A stretch of DNA of 64,000 nt from Veillonella criceti (GTDB taxonomy: Bacteria > Bacillota > Negativicutes > Veillonellales > Veillonellaceae). Of this stretch, positions 1-64,000 are shown in pieces. The first letter of the stretch is position 1, and every line of letters starts with the position of its first letter. The notes below the pieces were generated by a model. The model searched no databases and was not told where the DNA came from. It saw only the letters and a program-made list of their open reading frames with translations. The position numbers and the translations under genes were made by a program. The stretch covers positions 1,023,501-1,087,500 of the forward strand of contig NZ_UHIO01000001.1 in the NCBI RefSeq assembly GCF_900460315.1, in the 5' to 3' direction.

Positions 1-482
1 ACTAAATTCCCTGCACCAAAAATCAATGTAGCATTTGCATTTTGTGTTGTATTAGCGGCACCTACAACTGCATTGGCAACACCATCAAATTCACCACCTG
101 TAGAGCCATCAATAGTATTTACCATGCCAACAGCCGTTGCAGTAGCGCCTTGGAATAAAGTTTTAGTTTTAACAGAAGTTCCTAAACCAACCACTGTAGA
201 GCCGATACCACCGGCAGTATCTCCACTGGCATTGCCTTGCTTAGCTAACATATCTAGCCCAACTAACCGTCCATTATAATCATTTACACTAGAATACGGA
301 GTTGCCGCACTTACGCCTCCACTCAATCCCGCACAAAGTGCCAATACAGAAAGAGCCACGCCCAATGTTCGGCCTGACTGAATATGAGTAGAGGCAGCTT
401 TACCATTGCTCTTAGCTAATTCAGATACTACCACATAGCTATGCTTCACCTTACTCCAAATGACTTTGTAATGCTTATTCAT
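1..482 (-). CDS. Trimeric autotransporter adhesin with ESPR signal (5' end only)
   Basis: Reading leftward from the ATG at 480-482, the frame stays open for about 160 codons to the window edge, so the gene is cut off at its 3' end. A GGGAGG ribosome site lies 8 bases before the start. The product opens MNKHYKVIWSKVKHSYVVVS, the extended signal peptide region (ESPR) typical of large type V secreted adhesins. A hydrophobic stretch (TLGVALSVLALCAGLSGGVSAA) and a likely cleavage site near residue 59 follow. The mature part is rich in Gly, Ala, Asn and Thr, with short repeats such as AVVGAANTTQNANA and GSTVVGLGTSV, like YadA-type head motifs. It should reach the outer membrane as a trimer. The passenger and anchor lie outside the window, so family assignment rests on ESPR and head motifs. 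Confidence 0.8.
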   Translation of the reverse strand, partial: MNKHYKVIWSKVKHSYVVVSELAKSNGKAASTHIQSGRTLGVALSVLALCAGLSGGVSAATPYSSVNDYNGRLVGLDMLAKQGNASGDTAGGIGSTVVGLGTSVKTKTLFQGATATAVGMVNTIDGSTGGEFDGVANAVVGAANTTQNANATLIFGAGNL

Positions 483-1078
483 TGACTCAACCTCCCAAAA
501 TGTTAACCAGTCATTCAATAACAATTCATTACATTATAAAAATAAAAAACTTTAAATTAATGTATGTTTAAAATAATCTAAAAACTAAAACATATAAGAC
601 TGTAAACGGCTATCACCCCACACAACATTTTCTTCATAGAGTTATAAACACATCTTCCTCATAAACTTTTATAGTCTATTTGTCTTCATTTTATCTTTAC
701 ATTTTCTGACTGTCAATAAAAAACAGTGGTTTACAATGACAAAACTTCATTTTAAGCTCATTAATATATTACATATTTCAAATTTATCAACCACTTATTA
801 ATTAATAATTTTTTTCTTATAATTTCAACAATAATCAAATTTTATAGGATGTATGCTAGGTTTATCAATTTATAACCTCTTTTTTGATATAATCCCACAT
901 TATAAAACAATCTCTATGTATGCTCATTTTAAACTCATGTTTTATGATGCCGAAATTCATGTTTAATTAGACCAAGATTAACAAATAATTATCATAGTAG
1001 CTTCACTTTGCTTAGTCCTTTTTTTAAATTAATAGTTTACTTTTTAAATCAATAGGTATATAATATCTATGTTGTCAT
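483..1078. other. AT-rich intergenic region between adhesin and tRNA-Lys
   Basis: About 600 bases with no credible open reading frame on either strand. It is very AT-rich, with poly-A and poly-T runs. It must hold the adhesin promoter (reading left), but I could not choose one -10/-35 pair. The tRNA-Lys promoter lies at its right edge. Confidence 0.5.
1036..1064 (+). promoter_or_regulatory. Promoter of tRNA-Lys
   Basis: A -35 TTTACT (1036-1041) and a perfect -10 TATAAT (1059-1064) are separated by 17 bases. The -10 ends 15 bases before the mature tRNA 5' end. Confidence 0.75.
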
Positions 1079-1154
1079 GGACCACTAGCTCAGCTGGCAG
1101 AGCACCTGACTCTTAATCAGGGTGTCCAGGGTTCGAACCCCTGGTGGTCCACCA
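1079..1154 (+). tRNA. tRNA-Lys (CTT)
   Basis: A full cloverleaf can be drawn. Acceptor stem GGACCAC pairs with GTGGTCC, the D arm reads AGCTCAGCTGGCAGAGC, the anticodon stem CCTGA/TCAGG encloses CTCTTAA (anticodon CTT), and the T arm contains GGTTCGAACC. CCA is encoded. It stands alone with its own promoter and terminator. A second lysine tRNA (TTT) is in the cluster near 53.4 kb. Confidence 0.97.
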
Positions 1155-1158
1155 CACT

Positions 1159-1185
1159 AAGCCTTGTTTGCGCAAGGCTTTTTTT
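1159..1185 (+). terminator. Terminator of tRNA-Lys
   Basis: Hairpin AAGCCTTG/CAAGGCTT with a six-base loop, followed by a run of T, five bases after the tRNA CCA end. Confidence 0.85.
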
Positions 1186-1213
1186 GTACCCTTAAACATA
1201 CACAAACACCAAA

Positions 1214-1246
1214 AAGCCCGAATCTCCTTCTCCGAGATTCGGGCTT
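1214..1246. terminator. 13-bp perfect hairpin, probable terminator of the decayed minus-strand locus
   Basis: AAGCCCGAATCTC and its exact complement enclose a seven-base loop. On the minus strand the stem is followed by TTTTTGG. It sits just past the stop of the NTF2-like remnant, so it probably ended that operon while the genes were intact. Confidence 0.7.
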
Positions 1247-1268
1247 CTCAAATATACACCATCAATAA

Positions 1269-1445
1269 CTATGAACTATGGCCTCTAAAATAACGCATTT
1301 GGCCATCCGCCACTTGGCTGAGCCATTCATTACGTGGTTGACTATAGCCGGTCATATGAACCAATCTAAAGTTATCGTCTAGAATGAAATCTAAACCACG
1401 AATAGTCTGTGCTATTTTATACTTATAAAGCAAGTCCTTTTTTTG
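1269..1445 (-). pseudogene. NTF2/SnoaL-like protein fragment (C-terminal end)
   Basis: A minus-strand frame ending at the stop 1269-1271 encodes about 55 residues, including DFILDDNFRLVHMTGY and QPRNEWLSQVADGQMRY. This resembles the C-terminal half of small SnoaL-like NTF2-fold proteins (pattern: DDF-LVHMTGY-QP--EWL--I--G-M-Y), as I remember the family. No start or N-terminal half is present. It overlaps the end of the SDR remnant in another frame, so it is a fossil rather than a working gene. Confidence 0.5.
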
Positions 1446-1681
1446 GATTAAGCATGTCTAAAAAACCGTGAACATGTTCATATTCAGGCGTCAAATTTGC
1501 TACTTTAGCACTACCATAGCGAAACTCTGTACGAGCACCGCCTGGTTCTACAATGGTTACTTTCACATTACTGCAATAGATCCAGTTAAATTTGTTGCAA
1601 CAATATGATCCACTTGTTCATCAGTCAATTCTTCGGCCGCCCAAATAGCCCATAGCCAGCATTTGAGATATTTCGTTTCAT
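1423..1681 (-). pseudogene. Short-chain dehydrogenase (SDR) remnant
   Basis: The minus strand shows MKRNISNAGYGLFG, then after a one-base shift EELTDEQVDHIVATNLTGSI, then after another break VTIVEPGGARTEFRYGS and AKVANLTPEYEHVHGF. These are the NAG(Y)G motif region, the following helix and the post-catalytic VEPGGxRTxF region of classical SDR oxidoreductases. The Rossmann N-terminus and the catalytic YxxxK segment are missing, and at least two frame breaks remain. The gene is dead. Confidence 0.7.
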
Positions 1682-1735
1682 ATATATCACTACTCCTTAT
1701 CCATAACTTTTTCTTATTTCTCCTTTATCATAACG

Positions 1736-1775
1736 AAAAAAGACCAACAAGAACAATTCATCTTGTCGGTCTTTT
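1736..1775. terminator. Hairpin terminator between the SDR and LysR remnants
   Basis: AAAAGACC-ACAAG pairs with CTTGT-GGTCTTTT around a ten-base loop. T-rich or A-rich flanks make it usable on both strands, as expected between divergent or convergent units. Confidence 0.65.
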
Positions 1776-1826
1776 CGATAAGTTTTTCTTATGCTAATTT
1801 TATTTATCCTTAGTAAAACTATATTC

Positions 1827-2056
1827 CTAAAACGAGTTTTCCATGATTTTTACAAAGTCTTTCACTACAGTTGTAAGTCGTGCAAGTGGTGCAAATAAGC
1901 AATATTGACGCGTCAAACATTTCTACACACCTAAGTCTTGCTCCAGCGACTTAATTCGTTGCGATATAGCAGATTGCGAGATATGACACGCTTCAGCTGC
2001 CTCTGTAAAGTTGTGATATTTGATAACCGCTAAAAAGGAACTCTTATAGCTATTCT
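1827..2056 (-). pseudogene. LysR-family regulator remnant (HTH joined to C-terminal tail)
   Basis: Minus-strand translation gives SSFLAVIKYHNFTEAAEA, CHISQSAISQRIKSLEQDLG (an unmistakable LysR helix-turn-helix), a stop, then LFAPLARLTTVVKDFVKIM and a stop. The second piece looks like the extreme C-terminus of the same family. The effector-binding domain has been deleted and the start is missing. It presumably once regulated the neighbouring SDR/NTF2-like genes. Confidence 0.75.
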
Positions 2057-2065
2057 CTTGAAATA

Positions 2066-2165
2066 GGAAAATAGCCTCAACGTGGAAATAACGTCAAGGC
2101 CATTTCTCAAGTAATTTTAGATTTCTTCGAGATGAGCCAAACGGTACCAAACGTCTAGCTATCTC
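2066..2165 (-). ncRNA. Orphan copy of type I antitoxin RNA
   Basis: This stretch and the antitoxin RNA at 3850-3944 share the segment from GAGATGAGCC through AGCTATCTCTCTTTCTAT to the flanking terminator hairpin. Here too a minus-strand promoter points into a short transcript ending in a GC-rich hairpin (2074-2100) with a TATTTT tail. No holin-like peptide gene lies on the plus strand upstream, so the antitoxin half stands alone. The 5' end near 2165 is inferred from the promoter. Confidence 0.5.
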
Positions 2166-2171
2166 TCTTTC

Positions 2172-2200
2172 TATATACCCACTCTACAGTCACCCGTCAA
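2172..2200 (-). promoter_or_regulatory. Promoter of the orphan antitoxin RNA
   Basis: Read on the minus strand: -35 TTGACG (2195-2200), 17-base spacer, -10 TATATA (2172-2177). The -35 lies inside the loop and stem of the plus-strand terminator, as in the complete locus. Confidence 0.55.
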
Positions 2201-2216
2201 ACACGGGTGGCTTTTT
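2188..2216 (+). terminator. Plus-strand terminator of the degenerate toxin-antitoxin copy
   Basis: AGTCACCCGT pairs with ACGGGTGGCT (one wobble) around CAAAC and is followed by TTTTA. It is nearly identical to the terminator at 3967-3995. It overlaps the larA stop codon. Confidence 0.7.
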
Positions 2217-3489
2217 ACTTAACGACTACCGATACACCATCAGGAATAACTGTCACAGATGCCGTTTGACCTTTAAGTTCAAAAGCTCTTTGTAGTGCTT
2301 CTTCAAAGGTAAACACATGTTCCATATGCATATCTGTAAGCATTTGTGGATTACATTGATCAGTGACTACAATAACGGTAAATTTATCTAAAATACGTGC
2401 CAAAATTTGCATTTCCCATTGATCTGGAATTGTTTCATTCCGTGGCACTTTTGCAATTCTATCTAATAGTTCTCTTGGCGTTTGTACTGCTTTTAAATTA
2501 TCATATAAAGATTGACCACCATGACCATCATTACAAGCCGCAATCATGATAATAACGCCATTAGGCTTACAAGTTGCCTCAGCTGCTGTCATACCTTTAA
2601 CCGCTTGGTAAATATTTTGATCAAGTGGATAGCCACCATTCGTGGTCACTACAATATCTGCAGGGGCTTTAGACACACTCGCTAATTTTGTTACAAACTC
2701 ACAACCTGCTTCATGCGCCTTTTCACTATCTCCAGCAAACGCATTAATAATATGTTTTTCAGGGTCAATTACCACATTTAAAATAAACGCTAATTTAGCG
2801 ACTTTAGCTGCATATAGCATATCTCTGTGAATAGGATTATCTTTCAAAATACCCGTGCGAGCCTGTGGACTGTTAATAAATTCAGCACAATGATTCGCCA
2901 TGACGGTCACGGCTGAGGCAATGCCTGGCAAAATACTCTTGCGACCACCTGAAAAGCCTGCAAAAAAGTGTGGTTCAATAAAGCCTTCAGCAATAAGTAA
3001 TTCTGTTTCAACGGCCAATTTATTGATAATACATTCACCACCAGATGGAAGCGTACCTACTTTTGCCATCTGCGAAGAATCTCCAGAAATATGATTGACA
3101 ATTTTTTCATGAGCTACAATTTCAGGTCCAAATTTATCAATCATCTCTTCCTTAGTCGTGGGCCTATGAAATCCAGTAGCTAACAGGATTGTAATATCAA
3201 TTGTTGGATTCACGGCCCGAATACGGCGTAGTAAAATTGGCATTGTAATTTTACTAGGGACTGGACGCGTATGGTCACTGGTAATAATGACCATATTATG
3301 TTTTCCTTTTACCAACTCTTCTAACGGAGCACTACCAATAGGATTATCTAACGCCGCTTCTACTAAGGCCGTTTCACTCGCTGTTGCCTTATATTCAGCA
3401 GAACCTGATTCTAAAACAGCTGTTAAATTAGCCTCTGGTACTTGAATGTCTACAAAACCTTTTGCATATGGTACTTTCATTGTTTTCAT
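2215..3489 (-). CDS. larA: Nickel-dependent lactate racemase LarA
   Basis: Interconverts D- and L-lactate in the cytosol using the nickel-pincer nucleotide cofactor. The 424-residue length is normal for the family. Visible signatures are TSDHTRPVPSK near residue 71, the ATGFHRPTT loop with its histidine, and the EPHFFAGFSGGRKSILPG segment whose histidine contributes to cofactor and catalysis in LarA proteins. The first ATG is favoured by AGGGGG about nine bases upstream (the next Met is three codons in). It is monocistronic; the accessory gene larC lies about 50 kb away at 53926 and no larB or larE is in the window. A palindrome at 3539-3568 precedes the gene. Related LarA-like proteins act on other 2-hydroxyacids, so the substrate is probable rather than proven. 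Confidence 0.88.
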   Translation of the reverse strand: MKTMKVPYAKGFVDIQVPEANLTAVLESGSAEYKATASETALVEAALDNPIGSAPLEELVKGKHNMVIITSDHTRPVPSKITMPILLRRIRAVNPTIDITILLATGFHRPTTKEEMIDKFGPEIVAHEKIVNHISGDSSQMAKVGTLPSGGECIINKLAVETELLIAEGFIEPHFFAGFSGGRKSILPGIASAVTVMANHCAEFINSPQARTGILKDNPIHRDMLYAAKVAKLAFILNVVIDPEKHIINAFAGDSEKAHEAGCEFVTKLASVSKAPADIVVTTNGGYPLDQNIYQAVKGMTAAEATCKPNGVIIMIAACNDGHGGQSLYDNLKAVQTPRELLDRIAKVPRNETIPDQWEMQILARILDKFTVIVVTDQCNPQMLTDMHMEHVFTFEEALQRAFELKGQTASVTVIPDGVSVVVK

Positions 3490-3538
3490 ACTTATAGCCC
3501 CCTATAGCTACCTCTTACCATCAACCTAACTCTATATT

Positions 3539-3568
3539 TATGCATAATAGGCATAGATATTATGCATA
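3539..3568. promoter_or_regulatory. Perfect inverted repeat upstream of larA, candidate operator
   Basis: TATGCATAAT and ATTATGCATA are exact complements separated by ten bases, 50-80 bases before the larA start. Size and position fit a dimeric regulator site (for example of the Crp/Fnr family, known to control lar genes in lactobacilli), but no such regulator is adjacent. Confidence 0.45.
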
Positions 3569-3697
3569 TCACCTTGTTAAATATATCACTCATTAATCAA
3601 AATAGCAATAAGATTCTATAGCATATATATAATTTATCAAAGAATAGAGGCCTTTTAATATTACATCGCACATTCAAACACATTCATCGTATTTTTG

Positions 3698-3706
3698 TGC
3701 TATAAT
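3698..3706 (+). promoter_or_regulatory. Extended -10 promoter of the holin-like toxin
   Basis: TGC followed by perfect TATAAT (TGnTATAAT). No convincing -35 is visible. Transcription would begin about 55 bases before the toxin ATG, leaving a structured leader. Confidence 0.6.
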
Positions 3707-3767
3707 ACCTATAGAGGTAGCTAAGTAGCTAGGTTTGTCAATCCGTAACAGATTGGCGGTGATGTCC

Positions 3768-3845
3768 ATGAACACATACCAAGTACTTACTTTAATGATA
3801 AGTTTTGGAGTACTAGTGGCCACCATTATTATTGCTTCTAAATAA
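3768..3845 (+). CDS. Holin-like type I toxin peptide
   Basis: A 25-residue peptide starting MNTYQVLTLMISFGVLVAT and ending IIIASK. A short polar N-terminus, one hydrophobic membrane helix and a basic tail are the pattern of the putative holin-like toxins (TxpA/BsrG-type peptides). An in-frame ATG two codons upstream exists, but GGCGG sits about eight bases before 3768 and too close to the other. The peptide would insert in the inner membrane when not silenced. A convergent antisense RNA (3850-3944) overlaps the 3' part of its mRNA, and the mRNA terminator is at 3967-3995. Size, sequence and arrangement agree, so I am fairly sure of the class; toxicity is inferred. Confidence 0.75.
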   Translation: MNTYQVLTLMISFGVLVATIIIASK

Positions 3846-3849
3846 GCAA

Positions 3850-3944
3850 TGAAAAAGGCCATAGCGTTGTAACACTACGGCCATTTCTCAATATAACATT
3901 TTTGTTACGAGATGAGCCGAGCGTTGCAATACTTAGCTATCTCT
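3850..3944 (-). ncRNA. Antisense antitoxin RNA of the type I locus
   Basis: A perfect minus-strand promoter (3951-3979) predicts a start near 3944. Transcription runs to a hairpin at 3857-3882 (GGCCGTAGTGTT/AACGCTATGGCC) followed by TTTTTC. The roughly 95-base RNA is fully complementary to the 3' untranslated part of the toxin mRNA, which ends at 3995. Its tail comes close to the toxin stop codon. This layout matches TxpA/RatA and BsrG/SR4-type pairs. Confidence 0.7.
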
Positions 3945-3950
3945 CTTTCT

Positions 3951-3979
3951 ATTATACCCACTCTACAGTCACCCGTCAA
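3951..3979 (-). promoter_or_regulatory. Promoter of the antitoxin RNA
   Basis: On the minus strand: -35 TTGACG (3974-3979), exactly 17 bases, -10 TATAAT (3951-3956). This is a near-consensus sigma-70 promoter, stronger than the toxin promoter, as expected when antitoxin must be in excess. Confidence 0.8.
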
Positions 3980-3995
3980 ATACGGGTGACTTTTT
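3967..3995 (+). terminator. Terminator of the toxin mRNA
   Basis: Ten-base perfect stem AGTCACCCGT/ACGGGTGACT with a five-base loop and a T run. The antitoxin -35 element lies inside it. Confidence 0.85.
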
Positions 3996-4134
3996 AAATT
4001 CCAAAAATCCAAGATACGCCTAGGCGAATAAAGCTCAAAGTTAATACCCAAAACGCCAAGAAATGCAGAGTTCCTTCTAAGCCTTGCCCTAAACGAGACA
4101 CGCCAGATTTATATACAATATCACACCAACACAT
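3994..4134 (-). CDS. Small membrane protein of 46 residues, function unknown
   Basis: The ATG at 4132-4134 is preceded by GGAGG at a good distance. The product begins MCWCDIVYKSGVSRLGQGLE and contains one hydrophobic helix (residues about 22-44, LHFLAFWVLTLSFIRLGVSW). The CxxC-like start (CWC) and the amphipathic SRLGQGLEG turn are notable. It is convergent with the toxin mRNA and its stop codon overlaps the toxin terminator. I do not recognise the family. Start signal and hydrophobic pattern support a real gene. Confidence 0.55.
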   Translation of the reverse strand: MCWCDIVYKSGVSRLGQGLEGTLHFLAFWVLTLSFIRLGVSWIFGI

Positions 4135-4270
4135 AGTAAAACCTCCAATCACACTGTATGATAAATGATTCTTTATTATTCATTCTTTTACGATATAACT
4201 GTTCTTATTCTACTAAATTCACTCGCATTTCTCAACCTAAAAAGCATGCTATGTATACCAATTGCGCATA

Positions 4271-4279
4271 TGATATAAT
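4271..4279 (+). promoter_or_regulatory. Extended -10 promoter of the lytS-lytT operon
   Basis: TGA followed by TATAAT, about 100 bases before the lytS start. The leader between (about 4296-4345) has roughly three imperfect tandem copies of ATATATGTATAGGA, a possible regulator-binding or phase-variable tract. Confidence 0.5.
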
Positions 4280-4387
4280 GAAATCAATAGCATATTCTAT
4301 TATATGTATAGGAATATATGTAGGAATATATGTATAGGAATAGGCTCTTACAATTTTTTAGCTATCTATCTTTGAAAGGCTACTTTT

Positions 4388-6091
4388 ATGACTGACATTT
4401 TATTATTTGAAATGATAAAACGAATCAGTACTGCCATTGTACTGGGTCTTGTCATTTCACGCTTAAAACTCTTTGATAGACTCATGGCCAATCGTTTGTC
4501 TTGGCTTGATCGCATTATTTTTATTCTTATTTTCTCTAGTATTGCGATTCTAGGCACTTATGGTGGCATACCAATTAATGATGCGCTCGCCAACTCGCGC
4601 ATGATTGGCATTATGGCAGCCGGTCTTGTGGGTGGCCCCTTTTTAGGTAGTGCCGTTGGTCTCGTTTCAGGGCTCCACCGTTATTCCCTCGGCGGTTTCA
4701 CAGCCCTCGCCTGTGCTATTTCGTCCATTACCGAAGGCCTTTTAGCTGGCCTTTTTCAGAAATTCTACAAACGTCCACTCATTCCTTGGCCCATAGCATT
4801 AGGCATTGGTTTCTTTGGTGAAATTTTGCAAATGCTCATCATCTTATTAGTCGCGGAACCGTATCATATGGCGGCCGCTCTCGTTGGTGAGATTGCCGTA
4901 CCTATGACCATAGCCAATTCACTAGGACTGGCCCTTTTCATGAAAATCATCAAAGACGGCTTGCATCAACGGGAAACGCAAAAAGCCAATCAAAGCCAGA
5001 ATATTTTAGCCATTGCCCGTGAAACGGTCCGTTATTTCCGTAAGGGCTTGAATCCTGAGTCAGCTAACGCAGTGGTTCAAATTATCAAAAAGCACAGTTC
5101 CTACGATGCCGTCTCGATTACAGACACAACGCATGTCTTAGCTTATATCGGAGCCGAAGCGAATCATCATGCCCCAGGCGTGGCCGACCATTTAACAAAT
5201 GTAACCATTCATTCCCTAACATCGGGCAAAATTCATATTGCGTATTCTCACGATGAAATTGGCTGTACCGATCCTCACTGCACCCTGAATAGTGCCATCG
5301 TAGTACCGTTAACTATCAATAGCCGAATTATTGGTTCTCTTAAAATGTACTATACCACGGCCACCCATTCCCCCGACTCCTCAGATGTGGCCTTTGCACA
5401 GGGGTTAGCTGATTTATTTTCTACTCAGCTCGAGTTAACTGAAATTGACCAGCAACGCCAATTAACTGAAGCCGCTAAAATGCAAGCTTTACATACACAA
5501 ATTAATCCGCATTTCTTATTTAATACGCTAAATACGATTTCCTCTTTAATTCGCACGAATCCAGAATTGGCGCGACGCTTACTGATTAAATTTTCACAGA
5601 TGTTTCGTTTCACCTTGCAATATACGGGCCGTGTCATTTCTATCGCTAAAGAATGGGATCAAGTCAGTGGTTTCCTCGAAATTTCCCTAGCCCGCCATGG
5701 TGATAAGCTCTTTGTGACACACAATATTGATCCAGCTATTTTTAACTATGGCATTCCGTCGCTCACATTGCAACCGATTATTGAAAACTCCATTAAACAC
5801 GGCTTGCAACCTCGTGAGGTCGGTGGTTCTATCGCCATCGAGGGTACGATGACTGACACAGATATTCTAATTACGGTAACTGACGATGGCGTAGGTTTTC
5901 AAAATGACCCCTCCTATTATTTAGAGCACCCTCCCGAAGGACACATTGGCGTAAGCAATGTCCATCACCGCCTACAAGGTCTCTATGGTACGCCTTATGG
6001 CCTCACGATTTCATCCGTGCCCGAAGAAGGTACGACTGTAACCATCCGCATTCCTAAAATTCAACCTGAACCTGAAAAGGAGACTCTATGA
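4388..6091 (+). CDS. lytS: LytS-family sensor histidine kinase
   Basis: A 567-residue membrane sensor kinase. Residues 1-190 form the five- or six-helix 5TM-5TMR_LYT module; about 205-345 is a GAF-like domain (QIIKKHSSYDAVSIT). The His_kinase domain has the phosphorylation site in QINPHFLFNTLNT, His375. The ATP-binding domain shows the N-box LQPIIENSIKHGL and VTDDGVGF. GAAAGG precedes the start. It overlaps the response regulator by four bases (ATGA), so they are co-expressed. The neighbouring convergent CstA-type transporter recalls E. coli BtsS/BtsR, which senses pyruvate and controls the CstA paralogue BtsT. Pyruvate sensing is therefore plausible here but inferred; murein hydrolase control as in LytSR is the alternative. 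Confidence 0.88.
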   Translation: MTDILLFEMIKRISTAIVLGLVISRLKLFDRLMANRLSWLDRIIFILIFSSIAILGTYGGIPINDALANSRMIGIMAAGLVGGPFLGSAVGLVSGLHRYSLGGFTALACAISSITEGLLAGLFQKFYKRPLIPWPIALGIGFFGEILQMLIILLVAEPYHMAAALVGEIAVPMTIANSLGLALFMKIIKDGLHQRETQKANQSQNILAIARETVRYFRKGLNPESANAVVQIIKKHSSYDAVSITDTTHVLAYIGAEANHHAPGVADHLTNVTIHSLTSGKIHIAYSHDEIGCTDPHCTLNSAIVVPLTINSRIIGSLKMYYTTATHSPDSSDVAFAQGLADLFSTQLELTEIDQQRQLTEAAKMQALHTQINPHFLFNTLNTISSLIRTNPELARRLLIKFSQMFRFTLQYTGRVISIAKEWDQVSGFLEISLARHGDKLFVTHNIDPAIFNYGIPSLTLQPIIENSIKHGLQPREVGGSIAIEGTMTDTDILITVTDDGVGFQNDPSYYLEHPPEGHIGVSNVHHRLQGLYGTPYGLTISSVPEEGTTVTIRIPKIQPEPEKETL

Positions 6092-6912
6092 TTCGCACAA
6101 TCCTAATTGACGATGAAGCGCCAGCTCGTGACGAACTGCGCTATTTGCTCACGACGAACCACAGCACTACGATTGATATTATTGGCGAAGCCGATAATGC
6201 CACGTCCGCCATTTCGCTCATTACCCATGAAAAACCACAATTAATCTTTTTAGATATTCATATGCGCGGACTCTCAGGTCTTGAACTCGCTGAGGTAATT
6301 CATGATATTTCACCAGACAGTCGTATCATTTTTGCTACGGCTTATGACGAATATGCGCTCAAAGCGTTTGAACTTCAAGCGTTAGACTATGTAGTAAAAC
6401 CAATCGAAGAAGATCGTCTTGCTAAAGCTATTCAGCATGTAATGAAAGCCCTATATCCACAGGGACTACCAACAACTGAAACTACCGATGAAACGTTACC
6501 GCAAACATCTCATAAATCGGCAAACAACAGTACAGCCCCTTATAGCACACCAGCTGTACGCACAAATAAATTAGCTGTGGATGATGGTGCTCATATTCTA
6601 TTGATTGACCTAGATAGCATCGCCTATATTACCGGTGAATCAGGACGCCTTGAAGTCCACACTGATGCAGGCAAGTACGGCTCAAATAAAACGTTAACTG
6701 AATTACAAGAACGCCTTCGTGGCACCTCATTATACCGTGTTCATCGCAGCTACATTGTAAATCTGAATAAAGTACGTGAAGTTGTTCCTTGGTTCAAAGG
6801 CACCTATTGGCTACGACTACCTAAGCAAACAGCCAAAGGCCAGGAACTCCTGGACATACCAGTGAGTAAGGCACAAGTGAAGTTGATAAAAGAGTTACTA
6901 GGGATTAACTGA
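6088..6912 (+). CDS. lytT: LytTR-type response regulator
   Basis: 274 residues. The receiver domain (1-125) has acidic pocket residues in LIDDE (Asp8-Asp9), the phospho-acceptor Asp56 in IFLDIHM and a conserved Lys in DYVVKPI. A Thr/Ser-rich linker (about 130-160) leads to a LytTR DNA-binding domain (about 165-270; SLYRVHRSYIVNLNKVREV is its hallmark). It is translationally coupled to lytS. Likely targets are the CstA-type transporter next door and possibly its own promoter. Confidence 0.9.
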   Translation: MIRTILIDDEAPARDELRYLLTTNHSTTIDIIGEADNATSAISLITHEKPQLIFLDIHMRGLSGLELAEVIHDISPDSRIIFATAYDEYALKAFELQALDYVVKPIEEDRLAKAIQHVMKALYPQGLPTTETTDETLPQTSHKSANNSTAPYSTPAVRTNKLAVDDGAHILLIDLDSIAYITGESGRLEVHTDAGKYGSNKTLTELQERLRGTSLYRVHRSYIVNLNKVREVVPWFKGTYWLRLPKQTAKGQELLDIPVSKAQVKLIKELLGIN

Positions 6913-6963
6913 ATGTAGTTTAATAACTACCAATATGTTGGCCAATTAGATTTTACTAAACAA

Positions 6964-7034
6964 GGAAATAGGGAGCTCTCGCGCCCGAGCTAGGAAAGAA
7001 AGCAACGGCCACTACGAGTTCCCTATTTTCTTTT
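6964..7034 (+). terminator. Long branched hairpin with T tail after lytT
   Basis: GAAATAGGGA (from 6965) pairs with TTCCCTATTTTC (7019-7030), followed by TTTTTG. An inner hairpin AGCTC/GAGCT branches from the loop. Likely the lytS-lytT terminator. Confidence 0.6.
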
Positions 7035-7145
7035 TGAGTCTTTACTACTACAAGCTTCTATCGCCAACATATTGATAAATTATAACTAAAAGAGTTAATC
7101 ACTAGTAATCTCTTTTAGTAGTGAAAGGGATAGAAGGTACGATAT

Positions 7146-7206
7146 AAAATAGGAGACCCGCCCTAGTTATGCTTTTACAAGCACAGCTAGGAGAGTCTCC
7201 TATTTT
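7146..7206. terminator. Long branched hairpin after cstA
   Basis: AAAATAGGAGAC (7146-7157) is the exact complement of GTCTCCTATTTT (7195-7206), with an inner CCTAG/CTAGG stem. On the minus strand it ends in TTTTAT and could terminate cstA. Its outer stem resembles that of the hairpin at 6964. Confidence 0.6.
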
Positions 7207-7319
7207 GTCTTTAAAGTATGTAAGTAGTTTTTGAGATTCTAATGTTAGATGAATATTAGGCTACCAAAAATGATATTAGCTCATACGATAATAACACATG
7301 TATTATCTCAAGAATAAGC

Positions 7320-9149
7320 TTATACATTTTCTGTTTCCATATTTGTTAGTTCTTCTGCTTCTATATCTGTTTCAGTTCTGAAGTCTTGTGGCTGTTTTGC
7401 CAAACGAATCCAGCTACGAACGGCTTCAACCATAACAATAGCAACTAAGATGAGCATAAGAATACTTACACCCACAAGCATCCACTGACCTTCTGGAATA
7501 TAGTTTCCTACGATATTTTCATAATCAGCCATAACCGTAATAACAGCAATGAAAATACATGGAATTAAAGTAACCCAAGCGTAACGCTTATGACCAAGGT
7601 GCATAATAACGGTCGTACCAATAGCAAGGCCCATAGTCGCTAACAGCTGATTAGATACACCAAAGAGTGGCCAAATTGTACCGATGTTACCTTGTAATAC
7701 GAGGTAACCCCAAGTGAAACATACTAGGAAAGAAGCAATATAAACACCTGGTAACCAATGTGCATCCTTCATTTTAGGGAATGCCATACCTAACAATTCT
7801 TGTACCATGTAGCGACTTACGCGAGTCCCTGTATCAATTAAGGTTAAGATAAATAAGGCTTCAAACATGATACAGAAATGGTACCAGTAGCTCATAAGAT
7901 GTGCCATGCTAGGAATCTGAGAGAAGATGTGTGCCATACCAACAGCTAAGGATACAGCGCCACCTGGGCGGTGCATTAAGTCTTCCCCAACGAGGGCCGA
8001 TAAAGCTGGTAATTCATGAACTTGAAGGCCTAAGGCTGTAAATGTTTCAGTAGTAGAATTAATAGCGAAATAGTCATTTGGATGTAAGCTAGTCGCCGCA
8101 ATCAAAGCCATCATAGCAATAAATGCTTCCGTAAGCATAGCACCATAACCGATAGGTAACATTTCCTTTTCATTGGTAATCATTTTAGGGGTTGTCCCTG
8201 TAGAAACGGTCGCATGGAAACCAGATAAAGCACCACAAGCGATGGTAATAAATACGAATGGAATAGCGGAACCACTAAGCACAGGGCCACCACCATGTAC
8301 ATAATCAGAGAAAGCTGGCATTTGAAGCACTGGCATTACAATGATAATACCAAGTGCTAACGCACCAATTGTACCGACTTTCATATATGTGGATAAATAA
8401 CCGCGAGGCGCTAATAATAACCAAACTGGTAAGGCTGCTGCAAAGAAGCTGTAAACAGCCAACATAATTTGAATGGAATGACGATCCCAAGTAAAGTAAG
8501 GCGCTAAAGAAGAATGAGCAATGTCTGGCCCATAAATAACAGCGGCCATAATCAAAGCAACGCCAATAACAGTGGCTTCACGAATTTTACCAGGACGAAT
8601 CCAGCGAAGGTAAATACCAATGAATACAGCAATTGGAATCGTAGCACTTACTGTGAAAAAGCCCCATGGGGAGTTTTCAAGGGAGTTAGCTACTACGGCA
8701 GCCATCCCTGCCATAGTAATAATAAGCAAGAATAAAGTCGCTAATAAAGTACCCATACCCGCTAAGCTAGAAATTTCAGATTTCGCAATATCCGCAATGG
8801 ATTTACCATTATATCGTACGGAAGCAAATAATAACACAAAATCGTGAACAGCCCCAGCCAATACGGAACCAATTAAAATCCAAAGCACACCTGGTAAATA
8901 ACCAAACTGTGCGGCAATAACTGGCCCTACTAAAGGACCCGCACCAGCAATCGCTGCAAAATGTTGACCAAACGTAACCCATTTATTGGTAGGTACATAG
9001 TCAACACCATCATTAATAGCTACCGCTGGGGTTGTCCGATATTGATTCACCGTCAATACTTTGGCAGCTATGAAGGACCCGTACAAGCGATACGCTATCG
9101 CTAATACTAGGGCCGATACAATAACTAAATAAAGCCCGTTCATTTCCAT
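7320..9149 (-). CDS. cstA: CstA-family carbon starvation / pyruvate transporter
   Basis: A 609-residue inner-membrane carrier with about 16-18 hydrophobic helices. Family signatures include NDGVDYVPTNKWVTFGQHFA near residue 45 and FGVSNQLLATMGLAIG near residue 500. E. coli CstA and BtsT import peptides or pyruvate with protons; in a lactate- and pyruvate-using Veillonella, pyruvate uptake is the natural guess. AGGAGG nine bases before 9149 selects the first ATG. It is monocistronic and convergent with the LytS/LytTR operon, the likely regulators. The last 35 residues are acidic and cytoplasmic. Confidence 0.9.
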   Translation of the reverse strand: MEMNGLYLVIVSALVLAIAYRLYGSFIAAKVLTVNQYRTTPAVAINDGVDYVPTNKWVTFGQHFAAIAGAGPLVGPVIAAQFGYLPGVLWILIGSVLAGAVHDFVLLFASVRYNGKSIADIAKSEISSLAGMGTLLATLFLLIITMAGMAAVVANSLENSPWGFFTVSATIPIAVFIGIYLRWIRPGKIREATVIGVALIMAAVIYGPDIAHSSLAPYFTWDRHSIQIMLAVYSFFAAALPVWLLLAPRGYLSTYMKVGTIGALALGIIIVMPVLQMPAFSDYVHGGGPVLSGSAIPFVFITIACGALSGFHATVSTGTTPKMITNEKEMLPIGYGAMLTEAFIAMMALIAATSLHPNDYFAINSTTETFTALGLQVHELPALSALVGEDLMHRPGGAVSLAVGMAHIFSQIPSMAHLMSYWYHFCIMFEALFILTLIDTGTRVSRYMVQELLGMAFPKMKDAHWLPGVYIASFLVCFTWGYLVLQGNIGTIWPLFGVSNQLLATMGLAIGTTVIMHLGHKRYAWVTLIPCIFIAVITVMADYENIVGNYIPEGQWMLVGVSILMLILVAIVMVEAVRSWIRLAKQPQDFRTETDIEAEELTNMETENV

Positions 9150-9348
9150 CTCTTGGAACCTCCTAACATAAAATACGTGCCTTGTGAGCTGACTCTCCAG
9201 TCATGAAGTATGATTACTCATAATCGAATTTGTCATCTCATCTTCATCTGATAGCATTGTATGTTATTTTAAGTATTCGGTAAACGAATTTCCTATGAAT
9301 GGAACAAAACGGGCTATTAATGGAAATAAAATTTGGTAAAAAGAAATC

Positions 9349-10518
9349 TTACAGCGCACTTTTATAAATATTTAGAATATCTTCGGTGGTAAAGTTGGTA
9401 TAGGAAGTAGGATAGCGATTAGATTTTTCAGCAATTGCTGGTAAATCTTCTGCAGGAATGCCTACTTCAGTTAATGTAGTCGGTGCCCCGAGGCTCTTAA
9501 AGTAAGCACGCAAAGTTTCAATACCAGCCAAAGCTAAGGCTTCATCGCTTTCATAGTCACTACGTTGTAAGCCCCATACATGAGTAGCAAAACGGACAAA
9601 CCGCGCTACATGATTTTTATAGATATAACGAAGTAGCATTGGATGTACAATGGCAAGGCCAGCACCATGAGCAATATCATGAAATGCTGATAAAGAATGT
9701 TCAATCTGATGCGCCATCCAATCTTGCTTTTTGCCCAAACCCATAATACCATTGAGGGCTATGGTAGCACCCCACATTAGATTAGAACGAGCTTCATAGT
9801 CAGTTGGATTTTTAACAGCAATATTTGCATTTTCCATAATATTTTTAAACGCCGCTTCAATTAAAGCATCACTTAAATTATTCGTTTCAGGTAAAGAGAA
9901 ATATTGCTCCATCAAGTGTGATAACATATCACAAATACCATTGACTAACTGTTCTTGTGGCATGGTATAGGTATATGTTGGATCCAAGAAAGAAAATTGA
10001 GGAAATAAGGCATCGCCAAAACCACCCATTTTCTTCTGAAATTCCCAATTGGTTACTACGCCACGGTTATTCATTTCACTGCCAGTTGCTGACATAGTGA
10101 GAACTACACCAATTGGCAATGCGTCTGTTACGTTTTCACGTTTCATAAACATGTGTTCCCACCAATCATAATCTGGTGCTGTTTTTGCTACACCAGCAAT
10201 GAATTTAGAGCAATCAATAACAGAACCACCGCCTACAGCTAGGACAAAATCCACCTTATGTTTACGACATAAATCAGCACCTTCTTGGACTTTTTCCATA
10301 CGAGGATTTGACATAATACCACTCAATTCCACAACCGTTTTACCAGCTGCTTTCAATTGAGCCATAACAGCTTCATAAATGCCATTTTTCTTAATGCTAC
10401 CGCCACCATACGTTAATAATACAGTTTGCCCATATCGAGCAAGTTCTTGCCCTAGTTGATTCACACAATCTTTGCCAAACACAATTTTAGTTGGATTGTA
10501 AAAAGTAAATGCGTCCAT
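9349..10518 (-). CDS. Iron-containing alcohol dehydrogenase (butanol dehydrogenase type)
   Basis: The start at 10518 (MDAFTFYNPTKIVFGKD) is chosen over an upstream in-frame ATG because AAGGAGG sits just ahead of it, giving 389 residues. NAD(P)-binding GGGSVIDCSK and the metal-ligand set Asp and His in DMLSHLMEQYF, His in IAHGAGLAIVHP and a later His are those of group III Fe-ADHs. YDWWEHMF is typical of the BdhA/YqhD-like branch. It reduces aldehydes to alcohols with NAD(P)H; the exact substrate cannot be read from sequence. It is last in the MOSC-moaA-galM-adh cluster, 72 bases after galM with a hairpin between. Confidence 0.88.
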   Translation of the reverse strand: MDAFTFYNPTKIVFGKDCVNQLGQELARYGQTVLLTYGGGSIKKNGIYEAVMAQLKAAGKTVVELSGIMSNPRMEKVQEGADLCRKHKVDFVLAVGGGSVIDCSKFIAGVAKTAPDYDWWEHMFMKRENVTDALPIGVVLTMSATGSEMNNRGVVTNWEFQKKMGGFGDALFPQFSFLDPTYTYTMPQEQLVNGICDMLSHLMEQYFSLPETNNLSDALIEAAFKNIMENANIAVKNPTDYEARSNLMWGATIALNGIMGLGKKQDWMAHQIEHSLSAFHDIAHGAGLAIVHPMLLRYIYKNHVARFVRFATHVWGLQRSDYESDEALALAGIETLRAYFKSLGAPTTLTEVGIPAEDLPAIAEKSNRYPTSYTNFTTEDILNIYKSAL

Positions 10519-10544
10519 AGGGACCTCCTTTTTAATATATACAA

Positions 10545-10576
10545 GTAAACCGGTCATGCCTTGCATAACCGGTCTA
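10545..10576 (-). terminator. Hairpin between galM and the alcohol dehydrogenase gene
   Basis: ACCGGTTATGC pairs with GCATGACCGGT. The T tail is weak (TTTACTTG), so it may attenuate rather than end transcription before the dehydrogenase ribosome site. Confidence 0.5.
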
Positions 10577-10590
10577 TCCTATGATTCCCT

Positions 10591-11697
10591 CTATTTATTG
10601 TAACCTAAATTAATAGCATACACAATGCGTCGTTCATACATTTCGTTAGCCTTTGTCAGTGATTCCTGAAACGCTGGCATATTGACGTCATTCGGTGCAA
10701 ATTGTGGTTCAATACAAAGACCACTATATTGTTCATACACTTCGCTATTGCGTCCTTCATCAACTAACCAATTGCCTGTATAGAACTGAAATCCTGGTGC
10801 ATCGGATAACACAGTCAACTCCAAATCGCTTACACGAAAAGCGCCACATCGTTGAATGTCTGCTATTGCCCTTGGCTCACTATGTATCCCGCCATTAGCC
10901 AAAATATACTGATGATCATAGCCTCTATACTCAGCTAACTCTTGATAATGTGCTGTCAACGCCTTACCTACCAATTGCCATTCACGAAAATCAAAGGGCG
11001 TATCTTCAACTGGCGCAATTTCACCCGTTGGGATTTGATGTTCACCAAACGGCATATAATACTTAGCATTAAGTTGTATTTCATGATTGGTGATGAGCCC
11101 TTGATCAGCGGTAGCCATAACGCCATCGACATGAGGTAAACTAGCGGTTCCATTAAGATTAAAGTAGCTATGCCCCGTAATATTAACAACAGAATCCTTC
11201 GATGTCATATATTGATACGTCAATCGTAATTCTGCACCGACTAATTCGACAATAAGTTGTACCCGTAAATCGCCAGGGAATCCATCCTGTTGTTCTTGTA
11301 AGGTAGTAGCCAGTACTAACTTTTCATAGTTGGCCTCTTGCCGTTCACTATTAGGCACTAATTGCCATATAGCAAAACTTAAACTATGCGCACCACTATG
11401 TAATAAATTAGGCCCATTATTAGGCGTCCACTGATATTCTGTATCGGCTACCTTACACCGTGCATTAGCAATCCGATTTGCTACACGTCCTACTGTAGCG
11501 CCTAAATAGGCATCACCTTGTTCATAGCCATGTATGGAATCATAGCCTAAAACAATATTACGTTGTAAAGGCTTTACGATAAAATCAACAATCGTTGCGC
11601 CTCGATTTAAAATTCGTACAAGTAATGAATCTGTTTCTAATTCATAAAGCGTAGCTGCTTCACCATTTCGTGTCGTGCCCCAATCATACCGCTTCAT
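10591..11697 (-). CDS. galM: Aldose 1-epimerase (mutarotase)
   Basis: 368 residues of the GalM fold. It interconverts alpha and beta anomers of hexoses such as glucose or galactose in the cytosol. Visible family elements are GATVGRVANRIANA near residue 70, NLLHSGAHSLSFAIW with a substrate-binding His, NITGHSYFNLNG with the general-acid His, and CIEPQFAPNDVN with the catalytic Glu. It starts 26 bases after moaA ends on the same strand. The pairing with molybdenum cofactor genes is odd and probably just operon packing; no gal genes are nearby. Confidence 0.88.
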   Translation of the reverse strand: MKRYDWGTTRNGEAATLYELETDSLLVRILNRGATIVDFIVKPLQRNIVLGYDSIHGYEQGDAYLGATVGRVANRIANARCKVADTEYQWTPNNGPNLLHSGAHSLSFAIWQLVPNSERQEANYEKLVLATTLQEQQDGFPGDLRVQLIVELVGAELRLTYQYMTSKDSVVNITGHSYFNLNGTASLPHVDGVMATADQGLITNHEIQLNAKYYMPFGEHQIPTGEIAPVEDTPFDFREWQLVGKALTAHYQELAEYRGYDHQYILANGGIHSEPRAIADIQRCGAFRVSDLELTVLSDAPGFQFYTGNWLVDEGRNSEVYEQYSGLCIEPQFAPNDVNMPAFQESLTKANEMYERRIVYAINLGYNK

Positions 11698-11723
11698 TGT
11701 GCCACCTCACCCAAAATCTTCTA

Positions 11724-12710
11724 TTAGCCACCAATACGCCACATAGCACGCTGTGGTACATCCATATCTGTGCCCTCATGTTGTTCTTTACGCAACTGCA
11801 ATATGTTTACAATATGCTGAGCTAACTCTTTTGCCGTTTTCCCTTGACGTACAAGACCTACTAAATCGGCTTCTTCATCACGAAGTAAACAAAGACGTAA
11901 ACGTCCATCCGACGTCAAACGCACGCGATTACAAGACTCACAGTAACTGTGACTCATGGGAAAAATGAATCCTACCAAATGACCTTGCGGTAAACGATAA
12001 TATGTAGCCGGTCCAAAGCCAGTTACCGCTTTAGTATTTGTGGCTGAACCTACTGGCAATAATCTACCACCACAAAGTCGTTCTAACTGTTGATGCCACA
12101 TTTCAAAAGTAGGCCCTCTAAATTTTTGTCCCTGAAATGGCATGTATTCGATGAAACGCCAAATAACAGGCCATTTATCCATATAGGCTAATAAAGAGCG
12201 TACCATATCATCTGATAAAGCCTCCATTAAAACCGTATTAATTTTTACTGTTTTAAAACCAGCGGCCAATGAGGCTTCAATGCCATCAATAACTGATTGT
12301 AATTGACCTGTACGTCCAGTTCGTTCATCAAACGTGGCTTCATCCACAGCATCCAAACTAATATTCACACGCTGTAAACCTAATTTATGCAAACGTTCTG
12401 CTCGGTCAGCCAATAAACTACCATTGGTCGTCATGGATATGTCTTCAAACCACGCTCGTTGTTGTAGTTCCTTTAGCAATCTATCTAATTGCGGATACAA
12501 CAAGGGCTCACCACCTGTAAGACGCAAGGCTCGAATCCCCAATTTATGGAAAGCTTCTAAAATAACGAGCCACTCATCAGGCGTTAATAAATTAGTCTGA
12601 CTGTCCGGTGTGATAGCCTCTGGTCGGCAATAGGGACAACAAAAATTGCAGGCTTCCGTTAGCGATACACGCACATATTCAATTGTTCGTTGCCAACTAT
12701 CTTGTACCAT
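11724..12710 (-). CDS. moaA: GTP 3',8-cyclase MoaA (molybdenum cofactor)
   Basis: A radical-SAM enzyme for the first step of molybdopterin synthesis. The N-terminal cluster motif is EACNFCCPYCRPE (CxxxCxxC) near residue 22; GGEPLLYP is the SAM-binding segment. The C-terminal second cluster is in SYCESCNRVRLTSDG followed by RLCLLRDEE (CxxC and a third Cys 13 residues on). 328 residues is standard. The C-terminal GG dipeptide important for MoaA activity is present (ends RIGG). It lies 17 bases downstream of the MOSC gene, clearly one transcript. No other moa genes are in the window. Confidence 0.93.
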   Translation of the reverse strand: MVQDSWQRTIEYVRVSLTEACNFCCPYCRPEAITPDSQTNLLTPDEWLVILEAFHKLGIRALRLTGGEPLLYPQLDRLLKELQQRAWFEDISMTTNGSLLADRAERLHKLGLQRVNISLDAVDEATFDERTGRTGQLQSVIDGIEASLAAGFKTVKINTVLMEALSDDMVRSLLAYMDKWPVIWRFIEYMPFQGQKFRGPTFEMWHQQLERLCGGRLLPVGSATNTKAVTGFGPATYYRLPQGHLVGFIFPMSHSYCESCNRVRLTSDGRLRLCLLRDEEADLVGLVRQGKTAKELAQHIVNILQLRKEQHEGTDMDVPQRAMWRIGG

Positions 12711-12727
12711 TTAAATTCTCCTGTCAG

Positions 12728-13174
12728 CTATTCACTAGCACTCTCTTCGACGACAACGGTATCACCTACATGAATCATGCCACCACTCAATACTTTTGCA
12801 AAAATACCTTGTGTTGGCATAATACATGAACCTACTTGTTTTTGTATTTCACAACCAGAATGACATTCTTTACCAATCTGAGTGACTTCGAGCAACACTT
12901 CATCACCTACGAACAAACGAGTTCCTACAGGTAATTCATATAACACAATGCCTTCTATCGTAATATTTTCAGCAAAATCACCAGGGTTTACATCAGCCCC
13001 TTTAGCACGCATCAAATCAATGCTTTGAATGCCTAATAAACTAATTTGACGATGCCATTTACCTGCATGGGCATCCCCTTCCATACCAAAATCTGTAATC
13101 AACTTTGCTTCAGGAATATTATGCTTCTTCTGTCCTTTTTTTTCGCTAATAGAAATAGCAATCACTTTTGCCAT
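12728..13174 (-). CDS. MOSC-domain protein
   Basis: 148 residues, one MOSC domain. Motifs GMEGDAHAGKWHRQISLLG near residue 30, NPGDFAENITIEG in the middle and GKECHSGCEIQKQVG near residue 103 are characteristic of MogA-associated MOSC proteins. The family carries sulfur or molybdenum cofactor via a conserved cysteine. First gene of the cluster with moaA, so a cofactor-delivery role is likely. Confidence 0.85.
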   Translation of the reverse strand: MAKVIAISISEKKGQKKHNIPEAKLITDFGMEGDAHAGKWHRQISLLGIQSIDLMRAKGADVNPGDFAENITIEGIVLYELPVGTRLFVGDEVLLEVTQIGKECHSGCEIQKQVGSCIMPTQGIFAKVLSGGMIHVGDTVVVEESASE

Positions 13175-13443
13175 AATAATGTATTAGTTCCTTTCTATGA
13201 CCTACTAAGTTACTTACACACAGTTTTATAAGCTGTAGATATGCTACTACGCTTAGTATGCCACCGTATCAATCACTTTGTATGTTGCACTGGCAACACA
13301 GCACAACTCACTGTATAGATTGATTTCTATATAATAGTTATTATAACACGAGATACGTAACTACGACATGTTAAACTTTTTAAAATCATAAAAAATCTGG
13401 TATAACCAAAATTGTTTGGCTATACCAGATTATTATTAAGCTA

Positions 13444-14778
13444 TTAATCTTCTTCCTCAACAGGTTCTTCTTTACCAAAACCATTAAAGATTAGATTAAG
13501 GATGACCGCTGTCAAACTACCAAGGGTAATACCACTATGTAAAATAACGGCTGTCCAGCTTGGAAAGTTATGATAGAAGTTTGGTTCTGTTAATGTAACC
13601 ATACTCATACCAATACTAACAGCTACCAACATTAAGTTATAATTACCTTCAAAGTTTACTTTAGATAAAGCACGGATACCACTAGCAATAATCATACCAA
13701 ACATGGCAATCCCAGCACCACCTAATACAGAGTTTGGAATACAAGCTACCACTGCGGCCATTTTAGGCACAAGACCTAATACCACAAGAATCAAACCAGA
13801 CATGGCTACTACAAAACGGCTTTTTACGCGTGTTACCGCCAAAAGACCTACGTTTTGTGCAAAAGCAGTGTATGGGAAGCTGTTGAAAATACCACCCAAC
13901 ATAGTAGATAACCCGTCAGCTCGCAAGCATTTAGCTAATCCTTTCCGGCCCATTGGCTTACCTACAATTTCACCAATAGCTACGCAGTCACCCGTCGTTT
14001 CTACCATAACAACGACCATAACAATAATCATGGAAAGAATAGCCCCTATATCAAAGGTTGGATACCCAAAGGAGAACGGTGTAATGAACCCAACCCAATC
14101 AGCCGTAGCGACTTCACTGAAATCAGCTACCCCTAGGAGAGTCGCAATAATGGTACCACCAATTAAACCAATTAATACGGATATATTACTTAAAAAGCCT
14201 TTACAGAAACGATATACAATAATAACAATAGCTAATGTCAAAAAGGCTAAAAATAAGTTCATCGGACTAGCAAACTCGGGGGATGTTGGTTTAGCATAAC
14301 CTGTAATCCACCGAACTGAAACTGGCAACAAGGTAATCCCAATGATTGTAATAATTGTCCCCGTCACTACTGGTGGGAATAAACGAATTAACCGACTGAA
14401 GTACGGCGCTATTAAAAAGGTAAATAGACCGGCTACTATAATGGCCCCATAAATGGCCGTCATACCTCCTTGGGAACCAATAACGATCATCGGTGTAACA
14501 GATGCAAAGGTTACCCCTTGAATCATAGGAATACGGGCCCCTACTTTCCAAAACCCCAATGTCTGAATTAAGGTCGCAATGCCACAAGTAAATAAATCAG
14601 CATTAATCAAATGAATTAACTGTTCCGCAGACAAATGCATAGCTTGCGCTACAATGATTGGCACCGCTACAGCGCCTGCATACATAGCTAATACATGCTG
14701 TAGGCCATAGGCAAATAATTGTGATGTAGGCAGCATTTCATCTACGGGATGAATCGCTTTTTTAGTGTCTTCGCTCAT
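13444..14778 (-). CDS. Xanthine/uric acid permease (NCS2 family)
   Basis: 444 residues from the start at 14778 (MSEDTKKAIHPVDEML), preceded by GAGGGGG; an upstream in-frame ATG lies inside that site. About 14 hydrophobic helices. FASVTPMIVIG and the SFPYTAFAQNVGLLAVT segment mark the nucleobase-cation symporter-2 purine branch (PbuX/PucJ/UacT). It imports xanthine or urate with protons. It sits beside diaminopropionate genes of the yge type, a neighbourhood linked with purine catabolism in enteric bacteria. The C-terminus is nearly matched by a second permease fragment at 15066. Confidence 0.85.
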   Translation of the reverse strand: MSEDTKKAIHPVDEMLPTSQLFAYGLQHVLAMYAGAVAVPIIVAQAMHLSAEQLIHLINADLFTCGIATLIQTLGFWKVGARIPMIQGVTFASVTPMIVIGSQGGMTAIYGAIIVAGLFTFLIAPYFSRLIRLFPPVVTGTIITIIGITLLPVSVRWITGYAKPTSPEFASPMNLFLAFLTLAIVIIVYRFCKGFLSNISVLIGLIGGTIIATLLGVADFSEVATADWVGFITPFSFGYPTFDIGAILSMIIVMVVVMVETTGDCVAIGEIVGKPMGRKGLAKCLRADGLSTMLGGIFNSFPYTAFAQNVGLLAVTRVKSRFVVAMSGLILVVLGLVPKMAAVVACIPNSVLGGAGIAMFGMIIASGIRALSKVNFEGNYNLMLVAVSIGMSMVTLTEPNFYHNFPSWTAVILHSGITLGSLTAVILNLIFNGFGKEEPVEEED

Positions 14779-15065
14779 GAGAACCCCCTCATACAAAATA
14801 CCAGTATACCTAACATATAGTGAGTTTTAGAAATATTTACCTAAAGTCTATAACTTATTAGCACAAAGCACGCTATGTATAAAGTCCCTCAACAACTTTA
14901 TAATTTATAAACTAGGCTTGCCTTTTAATAAATACTTCTAATTTAATATCAACTATATATTTCTTATATTTATTAAACAACGATTCCTACCTTTTTGTCA
15001 AAACCTATTTGCTCATAACAAAACTGCCTACATCTCATAGAGGACCCAAGGGATGTGTTATCATA

Positions 15066-15165
15066 AGGTCATTTAATTTTATCTGGACGATCCGACGGAT
15101 GACCTTCACTACCATTCAATAAGATATTCATGATAACCGCCACCAAACTACCTAATGTAATACGC
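15066..15165 (-). pseudogene. C-terminal tail of a second NCS2 purine permease
   Basis: In a frame shifted from the ygeY fragment, the minus strand reads [20 protein letters not shown], then HPSDRPDKIK and a stop. The intact permease at 13444 ends with the homologous ITLGSLTAVILNLIFNG. Only this last helix survives, fused by deletion to truncated ygeY. Confidence 0.75.
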
Positions 15166-15564
15166 ATCCGTTAAAAGGCCTAAATCTTTCATGATTTTAG
15201 CACCATAAATAGCTGATACAATACCACCTAATTGGTCAGAAACACCACGACCACCAATTTCAGTAGCAGATTCAAAACCTTCATATGGATCAAACGCCCA
15301 GTTTTCACGATTACCAATGCCTACTGTATCAATATGCGCATCATAAGCAATTAAAGTTTTGCCGGTTCCCATATAACCAAGTACATTACCCTGTGGATCG
15401 ATGATAACTTCATCAAAACCAACCGCTCTCATTTCTTCAGCAATACGGTCAGCATGCCCTTTTTCATCGGCACTTTCACCTGGAATCGCTACGATATCAC
15501 GTAAACATTTTGTCATAGCTGCTTCATACCCTTGTGCCGCTTTTTTAATCGCTTCGAAATCCAT
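15148..15564 (-). pseudogene. ygeY: Truncated YgeY-type M20 peptidase
   Basis: 138 residues where about 400 are expected. The N-terminal part is intact: [20 protein letters not shown] and [20 protein letters not shown] (metal-binding DAHxDTV), ending ...[10 protein letters not shown] at a stop that belongs to foreign sequence. After TDAY the DNA switches to a permease gene, so a deletion removed two thirds of ygeY plus whatever lay between. It is still preceded by AAGGAGG and lies 38 bases downstream of the lyase. The product lacks the dimerisation and remaining metal-binding residues, so it is very likely inactive. Confidence 0.85.
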
Positions 15565-15602
15565 ACTAATAACCTCCTTAAATTATCCCTTCCTAAACCT
15601 GC

Positions 15603-16805
15603 TTACTTACCATACCAAACAATATCTTTATACCGAATTGGATCTGTATCCCCTTCAGTCGAGAAGCAAAGTACCTGAGATGTCTCATTTAATCCCAATG
15701 TTTCTTTTAACTCTTTATAATCAGGGCAAGTCATAATCGCCGCTACCGTTCCTAGTGGCGCCGCCCCTGATTCACCCGAAATAATGGAAGTATCCCCTTT
15801 AAGTGGCGCGGCACTAATACGCATGCCCCATTGGGCTACCCAATCAGGAGCCGATACAAATACATCTGCATGATTTCGTAAAATTTCCCAACTAATGGTA
15901 TTGGGCTCACCACAGGCAAGACCAGCCATAATTGTTTGTAAATCACCACCTACCATTCTAGGTTTGCCATCACCAGCAACAGCCCCTTGATATAAACAAT
16001 CCGCCGCTTGCGCCTCTACTACTACAATCTTTGGTTGTACCTTAGCCTCTTTATATAAATTTCTAAAATAACCTGTTACCGCACCAGCCAACGAACCGAC
16101 CCCGGCTTGTACAAAGATATGGGTTGGCAGGATCTCTGCTTTCGCTAGTTGCTCACCTGCTTCAAGCGCCATCGTGCCATAGCCTTGCATAATCCAACTT
16201 GGTACTTCTTCGTATCCCTCCCAAGCAGTGTCTTGCACAACCACACCATTATTTACTTTGGCTGCTTCGGCTACGGCTTTGCGCACACAGTCATCATAAT
16301 TTAATTCTTCAATCGTTACGGTAGCCCCCTCACGCTGAATATGTTCTAAACGAGATTGGGTAGTTCCTTTTGGCATGAACACCACAGCCTTTTGACCTAA
16401 TTGGCGCGCTGCCCAAGCTACGCCACGACCGTGATTTCCATCGGTAGCCGTAAAAAAGGTAACATCACCTAATTGCGCCTGTAATTCTTTTGAAGTCAAG
16501 ACATCATAGGGTAATTCCAACACATCTTTCCCTAATTGTTGCGCCACGTATTTTACCATGGAATACGCACCACCTAGCACTTTAAAAGCATTTAAGCCAA
16601 AGCGATACGATTCATCTTTGACAAATACACTGCCTAACCCCCAAAACTTGGCTAACTCAGGTAACGAAGTCAATGGCGTTTCAGTATACTGTGGAAAACT
16701 TTGATGAAAGGCACGTGCCTTTTTAGCTTCCTCCACTGACATAATCGCCAAATTATTCTGTTCACTTTTTGGCAAGTGATTCATTTCCCATTTGATTGTG
16801 GCCAT
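15603..16805 (-). CDS. dpaL: Diaminopropionate ammonia-lyase
   Basis: A PLP enzyme (400 residues, also known as YgeX) that splits 2,3-diaminopropionate into pyruvate and ammonia. The PLP lysine is in SYRFGLNAFKVLGGAYSM near residue 74; TDGNHGRGVAWAARQLG and the QAGVGSLAGAV glycine loop for cofactor phosphate are present. A regulator with a YheO PAS domain lies upstream on the same strand and the truncated ygeY follows. Pyruvate produced would feed the organism's organic-acid metabolism. Since ygeY is broken, the lyase may be a survivor of a partly lost pathway. Confidence 0.92.
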   Translation of the reverse strand: MATIKWEMNHLPKSEQNNLAIMSVEEAKKARAFHQSFPQYTETPLTSLPELAKFWGLGSVFVKDESYRFGLNAFKVLGGAYSMVKYVAQQLGKDVLELPYDVLTSKELQAQLGDVTFFTATDGNHGRGVAWAARQLGQKAVVFMPKGTTQSRLEHIQREGATVTIEELNYDDCVRKAVAEAAKVNNGVVVQDTAWEGYEEVPSWIMQGYGTMALEAGEQLAKAEILPTHIFVQAGVGSLAGAVTGYFRNLYKEAKVQPKIVVVEAQAADCLYQGAVAGDGKPRMVGGDLQTIMAGLACGEPNTISWEILRNHADVFVSAPDWVAQWGMRISAAPLKGDTSIISGESGAAPLGTVAAIMTCPDYKELKETLGLNETSQVLCFSTEGDTDPIRYKDIVWYGK

Positions 16806-16894
16806 ACTATTACCTCCTATACCCGATTAGCCTATACGTTTGTTGCCTAATGCCTTTAGAATGTGTCGTTCAAATTATCACTCCCATAATTACC

Positions 16895-17569
16895 TTATTG
16901 CTCCTTTTCTTTATCTTTAATCATATTTAAGTCACTGTATAAGGTAAAACGAGAAATACCAAAATATTCACCAATCTTATCGGCTGCTTTGGAAATCAAA
17001 AAAGCCCCTGAATCATTTAAAAATTTCAACGCTTCAATCCGTTCTGCTTTATTCATCAACTGCGCTGGTTTGCCAACTTGCTGTACGGCTTGTTCAATTA
17101 AATCATCTAATAAGTCAGCTACACTGGTCGTAATCCGTTCTGCTCCAGCGGAAGCTTTAGTATCATGCGTAAGATTAGGAACGCCTGCATTATCAGCAAC
17201 TTGATTAACAATTTGTTGTAAATGCATCAAATTAGTAATATCTGAATTAATGCCAAAAACATACATAATGTCCCCATTTTCATCACGCATATACATCGTA
17301 CTTGACCTAAATACACGACCATCCTTAGTCCGTGTCAAATAGCCATATCGATCAGCTACATCTTTTCCCCCATTTTTAAGGGCCTCTAATACAACATGCG
17401 AAGGCCCATCGCCAAGTTTACGGTTAGAAACTTTGCCATTTTCTATACAAACCACTGTCCCCTCCATTTCAGGAGTTCTTACATCATGAATCACTACTTC
17501 ACAGGTTTCACCAAACTGCTGAGCTAACCCATGAGCAATCTGTTTCAGTACCGCTAAATCATTTTTCAT
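16895..17569 (-). CDS. YheO-like PAS/HTH transcriptional regulator (DauR type)
   Basis: Start at 17569 (MKNDLAVLKQIAHGLAQQFG) chosen over an in-frame ATG 19 codons earlier because of a GTGAGG site and a family-like N-terminus; 224 residues. The N-terminal half is the YheO PAS-like domain (CEVVIHDVRTPEMEGTVVCI, GRVFRSSTMYMRDENG). The C-terminal half is the HTH_22 domain (ADKIGEYFGISRFTLYSDLN). Related DauR proteins control D-amino acid catabolism. Position upstream of dpaL suggests it senses diaminopropionate or another amino acid and controls that operon. Ligand is inferred. Confidence 0.85.
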   Translation of the reverse strand: MKNDLAVLKQIAHGLAQQFGETCEVVIHDVRTPEMEGTVVCIENGKVSNRKLGDGPSHVVLEALKNGGKDVADRYGYLTRTKDGRVFRSSTMYMRDENGDIMYVFGINSDITNLMHLQQIVNQVADNAGVPNLTHDTKASAGAERITTSVADLLDDLIEQAVQQVGKPAQLMNKAERIEALKFLNDSGAFLISKAADKIGEYFGISRFTLYSDLNMIKDKEKEQ

Positions 17570-17873
17570 GTTCGCTCGCCTCACTTTACTGTGTAAACAC
17601 TTTGTTACACAAGCCATCTCTTTCATTCTCCAGCTTTGTCAGCCTAACTATTTTTTTGTCAGCCTAACAAATTGTTTTGTTTCTATGATTTAATAGTATC
17701 ATAAGTATTACTAAATAGCAATATTCAAAAATTAAATAATAAGAAAAATTTATAAATATGCTTGTGTATTAGTTTTTTCAAGTTGTTAGTACTTTTATTT
17801 TTACAAAAATTGTAAATTATGCTATAAAGAAGTGAAACGATAGTATTTTAATATTACTAAGGAGTTATCGACT

Positions 17874-18818
17874 ATGAAGTCTGTTATTGATTGGATTAAA
17901 ATGATTATAAACGACTATAGCGACCATAATATTTCACGCTTATCAGCCGAAACAACCTATTACATTATTTTATCGATTGTACCGTTTTTAATTATTGCAT
18001 TAACCGGTATTACTGTATTTCTTAATCATAATACAGATGTCCTTAATCAATTAGTGGCTTTGTTACCACCTGAATCACAACATACCTTAACTAGTTTGAT
18101 TGAAGATTTAACAGAAAACCAAAGCACGACCTTATTTTCAGTCGGTATTATCACTGCATTTTGGACCTTATCGGCCAGTACAAGATCCTTAATCAACGCT
18201 CTCAATACAATGCTTAGCCTTGATCATATTAAGGAAAGTATTATTAAAATGTATAGCAAAGCCTTATTCTTTACTTTTATTGGTGCTATCACCGGTTTCT
18301 TGGGCCTTGTGTTATCCGTATATGGGCAATCCTTTTTACAACTCTTTGGTAACTTCTTTGGTATTCCTAAAGAAGTCATCCGCTTAGCAGGGGCTTTTAC
18401 TACCTTATTGCCACTCGTTTCCTTTATTATTTCGCTAACTCTGTTTTATCACTATGCACCACGCCATGAAACAGGCAAAATTATTAGTTGGAAACGTTCC
18501 TTTGCGGGTGGCCTATTAGCTACTATTCTTTGGCTACTTCTCACAATAGGTTATCGCTTCTACATTACAAATTTTGCTGGTGGCTCCTCAACATATGGTC
18601 CATTAGTTGGTATTATGATTCTCTTCGTTTGGATTAACTTATCAGTCCAAACCATTTTACTAAGTGCTGAAATCATTCGTAATCGCGACCTTGATGAAAA
18701 ACTCGAAACAGATGCCATTAAAGCTCAAATTAGTGAAGTCAAACAAGCAAAAAAAGAAAAGCGGGAAAAAGAAAAGAAAGCTAACGAAAAACGAATACAA
18801 GAAAAATTACAATCATAA
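17874..18818 (+). CDS. YihY/UPF0761 (BrkB) family membrane protein
   Basis: 314 residues with six hydrophobic helices. Family motifs LSAETTYYIILSIVPFLI near residue 23 and TSGSSTYGPLVG-like GGSSTYGPLVGIMILFVWI near residue 240 are clear. AAGGAGTT precedes the start. The C-terminus (from about 285) is a lysine/glutamate-rich coiled-coil tail unusual in length and charge. The biochemical role of this family is not settled (virulence factor BrkB, once misnamed RNase BN). It stands alone between two minus-strand genes. Confidence 0.85.
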   Translation: MKSVIDWIKMIINDYSDHNISRLSAETTYYIILSIVPFLIIALTGITVFLNHNTDVLNQLVALLPPESQHTLTSLIEDLTENQSTTLFSVGIITAFWTLSASTRSLINALNTMLSLDHIKESIIKMYSKALFFTFIGAITGFLGLVLSVYGQSFLQLFGNFFGIPKEVIRLAGAFTTLLPLVSFIISLTLFYHYAPRHETGKIISWKRSFAGGLLATILWLLLTIGYRFYITNFAGGSSTYGPLVGIMILFVWINLSVQTILLSAEIIRNRDLDEKLETDAIKAQISEVKQAKKEKREKEKKANEKRIQEKLQS

Positions 18819-18854
18819 AATTTTCCCCAAAAGAATACTCTACTTGTTAACACA

Positions 18855-18895
18855 AAAAGCCTTAGCATGACATCAAGTCAGCTAAGGCTTTTTTA
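18855..18895. terminator. Terminator of the YihY gene
   Basis: AAAAAGCCTTAGC pairs with GCTAAGGCTTTTTT around a 14-base loop. Both flanks suit both strands, so it may also serve the convergent amidohydrolase gene. Confidence 0.85.
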
Positions 18896-18931
18896 TTATT
18901 GTTTATCACTATTTACTTATCTAATATTTTC

Positions 18932-20167
18932 TTATTTATCATTATGTTCCTTGAGCCACTGTAACGCATATTGCGTATACATAGCAGAGCCAATAGCTAA
19001 TGCTGATTCATCAATCTTAAAGAAATTACTATGATGGGAATGAACGGCATCAAGTTCAGGATTCGCAATACCAAAGAAAGCAAAACAACCTGGTTTTTCT
19101 TCTAAATAGTAAGCAAAATCTTCACCAGCCATTGTTTTTTCCATCAATACTACATTGTCTTCTCCAATTAACTCAGCCCCTACACGCTTAGCAAGGTCTG
19201 AAGACGCTGGCTCATTAATTGTTGGTGGCACCATCTGTCTAAATGTTACATTAGCTGTGGCACCATAACCTTTAGCCGTTTCTTCCGCCATCTGAGTCAT
19301 AGCCTTTTTCAATTCATCACCAATGGAATGTTTGAAATAGCGCGCCGTACCTTCTAACTTCGCATGTCCTGAAATTACATTATAACGATCACCACTGGTT
19401 ACTTTACCAATCGTCACAACCACGGACTCAAGGGGATTAAAATGCCGTGATACTAATGTCTGCAAATTCATAATAATAGCCGCTGCTACTACTGTGGCAT
19501 CCACTGTCAAATGCGGTTGTGCACCATGACCAGCTTGCCCTTCAATTTCAATGCCTAGCTCAAGCGACGCGGCCATTCGTTCTCCTGCTTCTACAGAAAT
19601 CTGCCCGGCAGGCAAGTCAATCCAAATATGTCCACCAAATACACTATCTGTTTCAGCAAACCATGTACCAAATTCTTTCATGTATTTAGCGCCTTCAGCG
19701 CTTTCTTCCGCTGGCTGGAATACAAGAAATACTTTCCCTTCAATATCCTGCTGCAAAGTTTTTAACATCTTAGCGGCCCCTAAAAGAATGGCCATATGCG
19801 CATCATGACCACAGGCATGCATTTTTCCTTCATGTTTAGAGGCAAACTCATGACCGGTTTGTTCCGTTACATTAAGAGCATCAATATCAGCGCGCAACAT
19901 AATCGTCTTACCTGGCTTTGCGCCCTCAATCCACGCCACAATACCTGTATTCTTTTCAGTATTAATTTCATAGGGAATCCCTAATTTATCCAATTCACCA
20001 GCTAAATATTGAGTCGTTGCTTGTTCCTCAAAACTTACTTCTGGATATTGATGCAAATGACGACGCCAAGCAATAATATCACCTTCGTATTCCTTTTGCA
20101 ATCGTTTAACGGCTTCTATTGTATTCATTGCTGTACTATTTGTATTCGTAACTGTTGTTGATTCCAT
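18932..20167 (-). CDS. M20 family amidohydrolase (aminoacylase / hippurate hydrolase type)
   Basis: 411 residues from 20167 (MESTTVTNTNSTAM), chosen because TTGGAGG lies just upstream; the longer reading lacks a site. Metal-binding elements are MHACGHDAHMAILLGAAKML near residue 105 and FQPAEESAEGAKYMKEFG near residue 140; the C-terminal zinc His is in HSHHSNFFKIDE. Members remove acyl groups from N-acylated amino acids or open p-aminobenzoyl/indole conjugates in the cytosol. Substrate unknown. It is monocistronic and divergent from the LysE exporter. Confidence 0.87.
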   Translation of the reverse strand: MESTTVTNTNSTAMNTIEAVKRLQKEYEGDIIAWRRHLHQYPEVSFEEQATTQYLAGELDKLGIPYEINTEKNTGIVAWIEGAKPGKTIMLRADIDALNVTEQTGHEFASKHEGKMHACGHDAHMAILLGAAKMLKTLQQDIEGKVFLVFQPAEESAEGAKYMKEFGTWFAETDSVFGGHIWIDLPAGQISVEAGERMAASLELGIEIEGQAGHGAQPHLTVDATVVAAAIIMNLQTLVSRHFNPLESVVVTIGKVTSGDRYNVISGHAKLEGTARYFKHSIGDELKKAMTQMAEETAKGYGATANVTFRQMVPPTINEPASSDLAKRVGAELIGEDNVVLMEKTMAGEDFAYYLEEKPGCFAFFGIANPELDAVHSHHSNFFKIDESALAIGSAMYTQYALQWLKEHNDK

Positions 20168-20363
20168 ATGTTGTCCTCCAATCTCTTTGGTTCTCATAGT
20201 AGAATAATTGAGTCTCCTTGTCAAGTTTTTCCTACCTAAACACTATGATATAATTTTCAGATACTTACGCTTTTTTGTGATATACTAAACGATATACTAA
20301 ATAGTCACTTTATAAAAACTTCTAACCAATATATTCATCCAACCAATAAAGGACGTGACGCCC

Positions 20364-21047
20364 ATGGATACTACCTTATTTCCATATTTTTTAATCTCAT
20401 CCATTCTACTCACCTTGGCACCTGGACCAGACAATTTATATTTATTAGCTAAAAGTATTACTGATGGGGCCAAAAACGGCATTATCTTAGCAGGTGGTCT
20501 TGCGTCAGGCATCATTTTTCACACTACCCTAGTCATTCTAGGTGTAGCTGCCTTAGTCAAAAGTTCACCTATGGCCTTCGCTACCTTAAAATATGTAGGC
20601 GCAGCCTATCTATTTTATCTTGCTTATGGGGCTTTTACAGCGAAAGTAAATGAAACAAGTTCTACTGTAGTTACAACGGATAAAACTATATCTACTGAAA
20701 CTTCTTCTACTGAAAGAGTATCTGTATCTGTTAAAACTTCCTCTGAAACAGGTCTTGCCATTTATCGTAAAGGCTTAATTATGAATATATTAAATCCTAA
20801 AGTATTGCTATTCTTTTTAGCCTTCTTACCTCAATTTGTAAGTCCTAATAGTGAAAATCCAAGCCTTGCCATTGCTTTCTTAGGGGCCACTTTTAGCTTG
20901 CAAGCCTTTATTTTATTCAGCCTTATTGCTCTTTGTGCTGGTAAATTACGGGGCTTTTTACACCAAGGACCAAAATCGCAACGCATATTAAATCGTGTGC
21001 AAGGTATAGTCCTTTTAGGTATTGGTGGCTTGTTGTTATTCTTTTAA
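20364..21047 (+). CDS. LysE/RhtB family amino acid exporter
   Basis: 227 residues with the usual six hydrophobic helices. TLAPGPDNLYLLAKSITDGAKNG near the N-terminus is the family hallmark and GLIMNILNPKVLLFFLAFLPQF the second. AAAGGA ten bases upstream favours the ATG at 20364 over a GTG three codons earlier. A Thr/Ser-rich loop (about residues 98-125) is longer than usual. Exports amino acids; substrate not predictable. Divergent from the amidohydrolase, which could release the amino acid to be exported. Confidence 0.85.
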   Translation: MDTTLFPYFLISSILLTLAPGPDNLYLLAKSITDGAKNGIILAGGLASGIIFHTTLVILGVAALVKSSPMAFATLKYVGAAYLFYLAYGAFTAKVNETSSTVVTTDKTISTETSSTERVSVSVKTSSETGLAIYRKGLIMNILNPKVLLFFLAFLPQFVSPNSENPSLAIAFLGATFSLQAFILFSLIALCAGKLRGFLHQGPKSQRILNRVQGIVLLGIGGLLLFF

Positions 21048-21164
21048 CAAACTATACCACCTGTATTACAATTATATTACAGGATGCTCTTCTAGGGAGT
21101 TAATCGTATAGCACTCTCAGATTATATTCAAACTAGTGTACTTTAGAGAAAGATGTCTATAAAT

Positions 21165-21215
21165 AAAAGGATGTAACCTTACATGAATATCCTCATGTAA
21201 CAGTTACATCCTTTT
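21165..21215. terminator. Bidirectional terminator after the LysE gene
   Basis: AAAAGGATGTAAC pairs with GTTACATCCTTTT, with a second inner stem TTACATGA/TCATGTAA. It separates the convergent LysE and HtpX-like genes. Confidence 0.75.
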
Positions 21216-21287
21216 GTATTATTTAACCCAAGTTACAATGTCCGCTAAAATTCGAAGATCTCCATCACTTATCAATTTCTACTTTTT

Positions 21288-22208
21288 TTATTTATTCGCT
21301 AGCTGTTGCAACTTTGCTACTCGCTTATACAATGGTGGATGATCACTAAATAACTGATTAATAAAGCCATGCGTATCGCCATAACGACTTAATTTCGCCA
21401 ATGCAGAGGCTAATTCCATACCTAGCCCTAATTCATGCGCATACCGATCAGCTCGATATTCCGCAATACGTGAGCCAAAAGGACTTAATAATACGAAGGC
21501 TGTATTAACGGCTGAATTCATAATTCGAACAATAAAATTTAAAGCTAATATAATTAAAGTAAAGAAAAATGACAAAATATTGATAAAAGGAATAAATCGA
21601 ATGATATTATGAACAAACACAATAAGCCTAATAATAAAGCTAAATACGCGAAGTACTAAATTATAGGCAGAACCAATCGCAAACGATGTCATACCATATG
21701 TCGTATCTCGATGAACTAAATGGCTTAACTCATGCGCTAGTACACCTTTTAACTCGGCTGGCTCCATTTCAGCTAATAAACCTGCATAAACCACGACACG
21801 ATCATGGCCCATAGCAAACGCATTAACTTCACCACTTTGGCCAACATACAAACGATACTTTTGAGGATTAACACCCGCCCGCTGGCACACGTCCTGCCAA
21901 CAAGCAACTAAATATTCACCTAACTCTCCTTGTGGTTTAGTGATTCCCGTAAAAGAAAGATGCAAACTTTGTACAGGTGGTAATTGATATAAAATAATAA
22001 AACTTACAAATAATAAACCAACCCAAACACAGGCAATAGCGAAACTATGCTCCGGTAAGTTAAACGCTCGTAAAAATTCCAGAATAAAAGGTTGATCTAG
22101 TACATTTCGAATGCCAAATACAACCAATATATTATTGATAAAATGTAGTACAATAGATGCCACGAACCCATAAGCAAAGGCCGTTAAAACAACAAGTAGA
22201 ATTCCCAT
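21288..22208 (-). CDS. HtpX-like M48 membrane metalloprotease
   Basis: 306 residues. The zinc motif is LAHELSHLVHRD (HExxH) near residue 160 and the third ligand Glu lies in EYRADRYAHELG near residue 250. N-terminal helices (1-25, 60-80) and a pair around 175-240 anchor it in the membrane. M48 proteases of this layout degrade misfolded membrane proteins. It is the last core gene before the integrative elements. Confidence 0.87.
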   Translation of the reverse strand: MGILLVVLTAFAYGFVASIVLHFINNILVVFGIRNVLDQPFILEFLRAFNLPEHSFAIACVWVGLLFVSFIILYQLPPVQSLHLSFTGITKPQGELGEYLVACWQDVCQRAGVNPQKYRLYVGQSGEVNAFAMGHDRVVVYAGLLAEMEPAELKGVLAHELSHLVHRDTTYGMTSFAIGSAYNLVLRVFSFIIRLIVFVHNIIRFIPFINILSFFFTLIILALNFIVRIMNSAVNTAFVLLSPFGSRIAEYRADRYAHELGLGMELASALAKLSRYGDTHGFINQLFSDHPPLYKRVAKLQQLANK

Positions 22209-22302
22209 GATTTCTTTGCTCCTTAACTAATATATAGTTATAGTATACTCCTTTCTCAATACTTGATTAAGTATTTATTATTGATTTTATTCTATACTAT
22301 AA

Positions 22303-22346
22303 AAGCTGTAATGAAGGCCGTCAAACTGACAGGCCTCATTACAGCT
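22303..22346. terminator. Hairpin terminator left of the integration site
   Basis: AAGCTGTAATGA and TCATTACAGCTT, extended by GGCC/GGCC, form a long perfect stem on the core-genome side of the tRNA fragment. Confidence 0.75.
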
Positions 22347-22440
22347 TATACATATGATTAAAATTTATGTTTTCTCAAATAATTGACATACAAATTGGCT
22401 TCCTCGCCAACATTTTTTATTCTGCTTTTTCTAAAAAACC

Positions 22441-22496
22441 AATAAACATCAGTGGTGCGCCTAGCAGGATTCGAACCTGCGCACCCGGTTCCGGAG
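22441..22496 (-). repeat. Attachment site copy 1 (tRNA-Arg 3' half)
   Basis: Identical to 25581-25636. The tRNA part, from CCA through the T arm and the 3' anticodon stem to the anticodon (CCGGAG on the plus strand), matches the intact tRNA-Arg at 39509-39552. Beyond it the sequence changes to TTGTAATTTC, so no cloverleaf can form. This is the left chromosomal junction. Confidence 0.9.
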
Positions 22497-22658
22497 TTGT
22501 AATTTCTAAAAACTCCTAGTAAACATTAATATAATTATATCTAAAAATCCCCATTATATGAGGAAAGTTTTATTTCTATTTATTTTCAATATAACTCTTA
22601 AATCTATTTTTTCTAAAAAAAAATTAGACTTTCAGTAGATAATGGCTGACAAATTGAC
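22441..22658. repeat. Left-end direct repeat of element A
   Basis: 218 bases matching 25581-25798 with only about five substitutions and no length change. It starts with the attachment site and ends in TGGCTGACAAATTGAC. The motif GGCTGACAAA recurs at the right ends of both elements and could be an integrase arm site. Confidence 0.85.
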
Positions 22659-22844
22659 CTACACTTTCTCAAAATTTATAACTTTTATTATAATATACGA
22701 ATAGAAACGAAAAGCTATAAATCATTATGAATTTAACGAAGCAATTCTCATTTATATATATAATTTTTTAAATTAATATCGCTAAATTATCTGTGCCTTA
22801 ATGATAGGTAGCCTTACTTGTATACCTATCAGCACAAGCTATGC

Positions 22845-23432
22845 ATGGGGATGGAAATCAGTTTGACGTCAGCCATTTCAAAAGCCTTAGAAGTTACTAA
22901 TGAAAAAATTGCTGTTACTGGTCTTATGAAAACCATTAATTTAGATGATTTATTATCTTTAAAAATTGATGAATTGCCTTCATTTGGTGGTAATACTAAA
23001 TTAGGGATTGAATCCTTAGAAGATACTGGTGAATTTAAAACAAATATTTTTAACGAAACACAAGAGTTAAACGTAAATGTATTGAATGTGAACCAACAGG
23101 TTCTTTCAAATTTAAATTCTCATCAGTTATCTGTATCTACAATTTTATCTACAGAAACAGATAGTATTCGTGGTGAACAACAAAAACTACATGCTATTGA
23201 AAGTATTAATGGATTACAACAATATGAGTCTTTAAAACAAAAGGGAGCTGATTTAATACATCGTATTGAAAAAGAACAATTAGCCCATCAAGAAGAAAAA
23301 TTTGATGAAGAAGTAGCAATTAATAAACAAAATTTAGGCGCTATGGATCCTTATCATCCTACACCATATGATGATGTGTTAAAAAAATCCTTACCCATTC
23401 AAACTAAACCATATGGATTCCCTGATCTATAA
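22845..23432 (+). CDS. Unknown protein, possibly 5'-truncated
   Basis: About 195 residues from the first in-frame ATG (MGMEISLTSAISKALEVTNE). No good ribosome site precedes it and a stop lies 36 bases upstream in frame, so it may be a leftover of a larger gene. The product is hydrophilic and acidic with predicted helices (residues about 105-170, heptad-like LKQKGADLIHRIEKEQLAHQ) and a proline/tyrosine-rich tail (DPYHPTPYDD, KPYGFPDL). No signal peptide or membrane helix. I do not recognise the family. It is convergent with the lipoprotein gene. Confidence 0.5.
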   Translation: MGMEISLTSAISKALEVTNEKIAVTGLMKTINLDDLLSLKIDELPSFGGNTKLGIESLEDTGEFKTNIFNETQELNVNVLNVNQQVLSNLNSHQLSVSTILSTETDSIRGEQQKLHAIESINGLQQYESLKQKGADLIHRIEKEQLAHQEEKFDEEVAINKQNLGAMDPYHPTPYDDVLKKSLPIQTKPYGFPDL

Positions 23433-23436
23433 GCAA

Positions 23437-23469
23437 ATAAGCCTACTTGCTTATAGCAAGTAGGCTTAT
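23437..23469. terminator. Bidirectional terminator
   Basis: ATAAGCCTACTTGC and its exact complement enclose TTATA, between convergent genes of element A. Confidence 0.85.
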
Positions 23470-23478
23470 CTCTTATTT

Positions 23479-24054
23479 TTATTTATTCGTAGTTAACACA
23501 CTATCATCATAGGTAAAATTATCATATTTATATTCAAACATAGTTGCTTCTTTTGTTCTATTTTTAATTTCATCTTCTTTTACCGTTTTTAATTCATCAA
23601 TTTTTTTCTTTAATTCTTCTTTATCTGTAAATCGTTTATAGGTATAGCTTTTGGCCCACGATTTTTCTTCTGTTACTAAGGTATCTTGTTTTTCATTATA
23701 TGTATATACCTCTTTGTCATGACTTTGTAAATCTCTTAATGCATTATTATTAAAAACTGCTTTATTATCTCCTTTCCATTCATTTAACGTGTTATGGAAT
23801 TCAAGATGAAAAGTTCCTAATGGCTGCTCATCATTTTTAGTTTGTTTTGTTTCATAGCCAAATGAATGATAGGAAATAATATATTGATTGTCTTTATCTT
23901 TCTTAATATCAATCCAACGAACCCCATTAAGATCGACTTCTTCTTTAATCCATTGTCCTACAATCTTATCTTCTGGTTCTGCCCCACAACCAGCTAATAC
24001 TACCATAGCTACTGCCATAATTGCCAATACTGCATATTTAATCATTGTTTTCAT
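23479..24054 (-). CDS. Element A lipoprotein, unknown function
   Basis: 191 residues. The signal peptide ends in the lipobox LAGC, lipidated Cys23. The rest is charged and begins with EDKIVGQWIKEEVDLNG, a lipocalin-like opening seen in many small lipoproteins of the type 'G-W'. The C-terminus KTVKEDEIKNRTKEATMFEY...YDDSVL is echoed by the element B lipoprotein (RPLKEQEIKDRTKNDNMFTH...YDDSVL), so the two are homologous though diverged in the middle. It follows the secreted-protein gene by 57 bases on the same strand. Likely anchored to a membrane facing the periplasm. Confidence 0.75.
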   Translation of the reverse strand: MKTMIKYAVLAIMAVAMVVLAGCGAEPEDKIVGQWIKEEVDLNGVRWIDIKKDKDNQYIISYHSFGYETKQTKNDEQPLGTFHLEFHNTLNEWKGDNKAVFNNNALRDLQSHDKEVYTYNEKQDTLVTEEKSWAKSYTYKRFTDKEELKKKIDELKTVKEDEIKNRTKEATMFEYKYDNFTYDDSVLTTNK

Positions 24055-24111
24055 ACTAACACGTCCTTTCGTTATCGACTTAAATAGGTTTTATATAAAT
24101 AAATTACTCCC

Positions 24112-24726
24112 TTAATGATGATATATCCTATCTCTAGCTACATAACCTTCTGTTACTAAATCAAATTTTTGTTTCTTCGGATTCCATTCTAAATAATATC
24201 TATAATCTTGATTACTTTTAAAATCATTTAAAAATAGATTTAATTGATTAGAATTTAATGGATTAATCTCTATATCAGCATATCCCGCTTCAGTGGCACC
24301 AAATGGATCCTTAAAATCATATAAATTAATATAATCTATCAAACGAGTTTTATTCTTATCAAATCCTACAAGTGATAGATATAAATTATCTCTATCATTT
24401 GTATTTTGTAAATACAATAAAATTTTATAAAAATTTTTTTGTGCCACATTATCATAAAATGAAGTAATTGTTAACATCCCATACTTAAAAGTCGGAAATA
24501 TTCTTTGTAAAACTTTGTTGTCATTAATCTTTATAGTTAATACTTTCCCAATAAAAGATACATCTATAACACCATCAATAGACTTTAAATTCCCAGTCTC
24601 CTCTTTAACAGGATAATTAAACCGCATAAAAGTTTTAGACCCATTATATTCAAAAGCTGCATTTACTGGAATATATATCGAAAGTAAACACATAAACATC
24701 ACTATAAACTTATAAAATACATTCAT
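24112..24726 (-). CDS. Element A secreted protein, unknown function
   Basis: 204 residues with a cleavable signal peptide (about 1-24, ending VNAA). The mature part is a beta-rich domain: GSKTFMRFNYPVKEETGNLK, VLQRIFPTFKYGMLTITSFY, DYINLYDFKDPFGATEAGYA and YRYYLEWNPKKQKFDL. All of these recur almost unchanged in the element B protein at 26546. GGGGGAATT precedes the start. First gene of a two-gene unit with the lipoprotein. I do not know the family; a periplasmic role coupled to the lipoprotein is inferred. Confidence 0.75.
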   Translation of the reverse strand: MNVFYKFIVMFMCLLSIYIPVNAAFEYNGSKTFMRFNYPVKEETGNLKSIDGVIDVSFIGKVLTIKINDNKVLQRIFPTFKYGMLTITSFYDNVAQKNFYKILLYLQNTNDRDNLYLSLVGFDKNKTRLIDYINLYDFKDPFGATEAGYADIEINPLNSNQLNLFLNDFKSNQDYRYYLEWNPKKQKFDLVTEGYVARDRIYHH

Positions 24727-24910
24727 ATAATTCCCCCTTTTAACTACTTTTACACTCTTAACTACAATTCATTATCCCAAATTATCTATTCAACAAAACA
24801 TAAAATTCATCTTGTCTTTAAGATAACGAAAAAAACACCTTTTGTAAAGCTTTTTTGCTTTCACAAAAATTCTTAAATTGCAATATGAAATTGAACACCC
24901 TTCAAAGTTA

Positions 24911-25400
24911 CTAACTGTTTAACTCCCAATGACCAAACTCTTCGCGAGTTAAAATTGACTTATCCCGTAAATCTATAGATTTTCCCAAGTATTTCTTATG
25001 CTTAAATATTTTAGCTTTACTAGTTGATCTACTCAGCATAAGAGGTAAATCTAATGGAGTAATTCGCAATACACTTTGATATACATAGTTATATAAAGTT
25101 TTTGTAGGTACCATTTCATTACGTACAAACAAACACTTACGCAATGCATAACCGACGGCAGTAGCTATAAACCATTTATCTTCAAAAAATTTTGCCTCAA
25201 TCCATGAAAAAATGGTTCAATCGCCCCTGCTTTTAGCGTATTAAAAGGTCCTCTTCTAGACACTTCGTATTGATGTTGTCCATAATCAGACAAATACATT
25301 AATACACATTTCCTTGCTTGAATTGAACCACTGTGCCACACTTAATTTCAGCATTAATTGTTGTTCTAGAACGACCTAATGCTTTAACAGTACAAGATTT
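24911..25400 (-). pseudogene. IS30-family transposase remnant
   Basis: Pieces in successive frames on the minus strand spell an IS30 transposase N-terminal half: ALGRSRTTINAEIKCGTVVQ (HTH), YLSDYGQHQYEVSRRG, WFIATAVGYALRKCLFVRNE and then VPTKTLYNYVYQSVLRITPL ending at REEFGHWELNS and a stop. The FGHWE motif is where the catalytic DDE domain should begin, and it is absent. At least three frameshifts and stops are present. No terminal inverted repeats were found. Confidence 0.8.
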
Positions 25401-25482
25401 AGATTAGACACCTTAATCATAACACAATCGGTACTCACTATGGATTATTTATTATATGTTTAATTTCATTGTACAATTAACC

Positions 25483-25560
25483 TTATAACAAAAAGGTAGA
25501 AAATGAACACTTATTTTCTACCTTTTTTTTAAAACTGGCTGACAAACCTGTTTTTTCTAA
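25483..25560. repeat. Right-end repeat of element A with hairpin
   Basis: TTATAACAAAAAGGTAGAAA followed by a hairpin (25490-25530, arms AAAAAGGTAGAAAATGA and its near-complement) and ACTGGCTGACAAA. The same arrangement occurs at 39386-39480. Confidence 0.8.
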
Positions 25561-25580
25561 TATTTTATTTTTAAAAAACC

Positions 25581-25798
25581 AATAAACATCAGTGGTGCGC
25601 CTAGCAGGATTCGAACCTGCGCACCCGGTTCCGGAGTTGTAATTTCTAAAAACTCCTAGTAAACATTAATATAATTATATCTAAAAATCCCCATTATATG
25701 AGGAAAGTTTTATTTCTATTTATTTTCAATATAACTCTTAAATCTATTTCTTCTAAAAAAAATTTAGACTTTCAGTAGATAATGGCCGACAAATTGAC
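25581..25798. repeat. Attachment site copy 2 and left-end direct repeat of element B
   Basis: Nearly identical to 22441-22658. Marks the junction between the two tandem elements. Confidence 0.88.
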
Positions 25799-25944
25799 AT
25801 ACAATGCTTTATAATTTATCAAAATTTTAAGTACCTAATCATATTTTTATAAAGATAAATACATAAAATATTAACTATAGATATTCTCATTTAGCAAAAT
25901 TAAAACGGCCTACTTTAAAATATTGTAGACCGTTTAATATTTAT

Positions 25945-26484
25945 CTATTTATTTAAAACACTGTCATCATAGTCAAATTTATCATAATAGTGTGTAAACA
26001 TATTATCATTCTTTGTTCTATCTTTAATTTCTTGTTCTTTTAATGGTCGTAAATCTTGTAGTTTGTTATTAAATTCTTTATCATCGGTATATTTTGTATA
26101 AACTACATTATCAATTGTAATTGTTTTTTCTTCTTCATTATATACATAAGTTGCTTCTTCAGTAATTAATTTATTCTTATTAATATGACCTTCTTCATTT
26201 TTTGAGTTTTTAATTAATGTGTTTAAATATTCAATGTGAATATCATTAGAAAATCTTTGTCTTGATTCTTTACTAATTTTATCTTGATAGGAGTAAACAT
26301 CAGATTTAATAACCATTTGTTTGTCTTTTTTAGGTTGAATATCTAATACCGTTACATTTGTTTTAGGATTCTTTGTTATCCATTTTCCTGTAAAGTTATC
26401 ACTTTCAGAAGAGCCACAACCTGCTATAGCCAGCACTAATACAGACATAATAACCATTAGAATTAATTTAGATAGTTTCGTCAT
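25945..26484 (-). CDS. Element B lipoprotein, unknown function
   Basis: 179 residues from 26484 (MTKLSKLILMVIMSV), the start with GGGG upstream; a longer reading adds nine unlikely residues. The lipobox IAGC places the lipidated Cys at 23, the same position as in element A's lipoprotein. FTGKWITKNPKTNVTVLDI aligns with the VGQWIKEE region of the partner. The C-terminal EIKDRTKNDNMFTHYYDKFD also aligns. Immediately downstream (61 bases) of the secreted-protein gene. Confidence 0.75.
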   Translation of the reverse strand: MTKLSKLILMVIMSVLVLAIAGCGSSESDNFTGKWITKNPKTNVTVLDIQPKKDKQMVIKSDVYSYQDKISKESRQRFSNDIHIEYLNTLIKNSKNEEGHINKNKLITEEATYVYNEEEKTITIDNVVYTKYTDDKEFNNKLQDLRPLKEQEIKDRTKNDNMFTHYYDKFDYDDSVLNK

Positions 26485-26545
26485 AACACTAACCCCATTT
26501 CTTAAATACATTGAAAGTTTTTAAATTATTAAAATAGTAATTGAT

Positions 26546-27160
26546 TTAACTGCGATCAGTTCTGTCTATAGCAAAATAACCTTCTTGAACTACGTCAAAT
26601 TTTTGCTTTTTGACATTCCATTCTAAGTAATACCTATAATCTTGATTAGTTTTCGAATCATTTAAAAACAACATCAATTGATTAGGATTAAGTGAATTAA
26701 TCTCTATGCCTGCAAATCCAGGTGCAGTAGCACCAAATGGGTCTTTGAAGTCATATAAATTGATATAATCTACAAGACGATTTTCTTTTGCATCAAATCC
26801 TACAAGCGTTACATATAAATTGTCACGATTGTCTGTATTTTGTAAATAAAGAAAAATATCATAAAAATTCTTTTGTGTAACAGTATCATAGTAAGATGCT
26901 ATAGTTACCATTCCATGTTTAAAAGTTGGGAATATTCTTTGTAAAACTTGTCTGTTATTAATCTTTATAGTTAAGGTTTGTCCAATAAAAGAAGCATCTA
27001 TAGATCCATCCATAGATTTTAGATTGCCAGGTGCCTCTTTAACTGGATAATCAAATCTCATAAAGGTTTTAGAGCCCATAGATTCAAAGGCTGCATTGGC
27101 TGGAGTATATAAAGACAATAAACAAATGAACATGACTATAATTCTTATAAACAGCTTCAT
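26546..27160 (-). CDS. Element B secreted protein, unknown function
   Basis: 204 residues, the same length as the element A protein and roughly 70 percent identical by eye. Signal peptide about 1-24 (ending ANAA). Conserved blocks GSKTFMRFDYPVKEAPGNLK, VLQRIFPTFKHGMVTIASYY and INLYDFKDPFGATAPGFAGI. RBS AAAGGGGGAATT. The unit with its lipoprotein is the only cargo shared by both elements, so it is probably selected. Confidence 0.75.
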   Translation of the reverse strand: MKLFIRIIVMFICLLSLYTPANAAFESMGSKTFMRFDYPVKEAPGNLKSMDGSIDASFIGQTLTIKINNRQVLQRIFPTFKHGMVTIASYYDTVTQKNFYDIFLYLQNTDNRDNLYVTLVGFDAKENRLVDYINLYDFKDPFGATAPGFAGIEINSLNPNQLMLFLNDSKTNQDYRYYLEWNVKKQKFDVVQEGYFAIDRTDRS

Positions 27161-27265
27161 GTAATTCCCCCTTTTATAATTACCTTTGCTCCTTAGATAT
27201 AAAACTGATTGTTAAAAGTTATATGTTTAAGGTGATACCAAATTCATCTCATCTTTAAGATAGCG

Positions 27266-27317
27266 AAAAAAACACCTTTTGTAAAGTTGAAATTTATCTT
27301 ACAAAAAGTGTTTTTTT
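27266..27317. terminator. Hairpin between the MmeI-like remnant and the secreted-protein operon
   Basis: AAACACCTTTTGTAAAG pairs with CTTACAAAAAGTGTTT; poly-A and poly-T flank both sides. A degenerate copy lies at the matching place in element A (about 24825-24875). Confidence 0.6.
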
Positions 27318-27359
27318 ATTTTCTAAAAAGAGAAAAACGTTTATAAGAAATTTAAATTT

Positions 27360-27803
27360 TTATTGTTTTATATAATTTCTATATAATTTCATTAGCTCTA
27401 TAATACACTCTGTTTCTGATAGCTCTCTCCAATTCCACCCATATGCTTCCATTACTGCTTTATTATTTTCTTGATGGGCTTTACGCAAATCAACTGGCAT
27501 AATATTATCATCATATAAATCAGCAAGAGTAGAGTCTGTATACTTCTCTCTAACTTCAAGTATTTTTTTGCCGTTGTTTTTATTTTTTCATAAACAGATG
27601 AATTAAACTTAGGCCATGGGAAATTATTGTAAACTATTTGAATAGAATATCTATAGCTAGTTCCCATTCTTCCTACAACAACTCTCATTCAAGCCATATG
27701 AACATTAGAAAGCATAATGCCAAAATGAAAAAGTGATGCATTAGGAATAAACGATGCTCCGTTACTAATGATAGTATTAGGAGTTAAGTATCCAATAGTA
27801 AAG
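27360..27803 (-). pseudogene. C-terminal remnant of an MmeI-like (type IIG) methyltransferase
   Basis: On the minus strand: FTIGYLTPNTIISNGASFIP, NASLFHFGIMLSNVHMA, a TGA stop (27689-27691) where the family has Trp, MRVVVGRMGTSYRYSIQIVY then NNFPWPKFN, a frameshift near 27590, and ILEVREKYTDSTLADLYDDN with MPVDLRKAHQENNKAVMEAY to the natural end. This is the target-recognition and tail region of class I SAM-dependent MmeI/BrxX-like DNA methyltransferases. Everything N-terminal of it is gone and the XRE gene abuts. A dead restriction-modification gene. Confidence 0.8.
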
Positions 27804-27804
27804 T

Positions 27805-28674
27805 TTATTCAGATAAGAGTTTTTTTAAATGCTCCCGCTGTTTTTTTATTTCTAACTCTACTTGTTGTTTATGCTCATTTAGCGATTCATAAAAATTTAA
27901 GTAATATTGTTGACTAATAGATTGTCTCTCATTTATATCTAAACTTAGCCATATTTTTATTTGTGATTCTAAAAATGGATCGTAACATGCATACAATTTA
28001 CAGCCATAAGCTAACGGAGAAATATATAGTCTGATAATTCTATCATTATCTAATTTTAATGCCAATATATTTTTTCCAGTTGTAGGCCATGATTTTGCTT
28101 GCCCTAACCATGAAGCATGATTTAATTGTTGATATAATTCAACAAGAAGCGGATAACCTTCTAATACTAGAGTTAAATCGCCAGGCTGTTCTTGCCTTCC
28201 TAAAATATCATTCTTGTTAAGAACAGGAATTTTATTAAATATTTTTTCAAAATGGTGAGAAATAATTCCACCGTATTTTGAATTTAACAATAGAAAATTA
28301 GTTGCTACCTCTGGTACTTCGGGGATAACTCCCGTATTCATTACTTGGTTAAATGAAATTATTACGAGTCCTGCCAATGCTTCAAACTCTTCGATATTTT
28401 TTTCTGAAAAAATATATTGTAGTGTATGAGGAGTGCCTTTAAGTACCCATTCTGTATAAAACAAAGTACTTAAAGGCAACTCTGTTAATTGTTCGATGGA
28501 GCAATTTAGCTTGCTAGCAATATTTAATACTAAATCTAAATTAGGTTTTGAAATTTCTCTTTCATAAGCAGATACTTGAGCTTTAGTAATTCCTAAAACT
28601 TTAGCGAAATCGCCTTGTTTTAAATTATAAAGGTCTCTTATGTATTTTAAATTATCACTAAATCTGGTATCCAT
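27805..28674 (-). CDS. XRE-family repressor of element B
   Basis: 289 residues from 28674 (MDTRFSDNLKYIRDLYNLK), selected by AGGAGGGG upstream. Residues about 6-60 are a classical helix-turn-helix (LKQGDFAKVLGITKAQVSAY, then EREISKPNLDLVLNIASKL). The long C-terminal part (65-289) is not a LexA-like peptidase and I do not recognise it; its last 25 residues are a charged coiled coil. It is divergent from the small excisionase-like gene at 28787 across 112 bases, the layout of a lysogeny-type switch. Probably holds the element's excision and transfer genes off. Confidence 0.8.
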   Translation of the reverse strand: MDTRFSDNLKYIRDLYNLKQGDFAKVLGITKAQVSAYEREISKPNLDLVLNIASKLNCSIEQLTELPLSTLFYTEWVLKGTPHTLQYIFSEKNIEEFEALAGLVIISFNQVMNTGVIPEVPEVATNFLLLNSKYGGIISHHFEKIFNKIPVLNKNDILGRQEQPGDLTLVLEGYPLLVELYQQLNHASWLGQAKSWPTTGKNILALKLDNDRIIRLYISPLAYGCKLYACYDPFLESQIKIWLSLDINERQSISQQYYLNFYESLNEHKQQVELEIKKQREHLKKLLSE

Positions 28675-28728
28675 AACCCCTCCTGAATCATATTTTTTAT
28701 TAAAAAACATTTTTTTTATGATTTTACG

Positions 28729-28757
28729 TTGACTTTATTATATTTTTATCATATCAT
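28729..28757 (+). promoter_or_regulatory. Promoter in the divergent repressor region
   Basis: -35 TTGACT (28729-28734), 17 bases, -10 TATCAT (28752-28757), reading toward 28787. Overlapping AT-rich palindromic sequence around 28740-28765 could hold the repressor operators. Confidence 0.6.
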
Positions 28758-28786
28758 AATATATATAAAGAGGAAAGGAGAATACC

Positions 28787-28954
28787 ATGGAAAAACGATT
28801 TATGACTATCAAAGAAGCAGCACAAATTTTCTTTGAAGGGAAAATTTCTGTTGCGTCGCTTTATCGATTAATCGAAACGGGAGAAATCCCTGCTATTCGT
28901 ATCGGTAAAAAGTATTTATTAAATGTTACTACCATGCAAGAAAAATATGGATAA
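28787..28954 (+). CDS. Excisionase-like HTH protein (55 residues)
   Basis: Starts MEKRFMTIKEAAQIFF after GGAAAGGAG. It is a MerR-like winged helix of the excisionase (HTH_17) type: TIKEAAQIF...VASLYRLIETGEIPAIRIGK. The one-residue insertion FFEGKIS in the helix-turn-helix turn is typical of excisionases in Firmicutes integrative elements. It is first after the repressor switch. A second, similar protein (32556) sits next to the integrase, so one of them may regulate rather than excise. Confidence 0.75.
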   Translation: MEKRFMTIKEAAQIFFEGKISVASLYRLIETGEIPAIRIGKKYLLNVTTMQEKYG

Positions 28955-29026
28955 AAAAAGCTCATTTCAGCGGCAACTGAAATGAGCATGCAAAATATCT
29001 GCTCGCGCAAACAAGAGACCTTTTGC
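28951..29026 (-). ncRNA. Predicted small RNA antisense to the excisionase mRNA tail
   Basis: A minus-strand promoter (29033-29062) predicts a start near 29026. The roughly 75-base transcript has an outer stem ATGCAAAA/TTTTGCAT (29019-29026 and 28989-28996 region) and ends in a perfect terminator hairpin GCTCATTTCAG/CTGAAATGAGC (28960-28987) followed by seven T. No peptide fits. It is fully complementary to the 3' untranslated part of the excisionase-like mRNA that runs to the terminator at 29149. Confidence 0.55.
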
Positions 29027-29032
29027 ATCACC

Positions 29033-29062
29033 AGTATACAATAATTCTAGATGGTGTTGCAA
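29033..29062 (-). promoter_or_regulatory. Promoter of the predicted small RNA
   Basis: On the minus strand: -35 TTGCAA (29057-29062), 18 bases, -10 TATACT (29033-29038). Confidence 0.5.
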
Positions 29063-29088
29063 GGGTTGATTATATCCTTGCACACATA

Positions 29089-29149
29089 AGGTGTGCTAGC
29101 CTATTCAAATTATTCTTATTGAATAGGTGTTTTTAGCACACCTTTTTTT
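29089..29149 (+). terminator. Nested terminator upstream of the primase gene
   Basis: Outer stem AGGTGTGCTA/TAGCACACCT and inner stem CCTATTCAA/TTGAATAGG, followed by seven T. It ends plus-strand transcription from the repressor switch region. The remaining 100 bases to the primase start are AT-rich with two ATCACTAG repeats. Confidence 0.85.
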
Positions 29150-29254
29150 GCGCCTTTTTTTAGCAATTTTACTAATCACTAGTGGAAATCACTAGGCATT
29201 GAGTAACGAATACTTTTACTTACATTAAAAAATAAAATTTAAAGGAGCACTTTT

Positions 29255-30232
29255 ATGATTAATGCTAATATTACAAAAAATAACTTAAAGATTGTTTCTA
29301 CATATTTATATGAATATTTAAAGTTAAAAGGTATTGAATCTTTTAAAAAGAATTCATACAGATGTTTAAACCCTGCCCATAAAGATACACATCCTTCTAT
29401 GTTTTTATTTAAAGGGTCTGATAGTGGAAAGCTTCATTTAAAATGTCAATCTTGTGGTTGTTCAATGGATATATTTAATACGGTTGAAGTAATTGATAAA
29501 ATTAAAGGCCTAAAAAATCAATATGCTTATATTTGTAATTTATTTCAGATTGACCTATTAAATCCTTTACCATCAAGGGACTATGCTAATTTATGTATTA
29601 CAAAACAAAAATCAGAAGAAGAAATAATTAAGTATATACAGCAATGTCATAATTCATCATTAAGGAGAGATTATTGGCAACAAAGAAATATACCGACAGT
29701 TTTACAAGATGAATATAATCTAGGTTTTGATAAAAATGATAATGCTTTAGTAATTCCTATAGGCTCAGGATGTTTGAAGCGTTTTATTAATCCCAAAGGC
29801 CCCAAATATAAACGATCAGTGGGATTAAGGGAAAATTTTATATCTCATAATCTTAACAATAATATGCCGATTATAATTACTGAAGGAGAAATTGATGCTC
29901 TTTCAATATTAGCTTGTGGGTATCCTAATGTAATTTCTACAGGAGGAATAGCCAATCTCAATCATATATTTAGTCAATTAGTATCTACATCTAAATTAAT
30001 ACCTATTATTGCAACTGATAATGATGTAGCAGGGAAAAATGCTTATGTAGATTTGATACATCTATGCGTTAAGAATAATTGGAACAGTCCTGACTTTTTT
30101 TGGAATCATGTAGAGGATTGTAATATTCTACCTCAACACTATAAACAAATAAAAGATATTAATGAATTTCTACAAAAAGATAAAACTTTACTAGAAAGTA
30201 TCTTAACAATTATAGCAAGGAGATTAGATTAA
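29255..30232 (+). CDS. DNA primase-like protein (CHC2 zinc finger plus Toprim)
   Basis: 325 residues, RBS AAAGGAGC. The CHC2-type zinc finger uses Cys37, His42, Cys64 and Cys67 (CLNPAHKDTHPSM, KCQSCGCSMD). The Toprim domain follows at about 205-290: IIITEGEIDALSIL with catalytic Glu and IATDNDVAGKNAY with the DxD-like acidic pair. No helicase domain. It would prime lagging-strand synthesis of the element after transfer or in a circular form. First gene of the transfer operon. Confidence 0.82.
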   Translation: MINANITKNNLKIVSTYLYEYLKLKGIESFKKNSYRCLNPAHKDTHPSMFLFKGSDSGKLHLKCQSCGCSMDIFNTVEVIDKIKGLKNQYAYICNLFQIDLLNPLPSRDYANLCITKQKSEEEIIKYIQQCHNSSLRRDYWQQRNIPTVLQDEYNLGFDKNDNALVIPIGSGCLKRFINPKGPKYKRSVGLRENFISHNLNNNMPIIITEGEIDALSILACGYPNVISTGGIANLNHIFSQLVSTSKLIPIIATDNDVAGKNAYVDLIHLCVKNNWNSPDFFWNHVEDCNILPQHYKQIKDINEFLQKDKTLLESILTIIARRLD

Positions 30233-30234
30233 AT

Positions 30235-30480
30235 ATGAAAAAACTAACAGATTCTGAGTTAAGTAAAAAGATTAGCAAATTAAATCAAGAACTTAATCGT
30301 TTGCAAGAGCAAAAAAAGGAACGAGAAAATACCCGAAAAATAAAACTTGCCGAGTATATAGAAAAAGAATATAACATTACATCTATTATAGAGTTTGAAA
30401 CGTATTTTAAATCATTTAATCGAGCTAACTCACCCCATAGTAATGAAATCTACACCGCGCCCTCTCCCTATGAGGAATAA
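30235..30480 (+). CDS. Small coiled-coil protein of the transfer operon
   Basis: 81 residues, two bases after the primase stop, so translationally coupled. Residues 3-40 form a basic/acidic coiled coil (LSKKISKLNQELNRLQEQKK). The end is Ser/Pro-rich. No known family. A role with the primase or relaxosome is inferred from position only. Confidence 0.65.
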   Translation: MKKLTDSELSKKISKLNQELNRLQEQKKERENTRKIKLAEYIEKEYNITSIIEFETYFKSFNRANSPHSNEIYTAPSPYEE

Positions 30481-30529
30481 GAGCGTGAGTCAGCTCTATA
30501 ATATGATTGCATGTTTTATATTTTCGGTA

Positions 30530-30612
30530 CGAACCATACTATTTGTCCGTACAACTCTTGTTGCACGTCAAATAGATGGTTCGTCTCCGACGGGCAGGGA
30601 TAAATCCCTTGC
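30530..30612 (+). other. oriT: Putative origin of transfer (oriT)
   Basis: In the 150-base non-coding gap before mobC lies a long hairpin: CGAACCAT-CTATTTG (30530-30545) pairs with CAAATAG-TGGTTCG (30569-30583), extended inward by CAAC/GTTG. It is followed by a second inverted repeat, GCAGGGAT/ATCCCTTGC (30595-30612). An imperfect inverted repeat directly upstream of the mobilisation genes is the normal place and shape of oriT. The nick site cannot be identified. Confidence 0.6.
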
Positions 30613-30633
30613 AACCCAAAAAAGGAGCCACAT

Positions 30634-30960
30634 ATGAGCAATAAACGTTGTAAACGAATTGAAATGAGGCTCACTGAAGAGGAATTTATTGTAATAAAAC
30701 AATTAGCTAATAAAGCCAATATGACTGTAACACAATTCCTCTTAAAAGCAGCATTCAACTTACCTATTACAATATATGAAATTGACAATGTCAAAGATAT
30801 TTTAAAGCCTTTATTAGGTCTTCAACGGCACTATAACAATATTCGCTTTAGCTTACAAAAGACTAATCAAATAACTTCAATTATAACGCCTAATATAGAA
30901 AAGGAGATACATTCATTATGGCAATTGTTAGCGCAGGCAAAGGAAGTAAAAGTGCCTTAG
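30634..30960 (+). CDS. mobC: MobC-like relaxosome accessory protein
   Basis: 108 residues, RBS AAAGGAGCC. A ribbon-helix-helix N-terminus (KRCKRIEMRLTEEEFIVIKQ, then ANKANMTVTQFLLKAAF) followed by helices is the MobC/plasmid mobilisation pattern. Its 3' end overlaps the relaxase start by 43 bases in another frame. It would bind oriT and help the relaxase nick. Confidence 0.8.
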   Translation: MSNKRCKRIEMRLTEEEFIVIKQLANKANMTVTQFLLKAAFNLPITIYEIDNVKDILKPLLGLQRHYNNIRFSLQKTNQITSIITPNIEKEIHSLWQLLAQAKEVKVP

Positions 30961-31829
30961 GTAGTATGAAATATGTTGTCTTTGAAAAAAAGTCATCTAA
31001 CAAAAGAGCTAAACTTGTTGCTGGTATAAATTGCTCGGCTAATTATAAAGATGCTGCTAATGATTTTAAACAAATACTAAATATATATAAAAATAGAGGT
31101 CATCGAGAAGCCCACCATATGGTACTATCCTTCTCTGAGAACGAATCTGCTCAGTTTAGTAAAAAAGAACTAATGCAGAAAGCAATGGAAATAACAAAGC
31201 ATACATTCCCTAATCATCAAGTATGGCTAGGTTTACATGATGATACAGATCATACACATGTTCATTTAATCATCAATGCAGTTGATTTAGAAACAGGCAA
31301 AAAACTTCAAATCGCGGGCAGAAAAGGTATGCATGACATTATGAATAAAGTGCAAGAAAAAGCGAAAGAATTAAATTTAGATGACAATATGATTGTGGGT
31401 AAACAAAAGCAGCGAAATAGAGGTGATATTCATACACGAAATCCAGTAGAAAAGAAACTTCTAGAGAGCAATAATTCTTGGAAGAAGAATTTAGTATTAG
31501 CAGTTATTGACTCTTTAGAGCAATCTAATTCTTTAAACTCTTTTATTATGAATTGCTCAAATAACGGAGTAGGTTGTCAATGGAGTACTAAGCGACAAAA
31601 TGTAACCTTTTATTTACTTTCTAGTCCTTCAAAAAAAGCTCGTGCTAGTAATTTATCTAAGACATTTACATTACCTGAACTTAAATCTAAAGATTCTATC
31701 TTACATCATTTAAATATCAATTATACAAAACAAATAGAAACACAAATCAAATCGCTCCCTGTAAGAGAGATGGAAAAAAAGCACCCCAAAATTATCATTA
31801 CTAAATCTAAAGGAGATCTAAGCTTATGA
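30918..31829 (+). CDS. MobA/VirD2-type relaxase
   Basis: 303 residues; AAAGGAGA precedes the start inside mobC. The relaxase three-histidine motif is HDDTDHTHVHLIINAVD near residue 110, and HHMVLSFSENE near residue 70 is motif II. Tyr candidates for the nicking residue lie in the first 60 residues (MKYVVFEKK, NYKDAAND). The C-terminal third is a basic, less conserved domain. It is shorter than most plasmid relaxases, with no primase or helicase domain. It would nick the element at oriT and lead the strand into a helper's conjugation pore. Confidence 0.85.
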   Translation: MAIVSAGKGSKSALGSMKYVVFEKKSSNKRAKLVAGINCSANYKDAANDFKQILNIYKNRGHREAHHMVLSFSENESAQFSKKELMQKAMEITKHTFPNHQVWLGLHDDTDHTHVHLIINAVDLETGKKLQIAGRKGMHDIMNKVQEKAKELNLDDNMIVGKQKQRNRGDIHTRNPVEKKLLESNNSWKKNLVLAVIDSLEQSNSLNSFIMNCSNNGVGCQWSTKRQNVTFYLLSSPSKKARASNLSKTFTLPELKSKDSILHHLNINYTKQIETQIKSLPVREMEKKHPKIIITKSKGDLSL

Positions 31830-32566
31830 ATATTTTGAACGAAAGTAGAGATTTAAGAAACTCACAAAAACGTGACCAAAGTTTTTATTTGAAATCAAAA
31901 AGAGATAGCAAAATAAATCCAGAAAACATCCCAACATCTAATACTACATCTAATAATTTGGTTAATCTATCGCTTAATGCAGTAGAAAATACATTAGGAC
32001 AACCTTTAAATGGTTTATTACAAAAGCAAATTGTTACTAGTAATGAGTTTAATATCTTAATTAATGTAATGATTGCAACACAAAATGAGACTTTAAATGC
32101 AATTAGAAATCTTACTACAGCAGCTGGGAAGATGGAGGATATGACAAGACATTTTGGAAAAGACGTCACAAAAATCAGTCAAGTTCAAGATAAAACGCTC
32201 GAAACAATAAATAAAACAGTATCTGATTATAATAGTAATATTAGACAAACACTTCTTAATCAAGAAGAAAATCTAAATGAAACCTTAGTTAATGCAATAC
32301 AAGAAAAAATAAGAAGCTCTGAGTATAAACTGTCCTCACTTAGTGAAGCTATAAATAATAACTTCTTTTATGGCTTTATCTCTATACTTATAGTAATCGC
32401 TATTCTTGTAGGTTTTAGCTATTTCACAATTCCTAAACTGAACAACTTAAATAATAATATGTATACAATTACACAAATACAAAAAGGCGATTTAAAATAT
32501 TGGTTTGATGAATCTAACCACATTTTATATAAGAAAACTTTAGAGGAGTTAAATAATGGAAAATAA
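31826..32566 (+). CDS. Membrane-anchored coiled-coil protein of the mobilisation operon
   Basis: 246 residues, overlapping the relaxase by four bases. A polar N-terminus is followed by a helical region (about 55-170) rich in heptads (ETLNAIRNLTTAAGKMEDMT, LLNQEENLNETLVNAIQEKI), a single transmembrane helix at about 178-200 (FYGFISILIVIAILVGFSYF), and a 45-residue tail. Similar membrane proteins follow mobA genes in small mobilizable plasmids (MbeB/MobB-like), so it may dock the relaxosome at the coupling protein. Family assignment is inference. Confidence 0.65.
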   Translation: MNILNESRDLRNSQKRDQSFYLKSKRDSKINPENIPTSNTTSNNLVNLSLNAVENTLGQPLNGLLQKQIVTSNEFNILINVMIATQNETLNAIRNLTTAAGKMEDMTRHFGKDVTKISQVQDKTLETINKTVSDYNSNIRQTLLNQEENLNETLVNAIQEKIRSSEYKLSSLSEAINNNFFYGFISILIVIAILVGFSYFTIPKLNNLNNNMYTITQIQKGDLKYWFDESNHILYKKTLEELNNGK

Positions 32567-32741
32567 ATGGCTTACAGTGAATGAAGTTGCTTCATATTTA
32601 GGTATATCTCGAACTGCCGTTATTAATGCTATAAAAAGAAAAGAATTAAAATCAATTACCTTAGGTCATCGAATTTTGATTAAAGGTTCCGATTTTTCAG
32701 ACTTTTTAAATGCTGCTTATATTACAAAGGAGAGTAAATGA
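32556..32741 (+). CDS. xis: Excisionase (HTH_17, 61 residues)
   Basis: KWLTVNEVASYLGISRTAVI and INAIKRKELKSITLGHRILI are the MerR/excisionase-type winged helix. It overlaps the preceding gene by 11 bases and the integrase by four, so excisionase and integrase are made together. Confidence 0.82.
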   Translation: MENKWLTVNEVASYLGISRTAVINAIKRKELKSITLGHRILIKGSDFSDFLNAAYITKESK

Positions 32742-33943
32742 GACGAAGAAGTAATGGTGAAGGCAGCATATATCATAATAAAAAGCGTAATATGTACGAA
32801 TTAAGAATCACTTACACTGATCCGTTGGGTATAAAAAAACGAAAAGCATTTTATGGAAAAACGATAAAAGAAGTAAAAGAAAATTGTAGCAAATGGAAAG
32901 AAAATAATCTTAATTTTGATAATATTGTATATAAAAACCCTTTGGTAAAAGATTGGATTGTAGAATGGCTAGAGACCTATGTAAAAAATACTGTAAGACC
33001 ATCTACATATGAAAAATACAAGTGTTGCCTTAATCCAATAAAAGATTTTTTTGGTGATAAACATTTAAATAATCTAGATCCTACTTCATTACAACACTTT
33101 TTTAATCGTGAGCTTAAAAGTGGAGGTAAAAATAAAAAAGGGCTTTCAACATTAACTATTAGAAATCAAAGGCGCTATCTTTCTTCCTGTATAGATACTG
33201 CAATTAAGTTAGAGTTAATAACCAAAAATCCAGTTAAATTAACTAAACCTCCCAAAATAAAAAAGAAAGAAATAGAACCATTAACTATTGAAGAATGTAA
33301 AAAAATCATTAACCTTGCATATAATAATGTCCAAGCTATGATTAATCAAAATAAACTTGGGGATATGATGTCTGCTGAGGATTTATATATAGGTGTATAT
33401 ATAGCCATAGAAACAGGAATGCGCCTAGGAGAGCTTATGGCTTTACGATGGAATGACGTTATAAATGATATTATGGATAATGAATATATTATAGTGCAAC
33501 GCTCCAAATCTAAAATCAAAGAACAAGATATTACTAGAACTAAAACTGGCTTAGGTCGAAAAATACAAATTAGTAATTCTTTAAGTGTTGCCTTAAAGAA
33601 GCATTTTAAAATACAAAAAGCTTACATAAAAGAAGTTAATCAATTATACAATGATCAAAATTATATTATTGGTGGACTATTTGGAAATGGATATAGTCAT
33701 AGTCATTATAGCTCTAGAAAATTCAAAAAATTACTCAAACAAGCTAATATCGAACGCCGAGTACGATTTCATGACTTACGCCATACTCATGCTACCTTAC
33801 TTTTATTAGCAGGTGTCAATCCTAAAATTGTTCAAGAACGTTTAGGTCATGCAAGTATTGATATGACGCTAGACACATATTCTCATTTAACTTTAGCTAA
33901 TCAGTCGGTAGCTGTTAATGTTTTAGATAAATTTAATATTTAA
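32738..33943 (+). CDS. int: Tyrosine site-specific integrase
   Basis: 401 residues, Tn916/phage type. N-terminal arm-binding domain (GEGSIYHNKKRNMYELRIT), a SAM-like core-binding domain (about 65-165), and the catalytic domain with Arg in IETGMRLGELMALRW, HDLRH and HTHATLLLLAG, GHASIDMTLDTYSHL with the nucleophile Tyr. RBS AAAGGAG. It recombines the tRNA-Arg 3' half copies at 25581 and 39504, and perhaps 22441. In this element the gene is internal rather than next to an attachment site, 5.6 kb from the tRNA. Confidence 0.93.
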   Translation: MRRRSNGEGSIYHNKKRNMYELRITYTDPLGIKKRKAFYGKTIKEVKENCSKWKENNLNFDNIVYKNPLVKDWIVEWLETYVKNTVRPSTYEKYKCCLNPIKDFFGDKHLNNLDPTSLQHFFNRELKSGGKNKKGLSTLTIRNQRRYLSSCIDTAIKLELITKNPVKLTKPPKIKKKEIEPLTIEECKKIINLAYNNVQAMINQNKLGDMMSAEDLYIGVYIAIETGMRLGELMALRWNDVINDIMDNEYIIVQRSKSKIKEQDITRTKTGLGRKIQISNSLSVALKKHFKIQKAYIKEVNQLYNDQNYIIGGLFGNGYSHSHYSSRKFKKLLKQANIERRVRFHDLRHTHATLLLLAGVNPKIVQERLGHASIDMTLDTYSHLTLANQSVAVNVLDKFNI

Positions 33944-33994
33944 AAGACTATAAACCAGTTTTGCAAGAACATACTTTCGATTAAATTAAGGATA

Positions 33995-34003
33995 TGATAT
34001 AAT
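33995..34003 (+). promoter_or_regulatory. Extended -10 promoter of the HTH-methyltransferase gene
   Basis: TGA followed by TATAAT, about 75 bases before the start. The long AT-rich leader could hold the autoregulatory site of the methyltransferase's HTH domain. Confidence 0.55.
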
Positions 34004-34076
34004 ATAAAAAATAGAATTATATAGTTATAAGGCTAAAATTTATTACTAATTAAATATTAATACTGGAGTAAACACA

Positions 34077-35255
34077 ATGAAATCTAATATTATAGTTAAC
34101 TCTAAATCAATAAATATTTTAAACAAAAGAAAATTACTGGATATTACACGAAAAGAGTTTGCAGATGCACTTGATTTTGATAGACAAGAAGAAAAAAATC
34201 TTAAATTATGGGAAGAAGGAGTATTACCAATTCCGACACAAATATATAATCAAATCATGAACTTTCGTAGTATTGGTAAATATGCTCTAAGTACTAAATC
34301 AAATTATAGGTTTACACAAATTGATTTATTTGCAGGCATTGGTGGTATTAGATTAGGATTTCAAAAGCATGGAGGAAAAACTGTATTTTCTTCTGAATGG
34401 GATAAGTTTGCACAAAAAACTTATCGAATAAATTATGGAGAAGTACCTGCTGGAGATATTACATTAATTCCCCCAGATACTATTCCTAATCATGATATTT
34501 TATTAGGAGGATTCCCTTGCCAACCATTCTCTCAAGCCGGTTTAAAAAAAGGTTTTGAGGATACTCGGGGTACATTATTTTTTAATATAGCTTCTATATT
34601 GAAAGCTAAAAGACCAAAAGCATTTATGCTAGAAAATGTGAAACAATTAAAGGGACATGATAAAGGAAAAACATTAGAAGTAATTTTAAATACGCTCAAT
34701 GAATTAAATTATTATGTTCCCACCCCTCAAATTTTAAATGCATATCATTTTGGCGTTCCTCAAAATAGAGAGCGTATTATTATCGTTGGTTTTAACAAAG
34801 ATTACTTACCTCAAGACTTCGAGGAATTTATTTATCCAGAAGGAAAAGTTGATAATAGTATAAAAGTAGGAGATATATTAAGTAATGTTGTAAAAGATAA
34901 ATACACTATCTCAGATAAATTATATGAAGGACATTTAGCAAGAAAAAGACAGCACAAGAAAAAAGGAAATGGATTTGGATTCTCTTTATTTAATAAAGAG
35001 AGTAAATATACTAGTACAATAAGTGCAAGATATTATAAAGATGGTAGTGAAGCATTAATAGAACAAAATAATAAAAATCCTAGAATGCTTACTCCGCGTG
35101 AATGTGCTAGACTTCAAGGTTTTCCAGAAGACTTTATTATTCCCGTATCTAATACACAAGCATATAAACAATTTGGAAATTCAGTTTGTATAAACGTAAT
35201 CGATGCTGTTGCTGAACGAATGGTAGCGTATTTAGAACAGTATCACATAATTTAA
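34077..35255 (+). CDS. Cytosine-C5 DNA methyltransferase with N-terminal HTH
   Basis: 392 residues. Residues 1-65 are a helix-turn-helix (LLDITRKEFADALDFDRQEE, then NLKLWEEG). The catalytic part carries FxGxG (IDLFAGIGGIRLGF), the nucleophile Cys148 in GGFPCQPFSQAG, ENVKQL (motif VI, Glu186), QNRERIIIVGF (motif VIII) and C-terminal motifs IX-X (ARLQGFPEDF, KQFGNSVCINV). M.SsoII/M.EcoRII-type enzymes (CCNGG or CCWGG) have such an N-terminal HTH and repress their own promoter. With a LlaMI-like endonuclease beside it, CCNGG is the most likely target. It faces the rest of the block across a bidirectional terminator. Confidence 0.9.
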   Translation: MKSNIIVNSKSINILNKRKLLDITRKEFADALDFDRQEEKNLKLWEEGVLPIPTQIYNQIMNFRSIGKYALSTKSNYRFTQIDLFAGIGGIRLGFQKHGGKTVFSSEWDKFAQKTYRINYGEVPAGDITLIPPDTIPNHDILLGGFPCQPFSQAGLKKGFEDTRGTLFFNIASILKAKRPKAFMLENVKQLKGHDKGKTLEVILNTLNELNYYVPTPQILNAYHFGVPQNRERIIIVGFNKDYLPQDFEEFIYPEGKVDNSIKVGDILSNVVKDKYTISDKLYEGHLARKRQHKKKGNGFGFSLFNKESKYTSTISARYYKDGSEALIEQNNKNPRMLTPRECARLQGFPEDFIIPVSNTQAYKQFGNSVCINVIDAVAERMVAYLEQYHII

Positions 35256-35300
35256 AAAAAGGATTGAAGCGTATATAATATCTTCAATCCTTGCTTTTTT
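35255..35300. terminator. Bidirectional terminator inside the restriction-modification block
   Basis: AAGGATTGAAG pairs with CTTCAATCCTT, with T runs on both strands. Confidence 0.85.
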
Positions 35301-36789
35301 ATCTAAATACTAATTCTTTAAATGTAGCGGTCCCTTTAGTCCTTATATTTTTAGGTAATTGATCTTTAGATGTAAGTTTATATCCAGAAAATTCATCTAT
35401 TAAAGCACCATTCTGATAATATTTTATAGGAATATTATTATTAATATAACAAACTTTTTTGTCTTTTGAAATAGTGCCTTCGTCATCTGTAAAATACACT
35501 ATATCGCTTAAATGAAGGTTTAGACCTACACAAGTATTCTTTAAATTACAAGTATAACATGAAATAGGATTTATTCCTCTTAATTTTTTATTACCTGTTG
35601 TCCCAAAACGCTGGCACCATAAAATATCAAAAAAAGTTTTCATATTAGTTTTATTGGATTGACTTGCCAACCAAATCACTCTTTCCAGTTTTCCCATATT
35701 AGAAAACTTCTTTAGAAAAGTTATTTTTTTACTAATCCCCAATGGATACTTATAAAAAGTTTCAATCCATGTATCAATTGGAATTGCTTCAGAATTTAGA
35801 AATCCTTGTTGAATAAAGCAAGCAATAACTTTTTCTGAATATCCTATAAGTTTATTTCCAGCCATATAAAACTTATTAAAGAAGTCTTTTTTCCATGATG
35901 CATACTTTTTATCTATATTGATGTATGAACTAATAAAATAGGCTGCACGCCATGGGTGACGATTAAATGCATCTACTAATGCTTCAGCTACTGCTTTTTC
36001 ATCTTCATTAAATATTTTTTGTTCATATAGTGGCTCAGATACTTCTTTGATAAATGAGCCTTTATTTTTTCCCCAAGCTTTTTCCATCCCTAAAAAAATT
36101 GTATTTTCTATTTTAACACTATGAGTAAAAAATTCATTAAATAACTTAATTGATGTTGAATGCAATAACTTAAACTTAGTGAAGCTGTTAAAATTTTCTT
36201 GTAAAATATCATTTAATAATGGAAGTACATAAAACTCTATATGCTCCCATTTATTTGGCAAAGCAACTTGTTCGCCAAATGCACTCATAAAATTATAAAG
36301 CATTCTCATTTCGCTTTGTCGGCCTGTCTTAGGTTGCCAAGCTGCTACAAATCTTACTATAGAATACATTTCTTCATAGAATTTTCCATAAGGCAAATAT
36401 TTCCCGTAAGAGCTTTCTATATATCGCCAAAGATCGTCTAATAAGCGCTGATAGTCTTTGTTTTCATTGCAGCATAAGAGTATATCTGTTTTGCTGATTT
36501 TATCAGAAAGTCCAATTCTATTGCTAAGTTCGTCTTTAATTTTTTCTATATAGTTATTTTCATCCTGAGAAACATTAGACAACAATAAGAATTCAGCAGT
36601 ACAAGAATCTTCAGTAATACTATAACTCACTGCTACAGGGCAAGCGATAATACGTTTATTATTACATTCAAAGTGAATATATATAATAGGAAATTGTGGT
36701 AAATCAGGATAGAATAATTCTATTTTAGAAATCCACGGTATTGGAATATCACTAAGTTTAATTTTTATTTCATGATTTAATTTAAACAT
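35299..36789 (-). CDS. HhH-GPD glycosylase-like protein with Fe-S cluster motif
   Basis: 496 residues, last gene of the minus-strand unit. Residues 1-240 are an unrecognised N-terminal domain. About 295-425 resembles the HhH-GPD base-excision fold. LIGYSEKVIACFI (314-326) matches the LPGVGRKTAxxV hairpin with Lys320 at the bifunctional-glycosylase position. AIPIDTWIETF (335-345) matches VDTHIxRV with Asp339 at the catalytic position. Cys392, 411, 414 and 420 (WCQ...SCYTCNLKNTC) recall the Fe-S loop of endonuclease III/MutY, spacing C-x18-C-x2-C-x5-C. Lying beside two 5-methylcytosine enzymes, it may repair T:G mismatches from deamination (as Mig.MthI or Vsr do) or cut modified DNA. The fold call is by eye; the function is inference. 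Confidence 0.6.
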   Translation of the reverse strand: MFKLNHEIKIKLSDIPIPWISKIELFYPDLPQFPIIYIHFECNNKRIIACPVAVSYSITEDSCTAEFLLLSNVSQDENNYIEKIKDELSNRIGLSDKISKTDILLCCNENKDYQRLLDDLWRYIESSYGKYLPYGKFYEEMYSIVRFVAAWQPKTGRQSEMRMLYNFMSAFGEQVALPNKWEHIEFYVLPLLNDILQENFNSFTKFKLLHSTSIKLFNEFFTHSVKIENTIFLGMEKAWGKNKGSFIKEVSEPLYEQKIFNEDEKAVAEALVDAFNRHPWRAAYFISSYINIDKKYASWKKDFFNKFYMAGNKLIGYSEKVIACFIQQGFLNSEAIPIDTWIETFYKYPLGISKKITFLKKFSNMGKLERVIWLASQSNKTNMKTFFDILWCQRFGTTGNKKLRGINPISCYTCNLKNTCVGLNLHLSDIVYFTDDEGTISKDKKVCYINNNIPIKYYQNGALIDEFSGYKLTSKDQLPKNIRTKGTATFKELVFR

Positions 36790-36796
36790 TTTTCAC

Positions 36797-37660
36797 CTAT
36801 TTATATGTCTCAATGATTAAACTATCCCAGAATTGATTGCTAGCTCTCCATTGTGAATAAGGTCTTATATTCCCTTCATGCATTCCACTATCAAAAAATA
36901 CTATACCACGGCGAATTAACTCAAGCCAAGAATTATAATTAAATGGAGCACCAAAACAAATTCTGTCATATTTTCCATTTAAGTCTGTCTTACAGGTAAA
37001 CCAGCCCATATCATTAAATTTATCTTCAAGTTTTTGCTTTAAACATTTATCACCTCGTTTTATACTAAGTGACTCTAAACCAAACCAATGTGCAATAATT
37101 AGATTTTCTTGTTGAAGGGGTTTAGGAATAATAAAATCTTTGTTTTCTCTCATATCTTTTGAAAATGAGTAAACTGCTAGAATATCAAATTCCCTAATAG
37201 GCGTATCAAAAGGGGTCCCCCAAGATTCATTTGGCTCTACAATTTTTAAAATTTGCCCAAAAGAATTATACTTATTTATTTTAGGCACTGGGCGACCAGA
37301 CCATGAATACCTATTGTTTTTATCAGGATTTGGTGCTCCAAATATCCGGCAAAATGAATCCTGTCTTTGAGTTGGAGTCTTACCATCAAATAAATGTGAA
37401 TAGCAACTTTTTTTATATATGTATCGATTAGCAGACCAGTCTCCAAATGATGTTTTGCTAGTAGTTTCATTTTTAAGTTCATAACCATAAAAATCGGCAT
37501 GATTATCTGCATCAGGTGATTTTCCAAATTGCTCTTCCAACCAATTACCTTCTTTTCCATCATGCCTTTCATTTCGTCCCGTTACATCAGGAACTTGACC
37601 TTTGACATAAGCTCTAAAAAAGTTGATTAACATTTCCTTGTTAGGATCCATATTGACCAT
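36797..37660 (-). CDS. Type II restriction endonuclease, LlaMI/ScrFI-like (PD-ExK)
   Basis: 287 residues. The nuclease core is near the N-terminus: NHADFYGYELKNETTSKTSF with Asp56, Glu61 and Lys63 forming PD...ExK, followed by GDWSANRYIY. This signature is, to my memory, that of the LlaMI family, which cuts CCNGG. ScrFI-type systems of that specificity carry two C5 methyltransferases, as here. Seven bases upstream of the glycosylase-like gene and six after the second methyltransferase, it is co-expressed with both. Confidence 0.72.
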   Translation of the reverse strand: MVNMDPNKEMLINFFRAYVKGQVPDVTGRNERHDGKEGNWLEEQFGKSPDADNHADFYGYELKNETTSKTSFGDWSANRYIYKKSCYSHLFDGKTPTQRQDSFCRIFGAPNPDKNNRYSWSGRPVPKINKYNSFGQILKIVEPNESWGTPFDTPIREFDILAVYSFSKDMRENKDFIIPKPLQQENLIIAHWFGLESLSIKRGDKCLKQKLEDKFNDMGWFTCKTDLNGKYDRICFGAPFNYNSWLELIRRGIVFFDSGMHEGNIRPYSQWRASNQFWDSLIIETYK

Positions 37661-37666
37661 CCTCTC

Positions 37667-38743
37667 TTAACTGAACAATTCTTTAAAAATAGCTTCTAAT
37701 ACAGGAACAACTATGCTATTTCCAGATTGTTTATAAAGACTAGTGTTGCTTACTAAACTGCTAGCCTTATAATAATCAGAATCTTTAACTCCCATAAAAC
37801 GCCAAGTCTCTAGTGGTGTTAATCGGCGAGCTGGATATAATCCATCACTATTAATAGGTCCAGAAACCAGTTGACGTCTCCTTTTTTCTAAAAAATCTTT
37901 TAAAAAAGTTCCTTTCCAATAATTAGAGTCTAAACAATATATATAATCCTGTTTAATTGGATCTAATGTTGTTTGGTTATTTTTTAAATAAAATTTATCA
38001 GGCACATTTTTTTCTAATAACTCAGTCATAGTAACCTTTAAAGGGATTTCTCTAGGATAAAGAAACTTATTTTTTCCTTTATATATACTTATGCAAAAAA
38101 CTCTTTCCCTATTTTGTGGTATACCAAAGTCACGAGCATTTAAAACCTTCCAATAATTTTTATATCCTAAATTTTCTAAATACTCTAAAAACAGCTCAAA
38201 AATTTTTTTATGATTATTACCCACAAGATTTTTAACATTTTCCATCATTAGATATTTAGGGCGCTTTGTTTCTATAATTTTACAACATTCCCACAATAAA
38301 GAAGATCTTGTATCTGAAGATTTACTTAATCCTTTTTGAAAACCTGCTACTGATATATCCTGACAAGGAAATGAATAAGTAAAAAAATCAAAATCAGGAA
38401 GATCTAAGGGATTAATAACTCTGATATCTCCATAATTTTTACTTAAAACATTAGCAAGATACATATCTTTAAGTTTTTGCCCCTTTAGATTTTTTGCTTT
38501 ATTAACAAAAGTTTTATAATCTAAAGGAACATTTATTTTTTCTAAATAGCCCCTCATGGACTGATCAGAGACATTTAATGGTTCATTTCTTTTTTCTAAT
38601 AGATGTTCATGAATAGCAGCATACGAAAGAATAACATCACCTTCAATTTCAGATATACCTACTATTTCATGTGGAATTTTGAGATTTTTTAAAGCCATCC
38701 TTTGACTACCATATCCAGCAAAGGCTTCAAAAACTTTAAGCAT
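37667..38743 (-). CDS. Cytosine-C5 DNA methyltransferase (second)
   Basis: 358 residues without an N-terminal HTH. FEAFAGYGSQRMALKN is motif I, Cys127 in SFPCQDISVAGFQKG the nucleophile, MMENVKNL motif VI (Glu168), QNRERVFCISIY motif VIII, and RRLTPLETWRFMGV with KQSGNSIVVPV motifs IX-X. The FEAFAGYGSQ start and the short target-recognition region differ from the other methyltransferase, so the two were not made by recent duplication. It probably methylates the other strand or cytosine of the same site. Confidence 0.88.
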   Translation of the reverse strand: MLKVFEAFAGYGSQRMALKNLKIPHEIVGISEIEGDVILSYAAIHEHLLEKRNEPLNVSDQSMRGYLEKINVPLDYKTFVNKAKNLKGQKLKDMYLANVLSKNYGDIRVINPLDLPDFDFFTYSFPCQDISVAGFQKGLSKSSDTRSSLLWECCKIIETKRPKYLMMENVKNLVGNNHKKIFELFLEYLENLGYKNYWKVLNARDFGIPQNRERVFCISIYKGKNKFLYPREIPLKVTMTELLEKNVPDKFYLKNNQTTLDPIKQDYIYCLDSNYWKGTFLKDFLEKRRRQLVSGPINSDGLYPARRLTPLETWRFMGVKDSDYYKASSLVSNTSLYKQSGNSIVVPVLEAIFKELFS

Positions 38744-38747
38744 AAAT

Positions 38748-39218
38748 TTAATACTCCTTACATATATGTTCAGGGAAGATATTCGTTAAATCATTTTTTA
38801 TTTTCCCATCTAGTAATATAACCTTTTTGTCCAAATATTTTTTTAGCTCTATGTTATTTTCTAATAAAATATATGACTGAGGTGGAAAAAAGTTTGGTAC
38901 ATTAGTCCGCAAATCTTGTAATGTGATAGGCTCAATTCTTTGAAATCCAATAATTTCAGCACCATATCTATAATTTTTTTGTTCAAATAACTCTATACGA
39001 TGGCATATTAATTTATTTTCTTTATATTGAAGCTTCCACTTATTTATTGAATGAATTCTTCCAAAATATATTATTCCACAAATAGCTTTTACTGGTTTAC
39101 TAATATACATATAAGCAAATCTGCATTCTTTTGGAAAATTTCGTCTATATTCTATCAGTTTTTCTCCTCGTATAATTTTATTATAAATGGAGGGCCAAAA
39201 ACTCATTACTGGAACCAT
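38748..39218 (-). CDS. ASCH-like domain protein
   Basis: 156 residues. The opening SFWPSIYNKIIRGEKLIEYR, RRNFP and FAYMYISKPVKAICGIIYFG follows the ASCH/PUA-like pattern (S-P-Y---I--G-K--E-R then YI--PVK-I-G). Such domains bind RNA or modified nucleic acid bases. It is first in the unit, four bases before the methyltransferase gene, so part of the same transcript. Reading modified DNA or controlling the operon are options; I infer neither strongly. Confidence 0.65.
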   Translation of the reverse strand: MVPVMSFWPSIYNKIIRGEKLIEYRRNFPKECRFAYMYISKPVKAICGIIYFGRIHSINKWKLQYKENKLICHRIELFEQKNYRYGAEIIGFQRIEPITLQDLRTNVPNFFPPQSYILLENNIELKKYLDKKVILLDGKIKNDLTNIFPEHICKEY

Positions 39219-39385
39219 TTATTATTACCTCTTTTCAAATAATTAAGAGTATGATATAGAGTTAAAATAGTGAACAATTTATATTATGATCATAAAATCA
39301 TGGATAAGTATTTATAACATATTAAATATATATTCTCATTTAAGTATAATAAAAAGTACATCATCTAAAGATTATAAAGAAAAAT

Positions 39386-39480
39386 TTATAACAAAAAGGT
39401 AGAAAATGAACACTCATTTTCTACCTTTTTTTAAAAAACTGGCTGACAAATTGGCTGACAAAATTATTTTTTCTAATAAT
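39386..39480. repeat. Right-end repeat of element B with hairpin
   Basis: Matches 25483-25560: TTATAACAAAAAGGTAGAAA, hairpin at 39393-39431, then ACTGGCTGACAAA, here with GGCTGACAAA twice in tandem. The rest of 39219-39503 is AT-rich with no gene. Confidence 0.8.
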
Positions 39481-39503
39481 TTTTACTTAAAAAGTCAGTA
39501 AAT

Positions 39504-39552
39504 ATCAGTGGTGCGCCTAGCAGGATTCGAACCTGCGCACCCGGTTCCGGAG
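39504..39552 (-). repeat. Attachment site copy 3 (inside intact tRNA-Arg)
   Basis: 49 bases identical to the corresponding part of copies 1 and 2, from just outside the CCA end to the anticodon. Integration keeps the tRNA whole because the element supplies an identical 3' half. Confidence 0.9.
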
Positions 39553-39583
39553 ACCGGCGCTCTATCCCCTGAGCTATAGGCGC
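39509..39583 (-). tRNA. tRNA-Arg (CCG), integration target
   Basis: Acceptor GCGCCTA/TAGGCGC, anticodon stem CCGGT/ACCGG enclosing CTCCGGA (anticodon CCG), T arm with GGTTCGAATCC, encoded CCA. Its 3' half is the attachment site used by both elements. Confidence 0.97.
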
Positions 39584-39656
39584 ATATAAGGGTAACGCTA
39601 TTTTGTTACAATATAATATTTCAAATATAATATCTTAACAAAAAGGCTACCCAATT

Positions 39657-39686
39657 ATTATATCAGTGCCAATTGTAGACTGTCAA
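39657..39686 (-). promoter_or_regulatory. Promoter of tRNA-Arg
   Basis: On the minus strand: perfect -35 TTGACA (39681-39686), 18 bases, perfect -10 TATAAT (39657-39662), about 70 bases before the tRNA. Confidence 0.85.
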
Positions 39687-39740
39687 ATCGCTATCGTATA
39701 CTAACAACGTAAAACAATTTTCTCTACATCACTACATGCC

Positions 39741-41021
39741 TTAATCATGTTTCAATTGTTTATTGCCAAGGCCTGTTTTACGGAAAATAGTAAAGCAAAG
39801 GCTAAGCACGATAGCTACGACTGTTGCTAGTCCCATCCCTTGAAGAACTACAGGTCCTAATGTCACTTGAGCGCCACTTAAACCAGTAATCATAACAACG
39901 GATGTCAAAATCAAATTATCAGGGCGCGTATAATCTACTTTGCGTTCTACTAACATACGCAAACCAGAAGCCGCAATGATACCAAATAATAGGATACTTA
40001 CACCACCCATAACCGGTACAGGAATCGCATGGATTAAGGCTGCAATTTTACCAATAAAGGAAAATATAATCGCCAACACAGCCGCACCACCGATTACATA
40101 TACACTAAATACTCGTGTAATTGCCAATACACCAATATTTTCACCATAAGTGGTATTTGGCGTAGCTCCAAAGAAGCCTGATAACACATTAGCAATCCCA
40201 TCACCTAATAAAGATCGTTGAAGTCCTGGATCTTTCATAAGGTCACGACCGACAATATTACTCGTCACAACCAAGTGCCCTACATGTTCAGCAAATACCA
40301 CGAATAATGCTGGCATAATCATCAAAATAGCGTTGATATTAAATACAGGGGCACTCATATGAGGCAAAGAGAACCAAGCCGCTTCTGAAACTTTTGAAAA
40401 ATCTACCACACCCATAAACGCAGCTAAAATATAACCAGATACAACGCCAATCAACACAGGAATAACCGCAAAAAAACCTCGGAATACAACGGTTCCTAGA
40501 ATCGTTACAATTAAAGAAAATAAGGAAATCGTCAATACTTGTGCATGTGTCATGCCTAAGGTTTGCCAGCTATCACCTGTAATTCCAGCCATTCCCATAG
40601 CGACAGGACCTAATTCCAAACCAATAACGGCAATAATGGCCCCCATGGCAGCCGGTGGAAATAAAACATCAATCCAACCAATCCCCACTGCACGAACAAT
40701 AAAGGATAAAACAATAAACGCTAAACCAAAAGCGATAAAACCACCTTGCGCTGCTTCATAAGACATCCCTGCCGCCATAACGGACAAGACAGGCGCTATA
40801 AATGCAAAACTAGAGCCTAAATAGGAAGGAATCTTCCCTTTACAAATAAATAAATACAGAATCGTCCCAATCCCATTCATAAAGAGTGCTGTTGCTGGAT
40901 CCGCTTTTAACAAATACGGTACTAATACCGTAGACCCAAACATAGCAAATAAATGTTGAAAACTTAATGGCAACATAGCCGCATTGGACGGCCGTTCAGA
41001 CACATCAATAAAGTCTTTCAT
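39741..41021 (-). CDS. uraA: Uracil permease (NCS2 family)
   Basis: 426 residues, about 14 membrane helices. LPLSFQHLFAMFGSTVLVPY at the N-terminus, FVVFAEHVGHLVVTSNIVGR with the substrate Glu, and GATPNTTYGENIGVLAITRV are UraA signatures distinct from the purine branch at 13444. Proton-coupled uracil uptake. Sits just upstream of the tRNA-Arg promoter on the same strand; AAAGGATTTAGAGGAC leads the start. Confidence 0.9.
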   Translation of the reverse strand: MKDFIDVSERPSNAAMLPLSFQHLFAMFGSTVLVPYLLKADPATALFMNGIGTILYLFICKGKIPSYLGSSFAFIAPVLSVMAAGMSYEAAQGGFIAFGLAFIVLSFIVRAVGIGWIDVLFPPAAMGAIIAVIGLELGPVAMGMAGITGDSWQTLGMTHAQVLTISLFSLIVTILGTVVFRGFFAVIPVLIGVVSGYILAAFMGVVDFSKVSEAAWFSLPHMSAPVFNINAILMIMPALFVVFAEHVGHLVVTSNIVGRDLMKDPGLQRSLLGDGIANVLSGFFGATPNTTYGENIGVLAITRVFSVYVIGGAAVLAIIFSFIGKIAALIHAIPVPVMGGVSILLFGIIAASGLRMLVERKVDYTRPDNLILTSVVMITGLSGAQVTLGPVVLQGMGLATVVAIVLSLCFTIFRKTGLGNKQLKHD

Positions 41022-41102
41022 GTCCTCTAAATCCTTTCTTACTACACACTGAACACCGATATTTATTTACAAGTATCTATCACACATTCATTTCGTTTCA
41101 CC

Positions 41103-42374
41103 TTACCCATTGGACGGTCTGAAACGACTGCGCGTTTCTTCACGCAGTGAAGGCATCACACCTTGACTCCCAATCTTGCGGTTAAGTTCTTCATTAGTTC
41201 GTGAAATACTCAATAAGATAGCAACAGCTACTACATTCATCAATAGTGAAGAACCACCATAGGAAACAAAGGGCAACGGTACCCCTGTAACTGGCAGTAT
41301 ACCACATACCATAAGCATATTAAATACCGCTTGACCACCAATAATACTGGTAATCCCTAAGGCCATTAGTTTACCAAAGAAATCGCGAGCGTCGATAGCC
41401 ACTCGAAATCCAAAATATACAAACCCAAGTACTACAAAGCTTAATATAGCTGCCCCGATTAAGCCTGTTTCCTGAGCCCACACAGCAAAGGCAAAGTCAG
41501 TATGTGCTTCTGGCAAATAAAAATACTTTGCCGTTCCTTGCCCTAGCCCCTGACCAAAGATGCCACCTGACCCAATAGCCAACATACTTTGTACACTTTG
41601 GTAACTTAGCGTTTGCGCATGCCCCCAAGGATCAAGCCAAGCTAAAATACGTTCCAAACGATACGGTGAATGCCAAACCATGGCTGCAAAACCAATAGCT
41701 CCCACAATCATTACTACACTCAATTGTCGAATACTTCTTTGATTTAAACGAGCCATAATCATCAAAATCAATGGAAAGCCAACAATTAACATAGCCGTCC
41801 CTGTATCTGGTTGTACTAATGTAATAATGCCAAATAGTAGTGGCGCCCATAAAGCCTTAGCGGGTACAGGATATTTTCGCACTTGACCAGTAGCATCTCG
41901 TGATTCAAATAAAGATACTGTCGAATAGTGTTGTCGCCACTCTTCAATACATTGAGCCGCCCAAATAACACCGGCTAGTTTAGCAAATTCAGAGGGCTGT
42001 ACCGATAAGCCAAAGGGCAAACTAATCCAACGACGTGCCCCATTAACGACCGTACCAAATAAACCAACCCAAGCAAGGGAAGCAAAAACGCCCATCATAA
42101 TCCAGAATATAAATTTGGGTTCTTTAAGTCGTCGGTAATCTAAATGGTAAAAATAACTCCCAGCAAACAAGCTTATAATTAAAAATCCAATGTGTTTTAC
42201 AATATTACTCTTTAAAATAGTCCCTTGTTGTGCCATTTCAACGGACGTAGCACTATAAATATTTAAGCTACCAATAAAAATCCAAATGGCAACCACTAAT
42301 ATAATACCTTGTGCATCATTGCGTACGAGCCGTTGTAACCAACTTTCTTTAGCTCGTTTTGCCTGCTTCGCCAT
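41103..42374 (-). CDS. ftsW: FtsW/RodA/SpoVE family peptidoglycan polymerase
   Basis: 423 residues, ten or so membrane helices. GARRWISLPFGLSVQPSEFA is the SEDS-family loop; GIFGQGLGQGTAKYFYLPEAHTDFAFA carries the catalytic Asp region; PLPFVSYGGSSLL is the C-terminal motif. SEDS proteins polymerise glycan strands with a partner PBP. FtsW (division) rather than RodA is favoured by the soluble N-terminal tail, but no division genes are adjacent. GAGGAGG precedes the start, three bases after trmB. Confidence 0.82.
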   Translation of the reverse strand: MAKQAKRAKESWLQRLVRNDAQGIILVVAIWIFIGSLNIYSATSVEMAQQGTILKSNIVKHIGFLIISLFAGSYFYHLDYRRLKEPKFIFWIMMGVFASLAWVGLFGTVVNGARRWISLPFGLSVQPSEFAKLAGVIWAAQCIEEWRQHYSTVSLFESRDATGQVRKYPVPAKALWAPLLFGIITLVQPDTGTAMLIVGFPLILMIMARLNQRSIRQLSVVMIVGAIGFAAMVWHSPYRLERILAWLDPWGHAQTLSYQSVQSMLAIGSGGIFGQGLGQGTAKYFYLPEAHTDFAFAVWAQETGLIGAAILSFVVLGFVYFGFRVAIDARDFFGKLMALGITSIIGGQAVFNMLMVCGILPVTGVPLPFVSYGGSSLLMNVVAVAILLSISRTNEELNRKIGSQGVMPSLREETRSRFRPSNG

Positions 42375-42377
42375 GAC

Positions 42378-43028
42378 TTACGCCTCCTCAGGTTTGATTG
42401 CTTCTAGGCGGAAAATCGGCTGTCCTTTTTTACTAAATTTTTCTTCATATTCAGTCATTACATTGGGCATATCCGTACTATGTAAATCATACGTTACATT
42501 TTTTAACGTCCAGCCACATTCTTTAAATTCTTCTAAGGAAAATAAGAATAAACCTTCATTATCCGTTTTAAAATGAATTTCCCCCTGTGGCTTCAACAAC
42601 CGTGCATACCGCTCTAAAAATGTACGGTAAGTTAATCGGCGTTTCGCATGCCGTGCCTTTGGCCATGGATCACAGAAGTTAATATAAAAACGGTCTACTT
42701 CCCCATGCTCCACTACCTCTTCAATACCTGCAATATCAAAGAGCGTTACTTTGGCATTCGGTAAACCACGTTCAAACACTTTCTGAGCGGCATAATAAAG
42801 CACACCCAATTGTACTTCAAAGCCCACAAAATTAGCTTCTGGATATGTTTCAGCCATCCCCGCAATAAAACGGCCCTTACCAGTACCTAATTCAAAATAT
42901 AACGGTTTCGTAGGGTCTACGAATAATTCACGCCACGCCCCTTTGTGAGCCTCATGGTTCTCCAAAATCACATGTGAATCATACTCGTGAATCGCCTCAT
43001 CAATCCAAGGTTTTCTACGTAATCGCAT
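42378..43028 (-). CDS. trmB: tRNA (guanine-N7)-methyltransferase
   Basis: 216 residues. SAM motif FELGTGKGRFIAGMAE near residue 47, FVGFEVQLGVLYYAAQK, and the family-specific NFCDPWPKARHAKRRLT near residue 118 with DPWPK(x)RH. Makes m7G46 in tRNA. Translationally close to ftsW (three bases). Confidence 0.93.
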   Translation of the reverse strand: MRLRRKPWIDEAIHEYDSHVILENHEAHKGAWRELFVDPTKPLYFELGTGKGRFIAGMAETYPEANFVGFEVQLGVLYYAAQKVFERGLPNAKVTLFDIAGIEEVVEHGEVDRFYINFCDPWPKARHAKRRLTYRTFLERYARLLKPQGEIHFKTDNEGLFLFSLEEFKECGWTLKNVTYDLHSTDMPNVMTEYEEKFSKKGQPIFRLEAIKPEEA

Positions 43029-43192
43029 ACTATCTCCTTTAAGTCTATTAATCCTATACTACTATTAATCTAAATATCATCTTCTATTTCAGCAACATTA
43101 CAAACACAGCCTAATAAAAGCACTTGTAAAACGATTTTTCAAAAAAATCTTTATCTAATTAATTATATAGTATAGTAGTCATTTGCACAACA

Positions 43193-43271
43193 AAAGGCTG
43201 CCTCTAAAATGCTCGTCTTGAAATACGCTTCAGAAAATCTGAAGTGTATGAGCACTTAGAAACAGCCTTTG
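43193..43271. terminator. 79-base branched hairpin between trmB and the giant adhesin
   Basis: CAAAAGGCTG/CAGCCTTTG at the base, TGCTC/GAGCA in the middle and TACGCTTCAGA/TCTGAAGTGTA at the tip. Longer than a normal terminator; it lies in a 375-base gene-free stretch (43029-43403) that otherwise holds little. Confidence 0.5.
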
Positions 43272-43403
43272 TCTCAGAATATCCTCAACATACACCATAG
43301 TTTACAAGGTCATAAGCCAATCTCATGCGTGCTACCCCATATAGCAAACCCAACTAACTATAGGCTCCCTCGTATGGTGAGGATACTATACAATTGTGAA
43401 ACC

Positions 43404-46400
43404 TTATTTACTAATCATCAACGACTGTACTAATTCTTCTAGCTTTTTAATACGTTCGTTTTGACTTTCATTTTGAGCTTTCAAGTCATCAATTTCAGTA
43501 GTTTGTTGTTCTACATATTCAATTAGACGACCTTTACTCATACCAGCATATGGATTCGATTCGCCAAACTTCATGCTCACGCCAAAGTTCATCATATCTT
43601 CGCCATTGCCTAACGTACCGCCTACACTAAACATAGTGTTTTCGTTTGGACGATAGAACGCACCTAATGCAACAGAGCTCGAACCGTGATACGTACCAAC
43701 ACCAGCCGTGAAATTCCACTTATTATCTGGATCATAATCGAGTGGATGTAACGCTGCTAAGGCTGCAAGACCGGCACCCGATTTATTAATCTTAGTATCT
43801 AATCGTGAAATTTGATGTGAGTTATTTTGTACTACATTCGCTACGCCACTAATTTGTTCAGATAAAGTTTCACGAACTTCAAATACTTGACCGGTTGTCG
43901 CCGCATAATTGCCATTTTCTTCTAATTCAACGGCTTCAACATTACTAATAATACCTGTGTTAGTAATTTTTACAGTATCACCAACAGTAATACTATTGCC
44001 TACTTTAAGATCTTTGTTCAAGGATAAAGTATATTCATTCTTGCCATCAGTCTTAGGCGCTATAATATTACCATCACCTTCTTTAATTGTTGTAGCACCA
44101 GCAATTTCAGTAATATTATCAATAATATTAGTAATTTTGCCATCCACAGCGTGAAGTTGATCTTCTGTAGCAGCACGACCTGATTCAAAAGTCTTGCCAT
44201 CCCACTTCGTATTAGTTAAGCCTGTGATTGTACTATTAGCGATTTCCCCATCTTTTGGTTTCGTACCATCAATAACAATACCACCAATAGTGATTTTTTC
44301 ATCAAGACTCACTTTTACGCCTTTAGTTGCATCAGCTTCATCAACTGGAGTTACTTTTACGCCGGTAACAGCATCGCCTTCAACTTTAGTAACAATGCCA
44401 TTATCAGTGATGTTATTGACTTTTTCTTCTAAGTTTGTGACCTTACCTTCTACCTTAGTTACACGAGTGTTCAAGGTAGTAATATTAGAAGTATTATCTG
44501 TTACCTCTTTAACAAAAGCAGGATCTACACCAATCGTAATATCATTACCGGATTGTGTAACTTTAATCTTTTCGCCATCTTTAAAGTTAATGATTTCGTT
44601 CTTCTTAATAGAACGTTCACCTGCACCATTGACTTGAAGCTTCCAAACACCAGCTTCGCCAACTTGTGAGCTAATGTTGCTAATCGCTGTTTGTAATTGT
44701 TTTTCTGTAGCAGCACGGTTTTCAACGATACCAGCTTCAGGATTCCAATCAATATTTGTTAAGCCAGTAATATACCGACCTTCTACAGCTTTATCTGGTA
44801 CATCTTTATCACCAACTTTTGGCATCGGTGTTTGTTTCCCAATGTAAATACCGCCAGTTAGGGTACCCTTTTCATCTGTAGTTCCGCCAATGCGCACACT
44901 ACCGTCATCAGGAAGATTGATATTCTTAGCTAATTTAACGCGTAAGCCTATAATCTTGTTATCCTTAGAATCTACATCAGCTACTACACCAATGTTATTA
45001 TCAGTTAAGGAATCTGTTGCTGCACCACCTTTAATATCTAGCCGTTCATTAAGTTTCTTAGCTACATATCGGTTAGTGCCATCTTTAAAGTCATCACCAG
45101 CAAACTTCATACCGTCATTGAGCGTAGCTACTTCGGTAACAATTGGCTTTCCATCGGCACCTTTTTCGCCAGTTTCATATACGATACGCGTGATAGTTTC
45201 ACCATCTTTACCATCAACGCCTGGTGTGCCTTCTTTTACAGTAATCTCAGCAACAGCATTCTTACCTGGTGTACCATCAGCACCATCTTTGCCTTTTTCA
45301 CCAATAATTGTAATAGTACCTTTTTCAGCATCCTCGCCTGGTTCGCCTGGTTTGCCTTCTTTACCTGGGTTACCAATAGTCACATCATTATTAAGCTTAA
45401 GATCATATACCTTCTTGCCATTAACTTCAGTTAAACCAAGTGTTAAACTACCTTCACCAACATACTTATCCTTAACAGCGGACGTACCATCAACTTTAAG
45501 CTCTGTATGATTACCGCCAACAGATGTCTTCACCTTACCAAGCTCGTCCAGTAACTGACCATAGTTAACTGCATCAGTATCTGCTGTACCTTCAGCTACA
45601 TTAGTAATCCGTTGGTTACCATTATCTAAGCCTGTAGAGGATAGTTTTACCGCGCCTACTACTGGTTTTTCTACTGGATTTACAGCTGCATTATCTTTTG
45701 TATACGACTTGGATTGTTCATCATAAACAGCATCAGTTAAATCAGCATACCAGTTTCCATCTCGGCCTTTTACTAAGGCATTACCATCAGCATCTTTTGC
45801 AGTTTCTGTAAAAGCTACACTGCCATCATTTAGAGCTAAATTCTTAGCCAGTTTAACGCGTAAGCCTATAATCTTGTTATCCTTAGAATCTACATCAGCT
45901 ACTACACCAATGTTATTATCAGTTAAGGAATCTGCTGCTGCACCACCTTTAATATCTAGCCGTTCATTAAGTTTCTTAGCTACATATCGGTTAGTGCCAT
46001 CTTTAAAGTCATCACCAGCAAACTTCATACCGTCATTGAGCGTAGCTACTTCGGTAACAATTGGCTTTCCATCGGCACCTTTTTCGCCCGTTTCATATAC
46101 GATACGTGTGATAGTTTCACCATCTTTACCATCAACGCCTGGTGTGCCTTCTTTTACAGTAATCTCAGCAACAGCATTCTTACCTGGTGTACCATCAGCA
46201 CCATCTTTGCCTTTTTCACCAATAATTGTAATACTACCTGCTTCAGCATCCTCGCCTGGTTCGCCTGGTTTGCCTTCTTTACCTGGGCTACCAATAGTCA
46301 CGTCATTATTAAGCTTAAGATCATATACCTTCTTGCCATTAACTTCAGTTAAACCAAGTGTTAAACTACCTTCACCAACATACTCATCTTTAACAGCGGA

Positions 46401-49400
46401 CGTACCATCAACTTTAAGCTCTGTATGATTACCGCCAACAGATGTCTTCACCTTACCAAGCTCGTCCAGTAACTGACCATAGTTAACTGCATCAGTATCT
46501 GCTGTACCTTCAGCTACATTAGTAATCCGTTGGTTACCATTATCTAAGCCTGTAGAGGATAGTTTTACCGTGCCTACTACTGGTTTTTCTACTGGATTTA
46601 CAGCTGCATTATCTTTTGTATAAGACTTGGATTGTTCATCATAAACAGCATCTGTTAAATCTGTGTACCAGTTTCCATCTTTGCCTTTTACTAAGGCATT
46701 ACCATCAGCATCTTTTGCAGTTTCTGTAAAAGCTACACTGCCATCATTTAGAGCTAAATTCTTAGCCAGTTTAACGCGTAAGCCTATAATCTTGTTATCC
46801 TTAGAATCTACATCAGCTACTACACCAATGTTATTATCAGTTAAGGAATCTGCTGCTGCACCACCTTTAATATCTAGCCGTTCATTAAGTTTCTTAGCTA
46901 CATATCGGTTAGTGCCATCTTTAAAGTCATCACCAGCAAACTTCATACCGTCATTGAGCGTAGCTACTTCGGTAACAATTGGCTTTCCATCGGCACCTTT
47001 TTCGCCCGTTTCATATACGATACGTGTGATAGTTTCACCATCTTTACCATCAACGCCTGGTGTGCCTTCTTTTACAGTAATCTCAGCAACAGCATTCTTA
47101 CCTGGTGTACCATCAGCACCATCTTTGCCTTTTTCACCAATAATTGTAATACTACCTGCTTCAGCATCCTCGCCTGGTTCGCCTGGTTTGCCTTCTTTAC
47201 CTGGGCTACCAATAGTCACGTCATTATTAAGCTTAAGATCATATACCTTCTTGCCATTAACTTCAGTTAAACCAAGTGTTAAACTACCTTCACCAACATA
47301 CTTATCCTTAACAGCGGACGTACCATCAACTTTAAGCTCTGTATGATTACCGCCAACAGATGTCTTCACCTTACCAAGCTCGTCCAGTAACTGACCATAG
47401 TTAACTGCATCAGTATCTGCTGTACCTTCAGCTACATTAGTAATCCGTTGGTTACCATTATCTAAGCCTGTAGAGGATAGTTTTACCGTGCCTACTACTG
47501 GTTTTTCTACTGGATTTACAGCTGCATTATCTTTTGTATACGACTTGGATTGCTCATCGTATACAGCATCTGTTAAATCTGTGTACCAGTTTCCATCTTT
47601 GCCTTTTACTAATAAATTGCCATCAGCGTCAGTTCCTACTTCAGAGAAAGCTACACTACCGTCAGCCAGTTTAATGTTCTTAGCTAATTTAACAGTAAGT
47701 GTATCCGTGCCAGAAGCTACTATACCAATATTATTATCAGTCAGGTCTGAAACAGTTGCACCACCAACAATGTTTAATTGTTCACTAATACCTCTATGTA
47801 ATACATCAGTTGCATCACCTTTAAAATTAAGACCTGCTTCACGTAATGCTTTTAATTGTGCTACGTTAACCGCATCAGTATCTTCTGTACCAGCTGCTAC
47901 ATTTGTAATTTGGCGAGTATCCGCTGCAGTACCTACTGATACTGCACCTAAGCCTGATAGATACGATGAAATAATAGCATTTCTAGCATCATAGCTCTTT
48001 GAAGTTTCAGCATAAGCTGTTTTAACCTCGGCTTGTAGTTGTTCATTTTCTTTATCAACTTCTAGGGCTGCACTTTTTTCACGATATACTGCTAATTTAG
48101 CTTTAAAATCGTCATCCGCTATCTTATATTCGTCATCCTTACCTAGATACTTAGCTATATCTTCTGCTTTACTAAAAGTAACGCCATCCACTGTATACCC
48201 AAAGGCCCCTGACTCTCTATCTACAACGGAATAAGCCCCTAAGGCAACGCCACTTTCAACATTCCCTTCAGAAGCATAGCCCAAGGCCATTGCTTTATCA
48301 TTAAAAGCTTCTGTATAACCACCTAAAGCAATAGTATTTGTCCCTTTAGTTTTTGCATTATAGCCTATAGCTGTACCAAACCGACCTTCTTCTGTATTTG
48401 CCCAAGGGCCAATAGCAATAGAACGATACCCATTGGCCATTGTTTTATAACCTAATGCTGTTGTCATTTCACCATTAGCTTCTGTGCCTCTACCTACTGC
48501 TAAAGACCACCCACCATTAGCTTTAGTTTCACCACCAATAGCAATACTTCCACTTGTTGGTGCTTCTGCATACGTCCCTAAAGCCATACTGAAAGTATCT
48601 TCAGCTTTTGCTCGATTACCAAGAGCTATTGCGCCTGCTGCTATTGCCTTTGATGTATCACCAATAGAAACAGAACCACGACCTGTAGCCTTTGCTTCTG
48701 ACCCCATCGCATTTGATTGGAAAGTCGCTGATGCTAAATTACCTACCGCTACACCACCTTGACCCGTAGCGGTTGCTTTAGATCCTATAGCAACAGAAAG
48801 ACCACTTGCATCACTAGTTGAATCATTAATATCAAACGCATTTGCTCCATCACCAATAGCTACACTAAGACCTCTTGCTTTAGCATAATTACCAATAGCT
48901 ACATCTGCTTGATTAGAATCGCCGGCTACTGTATTTTTACCAATAGCCACACTAAGGTCTGATGTTGCCACAGAGCTTACACCAATTACAATCCCTTTGC
49001 CATCAGTAATATTACTACCAATTACAATTGCATTGTCAGTACCAGCTGCTACATTAGAACCTAACGCTACTATATTAGCTGCACTAGCACTTGCATTAGG
49101 ACCTATAGCAATAGAATCTTCTCCAACAGCACCTTTACTGTTTTTATTACCATCTAATTTAGAGTTGATAGATACATATTCAACTTCATTGGTAATAGTA
49201 TTAGAAACTTGATTTATTTTAGTTGTCAACGCAGTATTCAACGCGTCTAATTGTTTAACATTGACTGCATCATACTCATCAGCACCACCAGCAACATTAG
49301 TTATGCGGCGACGATTAGCTTCTACTGTGTAATCGCCAATACTATATTTAGCATTCCCCACAGAAACTATGCCCTGCGCTTTATTAAATGCTTCTTTTGA

Positions 49401-52400
49401 TAAATAAGCTTCTGTACTCACATCATCAGAAATATACGCTAACGAGTTATTCCCCAGTGCTACTGAATTATCTGAAGCAGCTCGTGAGTAGCTACCCAAT
49501 GTAGCCGAGCGATTTACATCTGTTGTTCCATCTAATGAGCGAATAATCGAATATGTACCAATTGCTACAGAGTTCTCACCTGTTGTTCGTGTCCAATGAC
49601 CTAATGCCATAGCATGCTTGCCCTCTGCATATGCTTGTTTACCAATAGCTGTTGCATAATGGTCTTTTGCCTTAGCTGCTACCCCAATAGCAATGGTATT
49701 TGTATCGTAGGTCTCGGCTCCTGAACCAATAGAGAGTGCTTGGTACCCAAATGATTTTGCGCCATGACCTACAGCAACAGAATTCATTTGCTCCTTGCCT
49801 TCTTCAGGATTTGTATCAGACTCAACTATTTCAATGCTATTATTAGGTATACCAACTTCTGGATCACTATCTCGTACCGCTCCAATATAAGTATTACGAC
49901 CTAAAGCAGTACCATTAATTCCCGAACGCTCTATAGTTGAAAGATAGCCTAAACCAACTGAGTGATTTCCACTAATTGTACTAGCACTACCTATGGCCAT
50001 TGAGCTATAACCGAACGCTCTAGCTGCAGTACCTATAGCCAAAGCACTATCAGCTGATGCACCTGTCTCACTTACTACACCAATGGCGATAGATTGTAAG
50101 CCTTTAGCCTTATTACCGTATCCCATAGCAAGTGCAACTTGTCCTGTAGTTTCATTTTCTTGACCAAAGGTATAACTATATGCAGCTGTCGATTTATTAT
50201 TATTTCCTACAGCTAAGCTATTCAATCCACTAGCACTAGATCTTGGTCCAATAACCACAGCATCAGTAGCTCCCGCTATAGAGTTAAACCCTAATGCAAC
50301 CGAGCGGTCTCCTATACTATTGGTTCCATGACCAATAGAAATTCCATCTTCATTCGCTACATTAGTAAGATGCCCTATAGCTACACCACTCAACGCACCT
50401 TTAGATACGGTAACGTCTGGCCCTATTGCAATAGAATCAGGTGCACCTGCTCCGGCAGGGTCATTGAACAATCCAAAGTTTCTTGCTACAGGGTCTAAAT
50501 CCTGACCAGTAGTGTTCACATGGACATAACCACTGGGACCTTCCGCTACTTTTTCAACTTTAGTATTAAGAGCCTTAAACTGCGCCACGTTAACTGCATC
50601 AGTATCTTCTGTACCGGCAGCTACATTTGTGATTTGACGAGTTGCATATGCAGTACCTACCGAAACAGCGCCTAACCCAGATTTATACGCAGCACTTAAT
50701 TTATTTCTCTCATCTACAATAGCATAAAGTTCATCTCTTGCTTTTACTGCCGCATTATACAAAGTCTTATCATCTGGATTAGCATCTGAGACAGCTTTTT
50801 TCTCCAACATCTCTTTTTGCTTATCTATTGCTTGTGCTGTTAATGCATTATATTCATCAACCTTACCTAAATAAGTTATAATATCTGCTTCACTTGTAAA
50901 AACAGTTCCATTTGGTACATAGCCATAACTTCCGCTTGCTCTATCAGCCATTGAAAATGAGCCTAGTGCAATAGACTGTTCAGCCTCAGCCCGTGCACTT
51001 GAACCTAAAGCAATAGCACGATCCGCTTTTGCCTTTGCGCTTGCCCCCATAGCTACACTACGAAGTCCAGAAGCCAACGAATTCGCACCTAATGAAGCTG
51101 AATTTACACCACTAGCTTCAGAAAAAAAGCCTAGGGCTATACTTCTATCACCAGAACCAATTGATCTCGTACCAATAGCGACACCTGAATCGCTTTCAGC
51201 GTGAGCCCTATCACCAATAGCAATAGAGCCTTCCTTTTTAGTCTCCGTATTACTTACTGCCTTATTACCAATAGCAATACCAGCATTACCATTAGCTGTT
51301 ACACTTGTGCCTAAGGCAACTGCGGATTCTCCTAAAGCATTACTATTTTGACCATAAGCTACACTATAATTACCGGTAGCTATAGATTTCCAACCTACTG
51401 CTGTATTTCGTGCATTACCAGATGCATTTGCCTCAACACCGATAGCAACACTATGATTAGATGTTGTAGAAGAACTTACACCAATAACAATACCTTTACC
51501 ATCAGTAATATTACTACCAATTACAATCGCATTGTCAATACTTGCTTTTACATTAGAACCTAAAGCTACTGTATTAGCTGCACTAGCACTTGCATCAGGA
51601 CCAATTGCAATAGAATCAGTACCACTAGCGCCTGAGTTATCTTTATTACCTTCCACTTTCGAATTTATATCTACATACTCAACACCACTACTGGTACTTA
51701 TTTTATTAGCAATACGCGCATCTACAGCTGTACTCAAAGCTTTTAACTGTTTAACATTAACTGCATCATAATCATCGGCACCACCGGCTAATCCAGTGAT
51801 ACGACGATGGTTAATTGGTGCAACATTATTCCCTAAATTTAGTTCAAAATTATTACCTATTGCAACAATACCATTATCAGCAGAGAATGTTTCGCCACTT
51901 AAATACGATGTATTAGCTACACCATCAGTAAATGCATAGGAATTATGACCTAAGGCTACTGAATTAGGCCCTCCAGCAAAACTAGTAAAACCAATAGCTA
52001 CGCCATTATCATGCAAAGTATGTGCACCAGCACCAATGGCTACACCAGTAGGGCTAGTACTTGCAAAATTACCAATAGCAACCGAGTCATAACTTGGATT
52101 TACATTATATCCAATACCTACCATATAATTGTTTGAATTAGGGTCATCTACTTTACCAATATCACTACCAATCAAAATAGAACGCACACCATTACTGTAT
52201 ACACTATGCCCAATCCCAATAGAATTACTAGCAACGTTATCATTTTCATCTGTCAATTTTACATTGGTACCAATAGCTACAGCACCATTAGTTATAGATT
52301 CAGCACCCGCACCAATAGCAATAGTTGACCCTCCAAGTGCCTGAGCTAAAGTACCTATAGCAATATTCGCATACTCTTCCTCACTAGCATTAGCCCTATT

Positions 52401-52697
52401 ACCAATAGCAATAGCTGATTTCCACTTTGCTACCGAATCAACACCTAACGCAATACCATCTCCTGTTCCTGATGTTGGCATAGCACTGCTCTTAGTATAT
52501 AAATCTCTTGTCCAACCTTGTAACTCTGTGATTTGCTTATCTTGATTTGTAATCTGCTCTCCAAACTTCGCCACCACCGCATCATACACCGCTTGTTGAT
52601 CCGCTGTTAAGTCAGCAGCCAAAAGTCCCCCTCCAGTATATAAAATAGAGGTTGTAGCTAATGTGGCTACTAAAAGTGCTCTTGATTTTTTGTCCAT
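43404..52697 (-). CDS. Giant trimeric autotransporter adhesin (3097 residues)
   Basis: Surface adhesin of the YadA type, trimeric, outer membrane. A plain signal peptide (about 1-28, ends LLAAD; no ESPR). Long head regions of YadA repeats (AIGxxAxAxGxxSxAxG) at about 85-640 and 760-1500, separated by neck motifs NVAAGTEDTDAVNVAQ. Two helical inserts lie near 600-670 and 1510-1560. At about 1690-2590 are three near-identical 306-residue repeats, each with a neck, a head and a collagen-like GKEGKPGEPGEDAE tract. Coiled-coil stalks follow, then the YadA anchor barrel (LAALHPLDYDPDNKWNFTAG, about 2980-3045). Unusually, a further 50-residue coiled coil (IDDLKAQNESQNERIKKLEE) follows the barrel; typical family members end at the barrel with Phe. 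Monocistronic. Confidence 0.92.
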   Translation of the reverse strand: MDKKSRALLVATLATTSILYTGGGLLAADLTADQQAVYDAVVAKFGEQITNQDKQITELQGWTRDLYTKSSAMPTSGTGDGIALGVDSVAKWKSAIAIGNRANASEEEYANIAIGTLAQALGGSTIAIGAGAESITNGAVAIGTNVKLTDENDNVASNSIGIGHSVYSNGVRSILIGSDIGKVDDPNSNNYMVGIGYNVNPSYDSVAIGNFASTSPTGVAIGAGAHTLHDNGVAIGFTSFAGGPNSVALGHNSYAFTDGVANTSYLSGETFSADNGIVAIGNNFELNLGNNVAPINHRRITGLAGGADDYDAVNVKQLKALSTAVDARIANKISTSSGVEYVDINSKVEGNKDNSGASGTDSIAIGPDASASAANTVALGSNVKASIDNAIVIGSNITDGKGIVIGVSSSTTSNHSVAIGVEANASGNARNTAVGWKSIATGNYSVAYGQNSNALGESAVALGTSVTANGNAGIAIGNKAVSNTETKKEGSIAIGDRAHAESDSGVAIGTRSIGSGDRSIALGFFSEASGVNSASLGANSLASGLRSVAMGASAKAKADRAIALGSSARAEAEQSIALGSFSMADRASGSYGYVPNGTVFTSEADIITYLGKVDEYNALTAQAIDKQKEMLEKKAVSDANPDDKTLYNAAVKARDELYAIVDERNKLSAAYKSGLGAVSVGTAYATRQITNVAAGTEDTDAVNVAQFKALNTKVEKVAEGPSGYVHVNTTGQDLDPVARNFGLFNDPAGAGAPDSIAIGPDVTVSKGALSGVAIGHLTNVANEDGISIGHGTNSIGDRSVALGFNSIAGATDAVVIGPRSSASGLNSLAVGNNNKSTAAYSYTFGQENETTGQVALAMGYGNKAKGLQSIAIGVVSETGASADSALAIGTAARAFGYSSMAIGSASTISGNHSVGLGYLSTIERSGINGTALGRNTYIGAVRDSDPEVGIPNNSIEIVESDTNPEEGKEQMNSVAVGHGAKSFGYQALSIGSGAETYDTNTIAIGVAAKAKDHYATAIGKQAYAEGKHAMALGHWTRTTGENSVAIGTYSIIRSLDGTTDVNRSATLGSYSRAASDNSVALGNNSLAYISDDVSTEAYLSKEAFNKAQGIVSVGNAKYSIGDYTVEANRRRITNVAGGADEYDAVNVKQLDALNTALTTKINQVSNTITNEVEYVSINSKLDGNKNSKGAVGEDSIAIGPNASASAANIVALGSNVAAGTDNAIVIGSNITDGKGIVIGVSSVATSDLSVAIGKNTVAGDSNQADVAIGNYAKARGLSVAIGDGANAFDINDSTSDASGLSVAIGSKATATGQGGVAVGNLASATFQSNAMGSEAKATGRGSVSIGDTSKAIAAGAIALGNRAKAEDTFSMALGTYAEAPTSGSIAIGGETKANGGWSLAVGRGTEANGEMTTALGYKTMANGYRSIAIGPWANTEEGRFGTAIGYNAKTKGTNTIALGGYTEAFNDKAMALGYASEGNVESGVALGAYSVVDRESGAFGYTVDGVTFSKAEDIAKYLGKDDEYKIADDDFKAKLAVYREKSAALEVDKENEQLQAEVKTAYAETSKSYDARNAIISSYLSGLGAVSVGTAADTRQITNVAAGTEDTDAVNVAQLKALREAGLNFKGDATDVLHRGISEQLNIVGGATVSDLTDNNIGIVASGTDTLTVKLAKNIKLADGSVAFSEVGTDADGNLLVKGKDGNWYTDLTDAVYDEQSKSYTKDNAAVNPVEKPVVGTVKLSSTGLDNGNQRITNVAEGTADTDAVNYGQLLDELGKVKTSVGGNHTELKVDGTSAVKDKYVGEGSLTLGLTEVNGKKVYDLKLNNDVTIGSPGKEGKPGEPGEDAEAGSITIIGEKGKDGADGTPGKNAVAEITVKEGTPGVDGKDGETITRIVYETGEKGADGKPIVTEVATLNDGMKFAGDDFKDGTNRYVAKKLNERLDIKGGAAADSLTDNNIGVVADVDSKDNKIIGLRVKLAKNLALNDGSVAFTETAKDADGNALVKGKDGNWYTDLTDAVYDEQSKSYTKDNAAVNPVEKPVVGTVKLSSTGLDNGNQRITNVAEGTADTDAVNYGQLLDELGKVKTSVGGNHTELKVDGTSAVKDEYVGEGSLTLGLTEVNGKKVYDLKLNNDVTIGSPGKEGKPGEPGEDAEAGSITIIGEKGKDGADGTPGKNAVAEITVKEGTPGVDGKDGETITRIVYETGEKGADGKPIVTEVATLNDGMKFAGDDFKDGTNRYVAKKLNERLDIKGGAAADSLTDNNIGVVADVDSKDNKIIGLRVKLAKNLALNDGSVAFTETAKDADGNALVKGRDGNWYADLTDAVYDEQSKSYTKDNAAVNPVEKPVVGAVKLSSTGLDNGNQRITNVAEGTADTDAVNYGQLLDELGKVKTSVGGNHTELKVDGTSAVKDKYVGEGSLTLGLTEVNGKKVYDLKLNNDVTIGNPGKEGKPGEPGEDAEKGTITIIGEKGKDGADGTPGKNAVAEITVKEGTPGVDGKDGETITRIVYETGEKGADGKPIVTEVATLNDGMKFAGDDFKDGTNRYVAKKLNERLDIKGGAATDSLTDNNIGVVADVDSKDNKIIGLRVKLAKNINLPDDGSVRIGGTTDEKGTLTGGIYIGKQTPMPKVGDKDVPDKAVEGRYITGLTNIDWNPEAGIVENRAATEKQLQTAISNISSQVGEAGVWKLQVNGAGERSIKKNEIINFKDGEKIKVTQSGNDITIGVDPAFVKEVTDNTSNITTLNTRVTKVEGKVTNLEEKVNNITDNGIVTKVEGDAVTGVKVTPVDEADATKGVKVSLDEKITIGGIVIDGTKPKDGEIANSTITGLTNTKWDGKTFESGRAATEDQLHAVDGKITNIIDNITEIAGATTIKEGDGNIIAPKTDGKNEYTLSLNKDLKVGNSITVGDTVKITNTGIISNVEAVELEENGNYAATTGQVFEVRETLSEQISGVANVVQNNSHQISRLDTKINKSGAGLAALAALHPLDYDPDNKWNFTAGVGTYHGSSSVALGAFYRPNENTMFSVGGTLGNGEDMMNFGVSMKFGESNPYAGMSKGRLIEYVEQQTTEIDDLKAQNESQNERIKKLEELVQSLMISK
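44930..47640 (-). repeat. Three tandem 918-bp repeats inside the adhesin gene
   Basis: The same landmark (CGTAAGCCTATAATCTTG) falls at 44941, 45859 and 46777, exactly 918 bases apart (306 codons). Copies differ by a few percent, mostly silent or conservative (for example NPG versus SPG, KGT versus AGS). Length should vary by recombination and short-read assembly could collapse it. Confidence 0.9.
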
Positions 52698-53073
52698 ACT
52701 AACAGTCCCCTTTCGTGTTAACAGTTACTTTGTTTTTCCCTTCTTACCTAAATTTGTGTATTTTCTCTAAACTCTCCCATAGAATAAAGAAAACATACAA
52801 ACTCCATTGCAAATCACTCATATCAAACATAACTATTCTGCACTTGTACCATTATAATGGCACATTTCTTAAATTAAATCAAATATTTTTAAATTTTTTA
52901 TTTATTTTTTTATTTTATAATTATAATATTTTATATCGTTTATTTTCTTAATTTTTTATCTATTTTCAATATTTTATTAATAATGTGATTAATTTACCTC
53001 ATACCCAACTATTAAGATGCGGATAAGAATATTTAATTATTATTCACTAATTTTATACTTTTTCATAATAAAG

Positions 53074-53104
53074 CAAAAAAGTGATGGTCACTTAAACCAT
53101 CACT
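53074..53104 (-). terminator. Hairpin with T tail on the minus strand
   Basis: AGTGATGGT and ACCATCACT with a seven-base loop; on the minus strand it is followed by TTTTTTGC. A second terminator behind the tRNA operon. Confidence 0.6.
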
Positions 53105-53204
53105 CATACTCCACTCTATTATTTATCTAATTTGTAGGCTATCCTAAGCCACAACTAAACTAAAAGTGACTTACTTAAGTATTTTATAAAAGTAAAGAGA
53201 AAGT

Positions 53205-53246
53205 AAAAAAGACGAACTCTCAATGTCTTGAAAGTTCGTCTTTTTT
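53205..53246 (-). terminator. Terminator of the tRNA operon
   Basis: AAAAAAGACGAACT pairs with AGTTCGTCTTTTTT with an inner TCA/TGA continuation. Ends in T on the minus strand, seven bases after tRNA-Val. Confidence 0.85.
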
Positions 53247-53252
53247 ATGATT

Positions 53253-53328
<76 letters not shown>

Positions 53329-53334
53329 ATATGT

Positions 53335-53409
53335 TGGTGACCCGTGGGGGAATCGAACCCCCGATACCGCCGTGAAAGGGCGGTGTCTTAACCGCTTGAC
53401 CAACGGGCC
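53335..53409 (-). tRNA. tRNA-Glu (TTC)
   Basis: Anticodon loop CTTTCAC between CCGCC and GGCGG; acceptor GGCCCGT/ACGGGTC with one wobble; CCA encoded. Confidence 0.96.
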
Positions 53410-53413
53410 AAAA

Positions 53414-53489
53414 TGGTGACTCACCCGCGACTCGAACGCGGGACACCCTGATTAAAAGTCAGGTGCTCTGCCAACTGAGCTAGTGAGTC
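53414..53489 (-). tRNA. tRNA-Lys (TTT)
   Basis: Anticodon loop CTTTTAA between CCTGA and TCAGG; acceptor GACTCAC/GTGAGTC; CCA encoded. Confidence 0.96.
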
Positions 53490-53499
53490 ATGTAAAAAA

Positions 53500-53574
53500 T
53501 GGCAGGGGTAAAAGGATTCGAACCTTTGAATGACGGAGTCAGAGTCCGTTGCCTTACCGCTTGGCGATACCCCT
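53500..53574 (-). tRNA. tRNA-Gln (CTG)
   Basis: Anticodon loop CTCTGAC between ACGGA and TCCGT; acceptor AGGGGTA/TACCCCT, discriminator G; body ATCGCCAAGCGGTAAGGC is typical of glutamine tRNAs; CCA encoded. Confidence 0.94.
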
Positions 53575-53608
53575 ATCTATACAAAGGACCAAGCCTGTGT
53601 TAATAAAA

Positions 53609-53684
53609 TGGCTCCCCGAGTAGGACTCGAACCTACGACCGATCGGTTAACAGCCGATTGCTCTACCGACTGAGCTATCGAGGA
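53609..53684 (-). tRNA. tRNA-Asn (GTT)
   Basis: Anticodon loop CTGTTAA between ATCGG and CCGAT; acceptor TCCTCGA/TCGGGGA; CCA encoded. Confidence 0.96.
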
Positions 53685-53691
53685 ATGAAAG

Positions 53692-53766
53692 TGGAGCGGA
53701 AAACGAGATTCGAACTCGCGACCCCCGCCTTGGCAAGGCGGTGCTCTACCACTGAGCTATTTCCGC
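53692..53766 (-). tRNA. tRNA-Gly (GCC)
   Basis: Anticodon loop TTGCCAA between CCGCC and GGCGG; acceptor GCGGAAA/TTTCCGC; CCA encoded. First of the operon. Confidence 0.96.
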
Positions 53767-53783
53767 ATTTCACAACAGAAACA

Positions 53784-53812
53784 ATTCTACACCGTTAACG
53801 ATATTTTGTCAA
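53784..53812 (-). promoter_or_regulatory. Promoter of the six-tRNA operon
   Basis: On the minus strand: perfect -35 TTGACA (53807-53812), 17 bases, -10 TAGAAT (53784-53789), some 17 bases before tRNA-Gly. Confidence 0.85.
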
Positions 53813-53925
53813 GATATTTTTTAACTTGACACCATTCAAAGTGTCTTGTCCCTGACCGCTTAATAATAATAACAGACATACCTAGTCTCTGTCAACACTT
53901 TTGTAAAAAAATATTGGCAAAATTT

Positions 53926-54777
53926 TTACATTTCAAACAGCGTAAACACATTAGGAATTGGTAAATCCATCGACCCAAGGCCTATCCCCTTTTTAGTAGC
54001 CGTATCGGCTTGTTCCATCATGGCCATAACCGTTTCTTGCATCATCGTTTCAGATGCTAAATCGTAGGAATTACTTTCAGATGTAGGATCAACTGTTTTA
54101 GCCGTAGGCATAACTGTATTTACTGTCAAAGTCTTAACCAAAGTAGCACCTGTCGGTGTAACTAGTTCACCTTTAACAGGTGTTACATAGGTAGGATAGC
54201 CTTCAAGTAACGCTGCCGTAGCCGGTGTGGGTATATCCATTAAGCCATGATCACACCGTACCTTGCCCTGTCCTACATGGAGCGGTGAAAAAATGATACC
54301 AGTTACCCCTAAATATTCTAAACAACACATAGTCCCTACGATATCTATGATACAATCAATGGCCCCCACTTCGTGGAAATGTACTTTTTCAAGAGTCGTT
54401 TCATGCACCTTAGCTTCAGCCTTACCTAAATTCAAAAAAGCGGCTAATGCCTTTTCCTTTACCCAAGGACTTAATGGTGCGCTTTCAATCAGCGCTTTAA
54501 TTTCAGGATAATTGCGACGACCTTTATGGCTATGCCAAGTCAACGGATTAAACCAACGAGGCTTCGTATGATTAAGTAGCTTTACATCAAAATATGTACC
54601 TTTTACGCCCAATTTTTCATCAGACTCACAAAGATACTCAAAATCACTAAGTCCTAGTGGTTGTAGAGCTTCCTGTAAATAGGCAAAGGGTACCCCATAA
54701 TCTAAAAGAGCCCCAATCATCATATTGCCACTTATGCCAGAAGTACAAAGACCATACAAATACTTACTCATACTCAT
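53926..54777 (-). CDS. larC: LarC nickel-insertion protein, first domain only
   Basis: 283 residues. LarC inserts nickel into the pincer nucleotide cofactor of lactate racemase. The LarC1 domain is complete: TSGISGNMMIGALLDYGVPF, HEVGAIDCIIDIVGT near residue 137, DHGLMDIPTPATAALLEG, GELVTPTGATLVKTL, and KKGIGLGSMDLPIPNVFTLF. Full-length LarC proteins continue with a LarC2 domain (about 130 residues more, in some species by ribosomal frameshift). Here the frame ends FTLFEM and stops 160 bases before tRNA-Gly, with no LarC2 in any frame there. Either LarC1 works alone, LarC2 lies elsewhere, or the gene was clipped at the tRNA operon. Its partner larA lies at 2215. Confidence 0.75.
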   Translation of the reverse strand: MSMSKYLYGLCTSGISGNMMIGALLDYGVPFAYLQEALQPLGLSDFEYLCESDEKLGVKGTYFDVKLLNHTKPRWFNPLTWHSHKGRRNYPEIKALIESAPLSPWVKEKALAAFLNLGKAEAKVHETTLEKVHFHEVGAIDCIIDIVGTMCCLEYLGVTGIIFSPLHVGQGKVRCDHGLMDIPTPATAALLEGYPTYVTPVKGELVTPTGATLVKTLTVNTVMPTAKTVDPTSESNSYDLASETMMQETVMAMMEQADTATKKGIGLGSMDLPIPNVFTLFEM

Positions 54778-54805
54778 TCCTCATCTCAAACTCTCATATT
54801 TCTCT

Positions 54806-54865
54806 AATTATACTAAAAATAAATCGCTATATATCAGAAATAAATCGCTATATATTAGAAATAAG
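54806..54865. repeat. Short tandem repeats upstream of larC
   Basis: About three copies of a 20-base AT-rich unit (AAATAAATCGCTATATAT) within 60 bases, the third diverged. Lies 30 bases upstream of the larC start, in its leader or promoter. Confidence 0.6.
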
Positions 54866-54910
54866 TCACTCACATAATCATTCCTAAAATTAATATTAGC
54901 TATTAACAAG

Positions 54911-54951
54911 ACTGGCAAACACGGTCTAGTATTTCCTGCGTGTTTGCCAGT
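54911..54951. terminator. Terminator after the CobT-like genes
   Basis: CTGGCAAACACG and CGTGTTTGCCAG, a 12-base perfect stem with a 15-base loop. Confidence 0.75.
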
Positions 54952-54993
54952 AACTCACGTACCTATATAACTAACGACTCATCTAAATAATTC

Positions 54994-56058
54994 TTAACGA
55001 CCATCTTGGCGTTTATTACCAGGACCATCTTCGGCCACAGTTACAGTAGCTTCACCAAAAGTTTTCATATCATTTAGCATGTGAAGGGCTGCATCTACAA
55101 CAGATAAGCCCATAACAGAGCCTAAGGCTTCATCCATTTCAAGATTATAATATAAATAAGGACTAATCCCTAAAAATTTCATCTGTGCTTTGTGAACGGG
55201 TTCATTATAAGCTGCAGACTGGAACACAAAATCCATAACAGACGGATTAATAGCACGCGCTACTAATAGAGCAGCACCTGTTACTGCATTGTCAAAGACA
55301 ACGGCTAAGCGATTAACAGCGGCGCCTAAATAAAAGCCTACCATAGCCGCTATTTCAAGCGAACCTACATGTTGAAGCACGACTAATGGCTGTGCTGGAC
55401 TTAATTCATAACGGGCTAAGGTAGCGGTCAAGCGCTCTGCTTTTTCTTGAATAGACAACGTGCATTCATTATCCGTTAACAATTCTGTCATTGGATATTG
55501 TGTAATGGCAGCTGTCACCGCTAAAGCACTTAATAAAGCCCGTTCGCCTACATTACCAAGAGCAACGGCCTGAACACCTTTATTGGCTAGCTCTTCAGCC
55601 ATAGCAAACCCTACTTCTAAGGCTTTCTCCATAGTTTCTACTGTCATAGCCGGTCCTTTACCAAAGAACTTAGCACCATTGGCTACTTTTTTATTACTGA
55701 CACCTGCTACGGTATCAGTAGCCTGTTCCAAGCCCACATCTACCGTATATACAGTGGCGTCTAGTTTTTTAGCGGCCGCTTCCGTAGCACTATGGCCACT
55801 GCCAAGACGGGTTACTGCTCGTAAACTTTCTTCACCCTTCGTCAGATTTTGCTTGCCATCAACCGCTGTATCACCAGCAAAAACGATAACACCATTTTTA
55901 ATATGGTTTGGTTGTTCCACATTATAAATGCCTGCCAAACGAACAGCAATTTTCTCTAATTGTGCCAAACTATAAATTGGCTTAGTTAAATTATCTACGC
56001 GAAGTTGGCATGCCTCCATGCACGCTTCGTTTAATGGTTGAATCGTAAACTCTCTCAT
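54994..56058 (-). CDS. arsB: CobT-like phosphoribosyltransferase, divergent subunit (ArsB-like)
   Basis: 354 residues. NaMN:base phosphoribosyltransferase fold: NGVIVFAGDTAVDGKQNLTK near residue 57, GNVGERALLSALAV, LQHVGSLEIAAMVGFYLGAA, and the C-terminal MDEALGSVMGLSVVDAALHM with Glu at the CobT base position. It differs from canonical CobT by lacking the PxGSxG(x)L N-terminal loop. Paired with the CobT-like gene before it (four-base overlap), it resembles ArsAB of Sporomusa ovata, a heterodimer that activates phenol and p-cresol for phenolyl cobamides; Veillonella homologues have been reported. Which of the two is A and which B I infer from transcription order only. Confidence 0.72.
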   Translation of the reverse strand: MREFTIQPLNEACMEACQLRVDNLTKPIYSLAQLEKIAVRLAGIYNVEQPNHIKNGVIVFAGDTAVDGKQNLTKGEESLRAVTRLGSGHSATEAAAKKLDATVYTVDVGLEQATDTVAGVSNKKVANGAKFFGKGPAMTVETMEKALEVGFAMAEELANKGVQAVALGNVGERALLSALAVTAAITQYPMTELLTDNECTLSIQEKAERLTATLARYELSPAQPLVVLQHVGSLEIAAMVGFYLGAAVNRLAVVFDNAVTGAALLVARAINPSVMDFVFQSAAYNEPVHKAQMKFLGISPYLYYNLEMDEALGSVMGLSVVDAALHMLNDMKTFGEATVTVAEDGPGNKRQDGR

Positions 56059-57098
56059 GCCTGGTGCCCTCCTTCTAATTCTTGATACATGCGAATGGCT
56101 AAGTCTAACATCCCCATCTGAATAGAGCCACCTGAGGCTTCACCTAAACAAAGCCCAAGATTAACATACGCTTCTAAGCCTAACGTTTTTAAGGCTTGTA
56201 CATGTGCTTTTTCAGCCGATAAATGAGACGCCATTACATAGTCCATACTAGCTGGTGCCATTGTATGAGCCACTAAGGCACAGGCTGTTGTATTAAAACC
56301 ATCAATAATAACCATAGCATGAGCAGCCGCAGCCCCTAATATAATACCCGTAATGCAAGCAAACTCTAAGCCTCCTACGGAATGTAAAATACCAAGGCCA
56401 TCGTTTTGATCAATATCGGCATATTTTACCAATGCATCATGAACGACCTTTTGTTTTACTTTTAGACGTTCGTCTGAAATATTTGTACCACGACCAGTCG
56501 CCTGTTCAGCCGTAATACCGGCAAATTTGGCGGTCATAACCGCACTTGCCGTAGTATTAGCAATGCCCATTTCACCAACAAGGAATACATTATATCCTTC
56601 TGCTACCTTTTCATTGACGAGAGCAATCCCTACTTCCATGGCTTTAATACATTCTTCTTTGGTCATGGCTGGTTCTTTTAAAAAGTTACGTGTGCCCATC
56701 CGAATTTTATTGTGGCGTAAGCCTGGCACCCAAGTCATATCCGCTTTGATTCCTACGTCCACGACTTCCATATCAGTACCACAATAGTTGCCTAATGCAT
56801 TCGCACCTGCTCCTTTAGGAATTAAATAATTTTGCGTCATGCCTACGGTTACATCAATAGGATAGGCGCTTACGCCCATTTCAGCCACACCATGATCAGC
56901 CGCTGCAATAATCATGCACCGCTTAGGAATTGTTGGCGATACTTGCCGTGTTACCATGGCATATTGTTTTACCATATCCACTAATTTACCATAGCTACCA
57001 TAGGGTGTTTCCCGATCCCATACCGCTTGTACTGCTTCCCCAATACTCGTATCCTTAGGGGTAATTTTTTTACAAGTCTCTTCAAATAAGCCCATCAT
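56055..57098 (-). CDS. arsA: CobT-like phosphoribosyltransferase, canonical subunit (ArsA-like)
   Basis: 347 residues, closest in pattern to CobT: RETPYGSYGKLVDMVKQYAM near the N-terminus, AAADHGVAEMGVSAYPIDVT, GEMGIANTTASAVMTAKFAG, LHSVGGLEFACITGIILGAA, and LCLGEASGGSIQMGMLDLAI with the catalytic Glu. It transfers ribose-phosphate from nicotinate mononucleotide to the lower-ligand base of cobamides. Two unlike CobT homologues overlapping by four bases suggest a heterodimer of the ArsAB type rather than a simple duplication. It heads the pair; tyrA is six bases upstream on the same strand. An ordinary CobT using benzimidazoles is the alternative. Confidence 0.75.
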   Translation of the reverse strand: MMGLFEETCKKITPKDTSIGEAVQAVWDRETPYGSYGKLVDMVKQYAMVTRQVSPTIPKRCMIIAAADHGVAEMGVSAYPIDVTVGMTQNYLIPKGAGANALGNYCGTDMEVVDVGIKADMTWVPGLRHNKIRMGTRNFLKEPAMTKEECIKAMEVGIALVNEKVAEGYNVFLVGEMGIANTTASAVMTAKFAGITAEQATGRGTNISDERLKVKQKVVHDALVKYADIDQNDGLGILHSVGGLEFACITGIILGAAAAHAMVIIDGFNTTACALVAHTMAPASMDYVMASHLSAEKAHVQALKTLGLEAYVNLGLCLGEASGGSIQMGMLDLAIRMYQELEGGHQA

Positions 57099-57104
57099 AT
57101 CCTC

Positions 57105-57968
57105 CTATAAGTGGGAAAAGTCATCGCGAATTGTTTTGGCGATTTTCAAATACGTCTCTAGTGTATCATCATCTGAGGTCAAAAGTAAATTTTTAATATG
57201 TAATATTTGCTCTTCTAATTGTGATAATGCTCTCACCACTTCTTGGCGATTACTCGTAATAATTTCACGCCACATAGCTGGATTGCCACCAGCTACCCGC
57301 GTAATATCTCTGAAACCACCGGCTGCCAGCCGAAGGCGCAAAGCACCGTGCGCATCACCACCTGCTAAAGTTGCAATCATAGCGGCTACTGTATGAGGCA
57401 TATGGCTCACCGTCGCCATAAAACCATCATGATCCTTCATCGCAATTTGTTCTACACGGCCGCCTAAATATTCACCCATAGCAACGAGTTCTTGGGCGCC
57501 CGCTTCACTCCAACTCGGCTCAGACTCATCAGTTAATACAATCCAAGTGCAACCTTTAAATAAATCGGCCTGTGCCATAGCATAACCGCCTTTTTCAGAA
57601 CCAGCCATGGGATGAATCGATACAAAATGAGCTCCCATCGGTATATATTGTTTCACTGTACGAGCAAAATTAACCTTTGTACTGGACACATCAGTTATAA
57701 GAGTGCGAGGCTGTATATAAGGAGCTAACTCCTCAAACAGCCTCGCATTTGTGTCAGGTGGTAAGGCGAATACTAATATATCGGCCTGCTCCACCACTGC
57801 TCGAGCTTCCGTATACGCTGCCTTAACAACCCCATCCGCCATAGCCTGAGCGCCTATATGTGAGCGCCGTGCATACCCGATTACCTCATAATCGGGATGC
57901 AACGCCAATCCTTTTGCTAATGAACCACCTAATAGACCAAGTCCAATAATTCCTACTGTCCGTTTCAT
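57105..57968 (-). CDS. tyrA: Prephenate dehydrogenase
   Basis: 287 residues from 57968 (MKRTVGIIGLGLLGGSLAKG), the start with AAGGAAG ahead; the longer frame overlaps the MATE gene. NAD-binding GLGLLGGS, DVSSTKVNF, SIHPMAGSEKGGYAMAQADL with the active-site His/Ser, and FRDITRVAGGNPAMWREI are TyrA signatures. It makes 4-hydroxyphenylpyruvate for tyrosine. No ACT domain is attached. Adjacent to the CobT-like pair: tyrosine breakdown gives p-cresol/phenol, the lower ligand of phenolyl cobamides, so the pairing may be meaningful or coincidental. Confidence 0.9.
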   Translation of the reverse strand: MKRTVGIIGLGLLGGSLAKGLALHPDYEVIGYARRSHIGAQAMADGVVKAAYTEARAVVEQADILVFALPPDTNARLFEELAPYIQPRTLITDVSSTKVNFARTVKQYIPMGAHFVSIHPMAGSEKGGYAMAQADLFKGCTWIVLTDESEPSWSEAGAQELVAMGEYLGGRVEQIAMKDHDGFMATVSHMPHTVAAMIATLAGGDAHGALRLRLAAGGFRDITRVAGGNPAMWREIITSNRQEVVRALSQLEEQILHIKNLLLTSDDDTLETYLKIAKTIRDDFSHL

Positions 57969-58021
57969 AACGTTCTTCCTTCCTTGAGCCTTGTGAAACA
58001 AATGCTTCACCAAACTCCCTA

Positions 58022-59374
58022 CTACGCAGGCTCTTCAATAAGCTTGCGGTTCTTCCACTTACCACTGTGCCAACGCCATACAAAAATAATCGCGCGCACA
58101 CCTTCATCAATGGCCATAGCAATCCAAATACCGATTAAGCCCCAACCTAGCCATATACCTAGGACATAGGACAAATTAACAGCACAGAGCCACATACCAA
58201 AGATTCCTACAATCATTGGCGTCCGGATATCACCGGCAGCCTGCAAACATTGTACCATAATAATATTCACAGAGCGACCAATTTCTAAAAAGATTTCAAT
58301 AAACAAGATTGTTTTACCTAAGGATATAATTTCCTGATCCGATGTAAAGAAAGCAAATATATAATCACTTAATAGGTAAAACGTAGTCGATAAACCCACA
58401 CTTATTGCCATACCTAGCCACATCGTATGCCATACCCGCGACGATATTTCATTCTCCCGATTAGCCCCTACTAAGAACCCTACAATAATCTGGGCTGCAT
58501 TAGCCAGCGCGATCGTATACATGTAGCAAAACATAGAAATAATATAGGCATATACTTTTGTATTAATAACTACAATCCCAAAGATATTAACCATCTTCAT
58601 AATCGTGGTCTGCGACAATTGGTAGGATAAGGTTTCACCACCTGATGGCACCCCAATATGAAGGAGTCGTTTCAAAGTTTCTTTCGGGAATGGTTTCAGA
58701 TAGGCCCAAGATAATTTCACAGATAATTGGGTACGGAATAAATAATAAATAAGTGCTAACCCAATTCCTTTACTTACAGCCGTAGAAACGGAAACACCTA
58801 ATACACCTAGAGACGGGATTGGCCCCCAACCATAGATTAATACTAAATTACTTAAAATATGGATTACGTTCATTACAAAAGCTACACACATAGTAATGAT
58901 TGGTAACGAAAAACCTCTAAATGTAGCTACAAACGCTGTATAAATACCTGTAATAGGAATACTACAAGCCACTATTGTCATATACAAACTTGTGTCATCC
59001 ATAATTTCATCAGGTACACCCAACCATTGAAATAAAGTCCTATGAGCCACCAAAATAAACGCTGCGGCACAAGAGCTAAACACAAAATTAAAAGCAATGC
59101 TTACGGTTGTTACTTCATTAATTTTATCGGGATTTTTCGCCCCTAAATACTGGGCAATTAAAATTGTGCTTGCTGTACTCATAACAATAATCAGCATGAT
59201 AAAAATGTTCATAATCTGATTCGCATTCGCTACAGCCGCAACGGCTTCTTGGGAATAATGACTCATCATAAACTGGTCAATATTACCAATCAGCATTTGT
59301 AAGAAAATTTCGATAAAAATTGGCCAGCTTAATGAAACGACCGATAAGCTGGCGCTCTTTTTAAAGGATTTCAT
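58022..59374 (-). CDS. MATE-family multidrug efflux transporter
   Basis: 450 residues, 12 membrane helices in two pseudo-repeats. SWPIFIEIFLQMLIGNIDQFM near the N-terminus and GVLGVSVSTAVSKGIGLALI are typical (NorM/DinF superfamily, VmrA-like). Exports cationic compounds with Na+ or H+. Substrate unknown. It starts a likely run into tyrA and the CobT-like genes. Confidence 0.88.
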   Translation of the reverse strand: MKSFKKSASLSVVSLSWPIFIEIFLQMLIGNIDQFMMSHYSQEAVAAVANANQIMNIFIMLIIVMSTASTILIAQYLGAKNPDKINEVTTVSIAFNFVFSSCAAAFILVAHRTLFQWLGVPDEIMDDTSLYMTIVACSIPITGIYTAFVATFRGFSLPIITMCVAFVMNVIHILSNLVLIYGWGPIPSLGVLGVSVSTAVSKGIGLALIYYLFRTQLSVKLSWAYLKPFPKETLKRLLHIGVPSGGETLSYQLSQTTIMKMVNIFGIVVINTKVYAYIISMFCYMYTIALANAAQIIVGFLVGANRENEISSRVWHTMWLGMAISVGLSTTFYLLSDYIFAFFTSDQEIISLGKTILFIEIFLEIGRSVNIIMVQCLQAAGDIRTPMIVGIFGMWLCAVNLSYVLGIWLGWGLIGIWIAMAIDEGVRAIIFVWRWHSGKWKNRKLIEEPA

Positions 59375-59449
59375 GCATCAACCTCAACTTTTAATTCTCA
59401 CCCTTTACTTCTCAATCACTACATGCTTTATATCTCAAGCCTTGCTTGA

Positions 59450-59797
59450 TTAGATTTTACTAAGTGCTTCGTGATCAATTAAACACTGCCAATCGGCTAC
59501 AAGTTTATATTTTGCATTAGCCTGTGCTACGTCCCAATTTTCACCTTCTGGGAACCAATTGCCAGGCATGCAGCCACTTTTAGCAAAATTAATAGCAAAC
59601 CCTAGCTTACGCACTTCTTTAGCAGCCCACCAAGCACCAATCGCATCACGACCTACTAAAAATAAATTCTCTACATGGGTAGCTTCTAACCAATGAGCAA
59701 TCTCATCCCAATATTCACGAGGAACTACACTTTCACTCAAACACTCTTGTAAACTTTTACGTGCTGCCTCCAAAGTTTCTGGGGTTAACTCCGTCAT
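59450..59797 (-). CDS. Unknown small protein at the end of the tetrapyrrole cluster
   Basis: 115 residues, soluble, aromatic and acidic. YWDEIAHWLEATHVENLFLV, GRDAIGAWWAAKEVRKLGFA and CMPGNWFPEGENWDVAQANA show many Trp residues (about seven) and one Cys. No family recognised. It follows hemL by 64 bases with a weak hairpin (59825-59851) between, so probably the last gene of the hem cluster. A tetrapyrrole or cobamide link is inferred from location only. Confidence 0.6.
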   Translation of the reverse strand: MTELTPETLEAARKSLQECLSESVVPREYWDEIAHWLEATHVENLFLVGRDAIGAWWAAKEVRKLGFAINFAKSGCMPGNWFPEGENWDVAQANAKYKLVADWQCLIDHEALSKI

Positions 59798-59824
59798 TGT
59801 TGTCTCTCCTATTTATGAAAGTAA

Positions 59825-59851
59825 AGCGCCCAACTCATTGGCTAGGCGCCC
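59825..59851 (-). terminator. Weak hairpin between hemL and the small unknown gene
   Basis: AGCGCC/GGCGCC stem with a 13-base loop and TTTACTTT tail on the minus strand. Likely partial termination. Confidence 0.45.
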
Positions 59852-59861
59852 TATGACACTA

Positions 59862-61151
59862 CTATAAAGTTGCAAACGCTTCCTCTGCAACAGCTAATGT
59901 TTTCTCAATATCCTGAGGCGAATGCATAGCAGACATGAAATTGCTTTCATACTGACTTGGTGCATAATAAATGCCATGACTTAAATTATAATGGAAGAAC
60001 TTTTTAAAGGCTTCCATATCACAAGCCGATGCATCATCAAAGTTTAATACTGGCTTATCACTAAAGAATAAAGTAAACATAGAGCCCACCGATTGTACTT
60101 GTACGGGAATATTATACTTAGCAGCCCGTTCACGTAAGCCTTCGCAAAGCATATCTGTAGCTTGTTCAATACGTTTAAATACCGTTGGATCTTGCTGTAA
60201 AATACTAAGAGTTGCAAGGCCAGCCGTCATGGCAATCGGATTACCACTCAATGTACCAGCTTGATAAATTGGGCCTGCTGGCGCTACATGATTCATGATT
60301 TCACGAGAGCCCCCAAATACAGCCATTGGTAAGCCACCGCCTACAATTTTACCTAAACAAGTTAAATCAGGCTTAATACCATATTTTTTCTGAGCTCCAC
60401 CAGAACTTGCTCTAAAGCCACACATAACTTCATCAAAAATGAGTAATGCGCCATGAGCCGTCGTAAGTTCACGCAATGTTTCCAAAAAGCCCGGTACTGG
60501 TGGCACACAGCCCATATTGCCAGCCACTGGTTCTACGATAACGGCTGCAATAGCATGACCTTCTTTTTGGAATAAATCACGAATCGCTTCAATGTCATTA
60601 TAAGGCACTGTCAATGTATCAGCAGCCACGCCAGCCGGTACGCCAGGACTATCAGGCACACCAAAGGTTGCAAGGCCTGAACCGGCTTTTACTAATAAAC
60701 AATCACTATGACCGTGATAACAGCCAATAAATTTTACAATCTTATCACGCCCCGTGTAGCCACGAGCAACACGTAACGCACTCATAGTCGATTCTGTGCC
60801 AGAGTTAACCATGCGCACCATTTCCATATGAGGCATAAAAGCTTGAATTTTCTTCGCCACTTCTGTTTCTAATAAGGTAGGTGCCCCATAACTAGTACCA
60901 CGAAGTACGGCTTCTTGCAAGGCTGCCACTACTTCTGATTTAGCATGACCTAAAATCATAGGTCCCCAAGATAACACATAATCAATGTACTCATTGCCAT
61001 CAATATCATAAATACGATCACCAGCCGCTGAACTAATAAAAGGTGGTTCAGAGCCTACACTACGATAGGAACGGACCGGACTATTAACACCGCCCGGCAT
61101 ATAAGCCTTTGCCTCAAGAAAGGCTTGCTTCGATTTTTCTAACGTATACAT
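59862..61151 (-). CDS. hemL: Glutamate-1-semialdehyde 2,1-aminomutase
   Basis: 429 residues. PLP fold type I: GGVNSPVRSYRSVGSEPPFI, MVRMVNSGTESTMSALRVAR, IGCYHGHSDCLLVKAGSG, IFDEVMCGFRASSGGAQKKY and PDLTCLGKIVGGGLP with the PLP Lys. Makes 5-aminolevulinate from glutamate semialdehyde (C5 pathway). Third step gene of a cluster in the order hemC, cobA-hemD, hemB, hemL. Confidence 0.96.
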   Translation of the reverse strand: MYTLEKSKQAFLEAKAYMPGGVNSPVRSYRSVGSEPPFISSAAGDRIYDIDGNEYIDYVLSWGPMILGHAKSEVVAALQEAVLRGTSYGAPTLLETEVAKKIQAFMPHMEMVRMVNSGTESTMSALRVARGYTGRDKIVKFIGCYHGHSDCLLVKAGSGLATFGVPDSPGVPAGVAADTLTVPYNDIEAIRDLFQKEGHAIAAVIVEPVAGNMGCVPPVPGFLETLRELTTAHGALLIFDEVMCGFRASSGGAQKKYGIKPDLTCLGKIVGGGLPMAVFGGSREIMNHVAPAGPIYQAGTLSGNPIAMTAGLATLSILQQDPTVFKRIEQATDMLCEGLRERAAKYNIPVQVQSVGSMFTLFFSDKPVLNFDDASACDMEAFKKFFHYNLSHGIYYAPSQYESNFMSAMHSPQDIEKTLAVAEEAFATL

Positions 61152-61185
61152 AATTCTCTCCTTATGGTATTAACAACAGTGTATC

Positions 61186-62157
61186 TTATCGCAACCAACG
61201 CGCTACATCAAGAGCATGGTATGTAATAATAATCTTAGCGCCAGCACGTTTCATAGATAATAAAGTTTCTAATACAATTCGCTTTTCATCAACTAAGCCC
61301 TGAGCGGCTGCCGCTTTAACCATAGCGTATTCACCACTTACATTATATACAGCTAATGGATAGTCAAAGTTATCGCGAGCTTCCCGCACAATATCTAAAT
61401 AGGAAAGAGCTGGTTTAATCATAATAATGTCAGCCCCTTCACAAATATCGCGTTCAATCATACGCAAAGATTCTAAACGGTTCGCTGGATCCATCTGATA
61501 GCTTTTACGGTCACCAAATTCAGGGGCTGAATGAACAGCATCACGGAATGGACCATAATATGCACTGGCGTATTTAGAGGCATAACTCATAATGGATACA
61601 TTATTAAACCCAGCTTCATCCAAGCTTTGACGTAAATAGGCAATATGTCCATCCATCATATCAGACGGTGCTACCATCTGTGCCCCTGCTTTTGCTTGAC
61701 TAACAGCGACTTTACCTAATAAAGGCAACGTTTCATCATTTAAAATTTCATGGTGATCAATCATACCACAATGACCACTGGACGTATATTGGCATAAGCA
61801 TACATCACCAACTACAATTAATTCAGGTACTTCTTTACGAATCGCCGCGATCGCTTGTTGTACAGGTTGCTCCATATCCCAAGCAGATGAACCTTGTTCA
61901 TCTTTATAAGTAGGAATACCAAATATTTCAACACCTAAAATCCCAAGTTCATGAGCTTCTTTGGCCATTTTAACAGCTTCATCAACAGATAAATGATATT
62001 GTCCAGGTAACGATGGGATCTCTTCTTTAACACCAGTCCCTGGCACAACAAATAATGGATAAATCATATCCTCTACTTGAAGTGTTGTTTCTTGTACTAA
62101 CGCACGCATAGCTGGTGTTGTCCGCAAACGGCGCGGACGATAAGTTAAGTCTACCAT
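61186..62157 (-). CDS. hemB: Porphobilinogen synthase (5-aminolevulinate dehydratase)
   Basis: 323 residues. Zinc-dependent type: VVGDVCLCQYTSSGHCGMID gives three Cys ligands near residue 120. Schiff-base lysines lie in IMSYASKYASAYYGPFRDAV and IMIKPALSYLDIV. Joins two aminolevulinates to porphobilinogen. Confidence 0.96.
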   Translation of the reverse strand: MVDLTYRPRRLRTTPAMRALVQETTLQVEDMIYPLFVVPGTGVKEEIPSLPGQYHLSVDEAVKMAKEAHELGILGVEIFGIPTYKDEQGSSAWDMEQPVQQAIAAIRKEVPELIVVGDVCLCQYTSSGHCGMIDHHEILNDETLPLLGKVAVSQAKAGAQMVAPSDMMDGHIAYLRQSLDEAGFNNVSIMSYASKYASAYYGPFRDAVHSAPEFGDRKSYQMDPANRLESLRMIERDICEGADIIMIKPALSYLDIVREARDNFDYPLAVYNVSGEYAMVKAAAAQGLVDEKRIVLETLLSMKRAGAKIIITYHALDVARWLR

Positions 62158-62215
62158 AAATCCTCGTCTCCTTTATTTTAATACTACCTACTATTGTAGT
62201 ACGAATTTACCAATA

Positions 62216-62242
62216 AGGCTACCTCTGATTAAGAAGTAGCCT
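62216..62242 (-). terminator. Hairpin between cobA-hemD and hemB
   Basis: AGGCTAC/GTAGCCT stem in the 95-base gap; weak T tail, so possibly only attenuating. Confidence 0.45.
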
Positions 62243-62252
62243 CAGTATCATA

Positions 62253-63773
62253 TTAATTATTGTTCGCTGCATCAGCTTGAATCATCGCTACCATAGCTGG
62301 AATAGTAAAAGTATCGCTAATTAAATCTGGCTCAATACCCTGTTCCACACAAGTGGCTGCTGTAATCGGTCCAATACAAGTGACCTTAGCTTTTTTAAGT
62401 AACTCTTTACCCTCTTCACCTAATAGTTTCAACGTATTAGTTACCGTTGAAGAGCTAGTAAAGGTAATGTAATCTACTGTATCAGACTGTAAAGCCTCTT
62501 GTAAGGTAACTGCTTGAGATTCATCTACCAAGGTCTCATATAAGCGAGCTACCGTCACATCAATGCCGCCTTCAGTTAGCCCATTATAAATCACTTTGCG
62601 CGCTACTTTAGGTTGAATAAGTAAAACTTTATCCCCTTCCTTTAGTATGGGGCGCAAAGCTTTAACAACGGATTCGCCTTTATAATCGGCTGGTACAATA
62701 TCCGCCAACAAGCCTTTATCGTGCAAGGCTTTAGCAGTAGCACTGCCAATCGCACACAATTTAGCCTGTCCTAACACACGACTATCTTTCCCCATAGTTT
62801 GTAAAGCTTTAAAGAAATAACGTACCCCTTCTGCGGAAGTAAAAATAACAGTCTTAAAACTATGGGCCTGTAATAAAACATCTTCCGTTTTTTTCTCTAA
62901 TGGTAACGCCTGTGTCTTAATAGCCGCCGCTTCAATCACATTAGCGCCTAATGCTTCTAATTGTTCACTTAAAACACTCGCCTTAGAACGAGCGCGTGTC
63001 ACCATAATCGTTTTACCAAATAATGGCTTGTTATCAAACCACCGTAAGGACTCACGCAAATTAACTACGTCCCCCACGGTAATAATAGATGGCGGTTTAA
63101 TCCCTGCTTTTTTGACATCATCAGCCACTGTTTCCAATGTAGAAATAAGCGTTTCTTGAATTGGTTTGGTGCCCCAACGAATAACAGCTACCGGTGTGTC
63201 CTTAGGACGACCATATTCCATAAGTTTCTGAGAAATCATAGGTAAATTACCAATGCCCATAACAAAGCTAATCGTATCAACTGAGGTGGCAAGCCCTTCC
63301 CAATTAATACCAGACTCATTTTTAGTTGGATCTTCATGCCCCGTTACAATAGCAAAGGATGTCGCCATAGCTCGTTGAGTAACCGGAATGCCTGCATACG
63401 CGGGCGCTGAAATACCAGAGGTAACACCTGGTACAAACTCAAAAGGTACGCCTGCTTTAACGAGTTCAAGCGCTTCTTCGCCACCACGCCCAAAAATAAG
63501 TGGGTCGCCACCTTTAAGGCGTGCTACAATTTTACCTTCTTTGCCAAATTTCACAAGCAATTCGTTAATTTCATATTGATGTAGCGTATGATGCTTACAT
63601 TGCTTTCCTGCATAAATCAATTCTGCATCAGGCCGTGCCCAACGAAGCAAATGTTCATCAGCTAAATAGTCATATACAATTACATCGGCCTTTTCTATGC
63701 ACTCACGGCCCTTTACAGTAATTAATTTATAGTCCCCTGGTCCTGCACCAATTAAATATACGATACCGGTCAT
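62253..63773 (-). CDS. cobA-hemD: Uroporphyrinogen-III C-methyltransferase / synthase fusion
   Basis: 506 residues with two enzymes. Residues 1-245 are the SAM-dependent CobA domain: [57 protein letters not shown]. From about 250 to the end is HemD ([51 protein letters not shown]). It closes hydroxymethylbilane to uroporphyrinogen III and methylates it to precorrin-2, sending flux to cobamides and siroheme. The fusion is common in Firmicutes. It overlaps hemC by four bases. Confidence 0.94.
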
Positions 63774-64000
63774 TGCAAAATTCCCTCCTGAACTAACTCT
63801 TCAATAATATGTTTGCCCCCTTCTTCGAAGAGTGCTTTTGCTAAATTACGACCAATAATCTCTGCCGTTTGTTTAGGGCCTGTCATTTCCCCTTCGTAAC
63901 AATTTTTACCATCTAAGGATGCAATAATAGCTTTTAAGGTTAATTGTCCTTTATGAATCGTACCATGTACTCCCATTGGTACCTGACAGCCCCCTTGCAA
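63770..64000 (-). CDS. hemC: Hydroxymethylbilane synthase, C-terminal part (cut by window edge)
   Basis: The last 76 residues, beginning in the middle of the protein (LQGGCQVPMGVHGT). GGCQVP contains the Cys that carries the dipyrromethane cofactor. It polymerises four porphobilinogens. The start lies beyond the right edge. Confidence 0.93.
   Translation of the reverse strand: MQGGCQVPMGVHGTIHKGQLTLKAIIASLDGKNCYEGEMTGPKQTAEIIGRNLAKALFEEGGKHIIEELVQEGILQ

Follow-up and report, generated by a model that had tools for sequence, protein, structure and literature searches.

A candidate DNA glycosylase with an OGG1/AlkA-type predicted scaffold and a probable Fe-S loop in a cytosine-C5 restriction-modification cassette of Veillonella criceti

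Introduction

What is a gene for a DNA glycosylase-like protein doing at the end of an operon for cytosine-C5 restriction-modification (R-M)? The question is raised by a locus of Veillonella criceti in a stretch of 64,000 nucleotides (contig NZ_UHIO01000001.1, positions 1,023,501 to 1,087,500), which is called the window below and to which all coordinates refer. A preliminary description, made from the letters of the DNA, had read the protein as an endonuclease III-like accessory glycosylase with an N-terminus of no recognisable kind. Here, the gene, its neighbours, its relatives and its predicted fold are brought together to ask what the protein is and what it may do.

The gene and its cassette

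The gene (35299..36789, minus strand) encodes 496 amino acids and is described here, on the strength of its open reading frame, a family alignment and a predicted fold, as a candidate Fe-S-type OGG-fold DNA glycosylase; the plus-strand reading of the same interval contains many stops. Its coordinates had been given correctly, as had the positions of K320, D339, C392, C411, C414 and C420, all of which are invariant columns in a 13-sequence alignment. Searches against Pfam, NCBIfam and PADLOC gave no match for the protein. As judged by dN/dS, which lies at 0.08-0.34 over five pairs (dS at least 1 in four of them), the gene is under purifying selection.

The neighbours bear out the C5 R-M setting that had been proposed, with a LlaMI-type restriction endonuclease (REase) and two C5 methyltransferases (MTases). 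The operon, on the minus strand, starts with a small ASCH-like protein of 156 aa (38748..39218), which matches PADLOC PDC-M11B (E 2.5e-12; PDC stands for phage defence candidate) and scores E 0.05 against PF04266, below that model's cut-off. It is followed by the C5 cytosine DNA methyltransferase MT2 (358 aa, 37667..38743; PF00145, E 2.6e-72), the LlaMI-family type II REase (287 aa, 36797..37660; PF09562, E 4.7e-64; PADLOC REase_II, E 9.8e-109) and, as the last gene, the candidate glycosylase. The REase stop and the glycosylase start codon are 7 bases apart, and a ribosome-binding-like AGGTG, read directly at 36794..36798 (minus strand), overlaps the REase stop codon.

A second C5 methyltransferase, MT1 (34077..35255, plus strand; PF00145, E 8.5e-109), is convergent with the operon and has an N-terminal HTH-like region with a weak PF08965 match (E 0.0066). 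MT1 carries the CCNGG-type motif GNGFx13TIx3YYK, by the definition in an excerpt of PMC3346939. The motif occurs in MT1 at 10 of 10 loci tested (L065 left out), with a near variant in the enzyme of L060, and was not found in MT2 in any of nine cases checked. The locus thus holds both a LlaMI REase and a CCNGG-type C5 MTase, as in LlaMI/ScrFI cassettes, with the recognition sequence being predicted. In the same excerpt, ScrFI/LlaMI-related systems are described as having, beside a LlaMI-type REase, a pair of C5 MTases and a protein of COG4933, to which the ASCH-like protein probably corresponds; no glycosylase gene is mentioned there (PMC3346939). The cassette sits on an element with a MobA/VirD2-like relaxase (30918..31829, plus strand; PF03432, E 3e-21) and a tyrosine integrase (32738..33943, plus strand; PF00589, E 2e-24), and no clear attachment site stood out among the direct repeats that flank it. 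Besides this mobile element, contigs classed as viral carry the gene family.

Predicted fold

An AlphaFold model from the 13-sequence alignment reached a pLDDT of 84.0 and a pTM of 0.81; a single-sequence run (pLDDT 37) gave no usable model. All 44 PDB chains that Foldseek returned at E<=1e-3 are mouse or human OGG1 or the OGG of C. acetobutylicum, at TM-scores that are low by query length (0.28-0.39), and PabI was not among the 50 fold matches listed. A second structure aligner placed residues 8-379 of the model on residues 22-325 of hOGG1 (3ih7_A), with Z 14.7 and rmsd 3.6 over 258 residues. The HhH-GPD glycosylase fold that had been proposed is thus recovered in the predicted model, where the scaffold is of the OGG1/AlkA type, with an N-terminal beta domain and an HhH catalytic domain. 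What had been called a 240-residue unrecognised N-terminus corresponds in the model to the OGG1/AlkA N-terminal domain and the start of the catalytic domain. By sequence, the N-domain taken alone does not resemble OGG (P 0.39), and its link to OGG comes from the model.

Sequence profiles point the same way for the catalytic domain. Residues 262-391 matched a profile of seven bacterial OGG sequences at P=1.3e-4 and six other profiles at 0.026-0.59, where the sub-regions were picked after inspection of the model and each P value is a single comparison. The OGG profile covers part of the loci fetched, since a pattern yielded a protein in 7 of the 14 loci (L019, L069-L081) from the OGG search. PF00730 was absent at E<=10 in all 12 members scanned, which is a criterion of detection and not a property of the enzyme; the weak Pfam matches that these 12 did give fall into seven unrelated families, with GEP5 scoring best (E 6.7e-4). 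Profile searches of PDB sequences retrieved no glycosylase.

Hairpin and catalytic residues

The helix-hairpin-helix and catalytic loop (residues 313-350; 35740..35853, minus strand) align exactly with seven bacterial OGGs in hhalign, Lys to Lys, Asp to Asp and Trp341 to Trp. K320 (codon 35830-35832, minus strand), D339 (codon 35773-35775, minus strand) and W341 are invariant in 13/13 intact members, and D339, aligned to the OGG Asp, is the conserved aspartate expected after the hairpin of an HhH-GPD enzyme. The 19-residue spacing of K320 and D339 is that of the hOGG1 segment with Lys249 and Asp268, for which catalytic roles are known (PMC12938805). The hairpin shares K-V-x-x-C and P-[IV]-D with OGG1 and bacterial OGGs, and the x-W that follows with the bacterial OGGs; by contrast, the GVGxK of OGGs is GYSEK in the window protein. 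A rank test of residues 305-350, which hold the hairpin, did not reach significance: human OGG1 came ninth, and several of the negatives had been fetched for their resemblance to the query. A hairpin with Lys320 and Asp339 is present as proposed, although by profile comparison it resembles that of OGG more than that of endonuclease III. A Lys and Asp pair is characteristic of lyase-type glycosylases that act on oxidised or methylated bases, and not of AlkA.

The family also departs from OGG at other positions. The N-domain motif GQ(S/C/A)F, which reads 8-oxoG, is found in 7/7 bacterial OGGs and in 0/13 family members. The invariant Gln328 faces Met257 of hOGG1 in an ungapped alignment.

The four-cysteine loop

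Unlike OGG1 and bacterial OGGs, the candidate glycosylase adds a C-terminal extension and a four-cysteine loop, C392-x18-C411-x2-C414-x5-C420 (35530..35616, minus strand), which probably binds a [4Fe-4S] cluster, judging by the cysteine spacing. The unusual first gap had been noticed before and holds throughout the family, C-x18-C-x2-C-x5-C being found in 13/13 members and the usual C-x6-C-x2-C-x5-C in none of the 13. Compared with Nth (20 proteins) and MutY (10), chosen by the x6 motif, the loop gave P=0.0016 and 0.011, respectively, and the hhalign match of the full family profile to both is confined to it. In a rank test of residues 385-425, Nth and MutY took ranks 2-12 among the best 12 listed, with a phage ORF at rank 1. 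The model is of low confidence here (pLDDT 52-79).

By sequence, only the Cys loop is endonuclease-III-like and the hairpin is OGG-like. Endonuclease III and MutY belong to the same HhH superfamily and share the x2 and x5 spacing, but differ in the first gap, and we know of no Nth or MutY with an OGG1/AlkA-type N-terminal domain. A plain endonuclease III homologue was rejected on the Cys spacing and the N-domain. Of the accessory-glycosylase reading, the glycosylase fold and the link to C5 R-M remain, and the endonuclease III homologue with an N-terminus of no known kind does not.

Relatives and co-occurrence

Relatives were found at 13 further loci, giving 14 loci with 13 intact members, and the record titles name Bacillota genera, Bacteroidales, Spirochaetaceae, Alphaproteobacteria, Gastranaerophilales and archaea. 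As relatives with identical Cys spacing occur in distant phyla, the gene is more than a chance reading frame. Left out of the counts were L066, which shares a contig with L054, and L067, taken to equal L056 as ORF lengths and identity values agree; L065, with a broken gene, was left out of alignments. The predicted co-occurrence with C5 methyltransferases was confirmed in 13/14 distinct loci, the exception (L057) being a 5.2 kb contig, and an intact LlaMI-type endonuclease is present in 12/14. L060 has a C5 MTase and no LlaMI homologue, which indicates that the constant partner is methylation and not the LlaMI REase; two Endonuc_Holl genes and a PD-(D/E)XK gene lie upstream of its MTase. The ASCH-like gene was found by BLAST in only 4/14 loci.

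Direct searches were mostly blank. The first whole-protein scans of genome contigs and viral sequences gave no match, nor did 28 family, 398 phylum and 380 class genomes (overlapping sets) at E<=0.001. One of these genome scans listed matches up to E 1, and 16 weak class matches (E 0.07-0.45), few of which were inspected, were put down to chance, apart from L019, whose sequence resembles bacterial OGG. With tblastn against plasmids and phages the window protein gave nothing at E<=0.001; 15 plasmid records and one phage at E<=10 were judged chance, two of them after inspection. The L060 member against plasmids and the L062 member against phages gave nothing at E<=0.01. One plasmid record (H4) holds a LlaMI fragment.

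Comparison with known systems

Vsr, a nicking endonuclease of another fold that in E. coli acts in the repair of T:G mismatches at Dcm sites, likewise accompanies C5 methyltransferases. The candidate itself has no PF03852 match, and Vsr, where present, is a separate neighbour gene, lying within 1.5 kb of the glycosylase gene in 3/14 loci (PF03852; L057, L060, L065); the window was scanned for it by motif. Because Vsr lies near the gene in these three and its motif occurs in 0/6 LlaMI loci without the glycosylase gene, a plain Vsr substitute was rejected.

Mig.MthI lies in an R-M system and is not known to have an OGG1-type N-terminal domain. It is MutY-like, and its Tyr126 presumably corresponds to the lyase-lysine position, where the candidate has the invariant Lys320. 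Mig.MthI is a T:G glycosylase that counters 5-methylcytosine deamination and uses Tyr126 (PMC2714593), and an excerpt of PMC9266487 gives it as an HhH glycosylase with an Fe-S cluster, a likeness that is probable for the candidate. This tyrosine in place of a lysine counts against the repair reading favoured below. The plant 5-methylcytosine glycosylases DEMETER and ROS1 have Lys and Asp and the usual Cys spacing. They are, in the same excerpt, HhH proteins with an Fe-S cluster (again probable in the candidate), but with a split catalytic core (PMC9266487). Among anti-phage DNA glycosylases, Brig1 (PMC11078745) and Brig3, which excises 5hmC and has the ASCH-fold hydrolase BapA as operon partner (PMC13160076), recall the glycosylase and ASCH-like neighbours seen here. 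Brig proteins have uracil-DNA glycosylases as their relatives; the best fold matches listed for the predicted model are OGG1. In the literature searched, no papers were found on R-M/glycosylase combinations or on LlaMI with a glycosylase, and no description of an OGG1 scaffold with an Fe-S-type Cys loop.

Proposed function and alternatives

As the pairing with R-M genes recurs in distant bacteria and archaea, the candidate probably tends or attacks modified cytosines. The reading that we favour, tentatively and at slightly under an even chance, is that an OGG1/AlkA scaffold with a probable Fe-S loop excises damaged or deaminated 5-methylcytosine at CCNGG as part of the R-M cassette. With the catalysis that we infer for it, the enzyme would locate CCNGG-type sites with T or U opposite G, or with oxidised 5-methylcytosine, flip out the target base, cut the base-sugar bond via Asp339 and nick the strand via a Schiff base formed with Lys320; the general base-excision pathway would complete the process, and the host would be shielded from the burden of methylating its own cytosines. 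It has been argued that the OGG lysine may be fortuitous and that OGGs may be monofunctional in vivo (PMC3397491), which weakens the lyase step. Repair of the cassette's own methylation is also opposed by the absence of the CCNGG motif from MT2 and by the many LlaMI cassettes that manage without the gene: of nine loci found by LlaMI itself, three (already known) have it and six do not. A further point against it comes from L063 and L064, which are 98.2% identical over 2980 nt of MT1-LlaMI-MT2 and 96.6% identical in the upstream flank, while the glycosylase gene beyond its first 33 codons is 61.9% identical. The allele swap appears confined to this gene, as if specificity alone had been exchanged, which is unexpected for a fixed-site repair enzyme.

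The same swap would suit the main alternative, possible but rather doubtful, in which LlaMI cuts unmodified CCNGG and the glycosylase excises modified phage cytosines (5hmC and similar) that evade it, its lyase breaking the phage strand and the host, carrying only 5mC, at CCNGG, being spared, much as with Brig1 or Brig3 on a different fold. Such anti-phage glycosylases exist (PMC11078745, PMC13160076), the operon is shared with the ASCH-like protein matching PDC-M11B as Brig3 is with BapA, T:G repair is already covered where Vsr is nearby, and the gene travels on a mobile element and viral-classed contigs. A free-standing enzyme for modified bases, however, would need no tight link to CCNGG-type C5 methyltransferases, the ASCH-like gene is infrequent and also occurs in glycosylase-less cassettes (L002, L085, L086), Brig proteins are of another fold superfamily, and a single allele swap can be neutral recombination. 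The fuller proposal, a second restriction arm built into CCNGG R-M whose specificity is exchanged by allele swapping, is a shade more doubtful. Given its co-occurrence with Vsr, the gene could also serve a complementary lesion that the C5 methyltransferase or its cofactor causes, for instance uracil left by aborted methylation or an alkylated cytosine, in place of T:G from deamination. In L058 and L059 an AlkA-like HhH-GPD protein is encoded inside the cassette directly beside the gene, as is a MazG-domain protein, which fits such a role, but the AlkA-like protein would already handle alkylation there and the Lys and Asp pair is atypical of AlkA; this reading is unlikely. A restriction glycosylase, removing a base from CCNGG unless the cassette has methylated the site, is quite improbable: R.PabI, acting at GTAC, provides the precedent in an excerpt of PMC10273834 and L060 pairs the gene with a C5 MTase in the absence of LlaMI, yet most loci already have an intact cognate REase, the HhH fold usually serves damaged or mispaired bases, and the Endonuc_Holl or PD-(D/E)XK genes of L060 could supply the nuclease. 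More improbable still is a protein that keeps the fold without base excision and acts as a regulator through DNA binding or as a helper of the REase; the activity is predicted from sequence and model and the GYSEK hairpin deviates, but all 13 intact members keep the catalytic Lys and Asp.

Implications

The family is unnamed in the libraries used here, yet it is tied to cytosine methylation across distant bacteria and archaea. It appears to join an OGG1/AlkA N-domain to an Nth-type Fe-S loop, features of HhH branches that are described apart in the excerpt of PMC9266487. This raises the testable question of whether C5 R-M systems have dedicated base-excision enzymes, either for damage from their own methylation or for modified phage DNA. 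If the candidate were a prokaryotic lyase specific for 5mC or 5hmC, it would be a useful tool for mapping these bases.

Locus and gene family

The glycosylase-like protein of V. criceti is, on sequence comparison and structure prediction, an OGG1 (8-oxoguanine DNA glycosylase)-type scaffold with a Cys loop of the endonuclease III (Nth) type, found together with CCNGG-type C5 restriction-modification (R-M) genes. Its 496-residue ORF (35299-36789, minus strand) lies in a minus-strand operon that opens with an ASCH-like protein of 156 aa (38748-39218), which matches PADLOC PDC-M11B, and continues with the C5 methyltransferase MT2 (37667-38743) and a LlaMI-family restriction endonuclease (36797-37660). 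The candidate starts 7 bases past the endonuclease stop, which is overlapped by an AGGTG motif. MT1 (34077-35255, plus strand), the other C5 methyltransferase, is convergent with the operon and carries the motif GNGFx13TIx3YYK, absent from MT2. This motif is possibly characteristic of CCNGG methyltransferases according to the available text of PMC3346939, and M.SsoII methylates the second C of CCNGG (PMC3978073, in part).

The cassette has genes for an integrase, a relaxase and a Toprim protein on its left, and the G+C content is 27.5-31.4% at 22-40 kb (2-kb bins) versus 38-44% to the right; the cassette therefore appears to be carried by a mobile element. A tRNA-Arg gene (39509-39583) near the right edge of this low-GC element is a possible integration site, with no clear direct repeats found around the element. 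A trimeric autotransporter adhesin of 3097 aa with YadA head, stalk and anchor domains is encoded at 43404-52697.

The candidate had no match at E<=1 in Pfam, NCBIfam or PADLOC and a single weak one in PHROGs (22 residues, E 0.018). A sub-sequence scan of viral contigs gave a first relative (L054), a two-sequence alignment run against genome_contigs (84,980 species, one genome each) gave 11 loci (L055-L065), and L068 came from a further viral scan, for a total of 14 distinct loci including the window, with the gene broken in L065. As the family scan was keyed on the exact peptides YGKFYEE and EMRMLYN, more divergent relatives would have escaped it. The 12 other intact members share 43-61% identity with the window protein, and a Pfam scan of 12 members yielded no PF00730 but weak matches to seven unrelated families, each hit by one or two members, with GEP5 the strongest (E 6.7e-4). 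Database records place members in Bacteroidales, Alkalihalobacillus, Spirochaetaceae, Lysinibacillus, Fredinandcohnia, an uncultured archaeon, an archaeal MAG, an Alphaproteobacterium and three Gastranaerophilales, although some hosts may be misnamed because some records are metagenome bins. Beyond the window's own genome, no match at E<=0.001 was found in overlapping sets of 28 family, 398 phylum and 380 class genomes. The gene is therefore rare and scattered, as expected from horizontal transfer.

Invariant in all 13 intact members are K320, V321, C324, QQGF327-330, P337, D339, T340 and W341, as well as PKTGxQSEMRMLYNF (153-167, except residue 157), DEFSGY (465-470) and C392, C411, C414 and C420, spaced C-x18-C-x2-C-x5-C. 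The family is real, and none like it was found described in the literature searched.

Predicted fold

AlphaFold reached a pLDDT of 37 without homologues and of 84.0 (pTM 0.81) with the 13-sequence alignment. With Foldseek, the latter matched 44 PDB chains at E<=1e-3, all of them mouse or human OGG1 or Clostridium acetobutylicum OGG (best E 2.0e-5), at modest TM-scores of 0.28-0.39 by query length. A second aligner, which re-examined Foldseek's own matches and was not an independent search, placed model residues 8-379 onto hOGG1 22-325 (Z 14.7, rmsd 3.6, 258 residues), followed by A. fulgidus AlkA (Z 13.9) and C. acetobutylicum OGG (Z 13.6). The sole match at E<=0.001 in a viral structure library was an AlkA-like protein of Edafosvirus. 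Residues 380-496 lie outside the structural matches save for single rows.

Profile comparison by hhalign supports such a hybrid. Residues 262-391 match seven bacterial OGGs (P 1.3e-4) ahead of Nth, MutY, AlkA-like, LlaMI, MT1 and MT2 profiles (0.026-0.59), whereas the Cys loop (385-425) matches Nth (P 0.0016) and MutY (0.011) ahead of five others (0.024-0.65). The preliminary description saw an endonuclease III-like hairpin; the hairpin is closer to OGG, and only the Cys loop is of the endonuclease III type. Residues 131-200 also lean towards OGG (P 0.038 versus 0.15-0.71), and in the whole-profile alignment (P 9.7e-4) K320, D339 and W341 fall on the corresponding Lys, Asp and Trp of OGG. Searched against genomes of the class, the window protein picked out one bacterial OGG-like protein (E 0.186, via residues 314-388), and a human OGG1 segment shares its K-V-x-x-C pattern and its Lys-Asp spacing of 19 residues; the catalytic residues of hOGG1 are Lys249 and Asp268 (PMC12938805, in part). 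OGG_N (PF07934) was matched in 13 of 200 class genomes but not in the window's own genome.

The 240 N-terminal residues had been called unrecognised, which remains true of family searches, and residues 1-130 show no sequence similarity to OGG (hhalign P 0.39), but on the predicted model this part would comprise an OGG1/AlkA N-domain and the start of the catalytic domain. The available text of PMC9266487 assigns a TBP-like N-domain to OGG1 and AlkA and an Fe-S cluster to Nth, MutY, M. luteus UV endonuclease, Mig.Mth and DME-like proteins; no protein joining the two was found in that text or in the literature searched. The features tested place the candidate outside the Mig.MthI, endonuclease III and OGG1 families.

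R-M partners and neighbouring repair genes

The proposed link to C5 methyltransferases holds beyond the window: such a gene accompanies the candidate in 13 of the 14 loci, all but L057, whose contig spans 5.2 kb. Twelve loci have an intact LlaMI homologue; in L065 it is a decayed remnant, as judged by eye, and L060 has none within 18.4 kb. Gene order and orientation differ among loci, so that the link is more than inherited synteny. The C5 methyltransferase of L060, from the uncultured archaeon, is a different one (33% to MT1) whose CCNGG motif is a near variant; at L060:9504-12586 Vsr, the candidate and this methyltransferase are adjacent, followed by two Endonuc_Holl genes and one PD-(D/E)XK gene.

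The candidate is absent from six LlaMI loci found independently, three on plasmids (near-full-length LlaMI match) and three viral, some only 6-8 kb long. As the viral LlaMI scan also recovered three known candidate loci, the gene is present in 3/6 viral and 3/9 total LlaMI loci, a count that leaves out a fourth plasmid record with a LlaMI fragment only. The ASCH-like gene recurs in LlaMI cassettes both with and without the glycosylase; BLAST finds it in 4/14 candidate loci, and L068 has a further one recognised by eye alone, with no Pfam match.

In L060, a Vsr gene (PF03852, E 6.4e-22) immediately precedes the candidate in the same orientation, and Vsr also lies within 1.5 kb of the candidate in L057 (E 4.9e-33, endonuclease gene in between) and L065 (E 5.8e-33). 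L057 and L065 are apparently close relatives, so the independent cases number about two. By motif scan, no Vsr was found in the window, the other candidate loci or the six independent LlaMI loci. In L057, a protein with MrcB_N and AAA_5 domains and the Vsr gene adjoin the cassette (1-2216), suggesting a modification-dependent restriction neighbour. At L058:8779-9866 and L059:8769-9832, an AlkA-like HhH-GPD protein (E 2.7e-16 and 1.4e-15) and a MazG-domain protein (E 1.6e-5 and 2.6e-5) adjoin the candidate within the R-M cassette. The viral-class contig L068 carries Ku (PF02735, E 2.4e-49) and ATP-dependent DNA ligase (PF01068, E 2.1e-34) genes ahead of the cassette (5218-6992).

Evolution and possible function

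Across loci, the candidate's pairwise distances correlate with the distances of the endonuclease (r 0.56, n 12), MT1 (0.63, n 10) and MT2 (0.78, n 9; permutation p 0.0006-0.0012, L060 left out), while the R-M genes correlate more tightly among themselves (0.73-0.92). Its dN/dS is 0.08-0.34 in five chosen pairs. Between L063 and L064, the MT1-LlaMI-MT2 stretch (2980 nt) has 98.2% identity and the upstream flank (921 nt) 96.6%. The candidate (L063:922-2517, L064:10001-11680) retains 91.9% in its first 33 codons but 61.9% in the remainder, the exchange being confined to this gene. Such an exchange would look like specificity switching, though one neutral recombination could also have produced it.

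The gene, its operon, the conserved residues, the predicted fold and the linkage to C5 methyltransferases are documented here, and the protein is expected to work like a base-excision glycosylase. The substrate base would flip into an OGG-type pocket, Asp339 would aid attack at the glycosidic bond, Lys320 would form a Schiff base followed by beta-elimination, and the putative iron-sulfur loop would play a structural role. The OGG lysine itself may be fortuitous in vivo (PMC3397491, in part).

Because the C5 methyltransferase is the constant partner, removal of a damaged or deaminated product of 5-methylcytosine at CCNGG is rated highest, at slightly less than an even chance. Against a simple Vsr-like role stand the presence of Vsr itself in 3/14 loci and the L063/L064 allele swap. 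A role in defence is rather unlikely; Brig3-BapA, in which a 5hmC glycosylase is paired with an ASCH-fold protein (PMC13160076, in part), offers a precedent, but the parallel is weakened by the patchy, partly glycosylase-free distribution of the ASCH-like gene. As to the base removed, invariant Gln328 occupies the ungapped-alignment position of hOGG1 Met257, and the OGG GQ(S/C/A)F motif is found in 0/13 members; 8-oxoguanine is therefore an unlikely substrate and a pyrimidine a plausible one.
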